Below, one piece after another: positions 1 through 64,000 of a DNA stretch of 64,000 bases (within the stretch, counting starts at the first letter, position 1; every line of letters starts with the position of its first letter). This DNA is from Natrinema salinisoli (GTDB taxonomy: Archaea; Halobacteriota; Halobacteria; Halobacteriales; Natrialbaceae), in NCBI RefSeq assembly GCF_020405205.1, contig NZ_CP084469.1, positions 2,418,001 through 2,482,000 on the forward strand, given 5' to 3'. The position numbers and the translations under genes were made by a program. The notes under the pieces were generated by a model, which searched no databases, was not told the DNA's origin, and worked only from the letters and a program-made list of their open reading frames with translations.

Positions 1-130
1 TCGCGAAGCCGGTGACGATCCGGGGCCACGCCAGCTCGGCGATCGGTGGGAACCGGTCGGCGTCGACGATCCCGCAGCGCTCGAGGAGTCCCGCGACGAA
101 CGCGATCGCAGCCGCCTGCCAACTCGTCAT
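1..130 (-). CDS. MATE-family efflux transporter, N-terminal fragment (cut by window edge)
   Basis: Only the first 43 codons are inside the window, read from an ATG at 130 towards base 1 with no stop. The visible peptide begins MTSWQAAAIAFVAGLLERCG and continues through a stretch ending LAWPRIVTGFA. From memory, that stretch resembles the first membrane segment of haloarchaeal MATE multidrug/Na+ antiporters, where a Leu-Ala-Trp-Pro motif precedes helix 1. The assignment rests on this short segment only, so another polytopic membrane protein is possible. The rest of the gene lies outside the window. Confidence 0.4.
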   Translation of the reverse strand, partial: MTSWQAAAIAFVAGLLERCGIVDADRFPPIAELAWPRIVTGFA

Positions 131-208
131 CGACCGCTCGTTTCGGGACCACCCCCTTCGATCTGTCGTTCGATAGACCGTAGCAGTCCCGAGAGAAGCG
201 ATCAGCAA

Positions 209-218
209 AATTTATACA
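209..218 (+). promoter_or_regulatory. TATA-box promoter of the 240-800 membrane protein
   Basis: An AT-rich tract (aaatttatac) lies about 26 bases before the GTG start at 240. This is the usual distance between an archaeal TATA box and the transcription start, so the transcript is probably leaderless. The tract stands out clearly from the GC-rich surroundings. Confidence 0.5.
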
Positions 219-239
219 CGAAATATACAGATTGAAAAC

Positions 240-800
240 GTGTCAGCACTCGCCTCGCTTCGCCTCCCGACGACGGTACTTGCAACGGTAGAATTCCTGC
301 TTGCCGAATCGTCGGCGGTGCTCGCCCAGCGGGACCCCGCGGGTATCGGTACCGGAACGGCAGCCAGCACGCCGTGGTACGTCCAGTCGATCACTGCAGC
401 ACTGATTACGCTCGTTATCGGTGGACTCCTAATCGCGATCGCTCCGGACGGAACGCGCCGACAGACCGATCGCGCGCTCGAGCAACCCGGGGCCGCGTTC
501 GTCTACGGCGTCGGCAGTTTGATCGCCGTGATCGGAATCGCTTTCGTGTTGGCGATCACGGGAATCGGGATCGTTCTCGCGATTCCGTTGCTGCTGATCT
601 TCGCTCTTGTAGCAGTGGTCGCCGGAGAGTACGGCTATCTCGCCGTCGGCCGACTCGCGAGCGACAGTTGGCCCCTCGCACTGGGCGTCGCGATCGTCGT
701 CTCGGCGCTCGTCGGTGCGGTTCCCGTCCTCGGATCGATAGCCGGGTTCGTAATCAGTAGTATCGGGTTGGGAGTGATCATCATAGGTTCCATAGAGTAA
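240..800 (+). CDS. Polytopic membrane protein, unknown function
   Basis: The 186-residue protein starts with GTG right after a TATA box. A short N-terminal part (residues 1-45) is followed by about four hydrophobic segments, near residues 48-67, 88-108, 110-132 and 142-184. These are rich in Gly, Ile, Val and Ala with few charges. A short cytoplasmic loop with an Arg/Asp cluster (GTRRQTDRALEQ) follows the first helix. I recognise no catalytic motif. It is transcribed alone and converges with the downstream flavoprotein gene, leaving 6 bases between the stops. Haloarchaeal genomes carry many such DUF-type membrane proteins, and no function can be given. Confidence 0.75.
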   Translation: MSALASLRLPTTVLATVEFLLAESSAVLAQRDPAGIGTGTAASTPWYVQSITAALITLVIGGLLIAIAPDGTRRQTDRALEQPGAAFVYGVGSLIAVIGIAFVLAITGIGIVLAIPLLLIFALVAVVAGEYGYLAVGRLASDSWPLALGVAIVVSALVGAVPVLGSIAGFVISSIGLGVIIIGSIE

Positions 801-806
801 CACGAC

Positions 807-1892
807 TCACGCCCGTGAGAGCAACGCTTTGAGGTGGTCCATCGAGACCAGCGACGTCGGCCGGTCCATGTGAACGCCGATCTCGCCAGACAGCGCGCCC
901 AGCCCGATTCGCTGAACTGGCTCGGGGAAGGAGTAGGCCCGTCGAATCCAGCGGCCGAGTTGCTGCTCGCGCTCCAAGTCGTCGCGCCACGCGCGTTCGT
1001 ACGCCGCGAGCGTGGTCGGCCGATCGGGGTCGATCTCGCGGGCGGCGTGATCGGCGCTGGTCATGCTATAGAGGATGCCGCCCCCCGTGAACGGCTTGGT
1101 CTGGGCGGCCGCGTCGCCGAGGAGGAACGCGCGGCGAGTCGTCACCCGATCCGGCGGACCGATCGGGATCGCACCCGAACAGCGGTGGGCGACGTCGATC
1201 TCGTAGCCGTCGATCAGTTCCTCGAAGTGTTTGGTCACCTGCACGCCCGGCGGGGCCGCCAGCCCGTACTCGACGCCGGCCTCGCCGCGCGGGATCCGCC
1301 ACGCGAAGAACGTCGGCGGCGTGAGGTGAACGTCGACGAAATCCTCGTGGTCCGCTTCGTCCGAGAAGGCGAGCACGCCGTGGAGAAACTCCTCGGGCTC
1401 GGGAAGGTCGAGTTCCTCCCGAACCCTCGAGCGCGGGCCGTCGCAGCCCGCGACCATCTTCGCCTCGAACTCGACGGTTCCCTCGGGGCCGCTGGCGACG
1501 ATTTCGACGCGGTCGCGGTGTTCGGTGACGCCCGTGACCGTGTGTTCCTCTCGAACGTCTGCTCCCGCATCACGAGCGAGATCCGCAAGGTGGCGATCCA
1601 GCCCCACTCGATCGATGACGTTCGAGGCGACCTCGCGTTTGTAGAACGGGTACGCGTCGCTGTGTGGCCCGCCGACGTGGAACCGCGCGCCGTAGATCTC
1701 GTTCTGGAACAGCTCCTCGCGAGCGCCCTCGCCCGTGAACTCCCAGACGTCGGTACTGACGTGGCCCGAACAGGCCAGGGGCTCGCCGATCTGCCCCTTC
1801 TCGAGGGCGAGCACGTCGTACCCCTCTTCGGCGGCTCGACGGGCGAAGCGAGCGCCCGGCGGCCCGACGCCCACGACGACGAAATCGTACAT
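807..1892 (-). CDS. Geranylgeranyl reductase family FAD-dependent oxidoreductase
   Basis: The 361-residue flavoprotein has an N-terminal dinucleotide-binding fold (VVGVGPPGARFARRAAEEGY, residues 5-24) ending in an acidic/basic LEKG turn. The second FAD motif, AFLLGDAAAQTKPFTGGG, lies near residue 270. Length and motif order fit the geranylgeranyl/digeranylgeranylglycerophospholipid reductase family, whose members saturate isoprenoid chains of archaeal lipids, menaquinone or other prenyl compounds. The exact substrate cannot be read from sequence. The ATG at 1892 was chosen because it directly precedes the Rossmann strand. A GTG three codons upstream (1901) is possible. The frame stays open much further upstream, but that part is antisense to the cyclase gene. 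Confidence 0.85.
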   Translation of the reverse strand: MYDFVVVGVGPPGARFARRAAEEGYDVLALEKGQIGEPLACSGHVSTDVWEFTGEGAREELFQNEIYGARFHVGGPHSDAYPFYKREVASNVIDRVGLDRHLADLARDAGADVREEHTVTGVTEHRDRVEIVASGPEGTVEFEAKMVAGCDGPRSRVREELDLPEPEEFLHGVLAFSDEADHEDFVDVHLTPPTFFAWRIPRGEAGVEYGLAAPPGVQVTKHFEELIDGYEIDVAHRCSGAIPIGPPDRVTTRRAFLLGDAAAQTKPFTGGGILYSMTSADHAAREIDPDRPTTLAAYERAWRDDLEREQQLGRWIRRAYSFPEPVQRIGLGALSGEIGVHMDRPTSLVSMDHLKALLSRA

Positions 1893-1970
1893 GGTCGTCA
1901 CGTTCACACCGCTCGGTAAATAGTTTCTCGAGACTGTCCCGGAGGCACAACTATATGGGATCCGATAGTC

Positions 1971-2807
1971 GTGACGGCTATGTGCGGCCTGGTGACAGCC
2001 GACGAAACCACGCTGATCGACTTGAGTATCGGCCTCGAGGACGGCGTCGCGAGCGAACCGACGCCGCCGAGCATCGACGCGTTCGACCACGAGGCGGGCG
2101 CGGAACGGCTCGCCGAAACCCTCCGGGAACAGGGGTACGACGTCGACGCCGGGGACTTCCCCGACGGGATGGGGCTGGCCTGGGAGGACCTCGAGGTCAT
2201 CCCGCACGCCGGAACCCACCTCGACGCGCCGTGGCACTACGGGCCCGAGGTCGACGGCGAGCCGGCGAAGACGATCGAGGAGATCCCCCTCGAGTGGTGT
2301 CGCGGAAATGCGGTCGTGCTCGATTTCCGGTGGATGGAGCCGGGGAGCGAGATCTCCGCGTCCGATCTCGAGGACGCCCTGGCCGACCTCGATCACGACC
2401 TCTCGCCGGGCGAGATCGTCCTGATCCAGACGGGCGCCGACGAACTGTGGGGCCAGCCCGAGTATCTGACCGAGTTCCCCGGCATGAGCGCCGAGGGAAC
2501 GAAGTTCCTCGTCGAGCAGGGCGTGAAAGTGATCGGGACGGACGCCTACGGCTTCGACAAACCGTTCGCGACGATGGGCGAGCGCTACGTCGAGTCGGGC
2601 GATGACGGCGAACTGTGGCCGGCCCACCTTGCGGGCCGAGACGTCGAGTACTGCCAGATCGAGAAGATGGCCAACCTCGACCGGTTGCCACGCAAGACGG
2701 ATATCCCGGTCGTCGCGTTCCCCATCAAAATCGAAGACGGTAGCGCGGGGTGGGTCCGTCCGGTAGCCCTTCTCGAGGACGACGAAACGGGAGGTGAGGA
2801 CGCGTGA
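1971..2807 (+). CDS. Cyclase family protein (kynurenine formamidase-like metal hydrolase)
   Basis: The 278-residue enzyme carries the metal-binding signature HAGTHLDAPWHYGP (around residues 75-88), typical of the cyclase/arylformamidase family. It also has TDAYGFDKP and the family's LIDLS opening. Such enzymes hydrolyse N-formylkynurenine or isatin-type amides or act in polyketide-like cyclisations, and the substrate is not determined here. The GTG at 1971 is used, but the ATG at 1980 is an equally good start. Its last four bases overlap the start of the FAH-family gene (GTGA), so the two form a translationally coupled pair, probably in one ring-cleavage or aromatic catabolic route. Confidence 0.8.
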   Translation: MTAMCGLVTADETTLIDLSIGLEDGVASEPTPPSIDAFDHEAGAERLAETLREQGYDVDAGDFPDGMGLAWEDLEVIPHAGTHLDAPWHYGPEVDGEPAKTIEEIPLEWCRGNAVVLDFRWMEPGSEISASDLEDALADLDHDLSPGEIVLIQTGADELWGQPEYLTEFPGMSAEGTKFLVEQGVKVIGTDAYGFDKPFATMGERYVESGDDGELWPAHLAGRDVEYCQIEKMANLDRLPRKTDIPVVAFPIKIEDGSAGWVRPVALLEDDETGGEDA

Positions 2808-3799
2808 AACTCGCCACCTTCGAGGTCGACACCCCCGTCGGCCCCGTCGAACGCATCGGCGCCGTCGACGAATCGAGCGCGTCCGACGACACTACCGCCG
2901 GCGAAGCGACGCTCGTGGATCTCACCGCGGCCTACGGCGCGGCGCTCGCGACCGAGGGCGAACCCGCGCCCGCGGACCTCGCCCGGACCCACGTCCCGCC
3001 GGAGATGATCGCCTTCCTCGAGCGCGGCGATCGGGCGATCGCGGACGCGAGAGAGGCGCTCGAATACGCGGCGGAAACGAACGCCGATCGCGGCCCCGGC
3101 GGCGCGAAGATCCGATACGAGCCCGGCGAGTACCGGCTGCTCGCGCCGCTTCCGCGGCCCAACTCGCTGCGGGACTGCATGGCGATCGAGGAGCACGTTC
3201 AGAACAGCATGGAGGGCGAAATCGCGGACGTCTGGTACGACCTGCCGGTCTACTACAAGGGCAACGCGGACAGCGTGGTCGCGCCCGGGGAGACGATTCA
3301 GTGGCCCGACTACTCCGAGATCATGGACTACGAACTCGAGATCGCGGCCGTGATCGGGAAACGCGGTCGAGACATTCCGGCCGAGGAAGCCGACGAGCAC
3401 ATCGCCGGCTACACGATCTTCAACGACTTCAGCGCTCGCGACATCCAGGGCAAGGAAATGGAGGGGCGGCTCGGGCCGGCCAAAGGCAAGGACTTCGCGA
3501 ACGGGTTGGGGCCGTACGTCGTCCCCCGCGACGACATCGACGTGCTCGAGGCCCCGATGACCGCCCGGATAGACGGCGAGGTCTGGTCGGAGGGCACCGT
3601 CGACGAGATGTACCACTCGTTCGCCGAGATCATCGAACACGTCTCGCAGTCCGAGACGCTCCACCCCGGCGACGTCATCGGGAGCGGCACCGTCGGCGAG
3701 GGCTGTGGCCTCGAATTAGGGCAGTGGCTCGAGGACGGGGATACCGTCGCACTCGAGGTCAAGGGGATCGGCGTCCTCGAACACACGGTCGTCGCCTGA
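2804..3799 (+). CDS. Fumarylacetoacetate hydrolase (FAH) family protein
   Basis: The 331-residue protein starts at a GTG that overlaps the upstream stop by four bases. The FAH core is clear from about residue 120. It has the acidic metal-ligand region DYELEIAAVIGKRGRDI, the motif GYTIFNDFSARDIQ, a GPY segment and a C-terminal GDVIGSGTVGEGCG. Family members cleave C-C bonds in fumarylpyruvate, acylpyruvates or fumarylacetoacetate, or decarboxylate related diacids, using a divalent metal. The N-terminal 115 residues form the usual less conserved cap. The coupling with the cyclase suggests consecutive steps of a catabolic pathway. The substrate is unknown. Confidence 0.85.
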   Translation: MKLATFEVDTPVGPVERIGAVDESSASDDTTAGEATLVDLTAAYGAALATEGEPAPADLARTHVPPEMIAFLERGDRAIADAREALEYAAETNADRGPGGAKIRYEPGEYRLLAPLPRPNSLRDCMAIEEHVQNSMEGEIADVWYDLPVYYKGNADSVVAPGETIQWPDYSEIMDYELEIAAVIGKRGRDIPAEEADEHIAGYTIFNDFSARDIQGKEMEGRLGPAKGKDFANGLGPYVVPRDDIDVLEAPMTARIDGEVWSEGTVDEMYHSFAEIIEHVSQSETLHPGDVIGSGTVGEGCGLELGQWLEDGDTVALEVKGIGVLEHTVVA

Positions 3800-3944
3800 C
3801 GGTTCAGCGTCGCACGGAGAGGTGGCGAGTCCGGCCTCGAGTCCGCTGCTGGCCGGATCGAAGCCACAGATAAACGCCCGGAAATAGCCCCGGCAATACA
3901 TATCGGAGTGAGTGACATTTCGTTAGAGAACACCGTACTCGGAT

Positions 3945-4814
3945 ATGATCAGTCGATCCGCCCTCGCGGCCGTCTGTCTGGGTATCGTTATCGTCGTGAG
4001 CCTTCCCGCCGGGGCGTACGCAACCCTGTCGAGTTCGGGGCCGGAATCACCAACGTCTCTCGTACAGGACGATTCCTATCGCTACCAGTGTCTCAATACG
4101 GCACCGGCCGAAAACGTCTCGATGAACGCCTACGAGCAGAATACGTCGAACCTCCGGACGCAGTCGGCGAACGTGTCGCCGACCGGGAACGGAACCACTG
4201 CCAGAGAGGGGTTCGTGGAGATCGAGTCCGAGTTCATCAACGGCGAGCAGACGTGTTTCGACAGGGTATCGACGGAGAAGCAGACGATGATGCTGCAGCT
4301 CAAGGGCGTTCAATTCGAGAACACCTCGGTCCGCGGCCCGTGGACCAATATCGTGTTCGGACAGGGCGAGGCGGACGTGGTCACGATCTTGCTTCCGGGG
4401 AACGAATTCCTGGACGTGTTGCGGCAAATGGGTGTCAGTGAGGGGTTCATCGAATTCTTCGAAGAAGAGTACGACCTGTCTTCGAACGGCACCGCCGAAA
4501 CGTCGGCGGAGGGGACTGGAGCTGATGGTCCGACGAATCAATCAAACGATTCTACCGAAACTGAGGCTGATTCGGACGACGTCAGAGGGAACACGACTGA
4601 TTCGGGCGAGAACAATGAGAACGTGACCGATCCGGACGATTCCACGGAGAACGCGACTGATTCGGACGGCGGAAGCGGAAATACGACGGACGATACCAGC
4701 GGAGAGGGTGAGGATTCGACCGGAGCGAACGAGACCGGGACCGAGTCGGTCGTCGACCCGACCGACTTGGCGGGCGAGCCGTCCGAGGGGGCGGCGATCG
4801 TGCAACCTCGATAG
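3945..4814 (+). CDS. Secreted protein with long sequon-rich acidic tail
   Basis: The 289-residue product begins with a Sec-type signal or anchor (residues 1-27, IVIVVSLPAGAYA). A compact region to about residue 175 contains two cysteines (in YQCLN and QTCFD) that could form a disulfide. From about residue 178 on, the protein is a low-complexity Asp/Glu/Thr/Ser/Asn tail with many N-X-S/T glycosylation sequons in repeats such as ENATDSDG. The tail should project from the S-layer or be heavily glycosylated. It lies upstream of the DUF6230-like and DUF6114-like genes in the same direction, and the three probably work together. No family is recognised for the folded part. Confidence 0.7.
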   Translation: MISRSALAAVCLGIVIVVSLPAGAYATLSSSGPESPTSLVQDDSYRYQCLNTAPAENVSMNAYEQNTSNLRTQSANVSPTGNGTTAREGFVEIESEFINGEQTCFDRVSTEKQTMMLQLKGVQFENTSVRGPWTNIVFGQGEADVVTILLPGNEFLDVLRQMGVSEGFIEFFEEEYDLSSNGTAETSAEGTGADGPTNQSNDSTETEADSDDVRGNTTDSGENNENVTDPDDSTENATDSDGGSGNTTDDTSGEGEDSTGANETGTESVVDPTDLAGEPSEGAAIVQPR

Positions 4815-4943
4815 CGGACGGTTGTCGGTCACCGATTGCTACCGACCGCGCCGGGACAGCCATCTCCCGGCGAAGTTCAGTAGCCGATCCGACCGTCCGA
4901 CACACCGCCAGCACCGATCGCACGCCGAGGTGGCGGTATCCGG

Positions 4944-4986
4944 CTATTTATACGTCCGGCCATATACGTACAAAATTATAATTATT
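4944..4986 (+). promoter_or_regulatory. Two tandem TATA-like elements before the DUF6230-like gene
   Basis: An AT-rich element ctatttatac lies at 4944-4953 and a second, aaaattataattatt, at 4972-4986. Both sit in a 196-base intergenic gap that is GC-rich elsewhere. The second is about 25-30 bases before the GTG at 5011, which fits a leaderless transcript. The gene therefore probably has its own promoter in addition to any readthrough from 3945-4814. Confidence 0.5.
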
Positions 4987-5010
4987 CATGTATGAAACGT
5001 CCGAGCACCT

Positions 5011-5784
5011 GTGCCAACCGATCGCAAGAAATTCATCGTCGCCTTCCTCGGCGCGAACATCCTGTTGATTACCGTCGTCGGGGGCTTCGCGTCCACCGGG
5101 ACCAGTGTCGCCGTCCCGATGAGCGATACCGGTGGGTTCACCGTCGCGTTCGACGAACTCGAGGGCAACGGGTTCGAGCAGTACTCGACGATGGAGGACA
5201 ACGGGGTCTGTGAGCAGTACCCCGTCAGCGAGACGCGCATCGACAACGGAACGATCGAGGGGCTCCACCTGTTCAAGGACCTCGAGATGCCCGTCGCGAA
5301 CGACACGGTCAGAGTGTCGATACGAGCGGATAGCATGGAGTTCGAGGGACTCACCCAGCGCTTTACGTATCTCGAAGGGAATCTCTCGTTCGACGGGGAG
5401 CAAGTCGTCGAATACGACGACGATCGGGATCGAATGCGGATTTCGGCCCGGAACATCACCATCGAGGACAGTGCGATTCAGACCGAGAACCAGTATATCA
5501 CCTACCTTTCGTTGGACGAGCTGGACGTCGACGTGGAGACGAATCCAGACGATGCGGGCGTCGACGCACCGGATATCGAGTGTCTCTCGGAGGGGAGTTC
5601 CGGTGGTAACGAGTCTACTGGTAACAGTTCCGACGGTAACGAATCTGACGGTAGCACTTCCGACGGTAACGAGTCTGATAGTGACAGCTCTGACGGAAAT
5701 AGCGCCACAAATAGCAGTGCCGTGGGTAATACTTCCGCAGATAACAGGTCCGTGAGGAATTCCGTCGCAGATAACGGACGATGA
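5011..5784 (+). CDS. DUF6230-like secreted protein with Ser/Asn/Asp repeat tail
   Basis: The 257-residue protein starts at GTG 5011; the nearby ATGs at 4989 and 4992 are out of frame. An N-terminal hydrophobic segment (residues 8-28) follows a basic start. The next part, GGFTVAFDELEGNGFEQYST, closely resembles the opening of DUF6230 proteins of Streptomyces as I remember them. The folded part ends near residue 195 with a Cys (IECLSEG). The last 60 residues are degenerate repeats of Ser-Asp-Gly-Asn-Glu-Ser, giving several N-glycosylation sequons. The stop overlaps the start of the DUF6114-like gene by four bases (ATGA). This is the same order in which the two families are paired in actinobacteria. 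Function is unknown. Confidence 0.65.
   Translation: MPTDRKKFIVAFLGANILLITVVGGFASTGTSVAVPMSDTGGFTVAFDELEGNGFEQYSTMEDNGVCEQYPVSETRIDNGTIEGLHLFKDLEMPVANDTVRVSIRADSMEFEGLTQRFTYLEGNLSFDGEQVVEYDDDRDRMRISARNITIEDSAIQTENQYITYLSLDELDVDVETNPDDAGVDAPDIECLSEGSSGGNESTGNSSDGNESDGSTSDGNESDSDSSDGNSATNSSAVGNTSADNRSVRNSVADNGR
5602..5770 (+). repeat. Degenerate tandem codon repeats encoding a Ser-Asp-Gly-Asn tail
   Basis: The DNA repeats units close to tccgacggtaacgagtct, about 18 bases with variation, all inside the coding frame. The units encode SDGNES-like hexapeptides. Base use drifts towards A/T at the 3' end (gataacaggtccgtgaggaa), unlike the rest of the gene. This fits expansion by replication slippage and not a CRISPR array: there are no unique spacers. 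Confidence 0.6.
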
Positions 5785-6230
5785 ACGACGAACGTCTGGT
5801 CCGAGTCAGCGAGTGGCGGGACGATCGGCCGTTCTGGGGTGGAACGATACTGACGGTCGCCGGGATCGTTATCGCCATCGTTCCGCTAACTCTCGCATTC
5901 CGGTTCGGGATGGGAACGAGTCCTTACGTCCTCGTCGGACTATCGTCCGCCGGGTTCGTGTCGTTGGCCGGCATCTTCTCGCTCCGCCGGCCGGATCGTG
6001 CCGACTATCTCGGCGCGGTCGGCATCCTGTTCGCAGTCGTCTCGATATTCGGCGCACTCGGCGGGTTCGGACTCGGAACGGTTCTCGGGATGGTGGGCGG
6101 CTCACTCTGTATCGCGTGGGTCCCCGACGACGCCGCGGCCGACGATCCGTCGCCGGAAACCGAGTCCGTTCTGAGCAGACTGCGGTCGCGCTGTCGCGGG
6201 GTCGTCGACTCCCTATCCCAAGAGCGATAA
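5781..6230 (+). CDS. DUF6114-like small membrane protein
   Basis: The 149-residue protein opens with a charged segment containing WRDDRPFWGGTILTVAGIVI. From memory, DUF6114 proteins share this W-R-x-x-R-P-F-W-G-G pattern before the first helix. Four hydrophobic segments follow to about residue 115, then a short acidic/basic cytoplasmic tail. It is translationally coupled to the DUF6230-like gene (four-base overlap). Its last 18 bases overlap the 3' end of the convergent Bat-type regulator. The family has no known function, and partnership with a secreted DUF6230 protein at the membrane is inferred from gene pairing. Confidence 0.65.
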   Translation: MNDERLVRVSEWRDDRPFWGGTILTVAGIVIAIVPLTLAFRFGMGTSPYVLVGLSSAGFVSLAGIFSLRRPDRADYLGAVGILFAVVSIFGALGGFGLGTVLGMVGGSLCIAWVPDDAAADDPSPETESVLSRLRSRCRGVVDSLSQER

Positions 6231-6866
6231 AAAGACCGCGGATTCGGCCTTTCGAAGGTGTTCGTCGACGGTACTCGTCGCACAGTCGAGTTCGTTCGCG
6301 ATATCTTGATGGGTCGCCTGCTTCGGAACGTCGTAGTAGCCGATTTCCACCGCCGTTCGGAGCACCTCCTGCTGTCGCGTCGTCAGGTCGAAGATCGACC
6401 ACTTGGACGTCGGATCGTACTCTCCGGTCTTGATGATCTCGTAGTCGAATCCCTCGGGGATCGCCCGATACGCGTCCTGGATCATCTCGTCCGTTCCCGC
6501 GACGGTGAGTCGAAGCGAGCCGTCGTCAGTGAACTCAATCGGCGTTTCGACGATGAGCCCGTCCTGACCGACGAGCGACATGAGTTTCGAGGCCGGTTCG
6601 CCGGAGTCGACGTACAGATAACAGTAGAGGTCGGCACCCGCACCCTCGAAGAGATCCCAATCGAGGACGAGCGGATGATCCCCGATCTGCGATTCGAGGG
6701 CCTCACTGCCTCCACGGAGTCGATACAGCAAGATTCCGGTCCCATCCGGGAACGAATCGACGTAGACGATTTCCGATCGTTCGAGATCGGGTTCGGCTGC
6801 CAGTCGCTGCCCGGCGGGATGGACGGCACCGGTCGGTGGCGTTAGCTCGAGTCGGACGTACCTCAT
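6213..6866 (-). CDS. Bacterio-opsin activator-like regulator with HTH-10 domain
   Basis: The 217-residue protein has the C-terminal HTH-10 (Bat) DNA-binding domain: LTTRQQEVLRTAVEIGYYDV followed by HQDIANELDCATSTVDEHLR (roughly residues 163-215). The N-terminal 150 residues match the sensor-like domain found in many small haloarchaeal HTH-10 regulators (MRYVRLELTPPTGAVHPAG). The ATG at 6866 was chosen, and a TTG 12 bases upstream would add four residues. It is convergent to and overlaps the DUF6114-like gene, so read-through transcription could produce antisense RNA. Whether it regulates the neighbouring three-gene set is only suggested by position. Confidence 0.85.
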   Translation of the reverse strand: MRYVRLELTPPTGAVHPAGQRLAAEPDLERSEIVYVDSFPDGTGILLYRLRGGSEALESQIGDHPLVLDWDLFEGAGADLYCYLYVDSGEPASKLMSLVGQDGLIVETPIEFTDDGSLRLTVAGTDEMIQDAYRAIPEGFDYEIIKTGEYDPTSKWSIFDLTTRQQEVLRTAVEIGYYDVPKQATHQDIANELDCATSTVDEHLRKAESAVFLSLLG

Positions 6867-7238
6867 CGTTCGACCCAACTACGGTCTCGGGATCCCGACC
6901 ATTCCCTCTCGTCGAGTCTCGGAGTCGGGTCCGGAGCTATCAGTACTATCGCTGCAGTACCGTTCGTGTTGCACCGAACTGTCTCGGGAGTACGTTTCTG
7001 ACTGGAATTCGGTGTCATTTCGTCGATCATGAATCTCGACTGGTCCGTCTGCCGACGGGTATCTCGGGTCTCGAGAGCGACACTCGCTGCGAGTCGCGTA
7101 GACGAACTGGCCCGTGTCGATCCCACGCTACGACTCGACGTGAGCGTCCCAGCGTACTCGCCTCCGTCCGGTCTGTTCTGTCACAGATACTGACTCATCG
7201 ACCGTGCATAAAAGTATTATTCCGTCTATAGCTCAGAG

Positions 7239-7248
7239 TTTAAATAAG
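7239..7248 (+). promoter_or_regulatory. Orphan TATA box
   Basis: The sequence tttaaataag is a good haloarchaeal TATA box, preceded by another AT-rich stretch (ataaaagtattat). On the plus strand no coding region follows before the convergent gene ending at 7550. It could drive a small non-coding RNA of up to about 280 bases or be the remnant of a lost gene. Confidence 0.35.
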
Positions 7249-7330
7249 GATTGGCAACGGCATCGGCTCGAGTCATCGAACCGGCCGTCGTCGGGTCGTA
7301 TTCGACCGAACGTGCGTCGTCGTCGTTTCT

Positions 7331-7411
7331 ATAGTAGCCACTGAAACGAGTTACACATGACTCCCAAACGGTCATGTGATCCGGTGTGTAGTGACTGTCA
7401 GTGGTTACTAC
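7331..7411. mobile_element. MITE-like imperfect inverted repeat (about 80 bp)
   Basis: The left end tagtagccactga (7332-7344) is mirrored by the right end, whose complement reads tagtaaccactga (7398-7410). After a mismatched six-base stretch, both arms resume with tacaca. The two 26-base arms match at about 19 positions and are followed by further pairing (atgac...gtcat) inside. Size, intergenic location and terminal inverted repeats suggest a non-autonomous element related to a haloarchaeal transposon. No transposase and no clear target-site duplication are visible. Confidence 0.5.
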
Positions 7412-7549
7412 AACTACCGCCCGAGAGAAACCCGCGCCGGACTATCCAAACCCAATCGTGGACACAACGACCGCCTCCGACCGTACGTGGGTGCTCGAAA
7501 CGACAGTCAAAACGGACTGACCGGCCGTAACGAAGTCTAAGCCGGCCAC

Positions 7550-8119
7550 CTACGCTTCCAAGAGATTCCAGAACCGCTCGGTGTCGCCCTCGAAGCGCTC
7601 GAGCAACGCTCGCATCTCCGTTCGGTGGTCGTCGGTGACTCTCACGTGAACCATCCCTTCATCGGGCTGGCCGTAGACGACGCTTGCGCCCTCGGGCGCG
7701 GCGACGATCGCCGGCAGCGCGACGAGATCTTCCTCGCCGTCGACCATGATCGTCGTCGGCTCGTCGGTCGCGAGCGCGCGCCGAAGTGCACGGACAACCG
7801 GTGCGGATAGCTCCGCGGGCGGGTTCCGTACCTCGATGCTCGCCCCGGCGGTGACCGCCTCGCGGATCTCCTCGTCGACGGCGCTGCGTTTGGTCCGGCC
7901 GTCCACGAGTGCCACGTCCGGCTGGCGGCCCGCCTGCAGGATGTGGTAGGTGACGACGTCACCGACGGCGATCAGCGGACCGTCGACGGCCTCGAGGAGT
8001 CGCCGGGCATCGGTCTCGATCGGTCCCATCGGCTCCTTGAGTTCGTGGCGGAGGTCGTCGGGCAAAACCAGTAGCTGGTCGTCCTCGGCGGGCGCCGAAT
8101 CCTTGTCGTCGCGAGTCAC
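7550..8119 (-). CDS. GTP-dependent dephospho-CoA kinase family protein (DUF359)
   Basis: The 189-residue protein has the features of the archaeal DUF359 family, shown in other archaea to phosphorylate dephospho-CoA with GTP in the last step of CoA synthesis. Visible are VGDVVTYHILQAG, the DGRTKR segment, a central VDGEEDLVALPAIVAAPEGA and VVYGQPDEGMVHV. It starts at GTG 8119 and is the last gene of the minus-strand operon, five bases after spt4. The spt4-DUF359 linkage is widely conserved in archaea, which supports both calls. Confidence 0.85.
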   Translation of the reverse strand: MTRDDKDSAPAEDDQLLVLPDDLRHELKEPMGPIETDARRLLEAVDGPLIAVGDVVTYHILQAGRQPDVALVDGRTKRSAVDEEIREAVTAGASIEVRNPPAELSAPVVRALRRALATDEPTTIMVDGEEDLVALPAIVAAPEGASVVYGQPDEGMVHVRVTDDHRTEMRALLERFEGDTERFWNLLEA

Positions 8120-8124
8120 GTGCG

Positions 8125-8322
8125 TTAGCGAACCTTCAGGGCGTACGCGCCCGGTTCGGTGATCTGCATCTCCGTCGCGATCTCGCTGTCCTCGGGGTGG
8201 GCGATGATGACGTAGCCCGCCCAGTCCTCGGTCAGCGACGAGGAGTTACAGGCGTCGCAGGTCTCGTTATCCGGTTCGTTGACCCGGTGACATTCGCGAC
8301 AGACGAGACGATCGGATGCCAT
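8125..8322 (-). CDS. spt4: Transcription elongation factor Spt4 (RNA polymerase subunit E'')
   Basis: The 65-residue protein has an N-terminal zinc finger with cysteines at 8, 11, 22 and 25 (VCRECHRVNEPDNETCDACN). The family's WAGYVIIAHPEDSEIA segment follows. Spt4 pairs with Spt5 and keeps RNA polymerase processive during elongation. Length and zinc ligands are typical of archaeal Spt4. It follows the Rpo7 gene after two bases in the same operon, the usual archaeal arrangement. Confidence 0.95.
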   Translation of the reverse strand: MASDRLVCRECHRVNEPDNETCDACNSSSLTEDWAGYVIIAHPEDSEIATEMQITEPGAYALKVR

Positions 8323-8324
8323 GG

Positions 8325-8894
8325 TTATTCACCTGCGGTCGCTTCGCGCTTCTCTCGCTCGTCCTCGAGCCACTCGTGTTTGCCCAGCCCCGGCTGTTTC
8401 GCGGTGAGGCCGATCTTCGAGTCCCGCGGGTTGCGCTCGTCGATGCTCTTGGTGACGATGCGGGCCCGGACGGCGTCCTCGACGCCGAGCGAGCGGGCGG
8501 ATTCGTTCGAGGCGAGTTGCTGGTTCTCGCCGTCGAAGGCGAGGTACTCGTCGCTGATCTGTGAGACGTGGAGCAGTCCGTCGACGGGGCCGATGCCGAC
8601 GAAGGCACCGAACTCGACGACTTCGACGACGGTGCCGTCGACGACCTCCTGCATCTGTGGATCGAAGGTGACGGCGTCGAACTCGGCCTCGTAGTAGACG
8701 CCCGGCCGATTCGGCAGCACCGTTCCCTCGCCGATATCGTGGACCTCGGTGACGGAGACGACGCTCCCGACCTCCTCGTCCATCCGCCCCTCGAGTTTGT
8801 CCTGGAGCAGTCGCTTGACTCGGTTCGGCGAAACGTCGCCGAGTTCTTCCGGCGGTACTTCTACTGTGTCCTTCAGTCTAACCCGTTTGTACAT
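8325..8894 (-). CDS. rpo7: DNA-directed RNA polymerase subunit Rpo7 (E')
   Basis: The 189-residue protein begins MYKRVRLKDTVEVPPEELGD. It has the N-terminal tip domain followed by an S1/OB RNA-binding domain (VVDGTVVEVVEFGAFVGIGP, then DGLLHVSQISDEY) near residues 80-160. With Rpo4 it forms the polymerase stalk that binds emerging RNA and helps open-complex formation. The start abuts the stop of the PIN-domain gene directly. Length and domain order are standard for the family. Confidence 0.95.
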   Translation of the reverse strand: MYKRVRLKDTVEVPPEELGDVSPNRVKRLLQDKLEGRMDEEVGSVVSVTEVHDIGEGTVLPNRPGVYYEAEFDAVTFDPQMQEVVDGTVVEVVEFGAFVGIGPVDGLLHVSQISDEYLAFDGENQQLASNESARSLGVEDAVRARIVTKSIDERNPRDSKIGLTAKQPGLGKHEWLEDEREKREATAGE

Positions 8895-9287
8895 CTATGG
8901 TTGAGTGATCGCTAACTTGTTTCTCCCGCGTAATGCAATTACCGGTCTGCTCGCTTCGAGCACTCGGTCGCGCAGCGGCCGATCGTTCGTGACGACGTAG
9001 TCGACGTTCCCCTCGCGGGCGAGTTCGACCAGGGCGTCGTCGGCGTACGACGCCTCCGTGTCGACGACGAGACAGCGTTCGGTCGCCAGATCGTGGCCGA
9101 CGGTCGCGGCCGTCCCCTCCTGGCCACCCTTCTCCGAGAGCCGCCGGAGTTCCTCGAGGACCGCCTGCGGTATCGTCGGCTCGAACGAATCGAGGAGCCG
9201 CTCGAGCTCCTCGAATAGCCGAACGTCGAGTTCGACCGGCATCATGAGCGCGCTCGTGTCGAGGGCGACCCGCGTCCGCGTGCTCAT
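8895..9287 (-). CDS. PIN-domain protein (Fcf1/Utp24-like)
   Basis: The 130-residue single-domain protein has the PIN-fold acidic residues: VALDTSALMMP near the N-terminus, an internal VLEELRRLSE helix, DTEASYADDALVELA and VVTNDRPLRDRV. These residues would hold the catalytic metals of an RNase. Archaeal homologues next to aIF2 gamma are related to the eukaryotic ribosome-maturation nuclease Fcf1/Utp24. A role in rRNA processing is therefore more likely than that of a toxin, and no antitoxin gene is adjacent. It sits four bases after the aIF2 gamma gene. Confidence 0.85.
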   Translation of the reverse strand: MSTRTRVALDTSALMMPVELDVRLFEELERLLDSFEPTIPQAVLEELRRLSEKGGQEGTAATVGHDLATERCLVVDTEASYADDALVELAREGNVDYVVTNDRPLRDRVLEASRPVIALRGRNKLAITQP

Positions 9288-9291
9288 CGCC

Positions 9292-10524
9292 TTAGTCCGT
9301 GAGCGTTCCCAGACCGATCAGCCGCCAGCGAGCGCCGATGCGGCGGTTGATCGCGATTTTCGTCCCTGGATCGGCGGCGACGGGTCGTTTGAGTTTGACC
9401 TCGCACTCGCCGCTTCGGGCGCTGGTGACGGAGCCGACGGTCGTCGCCGTCCCGACGGTCATCATCAGCGGTTCGCCGGTGCTGATCTCGTCGACCGTCT
9501 CGCCGCTCTCCGCGCCGACGACCCGCTCGAGCAGGTCGACGTCCATGGTGAACTCGTTCCACGTCGGCGGGAGCGTGCCCGGCGGGCCGGCCATCCGGCC
9601 GGCCAGCGCGTCGCCTTTCGTCAGCGAGGGGTCGAGTCCGGTCCCGACGCCGAGCAGGCCGCCCGGCGTGACGGTGTCGACCGTTTCGCCGCCGGCCTGC
9701 AGCGAGCGAATGCTCGTCTCGATGGGGACGTACTCGCTCTTCCCGCCTTCCTCGACCTCGCGGCCGGGCCGGATCTCGATGTCGTCGCCGACCTCGAGCT
9801 CGCCCCGAACGAGACTGCCCCCGAGGACGCCGCCGGCGAGGTCCTTCGCGGTCGTCCCGGGTTTGTTGATGTCGAAACTGCGGGCGACGTGCATCCGGGG
9901 ATCGGCGTCGGGATCCCGATCCGGCGTGGGGATCTCCTCCTCGATGGCCTGGATGAGCAAGTCGAGATTGACTTCCTGACCCGCGGAGACGGGGACGATC
10001 GGCGCGTCTTCCGCGACCGTTCCCTCGACGAACTCCTTGATCTGGTCGTAGTTGTTTCGGGCGGTCTCGGCGTCGACGAGGTCGACCTTGTTCTGCGCGA
10101 TGACGATGTTGTCGATGCCGATGATGTCAAGCGCCATCAGGTGCTCTTCGGTCTGGGGCTGGGGGACGGGTTCGTTGGCGCTGACCACCAACACGGCCCC
10201 GTCCATCAGCGATGCGCCCGAAAGCATCGTCGCCATCAGGGTCTCGTGCCCCGGGGCGTCGACGAACGAGACGGTCCGGAGCGGCTCGCTCGGCGTGCCG
10301 TCCGCACACTCCTCCTCGACGGTGTAACACTCGGGTTCGTCGAGTCCCTCGCAGTGGCGGAACGTCGCGTCGGCGTAGCCGAGCCTGATCGAGATCCCGC
10401 GTTTCATCTCCTCGCTGTGCTGGTCCGTCCACGAGCCGCTGAGCGCTTGCACCAGCGTCGTCTTGCCGTGGTCGACGTGACCGACGAGCCCGATGTTCAC
10501 CTCCGGTTGTCGATTTCCTACCAT
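9292..10524 (-). CDS. eif2g: Translation initiation factor aIF2 subunit gamma
   Basis: The 410-residue GTPase has all G motifs: GHVDHGKTT (residues 15-23), DAPGHE, and [10 protein letters not shown] cysteine-bearing zinc-knuckle insert ([19 protein letters not shown]) follows switch I, and EF-Tu-like domains II and III come after. With the alpha and beta subunits it delivers initiator Met-tRNA to the small ribosomal subunit. It is the first gene of a five-gene minus-strand operon with the PIN protein, Rpo7, Spt4 and dephospho-CoA kinase. Length and motifs are normal. Confidence 0.97.
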
Positions 10525-10680
10525 AAGACGATGAGTAATCTTGCGTAGTGATTCCGCTGTGCGACTGATAAAGGTTGCGAGCTATCCCTTGTCTCGACCG
10601 ACGCAGTGTGCGGGACGGCGACGGACGAACGAGCCCGCCGAACCCGACGACTTATTTCGATTCCCTCCTACCCTGTGACC

Positions 10681-11679
10681 GTGTCGGAGTTCGCGTTCGA
10701 ACTCGAGTTGTGTGCCCGCCTCGAGCGGCGACGCGACGGACTCGTCGCCCGCCAGCTCGGCGGCAGCGTCGCCGATCCCGGCGGGCGGGTTCTGGACGTG
10801 CTCTGCGTCGAGCCCGGACCCGAATTCGACGACCGCGTCGCCATCACGAGCGAAGCGATTCCCGACGCCGCCATCGAATCGGCCGTCGGCACCGGGCAGG
10901 CCCGCTACTGGAAGGACGCCTTCGACTGTCATCCCGAGCGCGCCCGCAACGCCACGGAGCGGGCGCTCGAGATCGGCTTCTTCGAACGCGATCACAGCGC
11001 CAGCACGACCGCGAGTCGCGAGTACGTCCGACAGGTCGCCCGCTATCCCGACTGGTACGACCGGCTCGTCGCGATCGAGAACAAGCCCGATCTCGGGCGG
11101 CCGGGGGATCTCGAGGCCCAGCTCCGGACCGACGTCAGCCTCGCGCTGGTCGACGAGGCCGTGCTCGCGACCGAGAGTTACGTCACGCGCGCGCACCTGA
11201 ACCGGATCCCCGAGGCGGTCGGCGTCTGGCGCGTTCACCGCGACGAGTCGGACGCGGGCGGGTCCCTCGAGATCGAAGTGATCCGCGAGCCGACGCCGCT
11301 GTCAGTCGACGAACGGGGGATCGAACCCCTCGAGTCCCATCCCGGCCACACGGAGATCGCCACCGTGTCTGCCGAGGCGAAGGCGCGAGCGCGCCGCCGG
11401 ATCGCCGAACGGGCCTACGGCAAGGGCTGGCGGACGTACGGGTTTCCCGACTGTGCGGCCTGTCACCCGGACGACGCGAGCGGCGCGACGCTTCCCTACT
11501 GCGAGTGGGCGGGTCGCGTCGTCGACGCCGGGTCGGAATGTGGTCCGTCGTGTCCGGGATACCGGTCGGACTCGAGTTCGGAGATCGATCTCGAAGCGGA
11601 GCGCGACCGCCGGACCGCGTGGGACGTCGACCCGACCGGAAAGCGCCGCCAGCAGTCCGGACTCGATCAGTTCGGCTGA
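10681..11679 (+). CDS. DUF5787 family protein, nuclease-like with four-cysteine cluster
   Basis: The 332-residue protein starts at GTG 10681 (SEFAFELELCARLE). An RLVAIENKPDLGRPGDLEAQ segment near residues 135-155 has the E-x-K pattern of PD-(D/E)XK nuclease cores. A helix, QLRTDVSLALVDEAVLATES, follows. The C-terminal part holds a cysteine cluster: DCAACH, YCEW, and SECGPSCPGY (about residues 258-300). Such clusters bind zinc or an Fe-S centre in RecB/Cas4-like nucleases. The DUF5787 name is recalled from haloarchaeal annotation, and the nuclease interpretation is my inference. It is monocistronic and convergent with the MBL hydrolase. Confidence 0.65.
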   Translation: MSEFAFELELCARLERRRDGLVARQLGGSVADPGGRVLDVLCVEPGPEFDDRVAITSEAIPDAAIESAVGTGQARYWKDAFDCHPERARNATERALEIGFFERDHSASTTASREYVRQVARYPDWYDRLVAIENKPDLGRPGDLEAQLRTDVSLALVDEAVLATESYVTRAHLNRIPEAVGVWRVHRDESDAGGSLEIEVIREPTPLSVDERGIEPLESHPGHTEIATVSAEAKARARRRIAERAYGKGWRTYGFPDCAACHPDDASGATLPYCEWAGRVVDAGSECGPSCPGYRSDSSSEIDLEAERDRRTAWDVDPTGKRRQQSGLDQFG

Positions 11680-11710
11680 CCGAATTCCGCAATTTGATTT
11701 TTCCGAACTG

Positions 11711-12535
11711 TTACAATACGTACTGCTCGCCGTCGATCGCCAGCGGCTCCTCGAACGCCTCGTCGGCGGGGTAGAAGTGCGCGAGATGGACCAGCCGCGT
11801 CTGGGCCGCATTCAATTCCTCGGCCAGCGCGAGCGCCCCTTCTCGAGTCATGTGTTTCGTGCCGAACGTCCGGGGGACGCCGTCGTGATCCTCGTGACGA
11901 CCCCCGAGCGGATGATACTCACAGAGGCTCGCGGGGACGATCCCGTCGGCGAGCAGGAGGTCCGCGTCGGCCAGCACCGCGCGAGATTCCTCGGGGATAT
12001 CGTAGCTCGTATCGCCCGTGATCGAGAGCTTCGCACCCGTTTTGGGATCCTCAATAGCGAGGCCGTAACAGACCAGCGGCGGGTGCTCGACCGGCACCAG
12101 TGTCACGTCGAGCCCACAGATCCGGACCGTCTCGAGCGGCGTCGTCGGAACGACGGTGACGGGGTCGAGGTAGTGGTAGTCGTCCCGAACCGTCTGGGCG
12201 ACGCTCTTGCCGGTCTCGGGGTCGGTTTCGTCGGCCGCGTAGACCTCGAGGTCGTCGACCACGCGAAAGACGTTGCCCAGGCCGTCGAGGTGGTCGAAGT
12301 GGATATGAGTGATGACGGCGGCGTCGGGGAGGGCAACCTCGTCGCGCAGGAACTGGTAGCGAAAGTCGGGGCTGAAGTCGATCAACAGCGACTCGTCGGT
12401 CCGCTCGTTCTCGACGTGGACCGAGAACCGCGTGCGCTCGACGCCGCGCTCGCGCGCGGCCGCACACGTATCGCAGTCACACCCCACCGTCGGCGTCCCG
12501 GTCGTGTCCCCGGTTCCGAGCAGGGTTACTCGCAT
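11711..12535 (-). CDS. PhnP-like MBL-fold metallo-hydrolase
   Basis: The 274-residue protein opens with LLGTGDTTGTPTVGCDCDTC. This matches the start of PhnP-type cyclic phosphodiesterases, where the Cys-Asp-Cys-x-x-Cys loop binds a structural zinc. The catalytic metal motif THIHFDHLDGL, a later TGDTSYD and a C-terminal LVHLAHFYP provide the remaining ligands. PhnP hydrolyses 5-phosphoribosyl 1,2-cyclic phosphate, and haloarchaeal homologues may act on other cyclic nucleotides or phosphoesters. No phn genes are adjacent, so the substrate stays open. Confidence 0.8.
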   Translation of the reverse strand: MRVTLLGTGDTTGTPTVGCDCDTCAAARERGVERTRFSVHVENERTDESLLIDFSPDFRYQFLRDEVALPDAAVITHIHFDHLDGLGNVFRVVDDLEVYAADETDPETGKSVAQTVRDDYHYLDPVTVVPTTPLETVRICGLDVTLVPVEHPPLVCYGLAIEDPKTGAKLSITGDTSYDIPEESRAVLADADLLLADGIVPASLCEYHPLGGRHEDHDGVPRTFGTKHMTREGALALAEELNAAQTRLVHLAHFYPADEAFEEPLAIDGEQYVL

Positions 12536-12606
12536 GTCACGCGCCCCTCCTGCTCCCGGTCGCGGAGCGAACCGACAGCGCTTCGAGGGCGTCCAATCGT
12601 CGCCGC

Positions 12607-12987
12607 CTACACATATGACCGCCCTTCCTCGAGCGCCCGCCGAATGAACGGGTGATCCGATTGCGCGTCGAACCGATCGGCCGGCAAGACGTGAACCGAA
12701 AAGACGACGCCGTGCTCGAGCCCGACCGTCTCGGCCAGCACCTCGAGTTGCCGTTCGGTCTCCTCGTCGTCCTCGTCTCGCGGCTCCGCCGCTCGACTGT
12801 TCGCGGAGCTTCGCTCCGCGCTATCCTCGAGGACCAGCAATACCTCGACGGACGTGTGGACGCCGCGGTCGTCGCCCCGGACGGCATCGCCGAAGACGAC
12901 GAGGTCGCGGATCGACTCGCCGTGTTCGGTCCGTGCCCGGCTGGCAAACGCGTCCGCGGCGTCCCCCTGTGGCGCGCCATCGCTCAT
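12607..12987 (-). CDS. Degenerate nucleotidyltransferase-domain protein
   Basis: The 126-residue protein contains IRDLVVFGDAVRGDDRGVHT followed by SVEVLLVLED. This corresponds to the G-S-x-x-R-G...D-x-D core of MNT/KNT-type nucleotidyltransferases. The usual Ser after Gly is Asp, and the second D-x-D is SVE, so catalysis may be lost or altered. Residues 56-72 form a low-complexity insert (SAERSSANSRAAEPRDED). It is encoded partly by a perfect DNA hairpin at 12802-12820. No HEPN partner is adjacent. Function is unknown. Confidence 0.6.
   Translation of the reverse strand: MSDGAPQGDAADAFASRARTEHGESIRDLVVFGDAVRGDDRGVHTSVEVLLVLEDSAERSSANSRAAEPRDEDDEETERQLEVLAETVGLEHGVVFSVHVLPADRFDAQSDHPFIRRALEEGRSYV
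12802..12820. repeat. Perfect hairpin (8-bp stem, 3-base loop) inside a gene
   Basis: The sequence cgcggagcttcgctccgcg is an 8-base stem with a ttc loop. It lies in frame in the low-complexity insert of the nucleotidyltransferase-like gene. Its size and loop match the hairpins clustered at 34691-34807, so it could belong to the same class of small palindromic elements. Confidence 0.5.
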
Positions 12988-13043
12988 AGGGGGTGATTGG
13001 CAGCCGTCGCATAAAGGGTATTCCCCGCGGGACGGATCGATCC

Positions 13044-13439
13044 CTACACCTGCCGGGGGTTACCGTCGTCACTGGCGTCGTACTCGTGTTCCCGAAGCAG
13101 ATCCGGGTCGACGTCCCGAAGGACCGCCTCGTGGGTCGCCTCGAGGACAACCGGCGGCGCACACCCGGCCTCTTCGGCCTCCACCCACCGCGCGAGACAG
13201 AGACACCACCGGTCGCCGGGCTCGAGACCCGGAAACTCGAACTCCGGCCTGGGTGTGGTGAGGTCGTTCCCTTGCGCTCGACTGAATCGCAGAAATTCCT
13301 CGGTCACGACGGCACAGAGTTCGTGTCGGCCCCGATCGGCCTCGACCCGCCGACAGCAGCCGTCCCGGGTGTACCCCGTGGTCGGGTCGGTGCTGCAGGG
13401 CTCGAGTTCGGTGCCGTACACGTTCCGGTCGTCTGGCAT
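13044..13439 (-). CDS. DUF2237 family protein
   Basis: The 131-residue protein matches the DUF2237 signature well: NVYGTELEPCSTDPTTGYTR, DGCCRR, CAVVTEEFLRFSRAQGNDL and FPGLEPGDRWCLCLARW. The conserved Cys residues and the acidic/aromatic pattern are all present. The family is widespread in bacteria, archaea and plants, and I know of no established function. Length is normal for the family. It follows the AAA+ gene on the same strand after a 72-base gap. Confidence 0.9.
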   Translation of the reverse strand: MPDDRNVYGTELEPCSTDPTTGYTRDGCCRRVEADRGRHELCAVVTEEFLRFSRAQGNDLTTPRPEFEFPGLEPGDRWCLCLARWVEAEEAGCAPPVVLEATHEAVLRDVDPDLLREHEYDASDDGNPRQV

Positions 13440-13511
13440 GCGTTCTGCAAGGAGCGGCGGGTGGAAAAGGGTGCTGTCGTCCGGACGAGGGGGGATTCCC
13501 CGTCGAGCGGT

Positions 13512-14939
13512 TCAATGGTCGTGGTCGTGATCGTGGTCGTGCGAGTGCCCACCGTCGCTGGCCTTGTCGAGGTCGCCGCCCGCGACGAGTGCGTCGTGGT
13601 CGCCCTCCATCATGTCCATGTTCTTCAGCGTATCGCGCTCCTCGAACTCCTCGACGGCGTTGAGGAGGTCCTCCTGGGTCAGCGTCGTCCGGTCCTCGGT
13701 CAGGGCCTCGAGCACCGCCTCCCGGAGCACCATCCGGAGGTCGCTGCCGGTCAGCCCCTCGGTGACGTCGGCGATGAGCTGTGGGTCGAATTCGTCGATC
13801 TCCATCGTCCGCGTGATGAGACCGAGGATGTCCGCCCGCATGCCGTGGTCGGGTTTGGGGAAGTTGATGATCTCGTCGAAGCGCCGCCAGGCCGCGTCGT
13901 CGAGCTGGTCGGGGTGGTTGGTCGCCCCGATGAGCAGGACGTCGTCGTCGATGAGCGAGATGTTGTCGATGCTCTTGAGGAGGGTGTTGACGGCGCGCTT
14001 GAGCGCGGCGTGTTCGTCGCTCCGGCGCGTCTTGGCGACGAAGTCGAACTCGTCGATGAAGAGGATACAGGGCGACAGTCGCTTTGCGACCTCGAAGGTC
14101 TTGTCGACGTTCTTCGCCGTTTCGCCCAGGTACTGGCTCGTGATCATCGAGAGCTTGACCTCGACGAAGGGGAGGTCCATGTCCTGTGCCAGCGCCTGCG
14201 CCGTGGACGTCTTCCCGGTTCCGGGCGGCCCGACGAAGAGCAGTTTCCCGATCTCGCGCAGGCCGATGTCGGCGAGGTAGTCCCGGTGTTCGATCGCCTT
14301 CGAGATCTTGTTGAGTTCGTTCTGCTGGTCCTCGGTGAGGACGAGGTCGTCGAGGGACATGTCGACCTCTTCGGGGGCGCGGACGTCCACGAGGTCGAGC
14401 ATCTCCTCGTCGTCCTCCTCGTCGAAGTATTCGTTGAGGAGGCCGTCGATCCAGACCCGATCGGCCTGAATCGGTCGGTTCCGCTCGCGAGCCTCTTCGT
14501 GGGTGACGTCGAACCCGTAGTCGTCGTGATTCGCGAAGTGTTTCGCCAGCGTCGGGTTCTTGAGCAGGCGGTCGTCGTCGACGCGCTCGGCGAACCACTC
14601 CTCGGCCATGTCCTGCTGGGCGAGGGTGATCGTTCCGGAGAACTCGTCGCGTTCGGTGAACATCAGGTCGGAGACGGCGTCCCAGGGGCGATCGACGCCG
14701 GTCGCATCCCGTGCGGTGCTCGTCGTGACCGACAGGGGACGACTGATTCCGGCGGGTTTGCGAGTGCTTCCGCCGCTTCCCCCGCTCTCGTCATCGCTCC
14801 CGCTTTCGTCGTCGACGCCGCCGGTCCAGTAGACCCGGCGGAACGCCGGCGGGAGATCGTTCTCGTCTAGCGTCCGGTCGTCCGAATACACGCTCGTCGT
14901 GAGCAGGAATTCCACGACATCGAGCGCCGCATCAGTCAT
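13512..14939 (-). CDS. AAA+ ATPase with C-terminal His/Asp tail
   Basis: The 475-residue protein has an N-terminal adaptor region of about 220 residues with a Ser/Gly/Asp linker near 45-60. A classical AAA domain follows, with Walker A GPPGTGKTSTAQALA, pore-like KLSMITSQYLGETAKNVDKT, Walker B CILFIDEFDFVAKTR, sensor-1 LIGATNHP and arginine-finger region AAWRRFDE. The last 20 residues, ending GGHSHDHDHDHDH, alternate His and Asp and could bind Ni, Zn or Cu. It resembles FtsH/Cdc48-type ATPase cores but has no protease domain. The client is unknown; remodelling of a metalloprotein is one idea. Confidence 0.85.
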   Translation of the reverse strand: MTDAALDVVEFLLTTSVYSDDRTLDENDLPPAFRRVYWTGGVDDESGSDDESGGSGGSTRKPAGISRPLSVTTSTARDATGVDRPWDAVSDLMFTERDEFSGTITLAQQDMAEEWFAERVDDDRLLKNPTLAKHFANHDDYGFDVTHEEARERNRPIQADRVWIDGLLNEYFDEEDDEEMLDLVDVRAPEEVDMSLDDLVLTEDQQNELNKISKAIEHRDYLADIGLREIGKLLFVGPPGTGKTSTAQALAQDMDLPFVEVKLSMITSQYLGETAKNVDKTFEVAKRLSPCILFIDEFDFVAKTRRSDEHAALKRAVNTLLKSIDNISLIDDDVLLIGATNHPDQLDDAAWRRFDEIINFPKPDHGMRADILGLITRTMEIDEFDPQLIADVTEGLTGSDLRMVLREAVLEALTEDRTTLTQEDLLNAVEEFEERDTLKNMDMMEGDHDALVAGGDLDKASDGGHSHDHDHDHDH

Positions 14940-15086
14940 TCCGTGAACCTACTGACTACACGTTCTTAACAGCGTCGTCCCGCGCAACGTATGCGGTTGG
15001 TGGGCCATCCACAACCGGACCGCGACCGCGTTTCGAACCCGGAAACCGGCACAACCGTTTTCGTGTGTCGGCTCACAAGCACTCGT

Positions 15087-15458
15087 ATGAACGTGTTGCT
15101 GGGTCTCGGCGGCAGCGACGAGTCGGTGAAGACGCTCCGACGGACCATCGAGCGGACCCGCGAGGTCGGTGACGACCTGACGATCGTCGTCGTCGATAAA
15201 CCCGAATCGAAACGCTCGCAGGACGAGATGTACCAGCAGGCCCTCGACTCGCTCGAGGAGGCCGACATGAGCGACGTCGAGGTCGAAACGCTCGAGGGGG
15301 ATCCCGGAAGCGCGCTGGTCAATTACGCGGAGCGAGGCGAGTTCGACCAGCTGGTCATCGGCGGCGGTACCCTGAGCCCGATGGGGAAGATTCAGCTCGG
15401 CCCGATCACGGAGTTCGTCCTGTTGAACGCGCCGACCACCGTCAAGCTGGTGCGATAA
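15087..15458 (+). CDS. Universal stress protein (UspA) family
   Basis: The 123-residue protein starts MNVLLGLGGSDESVKTLRRT and ends with VIGGGTLSPMGKIQLGPITE then APTTVKLVR. This is a Usp fold whose nucleotide-binding loop departs from the canonical G-x2-G-x9-G-S/T motif, so ATP binding may be lost. The ATG at 15087 gives the normal Usp length; the frame is open further upstream, but that part does not resemble Usp. Only two bases separate its stop from the GNAT gene, so the two form an operon. Confidence 0.85.
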   Translation: MNVLLGLGGSDESVKTLRRTIERTREVGDDLTIVVVDKPESKRSQDEMYQQALDSLEEADMSDVEVETLEGDPGSALVNYAERGEFDQLVIGGGTLSPMGKIQLGPITEFVLLNAPTTVKLVR

Positions 15459-15460
15459 CG

Positions 15461-16060
15461 ATGGTCGGCACGCGTCTGTATCCCGACGAACCGTCCGGTC
15501 CGTTCCCCTCGCCGCCGACGACGGTCGAGGACAAGGAAGGGCGATCGATCGAGATCCGAGCACCCGAGACGTTCACCGGTGAGACGCTCGACGCGGTCGT
15601 CGAGATGTACACCGAGTTCGATCCGACGGATCGCGCACAGGGGATCCCGCCGACCGGCGAGGAGCGCATCCGCACCTGGCTCGAGACGATCGGCGACGAC
15701 AGCGTCAACGTCGTCGCCCGCGACGGTGACGACGTCATCGCCCACGCGATGTTGGTCCCCGACACCGACGACCTCTCCGCGATCGAGCACAGATCGGACA
15801 TCGAGTGGGAGCTGGCGATTTTCGTCCTGCAGGCCTACCAGCGAGCCGGCATCGGGACGACGCTGCTCGAGAACCTGCTGGGTCACGCGAGCGACATCGG
15901 CATCGACCACGTGTGGCTGACCGTCGAACGGTGGAACAACCCGGCGATCGCCCTCTACGAGCGCGTCGGATTCGAGTCGACCGGGACCGAGAGCTTCGAA
16001 CAGGAGATGGCGATCCTGCTCGAGGACGCGACGGACGGCGAGCGCAGCCACGAGTCCTGA
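15461..16060 (+). CDS. GNAT family N-acetyltransferase
   Basis: The 199-residue enzyme has the acetyl-CoA-binding motif A as LQAYQRAGIGTTLLENLLGH (Q-x-x-G-x-G/A) near residue 125. The C-terminal NPAIALYERVGFESTG is a typical GNAT motif B. The first 30 residues are an extension. Pat-like acetyltransferases fused or linked to Usp or CoA-ligase genes acetylate proteins such as acetyl-CoA synthetase. The operon with the Usp gene hints at protein acetylation in stress response, but the substrate is unproven. Confidence 0.85.
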   Translation: MVGTRLYPDEPSGPFPSPPTTVEDKEGRSIEIRAPETFTGETLDAVVEMYTEFDPTDRAQGIPPTGEERIRTWLETIGDDSVNVVARDGDDVIAHAMLVPDTDDLSAIEHRSDIEWELAIFVLQAYQRAGIGTTLLENLLGHASDIGIDHVWLTVERWNNPAIALYERVGFESTGTESFEQEMAILLEDATDGERSHES

Positions 16061-16204
16061 TCCCGGTTCCGGGCGGTACGGTTTCGCGATAGTGTAGCAC
16101 TCGGGATCGGCTCAGGGGAGGTCGACTTCGGTAGCAGCACAGCGAGACGCGGACCGCGTCCAGTAGGCTTGTACGGGAGGGGGTACCAGACGATACTATG
16201 AGTC

Positions 16205-17224
16205 ATGAGTAACGCGCAGTCGCTTCGGGACGTCCTGACGCCGGCCGAGGAACTCACGATCGTGTGCCACAACAACCCGGATCCGGACTGTCTCGCGAGC
16301 GCGCTCGCGCTCGGGCGAATCGCCGCGGCCGTCGGGATCGACGATCGACGCATCCTCTACAGCGGGGATATTTCCCACCAACAGAACCGGGCGTTCATCA
16401 ATCTCCTCGATATCGACCTCACCGAATTCGATCCGGAACGGGTTCGAAACCGGTCCGAGGACTCGTTGCTCGCGTTCGTCGACCACGCGATCCCCGGCGC
16501 GAACAATCGGGTCCCCGAGGGAACCCCGATCGATATCGTCATCGACCACCACCCGGCGGAGGCCATCGACGCACGGTTCGTCGATCACCGGGAGACGATC
16601 GGTGCCACGGCGACGATCCTCACCCAGTACGTCAGAGAGCTCGATATCGAACTCGACGCTACGCTGGCGACCGCGCTCCTGTTCGCGATCCGTCGCGAAA
16701 CGCTCGGGTTTCTCCGGGGGGCGACACACGAGGAGTACGCTGCGGCGGGGTCGCTCCACGATGCTGCGGACCTGAATCTGCTGCGACAGCTATCGACACC
16801 CTCCGTGACCGGCGCGACCGTCGACGCCATCGCGCAGGCCATCGGGAACCGAACGGTGCGAGGATCGGTCCTCATCACGCACGTCGGCCGGACGAGCGAG
16901 CGCGATGCCCTTCCGCAAGCGGCGGACTATCTCGCCACGCTCGAGGGCGTCGAGACGGCGATCGTGTACGGCATCGTCGACGAGAGTATCCACCTGAGCG
17001 CACGCTCGACGGATACGCGAGTTCACATCGGGGACGTCCTCAACGAGGCGTTCGCGGACGTGGGGAGCGCCGGCGGGCACCGGGAGATGGCGGGCGGTGA
17101 GATTCAACTCGGGATCTTCGCCGATGCTATCGGTGACGACACGCAACTGATCGCGATCGTCGAACAGATCATCACCGCTCGACTCGTTGCAGGGCTCAAC
17201 CTTCAGGACAAAGAACAGTCGTGA
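16205..17224 (+). CDS. DHH/DHHA1 phosphoesterase (NrnA-like)
   Basis: The 339-residue protein has DHH motif I as CHNNPDPDCLASALALG, motif III as VIDHHPAE, and the DHHA1 motif as SAGGHREMAGG near the end. These residues bind Mn2+ in enzymes that degrade oligoribonucleotides, pAp or cyclic dinucleotides. The order and length fit the NrnA group. The first ATG at 16198 runs into a stop, so the start is the ATG at 16205. The 144-base gap upstream suggests its own promoter. Confidence 0.85.
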   Translation: MSNAQSLRDVLTPAEELTIVCHNNPDPDCLASALALGRIAAAVGIDDRRILYSGDISHQQNRAFINLLDIDLTEFDPERVRNRSEDSLLAFVDHAIPGANNRVPEGTPIDIVIDHHPAEAIDARFVDHRETIGATATILTQYVRELDIELDATLATALLFAIRRETLGFLRGATHEEYAAAGSLHDAADLNLLRQLSTPSVTGATVDAIAQAIGNRTVRGSVLITHVGRTSERDALPQAADYLATLEGVETAIVYGIVDESIHLSARSTDTRVHIGDVLNEAFADVGSAGGHREMAGGEIQLGIFADAIGDDTQLIAIVEQIITARLVAGLNLQDKEQS

Positions 17225-17328
17225 CGGTACCGCCGAGAGCGGATAGGGTAGATATCGGCTCGGCGTGCGGTCCCGGCGGACCGGCCGACGCCGACATCGT
17301 CTCGAGCACCCCGCGAGACGGACCGCGA

Positions 17329-17787
17329 TCACACCGACAGGACGGGCTGGCTCGCGTACGAGAGGACGTACTCGGCGGCCTTCTCGAGCACCTCGGCTTC
17401 GGTTTCGGTGACGGGCTCCCGTGGAAGGACGATGAAGTCGGCGTCGATGTCGTCGGCGGTATCGAGGACGACGTTGCCGGGGTGGCGCGTCTTCCGCGTC
17501 TGCGAGAAGCCGTCGTCAACGGAGGTGGCGAGCGGAACGTCGGCCTCATCGGCGATCGTTCCGATATCGTCGAAGAACCCCTGGGTGTGCTCCGCGACGT
17601 CGATGTCGTCGACCGTCCCGGCGTCTAGCCCCCGTACGACGCCCCGTCCGAGCACGAATAGCGCGTGCACGGTGGCGTCGTAGCGGTCGGCGACGGCGAC
17701 GGCGTACTCGACGGCGGTGGCTGACTCGTCGCTCCCGTCGACCGGTGCGAGAACGGTGTCGACGGTAAACGGCTCGCTGTCGTCCAT
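17329..17787 (-). CDS. Universal stress protein family
   Basis: The 152-residue protein contains VDTVLAPVDGSDESATAVEY at the N-terminus (Usp Asp) and ends IVLPREPVTETEAEVLEKAA followed by SQPVLSV. The ATP-binding glycine motif is replaced by PREPVTETE, so it is a non-ATP-binding Usp type. The ATG at 17785-17787 gives the expected start. It is divergent from the Usp gene at 17996, so the 208-base gap between them probably contains both promoters. Confidence 0.85.
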   Translation of the reverse strand: MDDSEPFTVDTVLAPVDGSDESATAVEYAVAVADRYDATVHALFVLGRGVVRGLDAGTVDDIDVAEHTQGFFDDIGTIADEADVPLATSVDDGFSQTRKTRHPGNVVLDTADDIDADFIVLPREPVTETEAEVLEKAAEYVLSYASQPVLSV

Positions 17788-17995
17788 ACTCGGAGATTTT
17801 GCGGGCGGCCGTAAAAAGGCTGTCCCGACCGGTCGGACCGTCGACGGCCGCGTGCGACAGTCGTTCGCGAAGCGATCCGAGTGCTCGAGCGCCGACGGGA
17901 CTCCTGGAACCGAACCCGGTATCGGCCCGTTTTGGCGATCGATCGACCGGCCATCGACCGACCGGTTTTTGCTCTCCGGCCCGAAACGGTTCCTC

Positions 17996-18469
17996 ATGTT
18001 CGATACGGTCGTGGTCGCCACCGACGGCTCCGACAGCGTGAAACGGGCCGTCGATGTCGCGTTCGATCTCGCCAACCGGTTCGACGCCGAGGTCCACGCA
18101 CTCTCGGTAATCGACGCCAGCGAGGTCGACGCCTCACCCCAGCAACTCCGGGAGGAACTCCGCACCGCCCTCGAGACGACCGCCGAGGCCGCAGTCACTA
18201 CCGTCGAGGAGCGGGCTGACGGGGACGTGACGACCGCCACCCGCGAGGGTCGCCCCGCCGCCGAGATCTGCGAGTACGCCCGCGAGATCGACGCCGATCT
18301 GGTCGCGACGGGGACTCGCGGTCGCCACGGCGAGAATCGGCTCCTGCTCGGCAGCGTCGCCGAGCGAATCGTCCGAACGTCGCCGGTTCCCGTCCTGACG
18401 GTGCGGCAACTCGCACCGGCGGACGACGATACCGACGGGGACGACGAACCGCTGGCTACCGACGTCTGA
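17996..18469 (+). CDS. Universal stress protein, ATP-binding type
   Basis: The 157-residue protein begins MFDTVVVATDGSDSVKRAVD. It keeps the canonical ATP-binding motif GTRGRHGENRLLLGSVAERI, followed by SPVPVLTVR. An acidic tail of about 15 residues ends the protein. It is divergent from the other Usp gene and followed after 108 bases by a DHH-family gene in the same direction. ATP-type Usps act in stress signalling and dormancy, and the partner here is unknown. Confidence 0.9.
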   Translation: MFDTVVVATDGSDSVKRAVDVAFDLANRFDAEVHALSVIDASEVDASPQQLREELRTALETTAEAAVTTVEERADGDVTTATREGRPAAEICEYAREIDADLVATGTRGRHGENRLLLGSVAERIVRTSPVPVLTVRQLAPADDDTDGDDEPLATDV

Positions 18470-18577
18470 CGCTGCGGTCTCCGCGCCGCCACCGTGGACG
18501 ACGTCGTCCGTAATCGGTTCGCCGTCTCCGCTCTCGATACCGGCGATTACTTCCCCCACGGCCACGCAGCACGTATC

Positions 18578-19852
18578 ATGTACGACGAACTCATTCGGAG
18601 CGACGATCTGTCGCTCGCCCGCAAATCCGTCCTGCCGGGAACCGGCTTCTTCCTGCCCGACACGCTCGAGGAGGACTTGGAGGAACAACAGACCGAAGCC
18701 GCACTCGAGGGGGCCGAGGTCGCGGTCATCGCGGATCCTGACGCCGACGGACTCGCCTGCGTCGCTCTGATTCGAGAGGCCTACGGCGACGTACAGAACG
18801 TCCCGGAACCGGAGGATGCGAAGGCCGAGGCGGAGGACGCCGAGAGCCAGCCGGACCCGGTAGCCGACGCGACCGACGACGCGGACGAGGAGAACGTCGT
18901 TATCGCGGCGGGAGACGACGAACCGCTCGAGGAGCCCGAGCCGACGCCGCACAACGTCGCGCTCGTCCCCGCGAGTCCCCACGACGTGGAGGACGCGCTG
19001 GCTCGCGTCGCCGAGTACGGCGACGAGGGGATCGATATCTTCGTCTGCGACCTCGCGCCGGACCGCTACGAGTACGTCGACGACGAACTTGACGCCGCGC
19101 TCGAAACCGCCGGCCGCGTTTCGTGGTACGACCACCACCAGTGGGACGACGACGTCGCGCAAGCGGTTCGCGACGCCGGCGCCGAGCTCGTGATCGGCGA
19201 TTCGGACGAGGAGTGCAGCGCGGACGTCGTCTTCCGCTCGCTCGAGTACGACTTCGGCCCGATGTACGAGGAACTGGCCGCTGTCACCCGGGACCACGAC
19301 CTCTGGCTCCGCGAGGATCCGCGCAGCGACGATCTGGCGGATTACGCCTACTGGACGGATCCCGCGGAGTACGTCGAGGTCGTCCGGGAGTACGGCGTCG
19401 ACCTGCCCGAGTGGGTCACGGACTACATCGCCGAGCGCCGCGTCGAGAAGGAGGCGCTCATCGACCAGGCGGTCGGCAGGGCGGAGCTTCGCGAGATCGG
19501 CGGCTACACGGTCGGGATCACCTACGGCCGGTGTTCGCAGAACGAGGTCGCAGAAGCGATGCGCGAGCAGGGTGCCGACGCGTCGGTGATCGTCAAACCC
19601 GCCGGCTCGGCCTCGATTCGGGGCACCGACGAGTTCGAACGATGCCACGAGGTCGCGGGGAAGGTCAACGGCGGCGGTCACCCGAAGGCCGCGGGCTGTA
19701 AGCCCGACATCTACGACGACATGCTCGACTACGCGAACCACTGGACGACGCGCGGTGCCGTGACGAAACGCGTCATCCTCGACGCGTTCCGGGACGTCGT
19801 CGCCGAAGCGGCCGAGGAAACCGACGACGACGCGGAGCCGAGCGACAACTGA
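18578..19852 (+). CDS. DHH family phosphoesterase (RecJ-like)
   Basis: The 424-residue protein has DHH motif I, VAVIADPDADGLACVAL, near residue 52. An acidic low-complexity insert of about 50 residues follows, then WYDHHQWDDD (motif III) and the DHHA1 motif VNGGGHPKAAGC. Related archaeal proteins are RecJ/GAN-type nucleases or oligonucleotidases; the acidic insert is a haloarchaeal trait. The start at ATG 18578 (MYDELIRSDDLSLARKS) fits what I remember of related proteins. A GTG at 18494 would add 28 residues and cannot be excluded. Confidence 0.8.
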   Translation: MYDELIRSDDLSLARKSVLPGTGFFLPDTLEEDLEEQQTEAALEGAEVAVIADPDADGLACVALIREAYGDVQNVPEPEDAKAEAEDAESQPDPVADATDDADEENVVIAAGDDEPLEEPEPTPHNVALVPASPHDVEDALARVAEYGDEGIDIFVCDLAPDRYEYVDDELDAALETAGRVSWYDHHQWDDDVAQAVRDAGAELVIGDSDEECSADVVFRSLEYDFGPMYEELAAVTRDHDLWLREDPRSDDLADYAYWTDPAEYVEVVREYGVDLPEWVTDYIAERRVEKEALIDQAVGRAELREIGGYTVGITYGRCSQNEVAEAMREQGADASVIVKPAGSASIRGTDEFERCHEVAGKVNGGGHPKAAGCKPDIYDDMLDYANHWTTRGAVTKRVILDAFRDVVAEAAEETDDDAEPSDN

Positions 19853-19957
19853 CCGGCTCGAGACGGAAGTCGAATCCCCCCGACTTGCTCCGCCTTTTCG
19901 TCGACTCCGCGATAGATACTCAGAGTTCTTTTTGTTCCGTGAGGGAGACAGTTCCGT

Positions 19958-20428
19958 ATGTCTCAGGAACGCCGCTTCGCTGGCCTGGCCGCTGCGGTCG
20001 GCGTCCTCGCACTCGTCCATGCCACAGTCACGTGGCCGCTATCGGCGACGCTCGCGTTCTTTGGCGGCGGTGCAGTCATCGCGTTCGTCGGCGAGGCGAT
20101 CGTCATCACCCTCGGCTGGCTGGAACACCATATCGGCCCGAAAGTCGCCGGTGTCCCGCTCTACGTGCTGTTCGGGTGGACCGGGACGATCTACGTCGCG
20201 TTTCGCGGTGCGCTCCTCGTTACCGACGGCTGGACCGCAGTCGTCGCCGCTGGCGCACTCGCTACTACTTACGACGTACTTACTGACCACCGGGGCGTCG
20301 CCGATGGTCACTGGACGTACACGGACGACCTCTCTGGCCCCCGATATCGCGATGTCCCCTGGTGGAATTTCGCCGGATGGTTCGTCATCAGTTGCCTCAC
20401 GGCGTCGCTCGCCGTCGTCTTCCTTTGA
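19958..20428 (+). CDS. Small CruF/DUF422-like membrane protein
   Basis: The 156-residue protein has about four to five transmembrane segments. Its C-terminal half matches the pattern of CruF/DUF422 carotenoid hydratase-like proteins: an Asp-bearing helix (ATTYDVLTDHRGVADGHW), then SGPRYRDVPWWNFAGWFVIS. CruF acts on C50 carotenoids of the bacterioruberin pathway, but typical CruF proteins are longer (around 270-300 residues). This may be a truncated or distinct subfamily. No other carotenoid genes are adjacent. Confidence 0.55.
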   Translation: MSQERRFAGLAAAVGVLALVHATVTWPLSATLAFFGGGAVIAFVGEAIVITLGWLEHHIGPKVAGVPLYVLFGWTGTIYVAFRGALLVTDGWTAVVAAGALATTYDVLTDHRGVADGHWTYTDDLSGPRYRDVPWWNFAGWFVISCLTASLAVVFL

Positions 20429-20464
20429 CTCGCGGTGAGCCTGTCAGCTCTCGCTCGAGTCCGA

Positions 20465-21160
20465 TCACCCCCGCGACGCGAAGTACCGCATCACGAGCTG
20501 GAGCACGTGGACGAACACCCCGGCGACGGCGATGTAGACGCCGATCGTTTGCAGCGTGACGGACTCGCTGCGCCGGTCGCGCACCTTCCAGATTTCCCAG
20601 CCCAGTCGGAGCAGGAACCCGAGGAAGATCAGCACGAAGCCGAGGAGTAACACCGGTGCGACGAAGGTGCCGATCAAAATCGCGACGAGACCGCCGATGA
20701 ACGCGTAGTTGGCGTAGGAACCCCAGTGCTCGAACGTCTTCGACCGGGCGTAGACGTACGCCGAGATCAGGGCGGTGACCAGGGCGACGACGACCGCCGT
20801 CACGACGAGGATCGTCAGCTGGGATTCTCGAGGCGCGAATCGGAGCACCCCCGCGCCGAAGATACCGAAGGCTAACTGCAGGATCACCATGCCGACGAAC
20901 GCGATGCCCATGTCGCCGCCCTCGACGCCTCGCTCGGCGACCAGTTGGCCGGCCATGATCGCCGCGCCGTAGGCGATCGCGCCGATAATAGGGAACGAGA
21001 ACAGGTAGTCGTTGACCGACGCGAGCGGCGTCACCACGAGGACGTACATCAACAGGACGTTGATGGCCATCAGGGCGCTCGCGCCGCCGATCACCTGCGC
21101 TTCGCGACTCGAGAGACCGAACCCGCGGCCGGTCTCGTACGGGGTTTCGGTCGAACTCAT
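20465..21160 (-). CDS. Bax inhibitor-1-like membrane protein
   Basis: The 231-residue protein has about seven transmembrane segments. The first follows a short cytoplasmic N-terminus (SSREAQVIGGASALMAINVL). The last part, SVTLQTIGVYIAVAGVFVHV then LQLVMRYFASRG, resembles the C-terminus of BI-1/YbhL proteins. These act as pH-sensitive Ca2+ leak channels in bacteria and eukaryotes. It is convergent with the CruF-like gene and transcribed alone. The family call rests on topology and end motifs and is moderately sure. Confidence 0.6.
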   Translation of the reverse strand: MSSTETPYETGRGFGLSSREAQVIGGASALMAINVLLMYVLVVTPLASVNDYLFSFPIIGAIAYGAAIMAGQLVAERGVEGGDMGIAFVGMVILQLAFGIFGAGVLRFAPRESQLTILVVTAVVVALVTALISAYVYARSKTFEHWGSYANYAFIGGLVAILIGTFVAPVLLLGFVLIFLGFLLRLGWEIWKVRDRRSESVTLQTIGVYIAVAGVFVHVLQLVMRYFASRG

Positions 21161-21262
21161 TGGCTCACTCTAGACCGCTGGGCTGCAAAAGATTGTGGCT
21201 TACTCGCGACTGACGGTACCGTGGCCCTGAACGATAGCGAACCGATCGTCGTACCGCCGCCC

Positions 21263-21688
21263 TCACTCGCTCACGTTCCACCGATCCGAGAACGCCGTCC
21301 CGCACGTACACTGGGCGTAGGCGTGGACGACAGCGCCCTCGGCGTAGATACCGCCGACCTCCTCGTTCTGTGCTTCGGCGAACGCGAAGACGAACTGAAT
21401 CGTGTGATCCTCGTCGTCCGACGCGTCCGGACAGTGGCCACCCGTCAGATCGCCGTCGATCTCCCCTTCCGTGCTCATCGCGGACTTTGCGAACTCCATC
21501 GCACCGGTTCCCGTCGCCGCCTGGAAGGCGCCTCGACCCCGCTCGCCGTCGACGACGATCAGCGTTCCGTCGTCGACCCGATCGCCGAACTGCTCGAGCC
21601 GGTCGTCCGACACGTACGAGTCGGCCAGAAAGAGCGCGACATCATCGAGACGCTCGCCCGCCAGAAACGCTTCACGTGAGTTGCTCAT
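21263..21688 (-). CDS. DUF5807-like haloarchaeal protein
   Basis: The 141-residue acidic protein starts MSNSREAFLAGERLDDVALF. It contains GTLIVVDGERGRGAFQAATG and a C-terminal cysteine pair in YAQCTCGTAFSDRWNV. It looks like the haloarchaea-specific family annotated as DUF5807, as I recall. There is no signal peptide or membrane segment. No function is known. The upstream extension of the frame (to 21802) is not protein-like. The gene stands alone between two minus-strand neighbours. Confidence 0.6.
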   Translation of the reverse strand: MSNSREAFLAGERLDDVALFLADSYVSDDRLEQFGDRVDDGTLIVVDGERGRGAFQAATGTGAMEFAKSAMSTEGEIDGDLTGGHCPDASDDEDHTIQFVFAFAEAQNEEVGGIYAEGAVVHAYAQCTCGTAFSDRWNVSE

Positions 21689-21813
21689 GGCGTCGGATTC
21701 TCGCTCGACATGGAAAAAGGGCGGTATTTCCGTCTCCTCGCTCGAGAGTCGAATCGAGTGCGGACCGTGACGGTCTCGCGGGTCCGCACGCTCTGATACC
21801 ACAGGGGGTCGAC

Positions 21814-22218
21814 CTACACGTCGAGATCGGACGCAGCGAGCATGACCTGTAGTGCCTCGCTGGGGGACATGTCGTCGTCGAGCTGGCCGGCGTACCAGGT
21901 CAAGAGGTCGACGAACACCTCGCGGACGTCGTGTGACGTCGCGTGGTGATGGGCGATTTCGCCATCGGTCTTGAGCGTAATATCGACGCCGTGGGGTTCG
22001 CTCGCGTCGGCGAGCGCGCCCTCGTTCGTATCGGTATCGGCTGACGGCTCCGCCAGCGGACCCGCCGTCTCCCCGTCGATGAGCTGGTCCGCGTTCCGAT
22101 CGTCGCTGGCCGCCCTGATTACGTACTGATTCTCGGCGAGTTCCTGAACGTGGTCTCCATCGAGCTCGAGGTCGTCGGGCTCGAGGACCGTGTCGGTGTC
22201 TTGGATGTCTTCGGTCAT
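21814..22218 (-). CDS. DUF7500-like small acidic protein
   Basis: The 134-residue acidic protein contains VDITLKTDGEIAHHHATSHD and a C-terminal FVDLLTWYAGQLDDDMSPSE. No membrane segment is visible. It overlaps the upstream membrane-protein gene by four bases (ATGA), so it is translationally coupled and the last gene of the archaellin-side operon. The His cluster (AHHHATSH) could bind metal. The DUF7500 label is a recollection; function is unknown. Confidence 0.55.
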   Translation of the reverse strand: MTEDIQDTDTVLEPDDLELDGDHVQELAENQYVIRAASDDRNADQLIDGETAGPLAEPSADTDTNEGALADASEPHGVDITLKTDGEIAHHHATSHDVREVFVDLLTWYAGQLDDDMSPSEALQVMLAASDLDV

Positions 22219-24239
22219 GAGTTTCTGATCGGAATGTACTGTTCGAGGAGGTCCGCGATAGGGAGCGCGAACTGTCGCCCGGTGCCGAAGTATTCCAGCC
22301 CGGAGAGGAGCAGGAAGACGGTCATCGCGGCGACGGCCAGCGCGAGTGCGAGCGCGCCGACGCGGTCCCACCTGTCGGTTCGAGTCGCGACGACGATCCA
22401 CGCGGCGAGCGCGCCGGCGATGGTGAGGTTGACGACTGCATGCGTCTGGACGACGGTCCCGACGGACCAGTCGACCGCGCTGAAGGTAGCGATCGCGACG
22501 GCGACGCCGACGACCGCGAACCCGCACGTCGCTAGCGCGACGGAACGTAACTCTCGGTTCGCGATCCGCCGGATCGGCTCGAGGCGGAACACACCGTAGA
22601 GAAGGACGGGAACGATCGGGGCGAGGTAGCGAACCGTGATCGTCGAGTGGAGCGGGAGTCTCGAGAGATACATGAGACCGAAGAGGCAGACGTAGCAGAC
22701 GGCAAATATGTCCGTCTGCGTGAGCGGGTCGCGCAGTTGCCGCCGGACGGAGCGGGTTCGTCCGATCCGTCTGACGGCGACGACGGGGGCCGCGACGAGC
22801 GCGCCGAGGACGGGTGCGGACTCGGCGATGGTCAGCTCGACGGTCTGGCCGCCGGTTTGACTGTAGTCGACGCCGGGAATACGTCCGCTCCGAAGGAAGA
22901 CGTGGGAGAGGCGACTGGCGTCAAGCGCGTCGAATCCGGTGGAAAGCACACCACCGAAGATGTCCAGCGCGTCCAGTGCCCCGTCGATCCCCGCTGACGC
23001 CAACCCGATCGCCCCGCCGACGAGGCGGGTACCTATGCCCGTCGGGCGGGTGGTCGAGTCACCGCTCGTTCCCTCCGCCGTTTCGCTGTTCGTCCCCTCG
23101 GGCGTTTCGCTACTCGAGCCGCCACCGCCGGAGGCGGTACCGCCGGCTGATTCCCCGCCAGCCGATTCAGTACCGCCCGCGCCGGTACCCACGTTGTCGA
23201 CCAGAACGTCGCCACCCGTGTACGCTGACAGTAACCGCGGCGGTTTGACCGGATTCCCGGAAATAAGCGTGTTCGTCACGAAAAACGGGAGCAGCGAGAC
23301 GAAAAAGACGCCACCGATAATCCCGAGCGTGCGCGGGTCCCTCGAGCGGGCCGTCAGCAAATCCAGCGGCAGGAGGACGGCGAACAGCGCCAGCGCTTCC
23401 GGGGCGTGGATCCAAGCCGTCGCGCCGACCGTCGCGTAGGCGAGCGCCCGGAACGCGACTCCCTCGTCGCCGTCCGCGATGGCGACGCGACTTCGGTAGA
23501 AGCCGTACAGTGCGATGAGGGCGAACAGCGCGGTCAACGCGTGTCGTTTCGGGATCGACGCCCAGAAGCCGATCGGGACGAGCACGACCCCGGTGATCCC
23601 GGCGGCCGTCGCGACCCGTCGCCCGTGTGCGTGGGCGAACAGCCGGTAGAGGACGACCGGAACGAACCCGGCCGCGACCATCGTGCTCACCTGCAGCGCG
23701 ACCAGCGGGAAGAATCGCGGCGGAAGGGCGGTCGCCGTCGCGAGGTTCGCCTGAAAGAGGACGAACGCGAGCGCGCAACCGGCCAGCGTCGCGAGCCGGC
23801 CGCGTCCGAACAATCGACCGAGTTGGATACAGAAGGCGAGCACGAGGAAACTCCACAGCGCCGCGATCGCGATCCGCGGGTCCGCGACCAGCGCGATCGC
23901 CTCGAGCCCCAGGAGGAACGGCAGCGCGAAGACGACCTGGCCGTAGTTTCGCGCGTAGAGGCGTCCGTCCACGATGTTCATCCCCGGCGTCGACGGATCC
24001 GTCGGGCCGTAGACGGCCTGACTGATGTGGAGCTGCCCCTCCGAAACGGCGACGAGCGCGTTCCCGATGGCGAACGTGTCGACGATGAAGATGTCGACGC
24101 GCCAGTAGAGGGCAAACAGCGCGAGCGCACCGAGGTAGATCGTGAGTCCGGTCCGGTCGCCAAACAGCAACCGAACCAGCAGCGTTCGGTCGACCTCGAG
24201 CCCCGTCAGTTCATCGCGGACGCGATGGGCGGTACTCAT
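22215..24239 (-). CDS. Large polytopic membrane protein, possible GT-C glycosyltransferase
   Basis: The 674-residue protein has about 12 hydrophobic segments. The first extracytoplasmic loop after helix 1 is long and polar (AVYGPTDPSTPGMNIVDGRL, roughly residues 75-95). A Gly/Ser/Thr-rich linker of about 60 residues sits in the middle (near 350-415). This topology, with a polar catalytic-type loop 1, is that of GT-C fold glycosyltransferases, but no clear D-x-D motif is seen. It is coupled on both sides by four-base overlaps to a secreted protein gene and a small acidic gene, downstream of the archaellin. Glycosylation or assembly of surface proteins is inferred. Confidence 0.55.
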   Translation of the reverse strand: MSTAHRVRDELTGLEVDRTLLVRLLFGDRTGLTIYLGALALFALYWRVDIFIVDTFAIGNALVAVSEGQLHISQAVYGPTDPSTPGMNIVDGRLYARNYGQVVFALPFLLGLEAIALVADPRIAIAALWSFLVLAFCIQLGRLFGRGRLATLAGCALAFVLFQANLATATALPPRFFPLVALQVSTMVAAGFVPVVLYRLFAHAHGRRVATAAGITGVVLVPIGFWASIPKRHALTALFALIALYGFYRSRVAIADGDEGVAFRALAYATVGATAWIHAPEALALFAVLLPLDLLTARSRDPRTLGIIGGVFFVSLLPFFVTNTLISGNPVKPPRLLSAYTGGDVLVDNVGTGAGGTESAGGESAGGTASGGGGSSSETPEGTNSETAEGTSGDSTTRPTGIGTRLVGGAIGLASAGIDGALDALDIFGGVLSTGFDALDASRLSHVFLRSGRIPGVDYSQTGGQTVELTIAESAPVLGALVAAPVVAVRRIGRTRSVRRQLRDPLTQTDIFAVCYVCLFGLMYLSRLPLHSTITVRYLAPIVPVLLYGVFRLEPIRRIANRELRSVALATCGFAVVGVAVAIATFSAVDWSVGTVVQTHAVVNLTIAGALAAWIVVATRTDRWDRVGALALALAVAAMTVFLLLSGLEYFGTGRQFALPIADLLEQYIPIRNS

Positions 24240-24754
24240 TCGGGCACCTCGAGTTCGACTGTCTCCGTAGTCACCGGAAATTTGTTGTCGCCCGATTCGG
24301 CGGTGACGGTGATCGTGGCCTCGACGCTCGAGTTGTCGACAGCTGTGACCTGTTCATCGGGGATCGAGAGGGGAACCGATCGCTCCGTTCCCGCGGCGAC
24401 GCTGCTCGTTGTCGTCCCGTTGTAGTTCAGTTCGGGAACCGAAACGCGGTAGGTCAATACGACCGGTTCCGAGCCGGTTTCGACGTAGACCAGCGCGTCG
24501 GGGACCTCGAGTCGATGCGAATTGGTGTCGGTTTTCTCGAGTGAGATGTTTTCGGCGGGAACCTGCCTCGGGGAGACGAACAGCTGTCTATCGACCGAAA
24601 TACTCTCTTCGTTTCCGCCGAAGGACGTATAGAGCTCAACCGATTCGTCGGCGGGTTCGGTCGCGTCGATTGCGAGCACCAGTGGTCCGGCCGCGAGTGT
24701 AACGAGTAGTATGCAAAGCGCGGTTACAATGACACACTGGCGTTCTATGTTCAT
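24236..24754 (-). CDS. Secreted or membrane-anchored beta-rich protein
   Basis: The 172-residue protein has one N-terminal hydrophobic segment (residues 9-29, ALCILLVTLAAGPLVLAI). The rest is an all-polar domain with alternating hydrophobic residues typical of beta sandwiches (SSVEATITVTAESGDNKFPV). Several N-X-S/T sequons occur, such as ENIS, YNGT and DNSS. It lies 26 bases after the archaellin gene and overlaps the large membrane-protein gene by four bases. It may be a pseudopilin-independent surface or assembly partner; no family is recognised. Confidence 0.6.
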   Translation of the reverse strand: MNIERQCVIVTALCILLVTLAAGPLVLAIDATEPADESVELYTSFGGNEESISVDRQLFVSPRQVPAENISLEKTDTNSHRLEVPDALVYVETGSEPVVLTYRVSVPELNYNGTTTSSVAAGTERSVPLSIPDEQVTAVDNSSVEATITVTAESGDNKFPVTTETVELEVPE

Positions 24755-24780
24755 AAAAATCGGAAAGAAAGTGTCCCTAT

Positions 24781-25401
24781 TTAGACGAGGACGTAATCCT
24801 TGTCACCGAAGGTGTTCGGGACACTGACACCGTAGACGGACTGCGCACCGGACTGGTCGACGAGACTCACAGTCGCGGATCCACCTGTTTCGAGACCCGA
24901 ACCACCAGCATCGATTGAACCCTCGATATCATCAATAGCGAGGGTGATCTTGACACGTTCGTCACTATTTGTCAGTGATTCTCCATCAACACCACTTGCG
25001 TCAGAGCTAGAATACTCTGTAACAAAAGTAGAAGCCGATGGATCAGTGCTACCATCTCCGTAGGTAAGCGTTTGGTCAGCGCTACCACTGGTATATTGGA
25101 TGGTTGCCGATGTGAGATCAATCGCTTCGGATCCAGCGGACTTTTTAACTGTCAGCTCAAGCGTGGAAATACCAGTTTCCTCGCTGTTTGCGATCCCAAC
25201 GGCGTGCGTAACGTCGATTTGGTTCGCGACCTCCTGTCGCGTGTCGGATCCCGTATTCGAGGCCTGACTCTGGAGGAGCCCGGCCGTGTTAATCAATACG
25301 CCTGCTGCGATCGCTGCGACGAGCACCATCGCGATGAAGACGATCAGGGTACCGATACCGACCTGACCGCGCTCGTCTCTCTCTGTAATTGCTTCGAACA
25401 T
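24781..25401 (-). CDS. arlB: Archaellin (major archaellum filament protein)
   Basis: The 206-residue protein has a class III signal peptide: a basic/acidic leader ending DERGQ, cleaved before [20 protein letters not shown], the hydrophobic assembly helix. The C-terminal beta domain is Ser/Thr/Asp-rich. The ends of the gene are GC-rich, but the centre (about 24950-25180) is clearly A/T-richer, as expected for the exposed, variable filament surface. It diverges from the arlCE-F-G-H-I-J operon. The filament is built by the ArlI/ArlJ motor after cleavage by a PibD-type peptidase, which is not in this window. Confidence 0.95.
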
Positions 25402-25853
25402 GTTATGTGTACACCCTGAGTGCCGTCCTCGCCCGTCCGAACCCGTCGCGACGTTGTGCGCCACCGTGGGTCCTCGAGACGCCCGCGTGGGCGTCGATCG
25501 CCGGCTCGACGGGCTGGGCCCGTCGCTCCCTCGATGGGCGTGGCGACGGGCCAACAGTCGTGTCCCGTCGAACTCCGGCGTGAGGCGAGTGGTTTGGCAT
25601 CACAGTATCTGGGGATGCACCCCAGCCGACACATCGCCTAGTCGGACTATCAAGCTCCGTATCACCTCAGACCGCGTATCGAGACTCGACTCACGATTCG
25701 AAACGCGGGCCGATTCGGCGGCGGAACTCGAGCGGACATCTATAGGAGCACTCCCACTACAGGGGAGTAGTATGACTGCATCGTCCGACGAAGATCGCCG
25801 CCGGCACCGGCCGAGCGTCGCGAGACGTCGAACCACGAACGCAACGACGTAAC
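25402..25853. other. Divergent archaellum intergenic region with four hairpins
   Basis: No protein gene is convincing in these 452 bases. Four inverted repeats stand out. 25478-25495 is gacgccc-gcgt-gggcgtc. 25517-25526 pairs with 25543-25552 (10-base stem, 16-base loop). 25609-25625 is ctgggg-atgca-ccccag. 25750-25768 is actccc...gggagt. The region separates the archaellin from arlCE and must hold both promoters, but no strong TATA box is evident (a weak one, atctatagg, near 25739). The hairpins could act in 5' leaders or as terminators of antisense transcripts. Confidence 0.5.
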
Positions 25854-26957
25854 ATGGATCTCGGACTCGATTCCCTCCGCAGCTTCCTCGAAGACTTCCT
25901 GAGCGATAGCGGCGGCCGCCGAGGTCGCCAGCGCGAGCAGCAACGCCGCCAACAGGAAGATCAGGGCGGCGACGCGGCCGACGCGCAGGCGGGAGCGGAG
26001 ACGACGGCCGACGAGACGGAGAACGGCGACCCCGCCGAGTCCGAGACGGACGAGGGCGACGGCGGCGGTGGCCTGTTCGGCCGCGGGTCCTCGTCGGCGT
26101 CCGACGAGGAAGAGCTCGACGACCTCTACTACCGGATCGACGAACTCGAGGAGCAACTCGAGGACAAGAGCACGGAACTGGGCTCAGTTCGGGACTCCCA
26201 ACAGCAGGTCGCGGATCAGGTCGAAGAGATGAACGACACGGTTCGTCAGCTGCTCGGAGTCTACGACATGTTGACCGACGACGTGAATCCGTTTACCGGA
26301 GCCGGCGAGGAACGAAACGGGTTCGGCGTCTTCGGTGAGGACGATCCGGCGGCCGACGAGCAACCCGGGATCGGGGTCGCCGACGGCGGGTCGACGAGCG
26401 GCGACGAGACGGTTTCGTTCGGCGACCTGAAAGGCGCTATCGAAGACGCGACGGCGGCGCAGGCCGACACGTCCGGCGACGACGTCGGTGGTGAAACGAT
26501 CGCGTTCGACGAGGACGACGACGAGACCAGTGAGGAAGCGCGCAACGACACCACCGTCGAAGTGCAGGCCACCGAAAGCGTCGACGGGCCGGATACCGAG
26601 GCGGATTCGGACGACGACGGTGGGTCCGACGTCACCCTCGAGAGCCTCGCGAACACGTACGCGACGGACATCATCGTCCTGGAGTGGCTGACCGAACTGG
26701 TCCGGACGGCCGGCCCGGCGGCGACGCTGCGCGCGATCTCCTACTACGCCGAGATCGGGTGGATCGACGAGGAGGTCAAAGCACACCTCGAGGCGATGCT
26801 GAGCGGCCCGGATCTCGACATCCACGTCGACCCCGGGGCGACGCCGGACGAGCTGACCGCCGAGGATCACGCCGACAGCTACACGTACATCATGAAGCTG
26901 CAGGAGATCCACGAGACGAAACGGGAAATCGAGCCGGACGCCGACACGGGGAGCTGA
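25854..26957 (+). CDS. arlCE: Archaellum accessory protein ArlC/E (FlaCE fusion)
   Basis: The 367-residue protein has a charged N-terminus, then a coiled coil (LDDLYYRIDELEEQLEDKST, about 85-140) corresponding to FlaC. After a long acidic linker comes a C-terminal FlaD/E domain (LEWLTELVRTAGPAATLRAI then SYYAEIGWIDEEV, about 275-330). ArlC/D/E form the cytoplasmic ring or switch interface that links chemotaxis (CheF) to the archaellum motor. It is the first gene of a six-gene plus-strand operon. The fusion of C and E is usual in haloarchaea. Confidence 0.9.
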   Translation: MDLGLDSLRSFLEDFLSDSGGRRGRQREQQRRQQEDQGGDAADAQAGAETTADETENGDPAESETDEGDGGGGLFGRGSSSASDEEELDDLYYRIDELEEQLEDKSTELGSVRDSQQQVADQVEEMNDTVRQLLGVYDMLTDDVNPFTGAGEERNGFGVFGEDDPAADEQPGIGVADGGSTSGDETVSFGDLKGAIEDATAAQADTSGDDVGGETIAFDEDDDETSEEARNDTTVEVQATESVDGPDTEADSDDDGGSDVTLESLANTYATDIIVLEWLTELVRTAGPAATLRAISYYAEIGWIDEEVKAHLEAMLSGPDLDIHVDPGATPDELTAEDHADSYTYIMKLQEIHETKREIEPDADTGS

Positions 26958-26994
26958 CGTGACTCGGATCGACGACGGAGAACGGTGATCGAAC

Positions 26995-27423
26995 GTGGGA
27001 TTCAGTACCAGTGGTGCGACGGCAATCATCTTCGTGGGCGTGCTCGTCGCGGCGGGGATCGCCTACCCGGTGTTTCAGACGGCCTACGAGGAGCGGACGA
27101 CTGCGATCGAGAACCACGACGATCGGGCGCTCGAGATGCGAAACACGGCGATCGAGATCGCGTCCGCGAGCTACGACGCGAACGGGAACGGAGATTTCAT
27201 CATGGAAGTAAACAACACCGGTTCGACGGTACTCTCGGTTCCCGAGACGGATCTCCTGCTCGACGGCGTCTATCAGGACTCGTACGAGACGAGCGTGAAC
27301 GGAAACGCCGATCGGGAACTGTGGCAGCCCGGCGAGACGCTGACGGTGACGGTTTCGACCGAGCAGCCGAACAGGGTTAAGATCGTGACCGAACACGGAA
27401 TCGCGGCGACGGAGGTGCTGTAA
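26995..27423 (+). CDS. arlF: Archaellum stator protein ArlF
   Basis: The 142-residue protein starts at GTG 26995. It has an N-terminal membrane helix (GFSTSGATAIIFVGVLVAAG) followed by a beta-rich domain with EVNNTGSTVLSVPETDLLLD and WQPGETLTVTV. ArlF binds the S-layer and, with ArlG, forms the stator that anchors the rotating filament. The order CE-F-G-H-I-J is the standard haloarchaeal one. ArlG follows after three bases. Confidence 0.85.
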   Translation: MGFSTSGATAIIFVGVLVAAGIAYPVFQTAYEERTTAIENHDDRALEMRNTAIEIASASYDANGNGDFIMEVNNTGSTVLSVPETDLLLDGVYQDSYETSVNGNADRELWQPGETLTVTVSTEQPNRVKIVTEHGIAATEVL

Positions 27424-27426
27424 TCG

Positions 27427-27891
27427 ATGGCCGGCGACTCAGTCTCGACGCTGATCCTGTTCATCGCCGCGATGCTGGTCGCCGCCGGCGTCGCCGGGAC
27501 GCTGGTCACCAACGTCAACGAGATCAGCAACTCGGTCGATACGAAGAGTGGCGAGATGACCGACAAGATCGAGACCGATATCGAGATCATCAGCGATCCG
27601 GGCAGCGAGGCAGTGTACAACTCCGACGGTGCCGGGAACATCACGCTCCTCGTCAAAAACACCGGCCAGAAGACGCTCGCGACCGACGGAACCGGGCTCG
27701 ACATACTGGTCAACGGCTCGTACGTCTCGAGCGACGAGTACACGATCACGGTTCGGGACGGCGGCGGCTCCTGGCGAGACGGGCGGGTCGCCGCGATCGA
27801 GATCGACCGGTCGCTCGCGACGGGCGAGGAGCACAGGGTGCAGGTGACGGCCAACGGCGCGGAGGAGGTGTTCGAATTCTACGTCCCATGA
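27427..27891 (+). CDS. arlG: Archaellum stator protein ArlG
   Basis: The 154-residue protein has the N-terminal helix SVSTLILFIAAMLVAAGVAG and a polar stalk. Its C-terminal beta-sandwich contains ITLLVKNTGQKTLATDGTG and typical FlaG features. It forms filaments capped by ArlF in the pseudoperiplasm. Its stop overlaps the ArlH start by four bases (ATGA), giving translational coupling. Confidence 0.9.
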   Translation: MAGDSVSTLILFIAAMLVAAGVAGTLVTNVNEISNSVDTKSGEMTDKIETDIEIISDPGSEAVYNSDGAGNITLLVKNTGQKTLATDGTGLDILVNGSYVSSDEYTITVRDGGGSWRDGRVAAIEIDRSLATGEEHRVQVTANGAEEVFEFYVP

Positions 27892-28616
27892 CCGAGTATC
27901 ACTCCATCGGACTGACCGGACGGGATCGCGTGAACAACGCCATCGGCGGCGGGATTCCAGCGGGGAGTATCATGCTTATCGAAGGCCAAGACGGTGCGGG
28001 AAAGAGTGCGATCTCGCAACGGTTCTCCTACGGACTGGCGACGGAGGACGCGTACGTCACGTACGTCTCGACGGAACTGAAGTCCTGGGAGTTCGTCCAG
28101 CAAATGAACTCGCTGTCCTACGACGTCGTCGACCTCCTGCTCGACGAGCAGTTGTTGTTCCTGCACGCGAACGTCGACACCCACAACGAAGGCAAGGAGC
28201 GCCAGTTGCTGGGCCGGCTCACGAGCGCCCAAACGCTCTGGAAGGCCGACGTCGTCTTCGTCGATACGCTCTCCGCACTGTTACGAAACGATCCGAACTA
28301 CGAAGCGGGCAGTAAGGACGGCGAGGAAGACCACGTCATCCAGCGGCTCGTCACGTTCCTGCGACAGGTGACGATGCGGGACAAGTCCGTCGTCCTGACG
28401 GTCGATCCGACGAGCGTCCGCGACGACGCGTTGCGGCCGCTGCGGAACGTGGCCGACATCTACTTCCAGATCGAGACGAACACGGTCGGCCAGGAAATCA
28501 GGCGCAAGATCCTGGTCCGGCGCTTCCAGAACATGAAAAGTCCGGTCGACGACTCCATCGGCTTCAGCGTCCAGCAGGGCCGTGGCGTCTCGATCGTCAG
28601 CAGGACGGTGGCATAA
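27888..28616 (+). CDS. arlH: Archaellum ATP-binding protein ArlH
   Basis: The 242-residue RecA/KaiC-like protein has Walker A GQDGAGKSAIS (near residue 33) and Walker B KADVVFVDTLSALL. The latter lacks the catalytic glutamate, as in other ArlH proteins, which bind but barely hydrolyse ATP. ArlH docks below ArlI and regulates motor assembly or switching depending on its phosphorylation state. It is coupled to arlG and two bases ahead of arlI. Confidence 0.95.
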   Translation: MTEYHSIGLTGRDRVNNAIGGGIPAGSIMLIEGQDGAGKSAISQRFSYGLATEDAYVTYVSTELKSWEFVQQMNSLSYDVVDLLLDEQLLFLHANVDTHNEGKERQLLGRLTSAQTLWKADVVFVDTLSALLRNDPNYEAGSKDGEEDHVIQRLVTFLRQVTMRDKSVVLTVDPTSVRDDALRPLRNVADIYFQIETNTVGQEIRRKILVRRFQNMKSPVDDSIGFSVQQGRGVSIVSRTVA

Positions 28617-28618
28617 CG

Positions 28619-30298
28619 ATGTCAGACTTCGGAACTGCGCGACTCGAGAGCAAACTGGACGGACTGGCGGACGAACACCCCCACCTGCGGGAACATCTCA
28701 ACTGGTTCTACGAGGAATACGGCGAGTATCCGAAGCTCATCGACGAGCCGAGCGGCGAGTGGGAGTCCGATCGGCCGAACGTCATCTACGAAGCGGAGTC
28801 GCCGATCTTCTGTCACGTTCACGGCGACATGGGGATCGACACGACCTACTACTGCGTTGAACCGACGCTCGAGGACGAGGACAAAGCCCTCTACAATCAG
28901 CTCCGACAGCGAATCCTCGATAAGAGCGTCACCCGGCCGGCGCCGAGCGACGACGAGGAGTTCGAGGAGCACTTGGACGAGCTGCTGGACGAAGTCGTCG
29001 AAGTCGGGTCGGGGATCACTGGCCAGTCGATCGGGCGGCTCAAATCGCTCGGGCGAAGCAAGGTCTCGCTCTCGCAGGACCAGTTCACCCGGTTGCGCTA
29101 CCAGCTCCAGCGCGATATCGTCGGGCTGGGCCCGCTGGAACCAGTGATGGTCGACACGGCGAACGAGGACATCCACGTGATCGGGCCGAAACAGTGTTAC
29201 CTCGATCACGGCACGTACGGCATGATCTCGGCGACCGTCGACTTCGGGACGCCCGAAGAGTTCGAACAGTGGCTCCGGAACATGGGCGAACGGATGAACC
29301 ACCCCGTCAGCGACTCCGACCCGATCATCGACGCGACCCTGCCAGACGGTTCGCGTATCAACATCATCTACTCCGACGACGTCTCCGTCCAGGGACCGTC
29401 GCTGACCATCCGACAGGGCGAGGAGATCCCGCTGTCGGTCTTCCAGATTACGAAGTGGGGGACCCTGAGTCCCGAACTGGCCGCGTACCTCTGGCTCTGT
29501 CTCGAGAACGAACAAACCGTCTTCGTCGTCGGTGAGACTGCCTCGGGGAAGACGACGACGTTGAACGCGGCGCTGTCGTTCATCCCGCGGGACGCGAAGA
29601 TCTATACGGCGGAGGACACCTCCGAAGTCGTCCCGCCGCACAACACCTGGCAACAGCTGCTCACCCGCGAGGGATCCGGCGACGAGTCGGCCGACGTCGA
29701 CATGTTCGACCTGGTCGCGGCCGCGCTCCGATCGCGGCCCGACTACATCGTCGTGGGTGAGGTCCGCGGAGCGGAGGGGCAGATGGCGTTCCAGGCGGCT
29801 CAGACCGGCCACCCGGTCATGCTGACGTTCCACGCCAGCGACATCGTCTCGATGATCCAGCGCTTTACCGGAGCCCCGATCAACGTCCCCGAGACGTTCA
29901 TGGACAACTGCGACGTCGCCCTGTTCCAGAACCGGGTCAAGCAAGGCGACGACGTCCTCCGACGGGTGACCTCGGTTCAGGAGATCGAGGGCTACTCCGA
30001 CTACGAGGGCGGCGTCGTCACCCGCCAGGCGTTCAAGTGGGACCCCCGCGACGACGAGGTCGCGTTCACGGGGCGGAACAACTCCTTCGTGCTCGAGGAA
30101 CAGATCGCGACGCTGCTCGGCTATCAGGACACCCGCGAGATCTACGACGAACTCGACCGCCGGGCCGAGATCATCCGACAACTCATCGACGCCGACGTGC
30201 TGGGCTACCACGAGGTCAACAAGGCGATTGCCGACTTCCAGCGCGACGGCCTCGAGGGACTGCCCATTCGGATCAGCGGGATCGATCAATTCGCCTGA
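28619..30298 (+). CDS. arlI: Archaellum motor ATPase ArlI
   Basis: The 559-residue GspE/VirB11-type ATPase has an N-terminal domain of about 290 residues. A core follows with Walker A FVVGETASGKTTTLNAALSF, the Asp box (AEDTSEVV), Walker B DYIVVGEVRGAEG and the His box MLTFHASDI. ArlI hexamers drive both filament assembly and rotation. It lies two bases after arlH and four bases before arlJ. Length and motifs are normal. Confidence 0.97.
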   Translation: MSDFGTARLESKLDGLADEHPHLREHLNWFYEEYGEYPKLIDEPSGEWESDRPNVIYEAESPIFCHVHGDMGIDTTYYCVEPTLEDEDKALYNQLRQRILDKSVTRPAPSDDEEFEEHLDELLDEVVEVGSGITGQSIGRLKSLGRSKVSLSQDQFTRLRYQLQRDIVGLGPLEPVMVDTANEDIHVIGPKQCYLDHGTYGMISATVDFGTPEEFEQWLRNMGERMNHPVSDSDPIIDATLPDGSRINIIYSDDVSVQGPSLTIRQGEEIPLSVFQITKWGTLSPELAAYLWLCLENEQTVFVVGETASGKTTTLNAALSFIPRDAKIYTAEDTSEVVPPHNTWQQLLTREGSGDESADVDMFDLVAAALRSRPDYIVVGEVRGAEGQMAFQAAQTGHPVMLTFHASDIVSMIQRFTGAPINVPETFMDNCDVALFQNRVKQGDDVLRRVTSVQEIEGYSDYEGGVVTRQAFKWDPRDDEVAFTGRNNSFVLEEQIATLLGYQDTREIYDELDRRAEIIRQLIDADVLGYHEVNKAIADFQRDGLEGLPIRISGIDQFA

Positions 30299-30302
30299 GA
30301 CC

Positions 30303-32030
30303 ATGTCGACCGACTCCCAGTCAGCGCCGGATATGAGCGCTCGATCGCTGCTCGAGTCGCTCAACATGGCGTACGCGAACATGGACATGTCCGCGTCGCG
30401 GTATCTGCTGCTCATTATCGCGCCCGCGTTCGCGTTCTTCGTCGGCTCGGGAGTGGCGGTCCTCGTCCTCGGGCTCTCCCTGATGGTCGGACTCCCGGTC
30501 GTCATGCTGGGACTGTTGGCGATGGTCGTCGCGATCATCTATCCCAAGCTGGCCCAGGACCGCAAGCGAAAGCAGATCCGGCAGCGCTTTCACCTGTTCC
30601 TGACCCACATCACCGTCCTCTCGATGACGAACATCAACCGCGTCGAGATCTTCCGCACCCTCGCGGAGGAAGACGAGTACGACGCCCTCGCGGAGGAGAT
30701 GGGACACCTCGTCGCGATGGTCGACACGTGGAACCAGAGCCTCGACGACGCCTGCCGGCTCCGGGCCAAACAGACGACGAGTCCCCTCCTGACGGACTTC
30801 CTGGAGCGGCTGGCGTACACGGTCGGCGGCGGCCAGCGGATCAGTGACTTCCTGATGGACGAACAGGACACGATCATTCAGCAGTTCGTCACGCGATACG
30901 AGGCGGACCTCGCGAAGCTCGACGTGATGAAGGAGCTGTACATGTCGATGATGCTGTCGGTGGCGTTCATCCTCGTGTTCGCGATCGTCCTGCCCATCCT
31001 GATCGGGACGAACCCGACCCTCCTCATCGGCGGGACCATCGTCATGTTCTCGATCGTCCAGGTGGCGTTCATCTACGCGATCCACGTCATTTCGCCGTAC
31101 GACCCCATCTGGTACATCGAGGAGACCGAAGGGACCGGCCCGTTGAATCGAATCCCGCGAGCGATGGCCATCGGTATCGGCTGTAGCGTCGTTCTCGCGC
31201 TCGTCATGATAGCCGCAATGCTCGGATACGTTCCGCCCATCGCCGACCGCGCCCCGTTGCCGATCATGGCCGCGATTCCCGTGACGCCGCTGCTCCTCCC
31301 CGGCTGGCGGATGCGCCAGGAAGAACAGAAGGTCAAGGTTCGCGACGGGGAGTTCCCCAGCTTCATTCGCGCGCTCGGGGCGGTCGAGAGCGTCAAACAG
31401 ACCTCGACCGGCAGCGTCCTCGAGAGCCTGCGGCGGAAAGATTTCGGGGCGTTGACGGCCAACATCGACGCGCTCTACAAGCGACTCAACATGCGGATCG
31501 ACGACATCCGCTCCTGGCGGCTGTTCGCCGCCGAAACCGGCTCCTACCTCATCCAGAAGTTCGGCGACATGTACGTCGTCGGCCGCCAGATGGGCGGCGA
31601 TCCGAAGGTGCTCGGACAGGTCATCAGCGAGAACCAAAACGAGGTGCTCAAGGTCCGCGAACAACGTCAACAGGCGACGATGACCCTAATCGGCGTCCTC
31701 TACGGGATCACCGCCTCGGCCGTTTTCTCGTTTTTCGTCGGCCTCGAGGTCGTCGAGATCATGATGGACATCACGAGCGAGATGAACCTCGGCGAACAGA
31801 GCGACATCGCCGGCAGTATACTCAATACCGAACAGTACAACATCCGGACCATCGAGTTCCTGCTTATCCTGACGATCATCATCAACGCCGGGCTCTCGGC
31901 GGTCATGATCCGGCTCACCGACCGCGGTCACATGATCAGCGCCCTGGTTCATTTCGTCTTCCTGACCTGGCTCGGCGCAGTGGTCGCCGTCGTTACACAG
32001 TACGTGGTCAACGTGGTCATCAGCGTCTGA
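30303..32030 (+). CDS. arlJ: Archaellum membrane platform protein ArlJ
   Basis: The 575-residue protein has about nine hydrophobic segments. Two T2SF-type cytoplasmic domains are visible, for example HITVLSMTNINRVEIFRTLA and its repeat RALGAVESVKQTSTGSVLES. It is the membrane core to which ArlI and ArlH attach. The ATG at 30303 was chosen, since earlier in-frame codons belong to the end of arlI. It is the last gene of the tight operon; a 165-base gap follows. Confidence 0.95.
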   Translation: MSTDSQSAPDMSARSLLESLNMAYANMDMSASRYLLLIIAPAFAFFVGSGVAVLVLGLSLMVGLPVVMLGLLAMVVAIIYPKLAQDRKRKQIRQRFHLFLTHITVLSMTNINRVEIFRTLAEEDEYDALAEEMGHLVAMVDTWNQSLDDACRLRAKQTTSPLLTDFLERLAYTVGGGQRISDFLMDEQDTIIQQFVTRYEADLAKLDVMKELYMSMMLSVAFILVFAIVLPILIGTNPTLLIGGTIVMFSIVQVAFIYAIHVISPYDPIWYIEETEGTGPLNRIPRAMAIGIGCSVVLALVMIAAMLGYVPPIADRAPLPIMAAIPVTPLLLPGWRMRQEEQKVKVRDGEFPSFIRALGAVESVKQTSTGSVLESLRRKDFGALTANIDALYKRLNMRIDDIRSWRLFAAETGSYLIQKFGDMYVVGRQMGGDPKVLGQVISENQNEVLKVREQRQQATMTLIGVLYGITASAVFSFFVGLEVVEIMMDITSEMNLGEQSDIAGSILNTEQYNIRTIEFLLILTIIINAGLSAVMIRLTDRGHMISALVHFVFLTWLGAVVAVVTQYVVNVVISV

Positions 32031-32195
32031 TGGCCCGGTAGCATCCTGCGGTGGGAGTTGACCCGCCCGAATCGCGCTGATCGTCGATCACCACCGGACG
32101 AGTCCGCTTTCCGACGACTCACCGTTCGTAATGACACGAATCTTCTTGACCGCTGGACGACTGGAACACCAATAGACCGGCTCCGCCGGCCACTC

Positions 32196-32657
32196 ATGTC
32201 AGACTCAAAGCCCTACCTCGAGACGCTCGAACGATCGGCCGGGCGCACCGACGCCACGATCCAGTGGGCGCGCTTTCTCGGCGAAACCTTCGGCACGACG
32301 GGCGCGCTGAACTGTCTGCGCTACTACGAGGACCTGGGATGGATCAGTTCCCTCGTCCGCGAGCAGATGGTCTCGTACCTGCGCGGACTCTCGATGGGAG
32401 AGATCCACAACAAACGGTACGACGAACCGACCACCCTCGAGTACCCCCTCGAGTCCCTGAGCGGGACGCTCTTCAGCGCGCACGCCCAGAGTCTCGAGTA
32501 CATCGCGACGATTCGGGGCGACGACCTCGAGGAACACGTGATGATCGCGCGGATGGCCGAACGCCGGGTCGAACGGCGGATCGACGACGACGAAGACGAG
32601 GCCGACGAACCCAACGAGATGGTCAGTATCATCCGCGACGGGCCATCGACACACTGA
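32196..32657 (+). CDS. Stand-alone ArlD/E-domain archaellum accessory protein
   Basis: The 153-residue protein is essentially one FlaD/E domain: IQWARFLGETFGTTGALNCL followed by RYYEDLGWISSLVREQMVSY. It corresponds to the C-terminal domain of the ArlC/E protein in this window, with the shared YY-x5-W-I segment. The ATG at 32196 gives a normal domain start. It has its own 165-base upstream gap. In other haloarchaea FlaD/E paralogues take part in the switch complex, and a similar role is likely here. Confidence 0.8.
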   Translation: MSDSKPYLETLERSAGRTDATIQWARFLGETFGTTGALNCLRYYEDLGWISSLVREQMVSYLRGLSMGEIHNKRYDEPTTLEYPLESLSGTLFSAHAQSLEYIATIRGDDLEEHVMIARMAERRVERRIDDDEDEADEPNEMVSIIRDGPSTH

Positions 32658-32837
32658 CCATATATTCGGCGCGAGGCCACAACAATTATCAAGGGCTTTG
32701 GGACCGACCCTATAACTGAAAGAAATAGCCACAGATCGGTGCTTTTCTGAACATGTGCGGCCTTCATATAGCCGCTCTCCGAAATCACGACACGAGTCGA
32801 CGAGTAGTCAGTTATTATGTTATTCATCGACGTTTGA

Positions 32838-32848
32838 TTTATATATTT
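32838..32848 (+). promoter_or_regulatory. TATA box of the PadR-type regulator gene
   Basis: The sequence tttatatattt is a strong archaeal TATA box within an AT-rich stretch. It lies about 36 bases ahead of the ATG at 32879 and supports that start over the later in-frame ATG at 32999. Confidence 0.6.
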
Positions 32849-32878
32849 AGGAGATTGTTCGGTTCCCTGTCCCTTAAT

Positions 32879-33499
32879 ATGTCCCAGCGTCAGGGAATCA
32901 GTAGTCGTGAACGAACTCCGCGTTCGGACGTCCGTCGACAGTACGTCGTTGGCGGGCACGAACTGGGTCCGGTCACGAATCCCCATCCGGTGATCGAAAT
33001 GCGTAAGGATACAACAAATACCGATTCCGTGCTCGACGAACTGTCGAAAGCGGCGACTGCGGACAACCAGTCGGAATCGTACGACATCTCGCTCGGATCG
33101 TCCGACGATGCAACGAAAGACGTCGAGCGCGAACTCGACGAACTGATGGACCAGGTAAACAGCGCACTCCCGACCGACGAGGTCCAGTTCGACGAGGCCA
33201 TCATCAAGGAGAACTTGGACGAGATCCTCCTGATGCTCATCGCGTTGCACGAAGAAACCCACGGGAAGGAACTCCTCTCGGATCTGACCCACCTCTTCGG
33301 CGCCCAGCTCAGTCCGGGTACCGTCTACCCGAGCCTGCATAATCTAGAGGAAGAGGACGTTCTCTCGATGCACGCCAAAGTTCGAACCAAGGAGTACTCC
33401 ATCGACGACGAGGAGTACGTTCGTGCGACCGTCGAACGGACGATGGTCCAACACCTCGCCTTCGGCCTGTTGCTGTACGCCTTCCTGCCGCGCCTCTGA
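32879..33499 (+). CDS. PadR-like winged-helix regulator next to the archaellum operon
   Basis: The 206-residue protein has a C-terminal PadR-type winged helix: MLIALHEETHGKELLSDLTH, then LSPGTVYPSLHNLEEEDVLS and a wing ending KEYSID (about residues 120-180). The first 110 residues are acidic and of low complexity, with no recognised domain. The start at 32879 fits the TATA box; an internal ATG at 32999 would give 166 residues. Its place directly after the arl genes suggests control of archaellum expression, but this is by position only. Confidence 0.75.
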   Translation: MSQRQGISSRERTPRSDVRRQYVVGGHELGPVTNPHPVIEMRKDTTNTDSVLDELSKAATADNQSESYDISLGSSDDATKDVERELDELMDQVNSALPTDEVQFDEAIIKENLDEILLMLIALHEETHGKELLSDLTHLFGAQLSPGTVYPSLHNLEEEDVLSMHAKVRTKEYSIDDEEYVRATVERTMVQHLAFGLLLYAFLPRL

Positions 33500-33518
33500 G
33501 GAGTTGTGTATTTCTTCC

Positions 33519-33650
33519 GTGATCGATGCGAGCAGCGACCGCGTTTTCGACGCCGTATCCGACGGATCGCGACACCGGGTGCTCGAGACCGATCCCAGCA
33601 GCGACGCAGCCGCCGACGCTCCCGGGGTCACCGTCGATGATACGCGGTGA
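33519..33650 (+). pseudogene. Possible remnant of a winged-helix regulator
   Basis: A 43-codon frame from GTG 33519 reads SSDRVFDAVSDGSRHRVLET. This resembles the first helix region of haloarchaeal ArsR/DUF7344-type regulators (D-x-V-F-D-x-L-S-D-x-x-R-R-x-V-L). The rest of a winged helix is missing and the frame ends after a Ser/Asp/Ala-rich tail. It may be a decayed regulator or chance. It sits between the PadR-like gene and a convergent gene. Confidence 0.25.
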
Positions 33651-33665
33651 AATTGCGCGCCGGCG

Positions 33666-34103
33666 CTATTCATCCTCGAGGGTCTCCGCGATGTCGCTCA
33701 GACTGTCGCTTGGCGGTTCGCGGGCGTTATAGTAGGCCGTCTCGCCGGGCGAGCGAAGCCCGTAGAGGAACTCCGGTTCGACGACGTCGATCAATACCGA
33801 TCCACCCGCGGGAACGTCGTGTTCCGCGGTCCACTCCGTCAATCGATCGGTCGCGCCGCTCGGGTCACGAGCCAGGTCCGGCGTTTCGTAGATTCCCGGA
33901 ATCGACAACGCATCGCCCGTGAGCGCGCGTTCGACTCGTGCGAACAGTTCGTCGCCGTCGAGAACGACGCGGACGACTTCGTCGGTCGGGAACGCCTCGC
34001 GATCCTCGGCCGGCACCTCGAGTTTGACGCCGGTCGCCGTCTCCGTACACGTCGAGCGGACCGTCTGCACCGAGGGATGGTCGCTCGCAATCCTATCAGT
34101 CAT
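33666..34103 (-). CDS. DUF7112-like haloarchaeal protein
   Basis: The 145-residue acidic protein begins MTDRIASDHPSVQTVRSTCT and contains EVVRVVLDGDELFARVERAL and PAGGSVLIDVVEPEFLYGLR. There is no membrane segment. It seems to be the conserved haloarchaeal protein encoded beside S6e (DUF7112 in recent annotation, by recollection). The gene follows rps6e after 30 bases, so the two are probably cotranscribed. A small beta-barrel, perhaps RNA- or ribosome-associated, is a guess from context. Confidence 0.55.
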   Translation of the reverse strand: MTDRIASDHPSVQTVRSTCTETATGVKLEVPAEDREAFPTDEVVRVVLDGDELFARVERALTGDALSIPGIYETPDLARDPSGATDRLTEWTAEHDVPAGGSVLIDVVEPEFLYGLRSPGETAYYNAREPPSDSLSDIAETLEDE

Positions 34104-34133
34104 TGAAACGAATTGAAAAGGGGGATCGACGAC

Positions 34134-34541
34134 TTACTCGTCGTCGCCGTCGCCTTCGCCTTCGGCGAGCAGTTCGTCGACGTCGGTACTGCCCCGCTCG
34201 ACGATCGACGCGTTGATCTGTGCGACGGCGTCGGACACTTCGCGGCCTCGTACGGTGATTCGGCGGCGCTCGCCGTCACGGGACGGCTTGTAGCCCGTCT
34301 GCTCGCCTTTCATCAGGACTTCCTTCAGGTTCGCCCCCGCGACGTCTCGGTTGAGCGGGCGACCGGCCTCGTCGGAGCCGCCGGTGATCTCGAGCGTGTA
34401 GCCGTCGAGCCCGACCGCACCGCCGTCGACTTCCTCGCCGATCGACTTGCCGATAAAGCGGTTCGCGTCCTGTTCCTCCGCCTCGAGCTGGTGGGCCAAC
34501 CCGGACTCCGGGTCGCCGACAACGACAGTGAAACTTGCCAT
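34134..34541 (-). CDS. rps6e: 30S ribosomal protein S6e
   Basis: The 135-residue protein matches archaeal S6e: [20 protein letters not shown], a central [40 protein letters not shown] and the [20 protein letters not shown]-terminal segment. An acidic tail ends the protein, as usual for halophiles. The ATG at 34541 was selected; nine further in-frame upstream codons are not conserved-looking. It is a structural component of the small ribosomal subunit. Confidence 0.95.
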
Positions 34542-34586
34542 GCCCGACGGAAGACGGCGGTCGGTCAAAAGATCATCGATCGGTCC

Positions 34587-34664
34587 CGAAATTTTGCTCT
34601 GCGGTCTATCCCGCTGACGGCAGCATAGCTGCCGCGCAGCGGGATGTCCCTCGGCAAAATTTCG
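34587..34664. repeat. Nested inverted repeat: 11-bp outer arms around a 38-base hairpin
   Basis: The outer arms cgaaattttgc (34587-34597) and gcaaaatttcg (34654-34664) are perfect complements. Between them lies a hairpin of atcccgctg (34608-34616) with cagcgggat (34637-34645), continuing inward as cggcagc/gctgccg around an ata loop. It lies just upstream of rps6e, 46 bases from its ATG on the leader side. It could be an S6e leader structure, a terminator or a small palindromic element. Confidence 0.65.
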
Positions 34665-34690
34665 ATCAAAAGCACTCCTCCTTCCCCTCC

Positions 34691-34868
34691 AGCCGCGCGT
34701 TGCGCGGCTTCCGGGTCAGTCGTCGGCCCGCTCGCTCCCTTCGGTCGCTCGCGGTCGTACTGGGTGAGCGCCTGCCCTCCCCCGTTGAGCGGACGCAACG
34801 CGTCCGCGATGCTCGGAAGAGCGTGCTCTTCCGTAGGGTCCGACGGCTCTCGCGTTGCTCGAGCCGTC
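34691..34868. repeat. Cluster of four tight hairpins
   Basis: Within 180 bases are agccgcgc-gtt-gcgcggct (34691-34709) and gcggacgc-aac-gcgtccgc (34789-34807). Next are cggaagagc-gt-gctcttccg (34814-34833) and gacggctc...gagccgtc (34842-34868, loop tcgcgttgctc). Stems are 8-9 bp and loops mostly 2-3 bases; three of the four contain gcgttgc or its complement. The surrounding 406-bp gap (34542-34947) has no gene that I can support. Direct repeats of cgctcgc at 34729-34752 are also present. Confidence 0.65.
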
Positions 34869-34947
34869 CTCCCGGCCGACCGACTCAGTATCGTTTCGGT
34901 GCGGTTCCGCTCGAACAGTCAAGTAGGTAGAACGCCTACGGGAAACC

Positions 34948-35226
34948 GTGTTCATCGATCCGGGGCGGCTCGAGATTCGCCTGCGCGAGGAGTTCGGCGG
35001 GACGATGGGGCAGTCGCGGGTCGTCGTTCGGCAGGCGGTCGATCTCGCGGATTCGGGCCAGTATCAAGCGGACGCGGGAGTGACCCTGACGAACGATCTG
35101 GTCATCGACGAGCTGTCGGACGCCCCCAACGGGGCCCCGCCGGACCGGTGGAACTGGTGGATCGGGTCGCTCGAGCTCGCGTACGGCGGCTACGACCGGT
35201 TCGGAATCAACCAGTACCGGAAATGA
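34948..35226 (+). CDS. Small conserved-looking protein, unknown function
   Basis: The 92-residue protein starts at GTG 34948 and reads MFIDPGRLEIRLREEFGGTM. It contains ARG-, Gln- and Asp-rich stretches (VRQAVDLADSGQYQADAGVT) and ends PPDRWNWWIGSLELAYGGYD then RFGINQYRK. Codon bias is typical of the genome. The aromatic cluster WNWW is distinctive. There is no signal peptide or metal motif. I do not recognise a family. It precedes a small membrane-protein gene by 53 bases. Confidence 0.65.
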   Translation: MFIDPGRLEIRLREEFGGTMGQSRVVVRQAVDLADSGQYQADAGVTLTNDLVIDELSDAPNGAPPDRWNWWIGSLELAYGGYDRFGINQYRK

Positions 35227-35279
35227 CCCACCGGTTGGGATGGCAACACAAATTGTCTTCCGTGACGTAGGCCCGCCCG

Positions 35280-35621
35280 ATGAGCGAGTTGTCGCGACCG
35301 ATCTGGCCGGCGTATCCGCTCTCGGCGCTGGTCGCCGGCCTCGGCCACTGCTACCTCGGTCAGTGGAAGCGCGGCGGAATCTGGTTCGTCCTGTACGGCC
35401 TCGCGCTCGCGTTCCTGAGCGCGCGGTCGCTGTCCGGTGCCCTCGAGCCGGGCGATCCGTTCGTCGTGACGGCCCTGCAGTTCGATACAGTGAGCTATCC
35501 CGACGTGGCGGTCCCGCTCGCGATCCTGTCGATCTGTCTGCTCGACGTCTACCTCATCGGGTTGACCGAGCGGACCGCCGCTCGGACGACCGGCGCGGAC
35601 GAACTGCGAAACGGCTCCTGA
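35280..35621 (+). CDS. Small membrane protein (TM2/DUF5683-like topology)
   Basis: The 113-residue protein has three hydrophobic segments and an N-terminal PLSALVAGLGHCYLGQWKRG. This Gly-x-Gly-x-x-Y-L-G-x-x-x-x-G pattern is common to TM2 and DUF5683-type proteins, which have helical pairs with a short basic turn. The C-terminus is short and polar. Function is unknown. Confidence 0.65.
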   Translation: MSELSRPIWPAYPLSALVAGLGHCYLGQWKRGGIWFVLYGLALAFLSARSLSGALEPGDPFVVTALQFDTVSYPDVAVPLAILSICLLDVYLIGLTERTAARTTGADELRNGS

Positions 35622-35723
35622 CGCCGCTGCCGTGATCTGTCGACTTACCTGAAAACCAGCGAATCGTGACGGTCGCTACTACGGTCACGCGTAATTTTTG
35701 TGATCGTCCGACGAACGGAACGT

Positions 35724-36146
35724 ATGGGACGTCTCAGCTCCGTCCTCCTGAAAGGACTCGGCGTACTCGTACTCGCGGGGATCGTCCTGAGCGTCGTCGG
35801 AACGATCGTCGGAATCGCCCTCTCGATCGTCGCAGCCGTCCTCTCGATGATCGTGTCGCTCGCCATCCTCTGCGTGTTCGTCCTGGCCGTCATCGGATTG
35901 GTTTCGGTACTCGATAGCGGGTCGACGACCGAGGACGAGACGGACGCACCACGGCACTCCACCGACGAGACCGACCCGGAAGAACACCTTCGCTCGCGGT
36001 ACGTCGCCGGCGAGCTCACCGACGCGGAGTTCGAACGGGAACTCGAGCGGCTGCTCAGTTCGGACGAACGCCGTGGTCGAACGGGACCAAACCGTTCGGG
36101 TACTCGCGACGGCGTGAGCGATCGGCATCGGCTCCGAGATCGGTAA
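35724..36146 (+). CDS. Membrane protein with SHOCT domain
   Basis: The 140-residue protein has two hydrophobic segments within residues 5-65 and an acidic linker. Its SHOCT motif is HLRSRYVAGELTDAEFEREL (about residues 90-110), followed by a basic tail. SHOCT motifs are short C-terminal oligomerisation or interaction helices in many membrane proteins. The ATG at 35724 was chosen because the eight upstream in-frame residues are not conserved-looking. It is followed by the beta-CASP gene in the same direction. Confidence 0.8.
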   Translation: MGRLSSVLLKGLGVLVLAGIVLSVVGTIVGIALSIVAAVLSMIVSLAILCVFVLAVIGLVSVLDSGSTTEDETDAPRHSTDETDPEEHLRSRYVAGELTDAEFERELERLLSSDERRGRTGPNRSGTRDGVSDRHRLRDR

Positions 36147-36237
36147 CTCGAGGTCATCCGCAAGCTCACTTTTGGACCCCTCGATCGGTCGTCGCGAACC
36201 AACGGAGGCAAGCCGGCCGGATCCCAACGGTCCGGTA

Positions 36238-37476
36238 ATGGACGTCCAGTTGCTGGGTGGCGCGCGCGAGATCGGTCGGAGCGCGATTCTCGTCGACGAC
36301 ACGCTGTTGCTCGATTTCGGCATGGATTCGGGGAACCCGCCGTCGTTTCCGGTGGGCGACGTCGACCCCGACGCCGTCGTCGTCAGTCACGGCCACCTCG
36401 ATCACGTCGGCTCCGTCCCGGCGCTCCTGGCGGGCGACGCGCGGCCGTCGATCCACTGGACGCCGCCGACCTACGACCTCACGATGGTGCTGGCCCGCGA
36501 CACGCTGAAGCTCCACGGGGGAAGCTACGACTGCCCGTTTACCGAGGCCGAACTCGCTCGCGTCGCACAGGTGTCCGAGACCCACGGCTACGAGGACACG
36601 TTCGAGGCCGCGGGCTACGAGATCACGTTCTTCGACGCCGGCCACGTGCCGGGCAGCGCCCACGTGCTCGTCGACGACGGCGAGACCGAACTGCTCTACA
36701 CCGGCGATTTTCACACCGAGGAGCAACGATTACTCGACGGGACGACGGCACGACCGGAGGCCGACGTCGTCCTCTGCGAGAGCACCTACTCCGACGTGAC
36801 CCGACCGCCCCGCGAGGAGATCGAACGCGGGTTCGCCGAGAGCCTGCGGACCACGATCTGGGAGGGCGGTACCGTCGTCGTCCCAGCGTTCGGCATCGGC
36901 CGCACGCAGGAGATCCTCTGCATCTGCGAGGAATACGACCTCGAGTGTTACGTCGACGGGATGGGAAAACGCGTCACGGAGCTCTTCCTGCGCGACCGAA
37001 ACCGAACGTTTCTCCGCGATCCGGAGCTGCTACGTCGAGCGAAGGGCAACGCTCGGTTCGTCGACGGTCGCGACGGCCAGCGCGAGCGGATCGCCGAGCA
37101 AAATACGGTCATCGTCACGACGAGCGGGATGCTCCACGGCGGTCCCGCGATGACGTACGTCCCCGCGATCCGGGCGCACCCGACGAACAAGATCGCGATG
37201 ACCGGCTATCAGGTCGAGGGGACGCCCGGTCGCGACCTGCTCGAGACCGGCAGCGCCGAGATCGACGGCCGGGTGATGCCGGTCAGCGCCCAGGTCGAAC
37301 AGTACGATTTCTCCGCGCACGCGGATCGGAACGGCATCCGGACGTTCCTCGAGTCCTACGAGGACACGAGGGTGCTGGTCAACCACGGCGATCGGTGTGA
37401 AGCGTTCGCCAAGGAACTCCGAGCCGATGGGTACGACGCGGCTGCCCCCGAGCTCGGCGCGCGGCTTGAACTCTGA
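36238..37476 (+). CDS. MBL/beta-CASP RNA-processing nuclease (aCPSF/RNase J family)
   Basis: The 412-residue protein has the metallo-beta-lactamase motif SHGHLDHVGSVPALL near residue 50, a second ligand set at GHVPGSAHVLV and TGDFHTEEQ, then the beta-CASP region with ESTYSDVTRPP, VPAFGIGRTQEILCI and TSGMLHGGPAMTY. The C-terminal YDFSAHADRNGIRTFL is motif C. These proteins cleave or 5'-3' degrade RNA, or process mRNA 3' ends in archaea. It lacks the KH domains of aCPSF1, so it belongs to the shorter aCPSF2-like group. The ATG at 36238 directly begins the MBL fold. Confidence 0.9.
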   Translation: MDVQLLGGAREIGRSAILVDDTLLLDFGMDSGNPPSFPVGDVDPDAVVVSHGHLDHVGSVPALLAGDARPSIHWTPPTYDLTMVLARDTLKLHGGSYDCPFTEAELARVAQVSETHGYEDTFEAAGYEITFFDAGHVPGSAHVLVDDGETELLYTGDFHTEEQRLLDGTTARPEADVVLCESTYSDVTRPPREEIERGFAESLRTTIWEGGTVVVPAFGIGRTQEILCICEEYDLECYVDGMGKRVTELFLRDRNRTFLRDPELLRRAKGNARFVDGRDGQRERIAEQNTVIVTTSGMLHGGPAMTYVPAIRAHPTNKIAMTGYQVEGTPGRDLLETGSAEIDGRVMPVSAQVEQYDFSAHADRNGIRTFLESYEDTRVLVNHGDRCEAFAKELRADGYDAAAPELGARLEL

Positions 37477-37591
37477 CGCCGCCATGCCGGAGACAGTTAC
37501 CAGAGCAAACCGCATTCGACGCTGCAGTCGAGCCTCCCGTCCGGCACGTTCAACGGGGAGGGTTTTCCCTCGGACCGATGTCGACGTATAC

Positions 37592-38026
37592 GTGACAGAC
37601 ACCGATCCGAGCGCGGGCCCCGACACGGAGACCGATCCGGACGAGCTCGCGTTGAGCGACGCCGAACAGGCCGCGCTCCACGAACTGCAGCTGGGAATCG
37701 AACACGTCCATCGAGCCTACGGCACCTTGCTCGAGTTCCACCACCAACTGGGCCACGCGATGGATCGGATGGGTGACGCCGAGGACCGGCTTCGGAACGC
37801 CGGCCACGAGGAGTGGGCGAACGAACTCCGTGACGACCACCTCCCCGCGGGTGCGATCAGCGATCAGTGGACCTACGAACTCGTCGAGGAGTTCTCGGGG
37901 GAGTTCCTCGAGGAGGTCGATACCTTCGAGGACGCCGTTCGGGAGGAACTGGCCGACGGGCTCGACCACGTGACCGAACGCCGGCAGAAACGCCGGTTAC
38001 GCGAGCGGGCCGAGGACGACGGCTGA
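37592..38026 (+). CDS. Acidic helical haloarchaeal protein
   Basis: The 144-residue protein starts at GTG 37592 (TDTDPSAGPDTETDPDELAL). It is predicted helical with a His-containing segment IEHVHRAYGTLLEFHHQLGH and DDHLPAGAISDQWTYELVEE. The C-terminus is basic-acidic and coiled (VTERRQKRRLRERAEDDG). No family is recognised with confidence. It lies 115 bases after the beta-CASP gene on the same strand. Confidence 0.65.
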   Translation: MTDTDPSAGPDTETDPDELALSDAEQAALHELQLGIEHVHRAYGTLLEFHHQLGHAMDRMGDAEDRLRNAGHEEWANELRDDHLPAGAISDQWTYELVEEFSGEFLEEVDTFEDAVREELADGLDHVTERRQKRRLRERAEDDG

Positions 38027-38171
38027 TCGGCGTTCGAGTCGGGCCACTGGCCGCTCGAGTGAATCGTCGTGCGCGATGTGGACGGCGGTGCTCGGGTGAA
38101 CGCGTCCAGTGGACGGGCGGCCGTGAGGAGTTCCGGCCGCGAATCGGACGAGTCCCGGAATCGAGGGTCGG

Positions 38172-39446
38172 TCACAGGTCGCCGCCGCAGAACGGACAGA
38201 AATTGTAGACGCCGTCCGACGGGATCTCTTTCTCGCAGTCGGGGCACGTTTCGACCGGCGTCTCGTCGGGAATGTACTGATCGAAGTCGTCGACGAATAT
38301 CCGGGTATCGGAACCGGTCCCGTCGCTGCTCGAGTCGGCGGCCGAGCTAGCAGCGTCGGCAGACGATGGGTCGTCAGTGCCAGCGCCTCCGGATTGTGTA
38401 TCTGGAGACGGATCGTCCGCGTCCGACGTGTCGGTGGGGCTCGCGGACGGCCCGTCGTCCGCCGACGTGCTCGCGGCACGGTCGGCCGACGAGTTCGAAC
38501 TGGAGGCATCGTTCGATTTCGACCCGCTGCGAGGAGCGGATCCCGTTCCCGGGCTCGACGGAACGACGTCGCTGGAGGATCGAGCCTTCTTCGAGGAGGG
38601 TCGGCCAGCACCCGCGCCGGTGGGCTGCCGACCGGACGAGTCCGATCGCATGCGCGACGTGAGGTCGGAAATCGTGTCTCTGAGATTCGGCAGCGATCCG
38701 GCAGACGGCGTGCGGGACGAAATCGCGTTTCGGGAGACCGGGACCGACCAGTCGGGCCCGTCCCATCGCGATTGTCGACTGTAGAGCGTCTCGATGCCGT
38801 AGAGTACCGTGACGAGGATCGGAACGGCGATCACGACGGATCGCACCATCGGTGTTCCCCCGCCGACTGCCACCGGATCCAGTGTCCGCGCGATCGGTCG
38901 TCCCGAACCGATCATTCGGCTGGCGAGGTCGAGCAGCACGACGACGACCGGGAACGCGGTGAGAGCACCGGCGACCAGCCCGTCGCGTTCGCGGTCTCGG
39001 CGGAGCGAATCGATCGCGATCGTCCGGTACGCCAGCGCGTACGCCGAGATAGCGATTGGGAAGAAGAGCCACGAGGAGAGCCGTATCGAACCGGTAGTCC
39101 AGATCGAGTAGCCGACTGAAACGGCGATACCGATAGCCGGAACGAGCAACAGGGGAAGCGCGTTGACTTCGTCGAACCACGAGTCGAAGCAGTAGCGATA
39201 GCCGACGACGAGGAGTCCGCCACCCCCGAAGAGAACCAGCAGCGTCCCGAGTCCGATCACGACGTTGACGACTGGGAGAACGGCACCACCGACACCCGCG
39301 GCGTCGATCGCCATGCTAATCGCGACCGCGAGGAGTTCGGCGAGAGCGAGGGTGAAGAACGTCGCCAGCAACGCGATGGGAACCGCGACCAGTTCCAGGA
39401 GAACGAGTGTTTCGTGGTCGTTACCTGATCCGTTCGGGGGGCGCAT
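38172..39446 (-). CDS. Membrane protein with C-terminal zinc ribbon
   Basis: The 424-residue protein has about seven transmembrane segments in residues 15-240. A 140-residue Ser/Asp/Gly-rich linker follows, and the C-terminal zinc ribbon is CPDCEKEIPSDG...FCPFCGG. The zinc ribbon resembles those of the FHA protein encoded divergently at 39823. The 376-base gap between the two genes is a shared promoter region. The protein may tether a cytoplasmic signalling complex to the membrane; this is inference from shared architecture and position. Confidence 0.65.
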   Translation of the reverse strand: MRPPNGSGNDHETLVLLELVAVPIALLATFFTLALAELLAVAISMAIDAAGVGGAVLPVVNVVIGLGTLLVLFGGGGLLVVGYRYCFDSWFDEVNALPLLLVPAIGIAVSVGYSIWTTGSIRLSSWLFFPIAISAYALAYRTIAIDSLRRDRERDGLVAGALTAFPVVVVLLDLASRMIGSGRPIARTLDPVAVGGGTPMVRSVVIAVPILVTVLYGIETLYSRQSRWDGPDWSVPVSRNAISSRTPSAGSLPNLRDTISDLTSRMRSDSSGRQPTGAGAGRPSSKKARSSSDVVPSSPGTGSAPRSGSKSNDASSSNSSADRAASTSADDGPSASPTDTSDADDPSPDTQSGGAGTDDPSSADAASSAADSSSDGTGSDTRIFVDDFDQYIPDETPVETCPDCEKEIPSDGVYNFCPFCGGDL

Positions 39447-39822
39447 TGTATCCCGATATCTTGTGTTTGACGTAAATACTTAGCGTTTGTTTGGATTGTA
39501 GTGTCTGTTGTGATCGGTATCGTAGGGCGGAGCTCCTGTGACGAAATCAGAATCAGGGCTGTATTATGTCGACAACGAAATCGGCGAGTGTACGGCCGCC
39601 AGTCGCGTCTCTCCCGTCGTTCCCTCCAACGTCACCACCGATCGAGCGACAGACTGCACCCGTACTCCCAGCTAGACTATAGTTGTATTTTTTATATTTA
39701 CAGGTGCAGTCCGTGAGTGTAGAGACTTCGTACGTCCGATACATCTCCCCAAAATCGGAGAAAAAACACGCCAGTTCTGGCATACTTTTTTCTATTATGA
39801 CTGAGAAAGTGCGCTGAATACC
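39447..39822. other. AT-rich divergent promoter region
   Basis: The 376-base gap between the divergent zinc-ribbon genes contains no gene. A TATA-like tract gtattttttatattt lies at 39685-39699 and another A/T tract with catacttttttctattatg at 39780-39798, about 25-40 bases before the ATG at 39823. A 9-bp inverted repeat (listed separately) surrounds the first. On the other strand, tacgtcaaacacaag before 39446 is a weaker A/T-rich stretch. Confidence 0.4.
39652..39711. promoter_or_regulatory. 9-bp inverted repeat flanking a TATA-like tract
   Basis: The arms gactgcacc (39652-39660) and ggtgcagtc (39703-39711) are perfect complements, separated by 42 bases. The 42 bases contain the A/T-rich tract gtattttttatattt. 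An operator pair that loops a promoter or a hairpin are both possible. Its position upstream of the phosphosignalling genes makes a regulatory role worth testing. Confidence 0.4.
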
Positions 39823-40791
39823 ATGGCAGAACAAACCGAATTCAGCTGCGTCTCGTGTGAAACGACGTTCGATCCGTCCCCGAACGGCGGATTCTGTCCG
39901 AACTGTAACACGCCACACCCCGACTACGAAGCGCCGAGTGGTGACGACGCTGATAGTTCCGACGAGGAGTCCGAAACCGTCGACGACGCGACCGATGCCG
40001 AGGACGACGTCGAGGTAGAATACGACGAAGAAGAAGAGGCAGAGACGGACGGCGACGACGACGCGGAAGCGGACACCGACGGCGACGATGCCGAAGACGA
40101 CGGAGCGGAGCCGGGAGAGGACGAGCCGGCGACGATCGAGTGCCAGTCGTGTGACTCGACGGTCGATGCGTCGGCAGCGTTCTGCCCGAACTGCGGGGAG
40201 GAACTCGAGGAAGAGGACGAGAGCGAGGCGGACGAGCCGGTGGAGCTCACCGAGTGTCCGGACTGCGGGAACTCCATCGACGAGGAGTCGTTCTGCCCGA
40301 GCTGCGGGACGGATCTGGATGCGATTCGGGAAAGCGGAGGCGTCGACGATGCCGGCGACGAGGAAGCCGCTGACGAGGCCGGTGACGACGAGGGCAATGA
40401 CGAAGCCGACGACGCCGACGATGAAACCGCAGACGACGAAGCGAGCGATGACGAGGCATCGGACGACGAAGCCGACGACGTCCCGACCGAAGTGACGCTC
40501 GAGATCGACGGCGAACCCTACACGTTCGGTGACGGTGACGTGTTCGGCCGACGCGACGAGGAGTGGCTCGCGGACCTGGTTTCGGCGAGCGGCGGCCGCG
40601 AAGAGGCCCGATATCTCTCGAGCGAGCACCTCGAGTTCGCGGTCGAAGACGACGGCGTCTACGTGACTGACGTCAGTACGAACGGGACGAAGCGCAACGG
40701 AACTGCCATGGACGGTTCCGAGGAGAAGCTCGAGGACGGCGATACGCTCGAGCTCGCCGGTCGTGCGGAGATCGACGTGACGCTGTCGTAG
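39823..40791 (+). CDS. Triple zinc-ribbon / FHA domain protein
   Basis: The 322-residue protein has three short zinc ribbons: CVSC...CPNC (residues 9-30), CQSC...CPNC (about 107-125) and CPDC...CPSC (about 142-160). They are separated by highly acidic linkers. A C-terminal FHA domain follows (about 235-320), with GDVFGRRDEEW, LSSEHLEFAVEDDGVYVTDV and STNGTKRNG. FHA domains bind phosphothreonine. The genes downstream encode kinases and a phosphatase with FHA domains, so this is probably a scaffold or substrate reader in the same pathway. It is divergent from another zinc-ribbon membrane-protein gene. Confidence 0.85.
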   Translation: MAEQTEFSCVSCETTFDPSPNGGFCPNCNTPHPDYEAPSGDDADSSDEESETVDDATDAEDDVEVEYDEEEEAETDGDDDAEADTDGDDAEDDGAEPGEDEPATIECQSCDSTVDASAAFCPNCGEELEEEDESEADEPVELTECPDCGNSIDEESFCPSCGTDLDAIRESGGVDDAGDEEAADEAGDDEGNDEADDADDETADDEASDDEASDDEADDVPTEVTLEIDGEPYTFGDGDVFGRRDEEWLADLVSASGGREEARYLSSEHLEFAVEDDGVYVTDVSTNGTKRNGTAMDGSEEKLEDGDTLELAGRAEIDVTLS

Positions 40792-40978
40792 CGACCGACG
40801 ACCCGAGCCGTCCGCGTTCGCCGCGATAGTCGCGGTTTCTCTCGGCCAGATGCGTCAGCGTCGCGTAACGGGATGCCGTTTTTTCCACGCCCGTGTCGAG
40901 TCGGTTTCGTATCAACTGACATTAGATACCAGCGAAAAAGTTATCAGATCATCCTGAGAGGTATGATTAGTTACCGCA

Positions 40979-42187
40979 ATGACGACCGACTTCTCAACGA
41001 AACTGAATCGACCGTACGTGCCGGAGAACGGGGGCGGAATTACCTGCGAACTCACTATCGAACCGGACGACGACGGGAACGACGAGCCGACGGAGCGACA
41101 CATCGCGCTCTGTATCGACAGCAGCGGGTCGATGTCCTACAAGAAAATGGACCAGGTTCGCGACGCGACGAACCTCGTCTTCGGGCTCCTGAACGATCAG
41201 GACTACCTGAGTATCGTCACGTTCGATACCGAGGTCGACGTCATCATGGAAGCGACCCGGTGGGGAGACATCGAGCGCAGCGAGGCCGAGGCGAAGCTCG
41301 ACGAAATCGAAACCCGCGGCGGGACCGACATCTACGCCGGCCTCGAGGAGGCGCGAAAGTCGCTGCGCGGCCTCGACGAGGGAGAGGGGATCGCAAAGCG
41401 GATCCTGCTGCTCTCGGACGGCCGCGACATCCGACTCGAGGAGCCGGACTTCGAGCCGCTGGCGAAGGCGACCGCGGACGGCGGGACGTCGATTTACTCC
41501 GCCGGGATCGGCTCGAATTACGACAAGGGTATCATTCGGACGCTGGGCGAGCACTCCCAGGGCCAGTGGGCTCACGTGGAGAACCCGATGGACATCCGAT
41601 CGTTCTTCGGGGACGTCGTCCAGGAGGCGTCGACGGTCGTCGCGAACAACCCCGAACTGGTGATCGATCTGGAGGAGGGCTGTGAGGTCGGCGACGTCTA
41701 CCGTCGGCTCCCGCAGGTGCAGGAGGTCGACGTCGAGCACGCCGGGGGAAGTGCGATCATCGGACTGCCGGACCTGCTGGACCGCGAGCAACAGAAGGTC
41801 GTCCTGACCATGGACGCTCCCGTGGGCGAAATCGGGACGACCGCGACGATCGCCAACGTCGACCTGCAGGCCGGGTCGGCGTCGGCATCGACCGACATCT
41901 CGGTCAGCTACACCGACGACGAGGAGAAACTGGCGACCCAGAACGAGGACGTCACCCTCAGCTACCGCGAGACGGATCTCCGCACCCGTATCGCCCACGC
42001 CGACGACGAAGAAGAGATCGAGGAGGTCAAGGACCTGATCGACGAGACCGAGGTCATCACCGGCGAGACGGAGATAACGGACGCACTCCGAGAGAACGTC
42101 ACGCGGATCGAGGAAGGCGACGAGGAAGAGGTCCGCGAGATTCAGGAGAACACGACGGTCGTCTACGATGCCGGCCGGTTCGACTGA
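40979..42187 (+). CDS. von Willebrand factor A (VWA) domain protein
   Basis: The 402-residue protein has a VWA domain with a complete MIDAS. IALCIDSSGSMSYKKM gives D46-x-S-x-S, GGTDIYAGLEEA supplies the Thr, and LLLSDGRDIR the Asp. The domain spans about 40-215 and is followed by a beta-rich region and a C-terminal acidic helical region (EEIEEVKDLIDETEVITGET). VWA proteins bind partner proteins through the metal. The neighbours are an FHA protein and FHA-kinase/phosphatase genes, which recalls the bacterial TerY-P triads of VWA, kinase and PP2C. Confidence 0.85.
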   Translation: MTTDFSTKLNRPYVPENGGGITCELTIEPDDDGNDEPTERHIALCIDSSGSMSYKKMDQVRDATNLVFGLLNDQDYLSIVTFDTEVDVIMEATRWGDIERSEAEAKLDEIETRGGTDIYAGLEEARKSLRGLDEGEGIAKRILLLSDGRDIRLEEPDFEPLAKATADGGTSIYSAGIGSNYDKGIIRTLGEHSQGQWAHVENPMDIRSFFGDVVQEASTVVANNPELVIDLEEGCEVGDVYRRLPQVQEVDVEHAGGSAIIGLPDLLDREQQKVVLTMDAPVGEIGTTATIANVDLQAGSASASTDISVSYTDDEEKLATQNEDVTLSYRETDLRTRIAHADDEEEIEEVKDLIDETEVITGETEITDALRENVTRIEEGDEEEVREIQENTTVVYDAGRFD

Positions 42188-42269
42188 AAACGGTCGACGC
42201 GGTCGACCGGTGGCGGCGGATACCGTCCGCGGACGATCGGACACAGAGAGACACTAAGTACCAACCAAA

Positions 42270-43538
42270 ATGTCAGAGCCAACAGCCGGAGACGAACTCG
42301 CCGGCCGGTACGAGATTCAAGAACAGCTCGGGAGGGGCGGCTTCGGCGTCGTGTGGGCCGCAACCGACACCGACACGGGACAGTCGGTCGCACTGAAACA
42401 CCCCAACTACAACGGGAACGCGCCGGACGACCTCGTCGACAAGTACTTCGAGCGAGAGCGGGACGTCCTCGAGGACATCCGCGACGCGGGCGGCCATCCG
42501 AACATCATGGGGTACTACCGGAAGGAACACGGGTTCGGAATGCCGGTCCTCGTCATCGAGGCGATCGACGGCGAGGAGCTCGGCACGGTCGTCAAGAACG
42601 ACGATCCTATCACCGACGACGACGAGGTCCGCGAGATCGGCATCGGGATCTGCGACGCGCTCTCCTTCCTCCACGATCACGACCTCATCTACCGGGACCT
42701 CAAGCCGGACAACATCATGATCAACGGAACCAGGAACCCGAAGATCATCGACTTCACCACGGCCAAAGGGTTCGTCCCCGAACGCGGCGGTGCCGAGTTC
42801 ACGACGGAGAGTTCTGCGAGTTCCGCGGCCGGGGAGTCGAACGCGGACTCGACCGTCCCGGGGGAGTTCAAACCGCCGGAACTGAATCAGGGCTCGGAAC
42901 AGCGGCAGGGCCCCTGGAGCGACGTCTACTCGATCGGGAAGATCCTGTGTTACCTCAAGGTCGGCTGGGTCCCCGACGACGACGGCGTCGCACCCTCGGA
43001 CTTCGGCATCGAGACGGCGCCGTACATGGACGAGATCATCCGGCTCTCGACCCAGCACGATACCGTCGACCGGTATCCCAACGCGTCCGTTCTCAAGCGA
43101 TCCCTCGAGAAGCGCGACGCGACGATGCCGGCGCAGGCGTCGGTCCACTGGCTCGGCCGCGACGAGCGGTGGACGATCAGTCCGGGCGACACCATCGGCA
43201 GGGTGACGCCTGACGGACCTCGGCCCTCGATCATGCTCGAGGACGACCGACACAAGGCCCTCTCGGCCGTTCACTGCCGGTTCGACACCGACGAGGACGG
43301 GAACTGGCGGGTCATCGACACCAGTCTCAACGGCACCTACATCAGCAAACACGACGAACAGGAGTGGCACCTCCTGCTGTCGGAGGCCGGACAGGAACGC
43401 CAGCGACGCCACGGGGAGTCGGTTCCCGACGATCTCGAGGCGTCGACGGCGCTCGAGGGCGGCGACACGATCGCGCTGGTCAGTCCATCCTACCCCGAGC
43501 GGTTCTACTTCCAGTTCGATCACCAACCCGTGGAATGA
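42270..43538 (+). CDS. Ser/Thr protein kinase with C-terminal FHA domain
   Basis: The 422-residue protein has an N-terminal Hanks-type kinase domain: glycine loop LGRGGFGVVW (20-29), catalytic K43 in VALKHP, catalytic loop YRDLKPDN (D143, N148) and metal Asp161. The usual DFG motif reads DFT here (DFTTAKG), and the His of HRD is Tyr. The activation segment is long and Ser-rich (TTESSASSAAGESNADS). A C-terminal FHA-like domain (about 300-400) has TISPGDTIGRVTPDG and LSAVHCRF...NGTYISK. It is followed with a four-base overlap by the PP2C gene, so kinase and phosphatase are coupled. Confidence 0.9.
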   Translation: MSEPTAGDELAGRYEIQEQLGRGGFGVVWAATDTDTGQSVALKHPNYNGNAPDDLVDKYFERERDVLEDIRDAGGHPNIMGYYRKEHGFGMPVLVIEAIDGEELGTVVKNDDPITDDDEVREIGIGICDALSFLHDHDLIYRDLKPDNIMINGTRNPKIIDFTTAKGFVPERGGAEFTTESSASSAAGESNADSTVPGEFKPPELNQGSEQRQGPWSDVYSIGKILCYLKVGWVPDDDGVAPSDFGIETAPYMDEIIRLSTQHDTVDRYPNASVLKRSLEKRDATMPAQASVHWLGRDERWTISPGDTIGRVTPDGPRPSIMLEDDRHKALSAVHCRFDTDEDGNWRVIDTSLNGTYISKHDEQEWHLLLSEAGQERQRRHGESVPDDLEASTALEGGDTIALVSPSYPERFYFQFDHQPVE

Positions 43539-45217
43539 CTATGGAATACGCGAGCACTATCGATATCGGCGCACGGAAGCAACGACGCGACGGAATCAAC
43601 GAGGACGGCATCGCGACGGCGGTCTTCGAGAATCAACACCGGCAGACGGAACGGCCGGTCGGAGTCTTCGTCCTCGGTGACGGGGTCGGCGGCGAGGACT
43701 GCGGCGACGTCGCCGCCTTCCTGGCGACGACCGTCGTCAGGAAGCGGCTCACCGACGCCCTCCTCGGTCCCGGAACGGACGTCCCGGAACGGTTCGGTAT
43801 CGACTCCTACGAGCCGACGCCGCCGACGGCCGACGCCGACCCGAACGGGGCCGTCTCCGAAGGAAAGATCAAAACCGCGATTCAGGAGGGGATCGACGCT
43901 GCCCACCAGCACATCCAGGAGTTCGCCCAGAGCATCGGCGGCCGCCCGGCGACGACGCTCGTCGTCGGCGTCTACGTCGACGGGCACCTCCACTACGGCT
44001 GGGTCGGCGACAGCCGGATCTACGTCATCAACGAGCGCCACGAGGAAACGAAACAGCTCACGCGGGATCACGCCGTCACGAACGACCTGCTCGAGAAGGG
44101 GGAGATCGACGACGAGGTGTACGCCCGCATCCACCCCGATGCGACGGCGATCACGAACGTCGTCGGCGGCTCCGCGCACGGCCAGCCGAGCGTCGACGTC
44201 GAGTTCGGGTCCACCGAGATCTACCGCGACGACATCATCCTGTTTACGAGCGACGGCCTGGTCGACGCGTTCCCGGACAACCGCTCGCTTCGGGAGACGT
44301 ACCAGCAGGCGACGGACATGGACGCCGCTCGCGAAGAGATCCGCGAGTCGCTGGTCACGGACGACGAGATCCGAGATATCGTCCTCGGGGCCGACGATCT
44401 CCGGGAGGGGGTCGAGCAACTCGTCTCGTTCGCCAACGACCGCGGCGGCAAGGACAACCTCTCCCTGACGCTGGCCAGGGATCGGGGAACGACGCCGTCG
44501 CCGGACTCGCCGCCGCTTCGCGGTGCGGCCACCGACACTCGGGAGCTGACGAACCAAGAGACGATCATCGATCCGCCCGAGGAGGCCGCCGAGTCCGGTT
44601 CGGCGACCGACTCCGGTGATAGCGGCGGAAGCACGCGAGCCGGAAGCGAGGCGAACGCCTCGTCCGGCGGCTCGAGGCGATCGTCACAGGACGGCGGAAC
44701 GGCGAAGGTAGTTTCGGCCGGCGAGGGCGACCCGCCGACGGCCGCGGTCACGATCGCGGGTGACGAGACCATCTTCGAGATCGTCGACGGCGTCACCATC
44801 GGCCGGACGACGGATGGGAGCGACCAGAGCCCGAACATCGGTCTGGTCGTCGGCGACGACGCGTCCGTCGAGCCCCACCACGTCCGGCTGGAGTGCGACG
44901 ACGACGGCTACTGGCAGGTCCGCGATATCAGCGCCGTCGGGACGTTCGTGGAGACCGGCGACGGGACGTGGACGGTGCTGCTCTCGAGCGAGGGGGCCGA
45001 CCTCCATCGCGAGCACGGGTTCGACCCGAGCACCGCCGCCGACGGCGATCTCGACGAGACGACCCGACTGGAAGAGGGGATGGCGTTCACGTTCGAGGAC
45101 CCCCGGAAGGAGGACCCGATCACGTTTCGCTTCTTCTCGTCGGTCGAGCACGCCCAGAACCGGACGCGCTGGAGTGACTCGACGGACGGGAGGCCCTTCA
45201 ATGGGTTCTCCACGTAA
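43535..45217 (+). CDS. PP2C-type protein phosphatase with C-terminal FHA domain
   Basis: The 560-residue protein has a PP2C domain with NEDGIATAVF, VFVLGDGVGGEDCGDVAAFL, GWVGDSRIYVI, LFTSDGLVDAF and GGKDNLSLTLA, the Asp/Gly residues that bind two metals. A Ser/Gly/Asp linker (about 325-400) leads to an FHA domain (about 405-515; FEIVDGVTIGRTTDG, VEPHHVRLECDDDGYWQVRD, VGTFVE). It overlaps the kinase stop by four bases (ATGA), so both are translated together. It should reverse phosphorylation by the adjacent kinases. Confidence 0.9.
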   Translation: MTMEYASTIDIGARKQRRDGINEDGIATAVFENQHRQTERPVGVFVLGDGVGGEDCGDVAAFLATTVVRKRLTDALLGPGTDVPERFGIDSYEPTPPTADADPNGAVSEGKIKTAIQEGIDAAHQHIQEFAQSIGGRPATTLVVGVYVDGHLHYGWVGDSRIYVINERHEETKQLTRDHAVTNDLLEKGEIDDEVYARIHPDATAITNVVGGSAHGQPSVDVEFGSTEIYRDDIILFTSDGLVDAFPDNRSLRETYQQATDMDAAREEIRESLVTDDEIRDIVLGADDLREGVEQLVSFANDRGGKDNLSLTLARDRGTTPSPDSPPLRGAATDTRELTNQETIIDPPEEAAESGSATDSGDSGGSTRAGSEANASSGGSRRSSQDGGTAKVVSAGEGDPPTAAVTIAGDETIFEIVDGVTIGRTTDGSDQSPNIGLVVGDDASVEPHHVRLECDDDGYWQVRDISAVGTFVETGDGTWTVLLSSEGADLHREHGFDPSTAADGDLDETTRLEEGMAFTFEDPRKEDPITFRFFSSVEHAQNRTRWSDSTDGRPFNGFST

Positions 45218-45311
45218 GCGTGCGGGTACTCCCGTGTCCGAATTCCGTATCCCCAACCGTCGAAACGGACAGTCCCCGTGAACGGCGAGCGGGCCGCCGG
45301 AGCGAAGCGCG

Positions 45312-46526
45312 ATGACGGAGGGCGAGCGGACGGGCACGATCGTCGACGACCGGTTCCGTCTCGAGGAGCGACTCGCCGCCGGCGGTCTCGGGACGGTCTG
45401 GCGCGCGACCGACCGTGAGCGAGAGATTCAGGTCGCACTCAAGTGCGAGAACGACGGCTCGCACGATCCGGAGCAGGTTCGGGCGCACTTCCAGGGGGAA
45501 CTCCAGTGGTTCCGCCGGTTCGAGGGGGGACCGGTTCCCGGATCGCTCGTGCAGTTCGTCGACGGTGCGGTCGACGGAGACACGGTGTACATCGCTACGG
45601 AACTGATCCGCGGCGGCTCGGTCGACGACGTCGTGGACCGCGAGACGGATCCGGAACCCGCCCTCGAGCGCGTTCGGGAGCTCGGCGGCCCGGTCTGCCG
45701 GACGCTCGAGTTCCTCCACGGAAACGGCGTCGCGCACCTCGATGTGACGCCGAGTAACGTGCTCGTTCGCCGGTCCGGCCAGCCCGCAGTGATCGATCTG
45801 AACGCCGCGGTGGCGACCGAGACGGAGCCGGACGTCCGCTTCGGTCGCGATCCGTTCAAACCGCCCGAACAGACGCGGACGAACAATCCCACTGCATCGA
45901 TCGGCCCGTGGTCCGACGTGTACGCGCTCGGACGGTTTCTCGCCGTTCTGCTGACCGGAACGACGGAGGCGGATTCGAACGAAGCCCGGGAGCCCGTCGA
46001 TCTTCAATCTCGCGGCGTCAATTGCCCGTCGGCTCTCAGCGACCCGATCCGTCGCGCGACCGCACCCAACTACCGCGACCGGTTCGACGACGCCGGCGAC
46101 CTCTACGACGCGCTCGTCCCGTTCCTCGAGGTATCGGATCGAGCCGCCGAGTTGGTCCACGAGCCGTCCGAGCGCGCCGTTCGCGTTCGTCCCGGCGACA
46201 CCGTCGGCCGCTGGGCGGCGGACGGACGGACTCCGACCGTCGTGTTCCCGGACGACGAGCGATACCTCTGTCCCGAACACGCCGCCCTCGAGTGCGACGA
46301 GGAGGGCTGGCAGCTTCGAGACCGGAGTCTCAACGGAACCTTCGTTCAGCGGGAGGGTCCGTGGGAGTACGTGCTCTCTCGAGAGGGGCGGGAGCGCCGG
46401 CGCGACGCTGACGCACCCCTTCCGCGCCCCGATCCGCCGGCGTCGATCCGGCTGGCCGACGGCGATCGCATCTCGCCGGTCTCACCCGACTACGGCTGTC
46501 ACGTGGTGTTTCGGCCCGAAGAGTGA
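45312..46526 (+). CDS. Atypical Ser/Thr kinase-like protein with C-terminal FHA domain
   Basis: The 404-residue protein has a kinase fold with LAAGGLGTVWRATDRE, K44 in VALKCEND, the loop AHLDVTPSNVLV (D144, N149) and IDLN in place of DFG. HRD is HLD, the catalytic-loop Lys is Thr146 and the DFG Gly is lost, so activity may be low or changed. A C-terminal FHA-like domain (about 290-365) has VRPGDTVGRWAADG, CPEHAALECDEEGWQLRD and SLNGTFVQ. It lies 94 bases after the PP2C gene, has the same architecture as the first kinase and is probably a paralogue. Confidence 0.85.
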   Translation: MTEGERTGTIVDDRFRLEERLAAGGLGTVWRATDREREIQVALKCENDGSHDPEQVRAHFQGELQWFRRFEGGPVPGSLVQFVDGAVDGDTVYIATELIRGGSVDDVVDRETDPEPALERVRELGGPVCRTLEFLHGNGVAHLDVTPSNVLVRRSGQPAVIDLNAAVATETEPDVRFGRDPFKPPEQTRTNNPTASIGPWSDVYALGRFLAVLLTGTTEADSNEAREPVDLQSRGVNCPSALSDPIRRATAPNYRDRFDDAGDLYDALVPFLEVSDRAAELVHEPSERAVRVRPGDTVGRWAADGRTPTVVFPDDERYLCPEHAALECDEEGWQLRDRSLNGTFVQREGPWEYVLSREGRERRRDADAPLPRPDPPASIRLADGDRISPVSPDYGCHVVFRPEE

Positions 46527-46570
46527 ACCGACGAGTTCTGCCGCTGTTACCGCTCCGTGAGGATCCCGGC

Positions 46571-48124
46571 TCAGTCGTCCCCGGTCGAGTCGCTCGTGGT
46601 CGCTCCGCCGGGCTCACTCGCGGTCGCTTCGTCAGGGTTCGATCCGTTCTCGGACCGAGACTCCCAGCCGAGCGGCGCGGGCTCGAGGAGGTCTTCTTCC
46701 CGTAGTCCGGCGAGTCCGAGCAGGTCGTCGTCGTCGATTTCGACGGCGGAGTCCGACTCCGACATGGCCCCTGAATCGGGAGCCGACGTTGCATGCGGAT
46801 CGGCCTGCGAAGCAGTCCCCGACTCGGCGGCAGGCGTTTCGTTCGAATCGGTATCCGACGCTGCCGTCGAGTCGGTCCTCGCCGCTCGGTCGTCGGTCAC
46901 TGGTGGGGTGTCGGACGCGTCGGAGAGTGCCGGCCGGTCACTCCCGCTTTCGGCGATCGATTCGCCGTCAGTTACTGACTGAGGGGTATCGTCTGCAAAC
47001 GAAATTCGATCGTCGATGTCCTTGGCCGCCGACGGTTTCGCCGGCGGCTCGAAGACCGAGACCATCCCGTCGCCGCGAACGACGTACAGCTCCCGCTCCG
47101 GATCGAAGACGATCGCCGATCCGACGTCGATCCCGAATTCGGCCAGCGCCAACAGCGTCTCGAGTTCCCCTCGCGGACCCTCGAGCGCGGCGTCGGGCAG
47201 CCGCATGGTCGTGATCACCTGTTCGAACTCGTCGCGGTCGTCGCGATACGCGAGCCACTCCCGCTCGGCGGCCGTCGGGGTCGGAACGCGCCGAGAGACG
47301 TATCTGAGTCCGACGAGTCCGCCGATGCCGAGGACTACCAGCAGCGGCCCGCCGATGCTCCGAACCGGGCTAACCGAAGCGGGGACGGTTTCGGTCTCGT
47401 ACTCCTCGTGAGTCTCGGTGTAGGATTGGTCGTCCGTGATTTCATACGTTCCGCTATCGGCATCGATCGTGACCCGATAGCTGTCCGCCGTCGATCGTCG
47501 CTCGCCGGCGATGGTGCCGTCGATCTCTCGCTCGAGGACGAGTTCGATATCCGTGTCGCCCCGGCTGGCCTCGAGGTCAGACTCGATCTCGTCGATTCGA
47601 GCCGTAATCTCGCTGACGTTGACCGAGAACGCGGCGGTGACGTTCTCTCCCGGTTGCACGTCCGCTTCGCGGGTCGACGCCAGTCGTTCGCGCTCGCTCC
47701 AGTGGGTGGTGTTGTCGGACCCGACGGAACGATACACGAGATCGACCGTGAGTCCGACCTGGACGTTATCGCTCGTTCGCGCGTCGTACCCCGCGACGAA
47801 CTCCCCGTCGACCGTCGGGCTGATGGCCGTATAGTAGAGGGGATCGTTCTCGAGGCGCGTCCCCTCGGCGTAGACCGTGTTCGGTTCGGTGACCGTAGCC
47901 GCGTGGGACACGTCTCCCGTCGCGGTCCAGGCCGCCGTCCGTTGCTGCGTCGTCTCTTCGCCCGGCGTCGCGTAGGCGCCGTAACTGATCCACCCGCCCA
48001 GTGCCACCAGCACGACGAGGGCGACGATGATCGCCGTCCGATACTCCGCCAACAGAACGCGGGAGCGCAGTCGGCGCTCGTCGTCCACCGTGCCGCCGTC
48101 CGTCTCGGTCAGACGTCCACTCAT
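46571..48124 (-). CDS. DUF5305 family membrane protein with acidic tail
   Basis: The 517-residue protein has two membrane helices, at about 28-48 (YRTAIIVALVVLVALGGWIS) and near 270-290. The extracytoplasmic domain between them contains QQRTAAWTATGDVSHAATVT and NTVYAEGTRLENDPLYYTAI, recognisable as DUF5305. The cytoplasmic C-terminal 200 residues are Asp/Ser-rich and disordered. It is two bases downstream of the signal-peptidase gene, so the two are co-expressed. DUF5305 proteins commonly accompany Sec11-type signal peptidases in haloarchaea, which suggests a role in surface-protein biogenesis. Confidence 0.8.
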   Translation of the reverse strand: MSGRLTETDGGTVDDERRLRSRVLLAEYRTAIIVALVVLVALGGWISYGAYATPGEETTQQRTAAWTATGDVSHAATVTEPNTVYAEGTRLENDPLYYTAISPTVDGEFVAGYDARTSDNVQVGLTVDLVYRSVGSDNTTHWSERERLASTREADVQPGENVTAAFSVNVSEITARIDEIESDLEASRGDTDIELVLEREIDGTIAGERRSTADSYRVTIDADSGTYEITDDQSYTETHEEYETETVPASVSPVRSIGGPLLVVLGIGGLVGLRYVSRRVPTPTAAEREWLAYRDDRDEFEQVITTMRLPDAALEGPRGELETLLALAEFGIDVGSAIVFDPERELYVVRGDGMVSVFEPPAKPSAAKDIDDRISFADDTPQSVTDGESIAESGSDRPALSDASDTPPVTDDRAARTDSTAASDTDSNETPAAESGTASQADPHATSAPDSGAMSESDSAVEIDDDDLLGLAGLREEDLLEPAPLGWESRSENGSNPDEATASEPGGATTSDSTGDD

Positions 48125-48126
48125 TC

Positions 48127-49290
48127 TCAGTAGAGCCTCCGAATGATCGACCGCGCCGTGGTCCGCCGACTGCGGGCGGCCAGTCGTCTCGAGCGAGCGT
48201 CCACCGGTCCGGCGAGTACCCGACCGAGACCGTAGGTTCCACCGCCGAGTAGCGAAAGGATAGTGGCGAACGGCACCCACGGGTGGAGCTCGTAGAGAGC
48301 GTCGAGAACCGGTACCGGAAGCACGTACAGGTAGCGATACTCGGTGATGTACGTCGGGAAGTAGCCGGTCTCGTCGGGTGTCGTAATCGAGACCGTGACC
48401 GACGTCTCGTCCCGTGGACCGACGGTCGCCCGGTCCGGTGTGACCGTCACGTCGTCGCCGCCGGATTCGACGTAGGAGACCGTCGGAACGAACCCACCGT
48501 TCGAAACCGTATACGGGATCTCGTCGGTCGTTCCCCGTTCGATCACGAGCGGTTGCTCCGACTCGAACTCCGCGCTGATCACGTCGTAGGACTGCGTCCC
48601 CGCCGGCACGATCATCGCCGCCCCTCCTGCGGAGACGACTAACAGCGCGAACCCGGCCGAGAGCACTCGCGGATCGATTCCGTCGCCCCCGTCGTCGCTA
48701 CCGAGCCGCGATTCGAACGACGTCGATCGCCGTTCGCGGACCGTCTCGGCGACGTAGAGGACGCTCGAGAAGGCGAGCAGAACCACCGCCAGGCCCGAGT
48801 TTCCGAGGAGGTTCCGCGTTCCGAACGCGGCCGCCAGTTTCGTTTGAACACCGCCGAACGCATCGCTCACCGACATGACGGCCGTCCCGAAGTGAGGGAT
48901 CGTCACGACCGCGCCGTTGACTTGCCACGCGGTCGCGACGATCTGAGCGTCCTGTACGTGGGGCTCGTTGCCGTCCTGATCGGTAAACGGATTCGCGTCC
49001 CCGCGCGTTACGTACCCGCGAGGCGTCTCCTCGACGATACGGTGCGTCGTCAGTCCGCCGCCCTGAATCTTCTCGGCCTCGAACACAACGACGTCGCCCG
49101 GCTCCGGTTCGCCGGTCACTTCGCTCGGAACGGCGATGAATCCGTCACCCGTGTCGATCGTCGGTTCCATACTCCCGGTTTCGACGAAACTGAGCAGTAT
49201 CGGCTGTCCGAGCAGTTGCCCCGCGACCAGCGCGAGAACGGTAACGACAACGAGTCCTCGCAGTGCCCATCCGACCCCCCGACGAATCAT
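48127..49290 (-). CDS. Sec11-type signal peptidase I with C-terminal extension
   Basis: The 387-residue protein starts with a membrane helix and has the catalytic serine box VETGSMEPTIDTGDG (S40). The second catalytic residue is the His of TTHRIVEETP (H83), not a Lys, and RGDANPFTD follows. This Ser-His type is typical of archaeal/ER and Bacillus SipW-type peptidases. The C-terminal 190 residues hold a further membrane helix, a beta-rich extracytoplasmic domain and a basic tail. That is longer than a plain signal peptidase. It heads a two-gene operon with DUF5305 and lies near DUF1102-like secreted proteins, suggesting dedicated processing. Confidence 0.85.
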   Translation of the reverse strand: MIRRGVGWALRGLVVVTVLALVAGQLLGQPILLSFVETGSMEPTIDTGDGFIAVPSEVTGEPEPGDVVVFEAEKIQGGGLTTHRIVEETPRGYVTRGDANPFTDQDGNEPHVQDAQIVATAWQVNGAVVTIPHFGTAVMSVSDAFGGVQTKLAAAFGTRNLLGNSGLAVVLLAFSSVLYVAETVRERRSTSFESRLGSDDGGDGIDPRVLSAGFALLVVSAGGAAMIVPAGTQSYDVISAEFESEQPLVIERGTTDEIPYTVSNGGFVPTVSYVESGGDDVTVTPDRATVGPRDETSVTVSITTPDETGYFPTYITEYRYLYVLPVPVLDALYELHPWVPFATILSLLGGGTYGLGRVLAGPVDARSRRLAARSRRTTARSIIRRLY

Positions 49291-49318
49291 TTTTCCACTA
49301 GATCAACGAGATGAACTC

Positions 49319-49332
49319 ACATATAAATATGT
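49319..49332 (-). promoter_or_regulatory. TATA promoter of the signal peptidase operon
   Basis: The near-palindromic sequence acatataaatatgt lies about 36 bases upstream of the ATG at 49290 (minus strand). It contains a clear TATA box in a sharply A/T-rich stretch. The 250-base gap from 49291 to 49540 holds no gene. Confidence 0.55.
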
Positions 49333-49540
49333 ATCCATAAGAGTTTGGCTAGTTATAAGAATACGGTTTCCGACGGGAACGTACCCGGTAACGGGGTTCG
49401 AAGCGTGCGTACTGTACGCCACGTTCGGTACTCGAGACGCTCGTCGAGGGCGGAATCCGGCAAAGTGAGGTGATCGGCTTCCTCCGAGAACCGGTCCCCG
49501 AAGGGGTTCGATCCGTCGACGGCTCTCGTAGTGGGTGTGG

Positions 49541-49666
49541 TTAGCTGTTGAAGAGCCGTTCGAGCTCCGCGTTGATCGCGTCTCGATCCAGTTCCTCGCT
49601 ATCGAGGTCGAAATCGACGTCCGCGACCTCTTCGTAGTCGCTGAGTGTCGGTGTGTCGTTCGTCAT
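49541..49666 (-). CDS. 41-residue acidic protein
   Basis: The short frame MTNDTPTLSDYEEVADVDFD continues to LDSEELDRDAINAELERLFN. It starts three bases after the stop of the DUF1102-like gene on the same strand. Its codon use is like that of the neighbours. It is predicted mostly helical, with a very acidic N-terminal half and an amphipathic C-terminal helix. It could be a real translated small protein of the secreted-fibre operon or a chance frame; spacing favours translation coupling. Confidence 0.5.
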   Translation of the reverse strand: MTNDTPTLSDYEEVADVDFDLDSEELDRDAINAELERLFNS

Positions 49667-49668
49667 CG

Positions 49669-50268
49669 TCAGAGTTCCTCCGCAGTGATTTCGATTTCGT
49701 CGCTGATCTCGACCGAGTCCACCGCGCTCTCGGGAATCGCAAAGGCCGCCAGGCTGAAGTCGATCTCGTCGCCGGGCGAGAGCTCCGAGAGGGAAATGAG
49801 GTTCACCGGCGGGGACCACGACATGTCGTAATCGAGCGCCACGCCGCCGATCTGTGGCACCAGAAGGACGCCGAGAACGCCGTCGAAGTTAGCGAAGTCC
49901 GCGTCGGCGAACGCCAGCGGCGCGACCTCGAGTTGAATGTCCTGTGTCCCCTGGTTCTGGATCTTGAACAGGTCCGCGATCCCGGTCACGGCGTTGGCGT
50001 TCAACCCTTCGCCGCCGGCGAGACCGGAGCCGATGTTGTCGTTGTCGCCGGTCAGGTTGATCGCGAGTGCGTCGCTGTCCGTCGTATCGACGTAGTTGCC
50101 GTTCGGTCCGTCGCCGGGTTTGATGCCGAGGTACGCGCTGGAGTCGTCGGTGACCGCGACGCCGACGTCGCGCTCCGCCTCGACGTTACTGAACGCCCCG
50201 GTTCCCAGGGCGATGCCACCGCTCGCGGCGAGCGCGCCGGCACTGAGTACGAATTTTCGTCGTTCCAT
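49669..50268 (-). CDS. DUF1102-like secreted protein (Tat-type signal)
   Basis: The 199-residue protein has an N-terminal RR motif and hydrophobic signal: MERRKFVLSAGALAASGGIA followed by GTGAFSNVEAERDVGVAV. The mature protein is beta-rich, with DDSSAYLGIKPGDG, FKIQNQGTQDIQLEVAPLAF and LSPGDEIDFSLAAFAIP. This pattern of a signal followed by GAFS-x-VEAER and a FxIxNQGTQ strand is that of haloarchaeal DUF1102 proteins. It lies 15 bases after a paralogue, in one operon. Confidence 0.75.
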   Translation of the reverse strand: MERRKFVLSAGALAASGGIALGTGAFSNVEAERDVGVAVTDDSSAYLGIKPGDGPNGNYVDTTDSDALAINLTGDNDNIGSGLAGGEGLNANAVTGIADLFKIQNQGTQDIQLEVAPLAFADADFANFDGVLGVLLVPQIGGVALDYDMSWSPPVNLISLSELSPGDEIDFSLAAFAIPESAVDSVEISDEIEITAEEL

Positions 50269-50283
50269 ATCGTTCTACTCCGT

Positions 50284-50823
50284 TTAGTTCGCCGTCGCGC
50301 TGACGGTCACCGAGTCGAGCAGCTCGTCGCCGTCGCCGAGCCCGCTGCCTTCCGTGTCGACCTCGACGCTGACGGTCGTGCTTTCGCCGGGACCTAACGT
50401 GACGGGACTGGTCGCCAGCGAATCGCCGTCGTAGGCCTCGCCGTCGGGGTAGAACGAGACGCGGCTCGCGTTGTCGCCGGTCTTGGAGAAGTCGACGTCG
50501 ACCTCCTGGGTCCCCTGGTTTTCGATGACGAACAGGTCGTCGATCTCCGTGATCGCGTCCGGATTGACGCCGTCACCGCCCGCGTCGGTGGGGTTGTTCG
50601 AGCTGAGGTCGATCGTCAGCGTCCCGCCGTTTCCGTCGCCCGTCACGTACTCCGAGTTCGCGCCGCCGGCGCCTTCGAGGCGCAGGTAAGCGGAGGCGTC
50701 GTCGGCGACTTCGACGTCGACGTCTCGTGATGCGGTCACGCTCGAGAACGCACCCGATCCGACGGCTGCAGCAGTTCCCGATGCCAGTGCTCCCATTCCG
50801 ATAACGAATTTGCGTCGTTGCAT
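50284..50823 (-). CDS. DUF1102-like secreted protein (paralogue)
   Basis: The 179-residue protein begins MQRRKFVIGMGALASGTAAA and has GSGAFSSVTASRDVDVEVAD, then FVIENQGTQEVDVDFSKTGD and LGPGESTTVSVEVDTEG. The signal peptide, GAFS turn and NQGTQ strand match the gene at 49669-50268. The similarity to TasA-type subunits is in layout only (signal, then beta-sandwich), so fibre formation is an inference. A long leader of about 120 bases precedes the ATG; the TATA-like tattgtaatac at 50942-50952 may be its promoter. Confidence 0.75.
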   Translation of the reverse strand: MQRRKFVIGMGALASGTAAAVGSGAFSSVTASRDVDVEVADDASAYLRLEGAGGANSEYVTGDGNGGTLTIDLSSNNPTDAGGDGVNPDAITEIDDLFVIENQGTQEVDVDFSKTGDNASRVSFYPDGEAYDGDSLATSPVTLGPGESTTVSVEVDTEGSGLGDGDELLDSVTVSATAN

Positions 50824-50983
50824 GGTTGGATTCTCCGTTGTGTCGTTCGCAGGCGATCACGCGGCCGCGCTCGGACGGCGGCTCGGCGCTCGCCCCGACC
50901 CCCGCTGCGGGGATCACGAGAAATCCGTGACCGGGAAGGGGTATTGTAATACAGACGTGGACTCGAGTCCGTGAGACGTTACC

Positions 50984-51154
50984 GTTGGGTCAACCGCTCG
51001 CGTACCGAACGGACGACGGCGTATCGGATCGGTTGACCGCTGTCGGTGCGGAACAGTCAGTCGTCGACACCGGTGCAACCACCGTTGACTCGCGGTCAAC
51101 CGACTCGAGACCGAGACCCGACCGTCGTCTGTGAACAGTTGACTACCAGTCAAC
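50984..51154. promoter_or_regulatory. Operator-like cluster: two GTTGAC-N5-GTCAAC palindromes and two partial sites
   Basis: The sites gttgactcgcggtcaac (51084-51100) and gttgactaccagtcaac (51138-51154) are perfect six-base inverted repeats with five-base spacers, 54 bases apart. Partial sites are gttgggtcaac (50984-50994) and ggttgacc (51031-51038). All lie in the 499-base gap (50824-51322) between the DUF1102-like operon and the divergent membrane-regulator gene. No protein gene is seen in the gap. The TATA-like aatttaagatatg (51264-51276) serves the plus-strand gene. Confidence 0.6.
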
Positions 51155-51322
51155 GGCAGTCTGAACCGGCAATATAGTGTAAAATGTCTAATACTGTCGG
51201 CCAACAGCGCGATAGTGACCCATCGTTCCGGGTGGAAATACATCCCTCCAAAGTGTAATTTTAATTTAAGATATGAAAGTAACCAATAGACTTATTTGCG
51301 AAAGTGTGGAGGTATCAATTCA

Positions 51323-51943
51323 ATGGGGGTCAGCCAAGCGAAACCATCCGGGGAGATCGACGTATCGCAGCCAGACCGGCAGCGGTTGACTGAAGACGAA
51401 CTCTTCGAGCTCCTGGCGAACCAGCGGCGGCGACACATCATGCACGCGCTCATGCGCGAGGACGCGCGCCTCGATATCGGTGACCTCTCACAGGAGATCG
51501 CCGCCTGGGAGGACGGGCTCGCCTTCGAGGACGTCTCGAGCACCGATCGGAAGCGGGTCTACACTGCCCTCCAGCAGTCCCACCTCCCGAAAATGGACAA
51601 GGCGGGCGTCGTCGAGTTCGATCGCGACCGGGGGACGATCGAGCCGACGCCGGCACTGGAAGACGTGGAGATCTACATGGACGTCGTCCGCGGCCGCGAG
51701 ATCCCCTGGAGCGACTACTACCTCGGGTTGACGGCGCTCTCCGGCGCACTGTTCGTCACGTCGACACTCGACTTGCTACCGTTCAGCCAGCTCCCCGCAG
51801 CCGCGTGGGGCGTCTTCGTCATCGTCACGTTCGCCGTCTCCGCGCTCGCACACCGCTACTACGCCAGACGGAGCCGACTCGGGATCGCGGAGCAGCCCCC
51901 GAGCGTGGAACTCGAGTACCGGGATCGACCGACCGACGAGTGA
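51323..51943 (+). CDS. Membrane-anchored winged-helix regulator (DUF7344-like)
   Basis: The 206-residue protein has a winged-helix domain: LTEDELFELLANQRRRHIMH, ALMREDARLDIGDLSQEIAA, RKRVYTALQQSHLPKMDKAG and VVEFDRDRGTIEPTP (about 25-115). Two membrane helices follow (about 140-185), then an RRSRLGIAEQ tail. The DNA-binding part matches haloarchaeal DUF7344-type regulators. It diverges from the DUF1102-like operon and directly faces the GTTGAC palindromes. It may sense an envelope signal and control that operon; this is inference from position. The ATG at 51323 begins the conserved-looking part. Confidence 0.8.
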   Translation: MGVSQAKPSGEIDVSQPDRQRLTEDELFELLANQRRRHIMHALMREDARLDIGDLSQEIAAWEDGLAFEDVSSTDRKRVYTALQQSHLPKMDKAGVVEFDRDRGTIEPTPALEDVEIYMDVVRGREIPWSDYYLGLTALSGALFVTSTLDLLPFSQLPAAAWGVFVIVTFAVSALAHRYYARRSRLGIAEQPPSVELEYRDRPTDE

Positions 51944-52011
51944 TCGACCGACAGGACAACGGCTCCGGTCGGGGCCCCGTCAGCGCCCCCACGACACCAG
52001 AGACAACACGA

Positions 52012-52935
52012 ATGAAACGGACGAGACGCGCTGCACTGGCGACGATCGCGGGCTCGAGTGGCGTCCTCGCTATCGAGACGATGGGGTTCTCGACGGCGGG
52101 GCTCGAGCGAGACGCACAGGTTCGGACCGCCGGCGATGCGAACGCCTATCTCGGGCTGACTGCGGACGGCGTCGAAGAGGGTGGAGTGTTGTTCGAGGGG
52201 GACCCTCGGCAGCCGCCCACCACGTTCGACGTCATCAATCAGCTCACGGAACCGATCGCGGTCACGCTCACGGTCGAGCACTTCCGGTTCCGGTCGGCCG
52301 ACGGCAACCCCGTCTCCGACGACCGGGTTATCCGTCGCGAGAGCGCGAACGAGCGGCTGGGTCCCGGCGAACGAATCGCCGACGTTACCGTCGGACTGGA
52401 TCCGGAGCGCGATGGAACGAGTGGTGAAACCGTCACGGGAACGATCGGGATCGAGGCCGCGGGCGACGAGACGACGGTCGAGGCCGAACGCGAACTCACC
52501 CTCGAGCGACCCGAGATCGCGATCGACTCGGCTCGGCTCGAGGTGACCCAGACCGGCGGCGGCGTCTTCGAACACGCGTGGTCACTCTCCTCGGTCGATA
52601 CCGACGGAGCGCCACTCGAGCGGCTTCGGTTCGACTACGGTCGCATCGAGACGACCCGGGCGCTCGACTTCACCGGCGCGGACGCGCTGTCGGCGTCGGT
52701 CGCGATCGACGGCAGCGAGCACGCGGCGACGATCGAGCGACGAACCCCCGAGACGCTCGCTCTCGCGCTCGAGTCGCCGGTCTCGATCGATCACGGCACC
52801 GTCGAAATCGTCCTGACGAACACCGGGCCACCCGCGAGTCCCGGCGGCGGAAACCGGTCGCCGAGCGGCGCCGTCCTCGAACTCCAGTGTGGCGGCGCCA
52901 GTGCTCGCGTCGAGGGCGTCTGGCGTCGTCCGTAG
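52012..52935 (+). CDS. Third DUF1102-like secreted protein
   Basis: The 307-residue protein has an arginine-rich signal (MKRTRRAALATIAGSSGVLA) and the same layout as the two paralogues upstream: STAGLERDAQVRTAGDANAY, LGLTADGV, then FDVINQLTEPIAVTLTVEHF. It is longer because of extra beta domains to residue 300 and ends with CGGASARVEGVWRRP. It lies 68 bases after the regulator gene on the same strand, so the two may share a transcript. Confidence 0.65.
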   Translation: MKRTRRAALATIAGSSGVLAIETMGFSTAGLERDAQVRTAGDANAYLGLTADGVEEGGVLFEGDPRQPPTTFDVINQLTEPIAVTLTVEHFRFRSADGNPVSDDRVIRRESANERLGPGERIADVTVGLDPERDGTSGETVTGTIGIEAAGDETTVEAERELTLERPEIAIDSARLEVTQTGGGVFEHAWSLSSVDTDGAPLERLRFDYGRIETTRALDFTGADALSASVAIDGSEHAATIERRTPETLALALESPVSIDHGTVEIVLTNTGPPASPGGGNRSPSGAVLELQCGGASARVEGVWRRP

Positions 52936-52944
52936 GCCGGGCAG

Positions 52945-53868
52945 CTACAACCGGTCGATGATCTCGTCGGCGAACGTCGACAGCGCGGCTTCTCGGTCGT
53001 CGTTTTGAATCCCGACGATCGCGTGATCGAGCCCGTAGTCCTCGAGTCGGGCGAAGTACTCCCGGAACCACTCGACGCCGGCGTGAAACCCGAGGTGAAG
53101 CGGCTCCGGGCCGGCCGTCGGATCGTCGGCGAGTTCGACGCGAACCGCGATCGAGAACGGTTTCTCGCCCGCGGCCTCGCGCCAGTCCGCGAGATAATTC
53201 TCGAGCGTCGACTCGGGGAGGTGATAGAACAGCCAGCCGTCGCCGTGCTCGGCGATCCACTCGCGGGACTGGCGGGCGTGGCCGGTCGGCAGCAGCGGCA
53301 GGGTGTCGGTCGTCGGCTTCGGGACGACGTCGAGGTTTCCCTCGAGCGATCCCCATCGTCCCTCGAGTTCGGGGAAGTCCTCCCGCCAGACCGTCCGGAG
53401 GGCTTCGACGCTCTCGCGGAACAGTTCGCCGCGCTCCTCGCGGTCGACGTCGAAGGCGGGATACTCGGGGTCGCGGTCGCCGGAGGCGACGCCGAGGACC
53501 AGTCGGCCCTCCGAGAGCCGGTCGACCGTCGCCGCGGATTTCGCGACGTGGAGCGGGTGGCGAAGCGTGAGGACGACGCTCGAGGTGCCGAGCGCGATGT
53601 CGTCGGTGTGGGCGGCGACGTGGGAGAGCCACGGCCACGTGTCGAACGTCTGGCCGGCGTCGCCGAATTTGGGCCAGTAGGTCGGGACGTCTCGCGCCCA
53701 GAGTCCGTCGAAACCGACGGACTCGACGTGCTCGGCGAGTCGCAGTTCGTCCGCAACGTTCGGCGTCGAGCGGTTCGCTCCGGTCAGCGGAAAGCCGGCA
53801 CCGAAGGTCAGGCCGTCGCGATCGAACAGGCGGCGATAGCCAGCGTTCACGTGTCCACCGGTGGGCAT
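52945..53868 (-). CDS. Luciferase-like monooxygenase (LLM class) oxidoreductase
   Basis: The 307-residue protein has the bacterial luciferase-like TIM-barrel pattern: EHVESVGFDGLWARDVPTYW, DIALGTSSVVLTLRHPLHVA, TVDRLSEGRLVLGVASGDRD and LLPTGHARQSREWIAEHGDG. Such enzymes use FMNH2 or F420. A cofactor-specific residue cannot be assigned. The ATG is at 53868. It is convergent with the secreted-protein gene, 9 bases from its stop, and transcribed alone. Confidence 0.85.
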   Translation of the reverse strand: MPTGGHVNAGYRRLFDRDGLTFGAGFPLTGANRSTPNVADELRLAEHVESVGFDGLWARDVPTYWPKFGDAGQTFDTWPWLSHVAAHTDDIALGTSSVVLTLRHPLHVAKSAATVDRLSEGRLVLGVASGDRDPEYPAFDVDREERGELFRESVEALRTVWREDFPELEGRWGSLEGNLDVVPKPTTDTLPLLPTGHARQSREWIAEHGDGWLFYHLPESTLENYLADWREAAGEKPFSIAVRVELADDPTAGPEPLHLGFHAGVEWFREYFARLEDYGLDHAIVGIQNDDREAALSTFADEIIDRL

Positions 53869-54047
53869 TCGGTCGTGCTATCGGTCGGATGGGTATGACG
53901 ATGGCGTTTTGCGATCGGCGTTGCCGGTACCGGTGCTCGAGGGACGGGCCGACGGGGCGGTCGGGGAGCACCCGCTCGAGAGCGTGGTCACTCGCCGGCG
54001 AGCGAAAAAACAAAATTCGAATCGGCTGCCGAGTCGTCGGTGTCCGA

Positions 54048-56021
54048 TCAGTCGTCGGCGGGCGCCGCGCCGCTGCCGCCTTCGGCCTGCTCTTTCGTCC
54101 AGGCGAGCTTGCCACCGGCGGCGAGAATTGCGCGCTCGCGTTCGGAGGCGTCCAGCGTCGCCGTGTACTCGTCTTCGCCGTTGATGCGGACGGTGAACTC
54201 CTCCTGTCCGCTGGTGACGGCGTCGTAGACGTTGTCGACGATCTCGACGTCGTCGCCCTGGTCGATGTTCTCGTAGGTGTCCTCGTCGATCGTCAGCGGG
54301 ACGATCCCGAAGTTGAAGAGGTTCGCGCGGTGGATGCGTGCGAAGCTCTGTGCGAGGACGCCCTCGATACCGAGGTACATCGGACAGAGAGCGGCGTGTT
54401 CTCGCGAGGAGCCCTGGCCGTAGTTCTCGCCGGCGACGAGGAAGCCGCCGTCGGCGTCGAGCGCGCGCTGTGCGAAGGTCTCGTCGACGCGGCTGAGCGT
54501 GAACTCGGAGAGCTTGGGGACGTTCGACCGGTACATCAGGATGTCCTGCGTCGCAGGGATGATGTGGTCGGTCGTGATGTTGTCCTCCATCTTCAGGAGC
54601 GCTTCACCCTGAATGTCCGAGTCGAGCTGGTCCTTCAGCGGGACGTCGCCGATGTTCGGGCCCTTGATGAGTTCGTCGTCGACGGCCTCGTCGGGCGCGA
54701 TGAGGTCGGTCTTCGATCCGTCGTACTCGTCGGGGAGCTCGACGCCGGGCGCTTCGAGATCGCCGAGTTCGTCGGCGAGGTTGCGGGGGTCGACGATTTC
54801 GCCCTTGAGGGAGGCCGCGGCCGCGACCTCGGGCGAGCAGAGGTAGACGTTGTCGTCTTCGATTCCCGAGCGACCTTCGAAGTTGCGGTTGAAGGTTCGC
54901 AGGGAGACGGAGTCCGAGGAGGGAACGTGGCCGATGCCGATACAGGCACCACACGTCGCCTCGGAGAAGTTGACGCCGGCGGCCATCATCTCCGCGACCC
55001 AGCCCTCGCGGGCGAGCATCTCGGAGGCCTGCTTGGAGCCGGGCGCGACGATCGTCTCGGTCTCCATCGAGGTTTCGCGTCCCTCGAGCATCTTGGCGAC
55101 GGGGAGGATGTCCTCGTAGCCGCCGTTCGTACAGGAGCCGACGATGACCTGCTCGACGGATTCGCCTTCGACTTCGCTGACGGGAACGACCTTGTCCGGC
55201 ATCGAGGGCTGTGCGATCAGCGGCTCGAGGTCGGAGAGGTCGACGACGATCTCGTCGTCGTACTCGGCGTCGTCGTCGGGCTGGAGCTCGACGTACTCGT
55301 CGCCGCGGTTGACGCGCTCGAGGTAGTCTTTGGTCTGCTCGTCGGTCGGGAAGATCGACGTGGTCGCGCCGAGCTCGGTTCCCATGTTGGTGATGGTCAT
55401 CCGCTCGGGTGCGGTCAGGGTTTCGACGCCCGGACCGGTGTACTCGAGGATCTTGCCGACGCCGCCCTTGACGGAGAGGCGACGGAGCATCTCGAGGATG
55501 ACGTCCTTCGCGGTGGCCCACTCGGGGAGCTCGCCTTCGAGGCGGACGTTGACGACTTCGGGCATCTCGATGTAGTAGGGCGCACCGCCCATGGCGACGG
55601 TGACGTCGATCCCGCCGGCGCCGATGGCGAGTTCGCCGAGGCCGCCGGGAGTCGGCGTGTGGCTGTCCGAACCCAGCAGCGTCTTGCCGGGGGCCGCGAA
55701 GTTCTCGCGGTGGACGTTGTGGCAGATACCGTTACCGGGTCGGGAGAAGTGAGCGCCGTATTTGCCGGCCGCAGAGCGGAGGAAACGGTGGTCGTCGGTG
55801 TTCTTGAAGTCGAACTGATAAGTCTGGTGGTCGCAGTACTGCGCTGCGATCTCGGTCTGGACCTCGTCTAGCCCCATGGCTTCGAACTGGAGCCAAACCA
55901 TGGTCCCGGTCGTGTCCTGGGTAAGTACCTGGTCGATCTCGATCCCGATCTCCTCGCCGGTCTCGAGTTCGCCCTCGACGAGGTGGTCGTCGAGAATCTT
56001 TTCGGTGAGAGTCTGTCCCAT
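54048..56021 (-). CDS. acn: Aconitate hydratase (aconitase)
   Basis: The 657-residue enzyme isomerises citrate and isocitrate in the TCA cycle. The [4Fe-4S] ligands are C297 (VGSCTNGGYEDI), C357 and C360 (CGACIGIGH). Substrate residues lie in GSDSHTPTPGGLGELAIGAG (about 117) and in the swivel domain QGSSREHAALCP. The length is that of the shorter haloarchaeal/mitochondrial-like aconitases, below the roughly 890 residues of AcnA. The ATG at 56021 fits; the frame is open further upstream without similarity. Confidence 0.97.
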   Translation of the reverse strand: MGQTLTEKILDDHLVEGELETGEEIGIEIDQVLTQDTTGTMVWLQFEAMGLDEVQTEIAAQYCDHQTYQFDFKNTDDHRFLRSAAGKYGAHFSRPGNGICHNVHRENFAAPGKTLLGSDSHTPTPGGLGELAIGAGGIDVTVAMGGAPYYIEMPEVVNVRLEGELPEWATAKDVILEMLRRLSVKGGVGKILEYTGPGVETLTAPERMTITNMGTELGATTSIFPTDEQTKDYLERVNRGDEYVELQPDDDAEYDDEIVVDLSDLEPLIAQPSMPDKVVPVSEVEGESVEQVIVGSCTNGGYEDILPVAKMLEGRETSMETETIVAPGSKQASEMLAREGWVAEMMAAGVNFSEATCGACIGIGHVPSSDSVSLRTFNRNFEGRSGIEDDNVYLCSPEVAAAASLKGEIVDPRNLADELGDLEAPGVELPDEYDGSKTDLIAPDEAVDDELIKGPNIGDVPLKDQLDSDIQGEALLKMEDNITTDHIIPATQDILMYRSNVPKLSEFTLSRVDETFAQRALDADGGFLVAGENYGQGSSREHAALCPMYLGIEGVLAQSFARIHRANLFNFGIVPLTIDEDTYENIDQGDDVEIVDNVYDAVTSGQEEFTVRINGEDEYTATLDASERERAILAAGGKLAWTKEQAEGGSGAAPADD

Positions 56022-56292
56022 AGCACCCAGAACTCGGCTTTCCGTCCTGATAAATCCAGCGTGTTTCTGTGAGCCACGGACCCCGCGTGGGCCTCGGAAA
56101 CGGAGGTTTTCGAGTAAATATTGCCGAGTGAGCGACCGTTCGTCGATAACGGGATACGATCCCGTCATATGACCGCTGTACGGTCGCGTCGGGCCCGTCC
56201 GACGCGATAGCGGCGTGACGAATGGTACCGAACTGATGGATCGAGTCGAACGGATACGCTTTTGTCGTCGCCGCGGCGTTGCGACAACAGAC

Positions 56293-56775
56293 ATGTTCCG
56301 CTCCGGTGCGTTCGTTGCCGACCACGTCTCGCCGACGACCGACGCGCAGATCCAGCCCAACGGGGTCGATCTGACCGCCGACGTCGTCTTCGAGCAACTG
56401 GAGCCGGGGCGCATCGGCCGAGACGGGAAAGAGATCGGGGACCGGGTGGCCCGCCCGCTCGAGGAACTCGAGGAGAAAGACCCCCACACGTACTACCTGC
56501 CCGAGGGGTCCTACGTCGTCCGCTACGGCGAGCGGATCGCGATTCCGGAGGGCCACGTCGGCTTCGTCTACCCCCGCTCGTCGCTCATGCGGAACTCCTG
56601 TATGCTCAATACCGCGGTGTGGGACGCCGGCTACGAGGGGCGGGGCGAAGGGCTGTTGCAGGTCCACCACGACATCGAAATCGAGCGCGGTGCCAGGATC
56701 GCCCAGCTGGTCTTCGCCGAGGCGAACCACGAGGACGTCTACGACGGGAGTTACCAGGGCGAAAACGTCGAGTAG
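56293..56775 (+). CDS. dUTPase/dCTP deaminase-family nucleotide hydrolase
   Basis: The 160-residue protein starts MFRSGAFVADHVSPTTDAQI and has QPNGVDLTADVVFE, FVYPRSSLMRNSCMLNTAVW and DAGYEGRGEGLLQVHHDIEI. These are the trimeric dUTPase fold motifs. The R-S-S-L and A-G-Y-x-G pattern is shared by dUTPases and dCTP deaminases, so the exact reaction (dUTP hydrolysis is favoured for short archaeal forms) is open. The ATG at 56293 was preferred over an extension to 56215. The enzyme keeps uracil out of DNA. Confidence 0.85.
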   Translation: MFRSGAFVADHVSPTTDAQIQPNGVDLTADVVFEQLEPGRIGRDGKEIGDRVARPLEELEEKDPHTYYLPEGSYVVRYGERIAIPEGHVGFVYPRSSLMRNSCMLNTAVWDAGYEGRGEGLLQVHHDIEIERGARIAQLVFAEANHEDVYDGSYQGENVE

Positions 56776-56858
56776 GCGACGGTCGCCTCCCTCTCCCTCG
56801 AGTCGAGTGCCGATTCGCGTACCGTTTTGCCGTTCCGTCCCGTATTCCCGACACATCG

Positions 56859-57413
56859 ATGATGGCGACCACCCACGTGTTTGCCGGGCTCGCGGCCGTC
56901 GCGCCGGTCGCGTTCCTCGCGCCGGAGTTTGCCGCAGTACTCGGGATCGGTGCGATTCTCGGCGGCATCGCCCCCGATTTCGATCTCGTCTTCACGCATC
57001 GGCGGACGCTCCACTTCCCCGTGGTCGGGCTCGCGGTCGCCGTCCCCGCGGTCGTCGTCGCAGCCCTCTTCCCCTCGCCGCTCACGCTCGTTCTGGCCGC
57101 GTTCGCGGGGACGGCCTGGCTCCACGCCGCGAGCGACGCGATCGGCGGCGGCCCCGAAATAGACCCCTGGACGGAACGCACCGAGCGCGCGGTCTACAAC
57201 CACGTTCGCGGTCGATGGATCCGGCCGCGACGGTGGATCCGCTACGACGGCGCTCCCGAGGACGCCGCCCTCGGCATCGCACTCGCGATTCCGGCGCTCC
57301 TCGTCTTCGACGGCGGGTTCACCGCCGTGATCGCCGCCTGCGTCGCCGTCTCACTGCTCTACGCACTCCTCCGGCGTCGACTGGTCGCGTGGACGCCCGA
57401 CTGGCTCGAGTGA
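56859..57413 (+). CDS. Membrane-bound metal-dependent hydrolase family protein (DUF457/YdjM)
   Basis: The 184-residue protein has THVFAGLAAVAP, an acidic GGIAPDFDLVFTHRRTLHFP and HAASDAIGGGPEIDPWTERT: the His/Asp pattern of the YdjM/DUF457 group, which binds metal at the membrane. Four to five hydrophobic segments lie between. Family members are predicted to be membrane hydrolases or phosphatases. Two ATGs (56859 and 56862) start it. It follows the dUTPase gene after 83 bases. Confidence 0.8.
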   Translation: MMATTHVFAGLAAVAPVAFLAPEFAAVLGIGAILGGIAPDFDLVFTHRRTLHFPVVGLAVAVPAVVVAALFPSPLTLVLAAFAGTAWLHAASDAIGGGPEIDPWTERTERAVYNHVRGRWIRPRRWIRYDGAPEDAALGIALAIPALLVFDGGFTAVIAACVAVSLLYALLRRRLVAWTPDWLE

Positions 57414-57513
57414 CGGAGAGGCGGGAGCGTCCTCCACGAAAGTGACGGTTTTCCTGACTGTCTCTCGGCCAGAAGTCGGAACCCTGATACGGTCGGTGGC
57501 CGAGCGACCCCGT

Positions 57514-57978
57514 ATGATAGACGAGCTCGTCGCCAGAACGATCCATCTGGTCGTTGCCGCCCTCTGGGCCGGCAGCGTCTGCTTCGTCGCCGCCGTCGTC
57601 CTGCCGCTCGTGCGCGACGGCGCGTTCAACACGACCCACCCGCTCGAGGTGATTTCGGAGAAGCTCACGACGGTGTCGCGGGTGAGTTCGCTGCTCCTCC
57701 TGCTGACGGGAGGGCACCTCGCGGGGACCGGCTACACCACGGGGACGCTCGTCGGCTCGACCAACGGGCGACTGGTGCTCGCGATGGTCGCGCTCTGGCT
57801 CGTGCTGACCGCACTCGTCGAGATCGGGACGAAACGGTTCGAAACCGGGCTCGCCGGGAAGAAGATCCGCGAACCGGCTCGCGACGCGCTGCCGGTGTTT
57901 CGAGCGGCGGCCGTCGTCGCCATCGGATTGCTGGTCGTTGCCGGGCTGCTGTCGGCCAATGTGGGCGCGCTCCTGTGA
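57514..57978 (+). CDS. CopD-like membrane protein
   Basis: The 154-residue protein has four transmembrane helices. The first reads RTIHLVVAALWAGSVCFVAA (His in H-L-V-x-A-L-W-x-G-S), a CopD-type pattern. A second His lies near residue 73 in LLLTGGHLAG, and the fourth helix ends the protein. CopD proteins take up copper or bind it at the membrane. The call is moderate because the domain is short. The ATG at 57514 is the first codon that directly precedes this signature; 24 upstream codons are unlike the family. Confidence 0.65.
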   Translation: MIDELVARTIHLVVAALWAGSVCFVAAVVLPLVRDGAFNTTHPLEVISEKLTTVSRVSSLLLLLTGGHLAGTGYTTGTLVGSTNGRLVLAMVALWLVLTALVEIGTKRFETGLAGKKIREPARDALPVFRAAAVVAIGLLVVAGLLSANVGALL

Positions 57979-58086
57979 CCGCAACGACAGTCTCCCTGTG
58001 ACGACGACCGGGTTCGGGAAGCGAACCTCTCAGAAACGAACGTTCTTGCGAAAAATACTTAGTCGGTTACTGTAACGTACTCGCTA

Positions 58087-58521
58087 ATGATTCGGGGCAA
58101 AGATATGGCACTGTCGCTCTTCGTCGTGGGGACTGCCGCCGTCGCCGGTTACGTCCTCCGCTCGGAGCGGAGGGGAGCCACCAGATCGCGATCGAAAGCG
58201 GACCTCGGCGCGCGCGTCATCGGCCCGGACGAGGTTCCGGACGATGCCACGGTCGTCGACGCATCAGCGCAGCGCCTCGGCGAGATTCCCGGCGCGCGAC
58301 GAGCGCTCGACCGGGCGATCCGCAACGGCGCGCGCGAGGAATGGGAACACATAACACTCGACCGGGACGGCGCCTGGTCCGTCGTCGACCGCGTTCGACA
58401 GACGTTGCCCTACTACGACGCCGACGGGGACGAGTACAACGGCGTCTACGTCCGGTACAACGACCGAATCGTCGTGCTCGATGCGATCGGCTGGGCGCAT
58501 CTCGAGGACTCGCTCGCGTAG
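58087..58521 (+). CDS. Anchored small protein, unknown function
   Basis: The 144-residue protein has an N-terminal membrane helix (residues 6-22, MALSLFVVGTAAVAGYVL) and a soluble domain with DATVVDASAQRLGEIPGARR, EWEHITLDRDGAWSVVDRVR and YNGVYVRYNDRIVVLDAIGW. Codon use is normal. No family was recognised. It lies on its own between the CopD-like gene and a histidine kinase gene. Confidence 0.65.
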   Translation: MIRGKDMALSLFVVGTAAVAGYVLRSERRGATRSRSKADLGARVIGPDEVPDDATVVDASAQRLGEIPGARRALDRAIRNGAREEWEHITLDRDGAWSVVDRVRQTLPYYDADGDEYNGVYVRYNDRIVVLDAIGWAHLEDSLA

Positions 58522-58601
58522 GGTACAGTGCCGATCGCCGCCGATTTCGCGGCGAACTGCCACAACATTAATCACTAGCCGCTTCCTCCGTTGGCCCGAC
58601 A

Positions 58602-61292
58602 GTGACCAGTTCCGGTCGGCCCGTCGTCTTCGTCGGGGACGACCCGACACCATCCGACGACCTCGAAGCGGCGTTCGACGTGGTCGCGCTAGCGGATCGA
58701 ACGGCGGTCGCCGACTACCTCGAGACGACTCCCGCTGCCTGCGTCGTGGTCGACGGGTCCGACACCGATCGCGTCGCAACCGTCGCCGCGGCGTGCGACG
58801 CTGCGCCGTCGGTGCCGATTATTTATACGACAGCGACGGCCGACGGGGCCGCCGCTGCCGCCGCGACGCGCGCGGGAGCGACCGAGTACGTCGTTCGCGA
58901 AGCCGACGAGACGGTCGCCGACCGTGTCGCGGCCGTCGCACCTACCGGCGACGCAACGGATGCTCCAGTACCCGAACCCGGGAAAACGCCGTCCGCCCTC
59001 GAAGGTAGGTCGCCACAGCGCGACCTCGAGCAGGCACGGCCGTCCCGCGAGCGGACTCCCGAGCGGTTCGACGATGCGCACTTCGCCGTCGACGAGGATT
59101 TCGAACTCACCGCAGTACACGGTCGGGCCGACGACTTACTGACACGCGACGGGGCCGTGGGAACCTCGCTCTGGGAGGCGATACCCGACGCCATCGGATC
59201 GGCACTGGAAACGCAGTATCGTCGCGCGCTGGCGGCGGAGACCATGATCACCCTCGAAGAGTATGCGCCCACGCTGGAGCGGTGGCTCCGGCTCCGAATC
59301 GCTCCCCTCGATGGGGGCCTCTCGGTGTCCGTGAGCGATACCACCGAGCGCCACGAACGGGAAACCGATCTGCAGCGCTGCGAGGCGATCGTCGAGACGA
59401 TCGACGACGGCGTGCTCGTAATCGACTCGGATCAGCGGTTCGTCCACGCCAACGATGCCTTCGCCGATCTCGTCGGGACGGACGCCGAAACGATCGTCGG
59501 AATGCACGCCTCGTCGTTCGTCGACGACGCCACCTGGAACGACTGGATGGCCGTTGCCATGTCGCTGACGGCCGGCAATGTGAGTCACCAGACGATCGAA
59601 GCCGAGCTCCAGCGAGTCGACGGCGGGACCGTCCCGATCGAAGCGAAAGTGACTCCGCTGGAATCGACCGACAGCGACGACGTCTCGTTCGTCTGCGTCG
59701 TCCGCGACGTGACCGAACGGAACCGCCGCGCCGACGTCGTTACGGAGTTACTCGAGACGACGCAGGCGCTGTTTTCCTGTGAGTCGCGCGAGGCCGTCGC
59801 GGACGTCGTCGTCGACGCCGCCGAGCGCGTCCTCGGGTTCGAAATCGTCACCGTCCGCTTCTACGATCCGGACGCCGAGGAACTGGTCCTGACGGCCGCG
59901 TCCGAGACGGTCAGCGACCTGTTCGACGAGCGAAAGCGAGCGGGGATCTACGAGAGCAAAATGGGCGAGGCCTTCCGACAGTCCGAGCCGATCGTGTTCG
60001 ACGACTTGCGGACCGACTCCCGCAGTACGGTCCACGATTACGAGTCGTTCCGGGGTGCCATGTGCATCCCGATCGGGAACCACGGCATCCTCAACGTCGG
60101 CTCGGCAGTGACCGGCGCGTTCGACGACCGTCACGTCCAGCTCGCGCAACTGCTGACCGCGAGCGCGAACGCCGCGCTCGAGCGAGCCGATCGTCGGGAG
60201 GACCTCCTGCGACACGAACAGGTCCTCGAGGCCGTCGAAGGGATGGTGTACGCGGTCGACGAGGACACCCGTCTCACACTGGTGACCGACCCGCTCGCCG
60301 AGCGGCTGGGGTACGACCGCGAGGAGCTCCTCGGCGAACCCGTCTCGCTCATTTTCGACGACGACTCGTACGATCGCGCGAGCGACCGCCTCGAAGACAT
60401 GCTCTCGGATCCGCAGCGAGACCGCGGCGCCTTCGAGGCCACCTACGTCACCGCCGACGGCGACCGGTTTCCGGTCGAGATCGAATGCTCGCTGTTGCCC
60501 CGCAGCGAGACCGACATCGAGACCGAGGCGTTCCGCGGGACCGTCAGCGTCGTCAGGGACATCACGCGGCGCAAGGAGCGTGAGCAATACCTGCAAGTTC
60601 TCAACCGGGTTCTCCGACACAACCTCCGCAACGATCTGACCGTCGTCATCGGCTACGCGGAACTCCTCTGTGACCGGCTCGAGGACCGGGATCTCACGGC
60701 CGCCGCGACCACGTTGCGGGAAACCGCGACCGATCTCGCCCGAACCAGCGAGAAGACCCGCGCCATCCAGTACGCCCTCGACCGAGACGGCGACCTCCAA
60801 CCGGTCGACGTCGCCGCAACCGTCGAGGACGCCATCGACACCGTCGAAATCGGGGATGCCACCATTTCGGTCACGACGACCGGCGACTACCACGCCTGGG
60901 CCGACCCCGGGCTGGAACTCGTCGTCGACAACCTGCTCGAGAACGCGGTTCGGCACACGGGAGCGGCACCGACCGTCGAAGTCACCGTCGAGCGTGACGA
61001 CGAAGGAATCCGGCTCTCGATCGACGACGACGGGCCAGGCATTCCGCCCGCCGAGATCGCCGTCGTCACCGGCGAAAGCGACATCACGCAACTGACCCAC
61101 AGCAGCGGCCTCGGCCTCTGGCTGGTCCGCTGGATGGTCGACAGCTACGGGGGCAGCATCTCGTTCGCACGGTCGCCGCTGGGCGGCAGTCGCGTCGACA
61201 TCGTCCTGGAGGCTGCCCCACCGGAGTCGACGGGCGCGACGGGGGGAGACGCGGCGGACGCAGCGATATCGGAGCCGGCGGACGGACCGTGA
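58602..61292 (+). CDS. Multi-domain sensor histidine kinase (receiver-like, PAS, PAS, GAF, PAS, HisKA, HATPase)
   Basis: The 896-residue cytosolic kinase starts at GTG 58602. A receiver-like N-terminus (about 1-110; VVFVGDDPTPSDDLEAAF) is followed by PAS-like domains (about 150-370, e.g. RFVHANDAFADLVGTDAETI), a GAF domain (about 380-535, AVADVVVDAAERVLGFEIVT) and a third PAS (about 540-660). The H-box is LNRVLRHNLRNDLTVVIGYA (about 665). The ATPase domain has DNLLENAVRHTG and DDGPGIPP...GLGLWLVRW. No membrane segments are seen. It lacks an adjacent response-regulator gene, as is common in haloarchaea, so its partner is unknown. Confidence 0.9.
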   Translation: MTSSGRPVVFVGDDPTPSDDLEAAFDVVALADRTAVADYLETTPAACVVVDGSDTDRVATVAAACDAAPSVPIIYTTATADGAAAAAATRAGATEYVVREADETVADRVAAVAPTGDATDAPVPEPGKTPSALEGRSPQRDLEQARPSRERTPERFDDAHFAVDEDFELTAVHGRADDLLTRDGAVGTSLWEAIPDAIGSALETQYRRALAAETMITLEEYAPTLERWLRLRIAPLDGGLSVSVSDTTERHERETDLQRCEAIVETIDDGVLVIDSDQRFVHANDAFADLVGTDAETIVGMHASSFVDDATWNDWMAVAMSLTAGNVSHQTIEAELQRVDGGTVPIEAKVTPLESTDSDDVSFVCVVRDVTERNRRADVVTELLETTQALFSCESREAVADVVVDAAERVLGFEIVTVRFYDPDAEELVLTAASETVSDLFDERKRAGIYESKMGEAFRQSEPIVFDDLRTDSRSTVHDYESFRGAMCIPIGNHGILNVGSAVTGAFDDRHVQLAQLLTASANAALERADRREDLLRHEQVLEAVEGMVYAVDEDTRLTLVTDPLAERLGYDREELLGEPVSLIFDDDSYDRASDRLEDMLSDPQRDRGAFEATYVTADGDRFPVEIECSLLPRSETDIETEAFRGTVSVVRDITRRKEREQYLQVLNRVLRHNLRNDLTVVIGYAELLCDRLEDRDLTAAATTLRETATDLARTSEKTRAIQYALDRDGDLQPVDVAATVEDAIDTVEIGDATISVTTTGDYHAWADPGLELVVDNLLENAVRHTGAAPTVEVTVERDDEGIRLSIDDDGPGIPPAEIAVVTGESDITQLTHSSGLGLWLVRWMVDSYGGSISFARSPLGGSRVDIVLEAAPPESTGATGGDAADAAISEPADGP

Positions 61293-61404
61293 TTCGAGGC
61301 CGGGGTGCGTTTCCGTTAGACCGGTCGAGCGGTCGCGTCTCGGCCGCAATCGCCTCCGACATGGAATCGCAACCACTACCACAGCGGCCGGCTCATGCCT
61401 ATCC

Positions 61405-62304
61405 ATGCAACTGGGCCTGATCGGACTCGGACGGATGGGACAGATCGTCGTCGACCGAACCCTCGCAGCGGGCCACGACGTCGTCGCCTTCGACTTGGAC
61501 GAAGAAGCGGTCGCGACCGCAGCCGATGCCGGGGCCGACCCCGCCGACTCGATCGACGACTTCCTCGACCAGCTGGGATCGGACAAACGTATCTGGCTGA
61601 TGGTCCCCGCCGGCGAGGCGGTCGACGTCACCCTCGAGGAACTCGAGCCCCGTCTGGACGGCGACGATATCGTCGTCGACGGCGGGAACTCCAACTTCGA
61701 GGATTCCGTCCGGCGAGCCGAGTCCTGCCCTGCGGCGTATCTCGACTGCGGGACCTCCGGCGGCCCTGCGGGTGCCGAGCTGGGGTTCTCGCTGATGGTC
61801 GGCGGTCCCCAGTGGGCCTACGACGAACTCGAGCCGATCTTCGACGCCGTCGCGACCGGTCCCGACGGGCACGAACGAATGGGACCGGCGGGCTCGGGCC
61901 ACTACGTCAAGATGATCCACAACGGCGTCGAGTACGCCCTGATGCAGGCCTACGGGGAAGGGTTCGAACTGCTCCACGAGGGGCGGTACGACCTCGACCT
62001 CGAGAACGTCGCCTCCGTCTGGAACAACGGCGCCGTCATTCGGTCCTGGTTGCTCGAACTGTGTGAGGAGGCCTTCCGCGAGGAAGGGACCGACCTGGGC
62101 ACCGTCGCCGATCGGATCGAAGGCGGCTCGACCGGCACGTGGACCGTCCAGGAGAGCCTCGAGCAGGAAGTACCCCTGCCGCTGATCTACACGGCGCTGT
62201 CCGAACGGTTCGGGTCGCGGGCCGACGACGGCCGGTTCTCGCGGCGACTGGCGAACCGACTCCGGTACGGTTTCGGTCGACACGACGTCCCGCGGCGCGA
62301 GTGA
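61405..62304 (+). CDS. gnd: 6-phosphogluconate dehydrogenase, decarboxylating (NAD-type)
   Basis: The 299-residue enzyme has the NAD-binding GLIGLGRMGQIVVDRTLAAG (residues 4-23), DGGNSNFEDSVRRAE, the substrate motif CGTSGGPAGAELGFSLMVGG and the catalytic HYVKMIHNGVEYALMQAYGE. At 300 residues it belongs to the short GndA-type enzymes rather than the ~470-residue Gnd. It oxidises 6-phosphogluconate to ribulose 5-phosphate; in haloarchaea this supports pentose supply. It is not in an operon with the histidine kinase (112 bases between). Confidence 0.92.
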   Translation: MQLGLIGLGRMGQIVVDRTLAAGHDVVAFDLDEEAVATAADAGADPADSIDDFLDQLGSDKRIWLMVPAGEAVDVTLEELEPRLDGDDIVVDGGNSNFEDSVRRAESCPAAYLDCGTSGGPAGAELGFSLMVGGPQWAYDELEPIFDAVATGPDGHERMGPAGSGHYVKMIHNGVEYALMQAYGEGFELLHEGRYDLDLENVASVWNNGAVIRSWLLELCEEAFREEGTDLGTVADRIEGGSTGTWTVQESLEQEVPLPLIYTALSERFGSRADDGRFSRRLANRLRYGFGRHDVPRRE

Positions 62305-62471
62305 CGGTTCGCTCGAGGGCGTCATTCCCGCGTCCTGGGGACGCACAACTACGCAACGCTACTTCAGCCGCTCGGGAAAATATTCACCACAGTTGTACAG
62401 TAATTTAATCCAAGGCCTATCTCGTGAAATGTTGGGTCAGTTTCATTACACCCGCCTTCGCAGCAGGAGTT

Positions 62472-62783
62472 ATGAAATCGATCGAGCAGACAGCCGTTTC
62501 CGTTTCAGCCGACGATCAACTGAGCATGGCCGTCATCGATCTCGTTGCCCGGGCGACCGACACCGATCCGCTCGAGCTCGACCCGCTGTACGACGCGATC
62601 GACCCCGACCTCCTCGACTCGCTTCCCGACTCGGACGGCTTTTCGAGCCTCGAGTTCTCCTATCACGGGTATACGATCTCCGTCGCGGCCGTCGACGACG
62701 AAATCACGGTTGCGCTCGAGGGGAGACGGATTTCGGCCGATGACTCCTCGGGCGATCTCATTGGCGGCGAATCGTCGACGTAG
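62472..62783 (+). CDS. HalOD1 output-domain protein
   Basis: The 103-residue protein consists of a HalOD1 domain: VIDLVARATDTDPLELDPLY, DAIDPDLLDSLPDSDGFSSL and EFSYHGYTISVAAVDDEITV. HalOD1 is a haloarchaeal signalling output domain usually attached to receiver domains; here it stands alone. The ATG at 62472 begins the protein, with an A/T-rich TATA-like tract (gtaatttaatcc) about 65 bases upstream. It might be an effector of a nearby kinase, but this is not shown. The gene lies just before the candidate replication origin. Confidence 0.8.
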   Translation: MKSIEQTAVSVSADDQLSMAVIDLVARATDTDPLELDPLYDAIDPDLLDSLPDSDGFSSLEFSYHGYTISVAAVDDEITVALEGRRISADDSSGDLIGGESST

Positions 62784-62849
62784 GGCCGATCCAACAACGG
62801 TCGGAACCGGCGAGCACCGGATTGGTCCGCGGCGATCACTGGCTCCGAC

Positions 62850-63103
62850 AGACACACACCACCGTTACAAGTGAAGCTCCGGGTGATGGGGTGGCGGAGC
62901 GGGCCGTTCTCGAGCAACTGGTCGATACCGACTGCCAGTCTGTACCCAAACATCGAAATCACGGGGTCCGCGTCTCCGATATGGCACAAACTGTCACCGC
63001 TTTAGATGAAAGCGTGGACTGTTCTCTGCACAACTACTACTAGACTAGCCTTCACGTGAAATAGTGGTGTGTCTGAGTTCACTTGCATCAGATGAAAGAG
63101 TGG
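62850..63103. other. Candidate replication origin with four ORB-like repeats
   Basis: Directly upstream of cdc6, the sequence ccaccgttacaagtgaag (62859-62876) is related to three reverse-oriented copies at 63000-63017, 63050-63067 and 63086-63103. Their complements are ccacgctttcatctaaag, ccactatttcacgtgaag and ccactctttcatctgatg. The first and third also share the outer extension agacacaccac, giving a 25-base inverted repeat pair about 200 bases apart. Forward and reverse ORB-like sites upstream of orc1/cdc6 are the common haloarchaeal origin layout. A small open frame (62822-63043) in this 351-base gap is not supported. Confidence 0.7.
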
Positions 63104-63115
63104 CTTTAAATATAC
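63104..63115 (+). promoter_or_regulatory. TATA promoter of the cdc6 gene
   Basis: The sequence ctttaaatatac lies about 25 bases ahead of the ATG at 63135, directly after the last ORB-like repeat. It would give a leaderless transcript. Because the repeat abuts the TATA box, the initiator protein might autoregulate its gene. Confidence 0.6.
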
Positions 63116-63134
63116 CATCTCTCTTGATACGGAC

Positions 63135-64000
63135 ATGCCTCGGTTCGAGCGGAAGCAGAACATCTTCCGGAACAAGGACGCGCTGGGGGAGTCGTACCAA
63201 CCCGAACGGATCGAAGAGCGGGACGACGAAATCGAGGCGTACATGGACGCGCTCCAGCCCATCATCGACGGCTGGGAGCCGAACAACGTCTTCCTCTACG
63301 GGAACACGGGCGTTGGCAAGACCGCCGTCACCGACTACCTCCTCGATGTCCTGCAGGAAGACGTCACCGAGTACGACGACGTCGATCTCTCGGTACTGAG
63401 CGTCAACTGCAAGACGCTCAACTCGTCGTACCAGGTCGCGGTCGAGTTAGTCAACACGCTCCGTCCAGCCGGTGCCGAGATCAGCACGACCGGATATCCC
63501 CAGCAGACCGTCTTCAAGAAACTCTACAGCGAACTCGAGGCACTCGGCGGAACCGTCGTCATCGTGCTCGACGAAATCGACTCCATCGGCGACCGCGACG
63601 AGTTGCTGTACGAACTCCCGCGCGCCCGCTCGAACGGCTACCTCGAGTCGACGAAAGTCGGCCTCATCGGCATCAGCAACGACTTCAAATTTCGCGAACA
63701 GCTCGATCCCCGCGTCCAGGACACGCTCTGTGAGCGCGAACTGCAGTTTCCGCCCTACGAGGCGTCCGAGCTGACCAACATCCTCGAGTCTCGAGCGGAG
63801 GTCGCGATCACCGAAGACGGCTGCGACGGCGGCGTGTTGAACCTCTGTGCGGCGCTCGCCGCTCGGGATAGCGGGAGCGCCCGGCAAGCGCTCGACCTGC
63901 TCCGACTGGCCGGCGAGGTGGCGGAGAACAACGACGACGACGCCATCCGGGAACACCACGTCGATCAGGCGCGGTCCAAACTCGAGCAAGAGCGCGTCGA
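63135..64000 (+). CDS. cdc6: Orc1/Cdc6 replication initiator (3' end outside the window)
   Basis: The frame is open from ATG 63135 to the window end, giving 288 residues of a protein expected to be about 400 long. The AAA+ domain has Walker [17 protein letters not shown] (residues 55-70), Walker [14 protein letters not shown] (141-153) and sensor-1 [17 protein letters not shown] helical lid follows. The C-terminal winged helix lies beyond the window edge. It begins [20 protein letters not shown], typical of haloarchaeal Orc1/Cdc6. It binds ORB repeats and loads MCM; such repeats lie immediately upstream. Confidence 0.95.

Follow-up and report, generated by a model that had tools for sequence, protein, structure and literature searches.

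The 64,000-nucleotide window of the Natrinema salinisoli genome analyzed here (contig NZ_CP084469.1, positions 2,418,001 to 2,482,000) contains five consecutive open reading frames on the plus strand between positions 39823 and 46526, as the original prediction had described. All of the domains it named (FHA in four genes, VWA, two Hanks-type kinases, and PP2C), including each of the four FHA regions, exceeded the Pfam cut-offs in profile searches. A sixth, divergent gene omitted there, TMzr, belongs to the island, with which it travels. The genes and sites are as follows (positions within the window).

38172 to 39446, minus strand: TMzr, membrane protein with a long disordered Ser-rich tail and a C-terminal zinc ribbon; proposed client or output
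38187 to 38246, minus strand: zinc ribbon at the TMzr C terminus, forming the second half of the tag
38295 to 38309, minus strand: DTRIF (Thr381) of TMzr, candidate phosphothreonine tag
39823 to 40791, plus strand: zrFHA, with zinc ribbons, an acidic linker, and a C-terminal FHA (Pfam); predicted ArnA-like reader
40543 to 40692, plus strand: zrFHA pocket residues FGR / LSSEH / TNGT, canonical
40979 to 42187, plus strand: vWA protein, predicted ArnB-like scaffold (best solved match, ArnB)
42152 to 42166, plus strand: TTVVY (Thr392/393) at the vWA C terminus, candidate phosphosite
42270 to 43538, plus strand: STK1, PknB-like kinase with an FHA tail, YRDLKPDN, and activation-loop STVPGE
43535 to 45217, plus strand: PP2C phosphatase with a C-terminal FHA; alternative start at 43541
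44558 to 44572, plus strand: ETIID (Thr343), candidate phosphosite in the linker that follows the PP2C catalytic domain
44867 to 44944, plus strand: altered PP2C-FHA pocket, VEPHH (Ser to Glu) and SAVGT (Asn lost)
45312 to 46526, plus strand: STK2, non-RD kinase with an FHA tail, degenerating in this species (HLDVTPSN, LCPEH)

The Pfam matches comprise zinc ribbons and an FHA domain in zrFHA (FHA, 1.3e-6), a VWA domain in the vWA protein (7.7e-20), kinase and FHA domains in both STK1 (3.2e-30 and 8e-7) and STK2 (4.2e-22 and 5.5e-5), and PP2C and FHA domains in the phosphatase (1.4e-8 and 4.4e-4), whose FHA, at 21.1 bits, clears the cut-off of 20.7. The proposed four-base overlap between the STK1 and PP2C genes stands if PP2C starts at ATG 43535 and disappears with the second ATG, 43541, where the proteins of most relatives begin in the PP2C alignment. 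This phosphatase is 97% identical to that of N. salsiterrestre, the nearest named relative. The grouping of these genes goes beyond chance, since searches found no FHA or PP2C gene outside the island, which also contributes two of the genome's three clear Hanks kinases.

An FHA gene is present in 16 of the 242 Halobacteria genomes, and in all 16 it is grouped with genes for the vWA protein, STK1, and PP2C. The gene set is kept as a unit in other haloarchaea, and the proposal of a self-contained kinase, phosphatase, and FHA module is borne out by this clustering. The module is real but patchily inherited. Lineage A forms one supported clade in the vWA, STK1, and PP2C trees (bootstrap, 99 to 100%). 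Among Natrinema the island occurs in 3 of 25 genomes, with a clean empty site seen where it is missing; most relatives carry it at genomic sites other than the one here, and the islands of G080, G187, and G160a lack STK2. TMzr adjoins the island in 11 of the 12 lineage-A loci, as judged by similarity over the protein, at differing genomic sites, and in the twelfth (G031) its counterpart was recognized by its C-terminal tag. The scarcity of the island in Natrinema and the degeneration of STK2 there would fit a decaying mobile cassette that lacks a dedicated output and has been retained by chance. This is very unlikely, however, given that deep divergence has left the catalytic, MIDAS, and STK1 pocket residues conserved and that the vWA protein is at least 90% identical among Natrinema, compared with about 50% for its divergent neighbor TMzr.

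The best solved match of the vWA profile is ArnB (8s05_A, E=2.8e-22); the profile also matches vWA2 (5a8j, 6.5e-14) and 4fx5 (2.8e-13), and the MIDAS residues D47, S49, S51, T116, and D147 are invariant in the alignment of relatives. The zrFHA family profile reaches the ArnA zinc finger weakly (8s05_C, E of ∼3e-4; 5a8i, E of ∼7.5e-4), Pfam places its zinc finger N-terminally and its FHA C-terminally, as in ArnA, and the zrFHA and vWA genes are adjacent, as are arnA and arnB. Judging from these profiles, Sulfolobus ArnA-ArnB, and not the TerY-P triad cited in the original prediction, is the closest system described so far: the island has no kinase-zinc-ribbon fusion, and its vWA protein is ArnB-like. 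The ArnB C-terminal domain has no Pfam match in the vWA protein at E≤1, the HMM comparison with ArnB yields a weak second segment, and AlphaFold2 placed helices at 315 to 392 in an otherwise poor model (mean pLDDT, 38 to 39 for the vWA pair and for the PP2C FHA alone). On plasmids, relatives of the vWA protein have Hsp70, GrpE, and tubulin-like genes as neighbors or occur in unrelated contexts.

The zrFHA pocket is intact in 12 of 12 lineage-A relatives, and zrFHA seems to be a reader and not a substrate. In lineage B the pocket Ser is mostly replaced by His, which suggests that the reader chemistry differs there. The vWA C terminus carries a short site that reads TT-x-V-[YF] in all 12 lineage-A loci and [AT]T-x-[IV] in 7 of 9 from lineage B. 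The idea that the vWA protein is a kinase substrate, already proposed, thereby gains a concrete candidate site, TTVVY.

Since the pair resembles ArnA and ArnB, and archaellin and arl genes lie ∼7 kb upstream (24781 to 32657, with the same neighborhood in G006 and G012), the module could be pictured as a haloarchaeal counterpart of the Sulfolobus archaellum network that controls these genes. This is improbable, as G242 and G031 hold the island at the same site without archaellum genes, G014 and G018 have the archaellum genes without the island, G010 and G022 have neither at the site, and the island lies elsewhere in most relatives. All four presence/absence combinations thus occur at the site, and archaellum control was set aside on these genomic grounds. 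The suggested output through the nearby secretion block (signal peptidase/DUF5305) fared no better, the block not being beside the island in G006, G242, or other genera. Neither motility nor secretion is supported as the output.

STK1 is the conserved RD-type kinase, and the Arg/Ser/Asn pocket of its FHA is intact in 21 of 21 loci. A picture of two equal kinases is not supported: STK2 is non-RD, its catalytic-loop Lys is replaced by Thr in this species (HLDVTPSN, against HLDLKPSN in relatives), and the pocket Ser of its FHA is lost in Natrinema (LCPEH here). In 12 of 12 lineage-A relatives, the Ser and Asn that bind phosphate are missing from the PP2C FHA. Because pockets are altered in PP2C throughout lineage A and in STK2 in Natrinema, not every FHA of the island should read phosphothreonine, and the notion that the FHA tails of every enzyme assemble the complex is not supported. 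The PP2C linker carries its own candidate site (E-T-x-[IL] in 19 of 21 loci and D-T-V-V in G194), in which identity is 80%, compared with 21 to 32% in the flanks.

The tail of TMzr contains the site [DEQ]T[RQ]I[FY] in 12 of 12 relatives, with 82% identity in the motif against 22% in the surrounding tail, and the adjacent zinc ribbon falls below the Pfam cut-off. The pairing of a T-x-[IV]-[FY] site with a neighboring C-terminal zinc ribbon constitutes a tag that marks the membrane partner TMzr here; in two relatives, the surroundings of the module encode 7 and 13 diverse proteins that bear it. Full tags are concentrated at the module locus in G194 and G247. Near the module, 20 of 141 genes are tagged versus 6 of 485 far from it (Fisher p=2.4e-9, nominal because the genes are related, and for a motif noticed before it was counted); five of the six far genes lie in G247's own cluster. 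Checks of other zinc ribbons in G000, G006, G012, and two module-free Natrinema did not turn up the motif, and no description of the tag was found in the literature. Lineage-B clusters include MoxR ATPase, CoxE-type vWA, and DnaJ genes, with HEAT, PQQ propeller, pentapeptide, and cold-shock clients. We tentatively suggest that a portable two-part address tag may plug unrelated haloarchaeal proteins into a single FHA/vWA kinase-phosphatase hub, in which the phosphothreonine would bind FHA and the zinc ribbon the vWA scaffold. Proteins with membrane segments and HEAT, PQQ propeller, pentapeptide, cold-shock, and winged-helix proteins are, with equal reserve, the ones that might be plugged in.

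Patchy distribution, a clean empty site, and lineage-B cluster content resembling the systems of PMC7159879 would also suit a conflict- or defense-type module, in which a TerY-P-like kinase-PP2C-vWA switch arms variable effectors or sensors and the tagged clients are interchangeable. We regard this as unlikely, in that no nuclease, toxin, or other effector domain was recognized in lineage A and the PADLOC matches reflect the kinase fold alone, the other components having no match. Control of a contractile injection system after translation, as PpkA-PppA-Fha exert on the type VI system, is suggested by G026, where sheath, tube, and Pvc16 genes lie next to the module and two TTRIG motifs occur in Pvc16. 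This link, confined to one locus, was discarded as extremely unlikely: no gp19-type tube gene was found in the N. salinisoli genome, and tube genes occur in 5 of the 16 FHA genomes versus 59 of 242 overall, which is no enrichment.

We lean toward a phosphothreonine switch, in which the ArnA-ArnB-like pair acts with its own kinase and phosphatase on the neighboring membrane protein. The gene content and order, co-inheritance, conserved catalytic and pocket residues and sites, and tag recurrence are seen directly in the genomes; phosphorylation, binding, and membrane output we infer from sequence. STK1 would activate itself via its loop Thr and phosphorylate short T-x-[IV] sites in flexible tails (vWA TTVVY, PP2C linker ETIID, and TMzr DTRIF), which count for the switch because they are conserved within otherwise drifting tails. 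Reading would fall to zrFHA and STK1, whose canonical FHA domains would bind the resulting phosphothreonines, and the zinc ribbons of zrFHA and TMzr would dock on the vWA scaffold, as the ArnA zinc finger does on ArnB. Phosphorylation would tighten a loose assembly at the membrane, and PP2C, tethered via its own linker site, would take the phosphates off. In Sulfolobus, Hanks kinases act on the ArnB C terminus, which once phosphorylated binds the ArnA FHA, and the zinc finger of ArnA docks on the ArnB sandwich and C-terminal domain (PMC6509490, PMC12852372). Against the switch, the Sulfolobus ArnB phosphosites sit in a helix bundle and do not follow the T-x-[IV] motif. The missing Pfam match to the ArnB C-terminal domain and the His in most lineage-B zrFHA pockets also weigh against it.

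Most knowledge of phosphothreonine signaling in archaea comes from Sulfolobus, whose kinases, phosphatase, and readers are dispersed, whereas the island brings all parts together and occurs naturally in some close relatives but not in others. As it holds the genome's only recognized FHA and PP2C genes, one deletion would suffice to eliminate the recognized FHA-reading pathway. Because the shared tag predicts substrates down to the residue, kinase-substrate-reader relations in archaea become directly testable. What is new is the occurrence of the tag on the membrane partner and on diverse proteins around the module in relatives, together with its absence from control zinc ribbons.

Several known systems share components with the island. 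Haloarchaeal 'Halo_FHA' ESCRT loci likewise combine an FHA protein with kinases and phosphatases, but they are defined by Vps4/ESCRT-III (PMC10936438), neither of which was found among the window genes run through Pfam. The GAP1-N2 vWA-PP2C-kinase theme and MoxR-vWA ternary conflict systems (PMC7159879) have vWA, PP2C, kinase, and zinc ribbons in common with it, and one lineage-B locus neighbors MoxR/vWA genes and repeat proteins; the island differs in being FHA centered and in lacking a GTPase core. The type VI secretion threonine pathway (PpkA, PppA, Fha) also pairs a kinase and phosphatase with an FHA reader and a membrane T-x-V target, TssL, whose pThr14 peptide DLPpTVVEI is bound by Fha (PMC3953482) and has the spacing of the tag here, a precedent for the proposed switch; the island, by contrast, has a vWA scaffold and no secretion system. 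TerY-P likewise unites vWA, PP2C, and a Ser/Thr kinase, the last fused to a C-terminal zinc ribbon (PMC11090510); in the island, where PP2C and kinase are adjacent, the kinases are fused to FHA, the zinc ribbons sit on other proteins, and vWA-TerF-like was matched in only 2 of 18 vWA members (E≥0.049). ArnA-ArnB shares the adjacency of a zinc-finger/FHA gene and a vWA gene. It is served by the kinases ArnC/ArnD and the phosphatase PP2A, in place of which the island has PknB-like kinases and PP2C. The island further departs from it in its C-terminal motif, its membrane partner, and the lack of a kept archaellum link, and it carries its kinases and phosphatase, with FHA tails, in the same cluster.

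The five open reading frames predicted for the island (39823-46526, plus strand) were confirmed at these coordinates as zrFHA (zinc-ribbon/FHA protein), vWA, STK1 (PknB-like kinase with an FHA tail), PP2C and STK2 (non-RD kinase with an FHA tail), and all domains originally named for them are Pfam matches above the curated cut-off. The supposed 4-base overlap of STK1 with PP2C holds if the phosphatase starts at ATG 43535 and is lost if it starts at ATG 43541, the second ATG, from which most relatives' proteins align. A whole-genome search of this organism, a Natrinema, found no FHA or PP2C genes outside the island, and one clear and one sub-threshold match to Hanks kinases.

Of 242 well-sequenced Halobacteria genomes, 16 carry an FHA gene, and in all 16 it is accompanied by vWA, STK1 and PP2C, which supports the original prediction of a self-contained module. 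Four more loci (G012, G031, G026 and N. salsiterrestre) share the arrangement, one genome (G160) has two copies, and the order vWA-STK1-PP2C on a single strand is kept in all loci but G252; genes in relatives were called by a simple codon model. Lineage A, which includes this island, has 46-92% identity for most core genes and forms one clade with 99-100% bootstrap support in the vWA, STK1 and PP2C trees (10 non-redundant loci), while identity in the more distant lineage B is about 35-45%. Within Natrinema, the module was found in 3 of 25 genomes searched, and in G010 and G014 the beta-CASP gene, h37592 and w52945 are contiguous where ∼15 kb sits in the window. This conserved clustering, together with patchy occurrence that includes sites lacking this stretch, indicates that the core is co-inherited and patchily distributed.

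TMzr (38172-39446, minus strand) is a sixth component; its membrane helices are joined to a long low-complexity tail, and a zinc ribbon forms the C-terminus. At every lineage-A locus a relative adjoins the island, on either the upstream or the downstream side, although the genomic sites differ. The tail (22% identity) has drifted more than the membrane part (mean pairwise identity, 37%), and the five residues directly before the zinc ribbon, [DEQ]T[RQ]I[FY], are 82% identical, with Thr and Ile in 12/12 lineage-A sequences.

In lineage-B loci, many unrelated proteins terminate in this candidate phosphothreonine tag (T-x-[IV]-[FY] plus C-terminal zinc ribbon), among them cold-shock, PQQ propeller, pentapeptide, winged-helix, HEAT and membrane proteins. 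When the genes called at all loci are pooled, both features occur in 20 of the 141 that lie within 3.5 kb of the core and in 6 of the 485 farther away (five of these six in the G247 cluster), counted only after the motif had been noticed. With a full tag-profile match defined as E <1e-6 and an alignment spanning the motif, G000, G006, G012 and G160 have one apiece. G194 has six, none of them outside the locus, and G247 has thirteen, of which eleven fall at 2.38-2.43 Mb and two elsewhere; two module-free Natrinema genomes gave zinc-ribbon matches only, and those inspected lacked the motif. When genes were called again over wider stretches, the G194 core proved to be surrounded by 7 tagged proteins and the G247 core by 13, including a few weak ones. 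About 13 tagged proteins lie in one 39-kb cluster of G247 (C1:2.387-2.427 Mb; L103, L064, L065), with a J-domain membrane protein carrying DETVIQD repeats in the vicinity.

Candidate threonines also occur in the core. Lineage-A vWA proteins end in TT-x-V-[YF], and those of lineage B usually in [AT]T-x-[IV]; T-x-[IV] is present in 20/21 tails versus about 5/21 expected from shuffled tails, a descriptive count over related sequences that includes a chance match off the aligned site in G247. The PP2C linker behind the catalytic domain carries E-T-x-[IL] in 19/21 loci (80% identity versus 21-32% in the flanks).

STK1 retains the kinase Lys, YRDLKPDN and an activation-loop Thr, and Arg, Ser and Asn of its FHA pocket are intact in 21/21 loci. 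The same zrFHA pocket residues are kept in lineage A, and in most of lineage B the Ser is His. The lineage-A PP2C FHA has Glu/Asp for Ser and no Asn (12/12), so that phosphothreonine binding in the usual mode is unlikely. STK2 is non-RD and has no activation-loop Thr; in N. salinisoli its catalytic-loop Lys is Thr and its FHA Ser is Cys. It is dispensable, being missing from the islands of G080, G187 and G160a.

The original prediction proposed the adjoining secretion/surface block as a possible output. This block (46571-52935) encodes a signal peptidase and a DUF5305 protein, along with two related proteins whose starts are twin-arginine-like. The proposal did not hold up, as the block is present in G012 and N. 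salsiterrestre but G006 and G242 lack it at the site. An archaellin and arl/fla cluster (C/E, F, G, H, I, J, D/E) with a PadR regulator lies upstream (24781-33499). Its proximity is probably coincidental, because island and archaellum genes vary independently at the site: G242 and G031 have the island alone, G014 and G018 the archaellum alone, and G010 and G022 neither. An injection-system link was rejected, since such genes adjoin the module in G026 only and show no enrichment among FHA genomes. In G026 these contractile injection genes (L021:38-4293 and 13716-17870) encode a sheath, two tube proteins, DUF6760 and Pvc16; the Pvc16 N-terminus has two TTRIGNP repeats, and SETIIMQPGDD recurs in a 1384-aa HEAT membrane protein close by.

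We found no description of this gene set in the open-access literature. Assignment of the island to TerY-P was not supported, as TerY-P requires a kinase-zinc-ribbon fusion (PMC11090510) that the island lacks. Next to the G194 module (L063:1190-4020) are genes for a MoxR-type AAA ATPase and a CoxE-type vWA protein, reminiscent of MoxR-vWA ternary conflict systems. A stretch of a Halomicrobium plasmid (L067:11782-24489) encodes three kinases, a HEAT protein and a PP2C. The best solved match of the vWA profile is Sulfolobus ArnB (8s05_A, 2.8e-22), followed by the ArnB paralogue vWA2 and a bacterial protein that shares the three-part architecture; the zrFHA profile weakly matches ArnA. Sulfolobus kinases phosphorylate the ArnB C-terminus, which the ArnA FHA binds, and ArnB is the docking site for the ArnA zinc finger (PMC6509490, PMC12852372); the authors also mention ArnB-like builds in Halorubrum. 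On haloarchaeal plasmids (L068, L069), an ArnB-like vWA gene adjoins Hsp70 with tubulin-like genes near (and GrpE in L068), which may represent a further role for this scaffold. In type VI secretion, the phosphothreonine in DLPpTVVEI of the membrane protein TssL is bound by Fha (PMC3953482), and this T-x-V site on a membrane partner is a functional parallel to TMzr.
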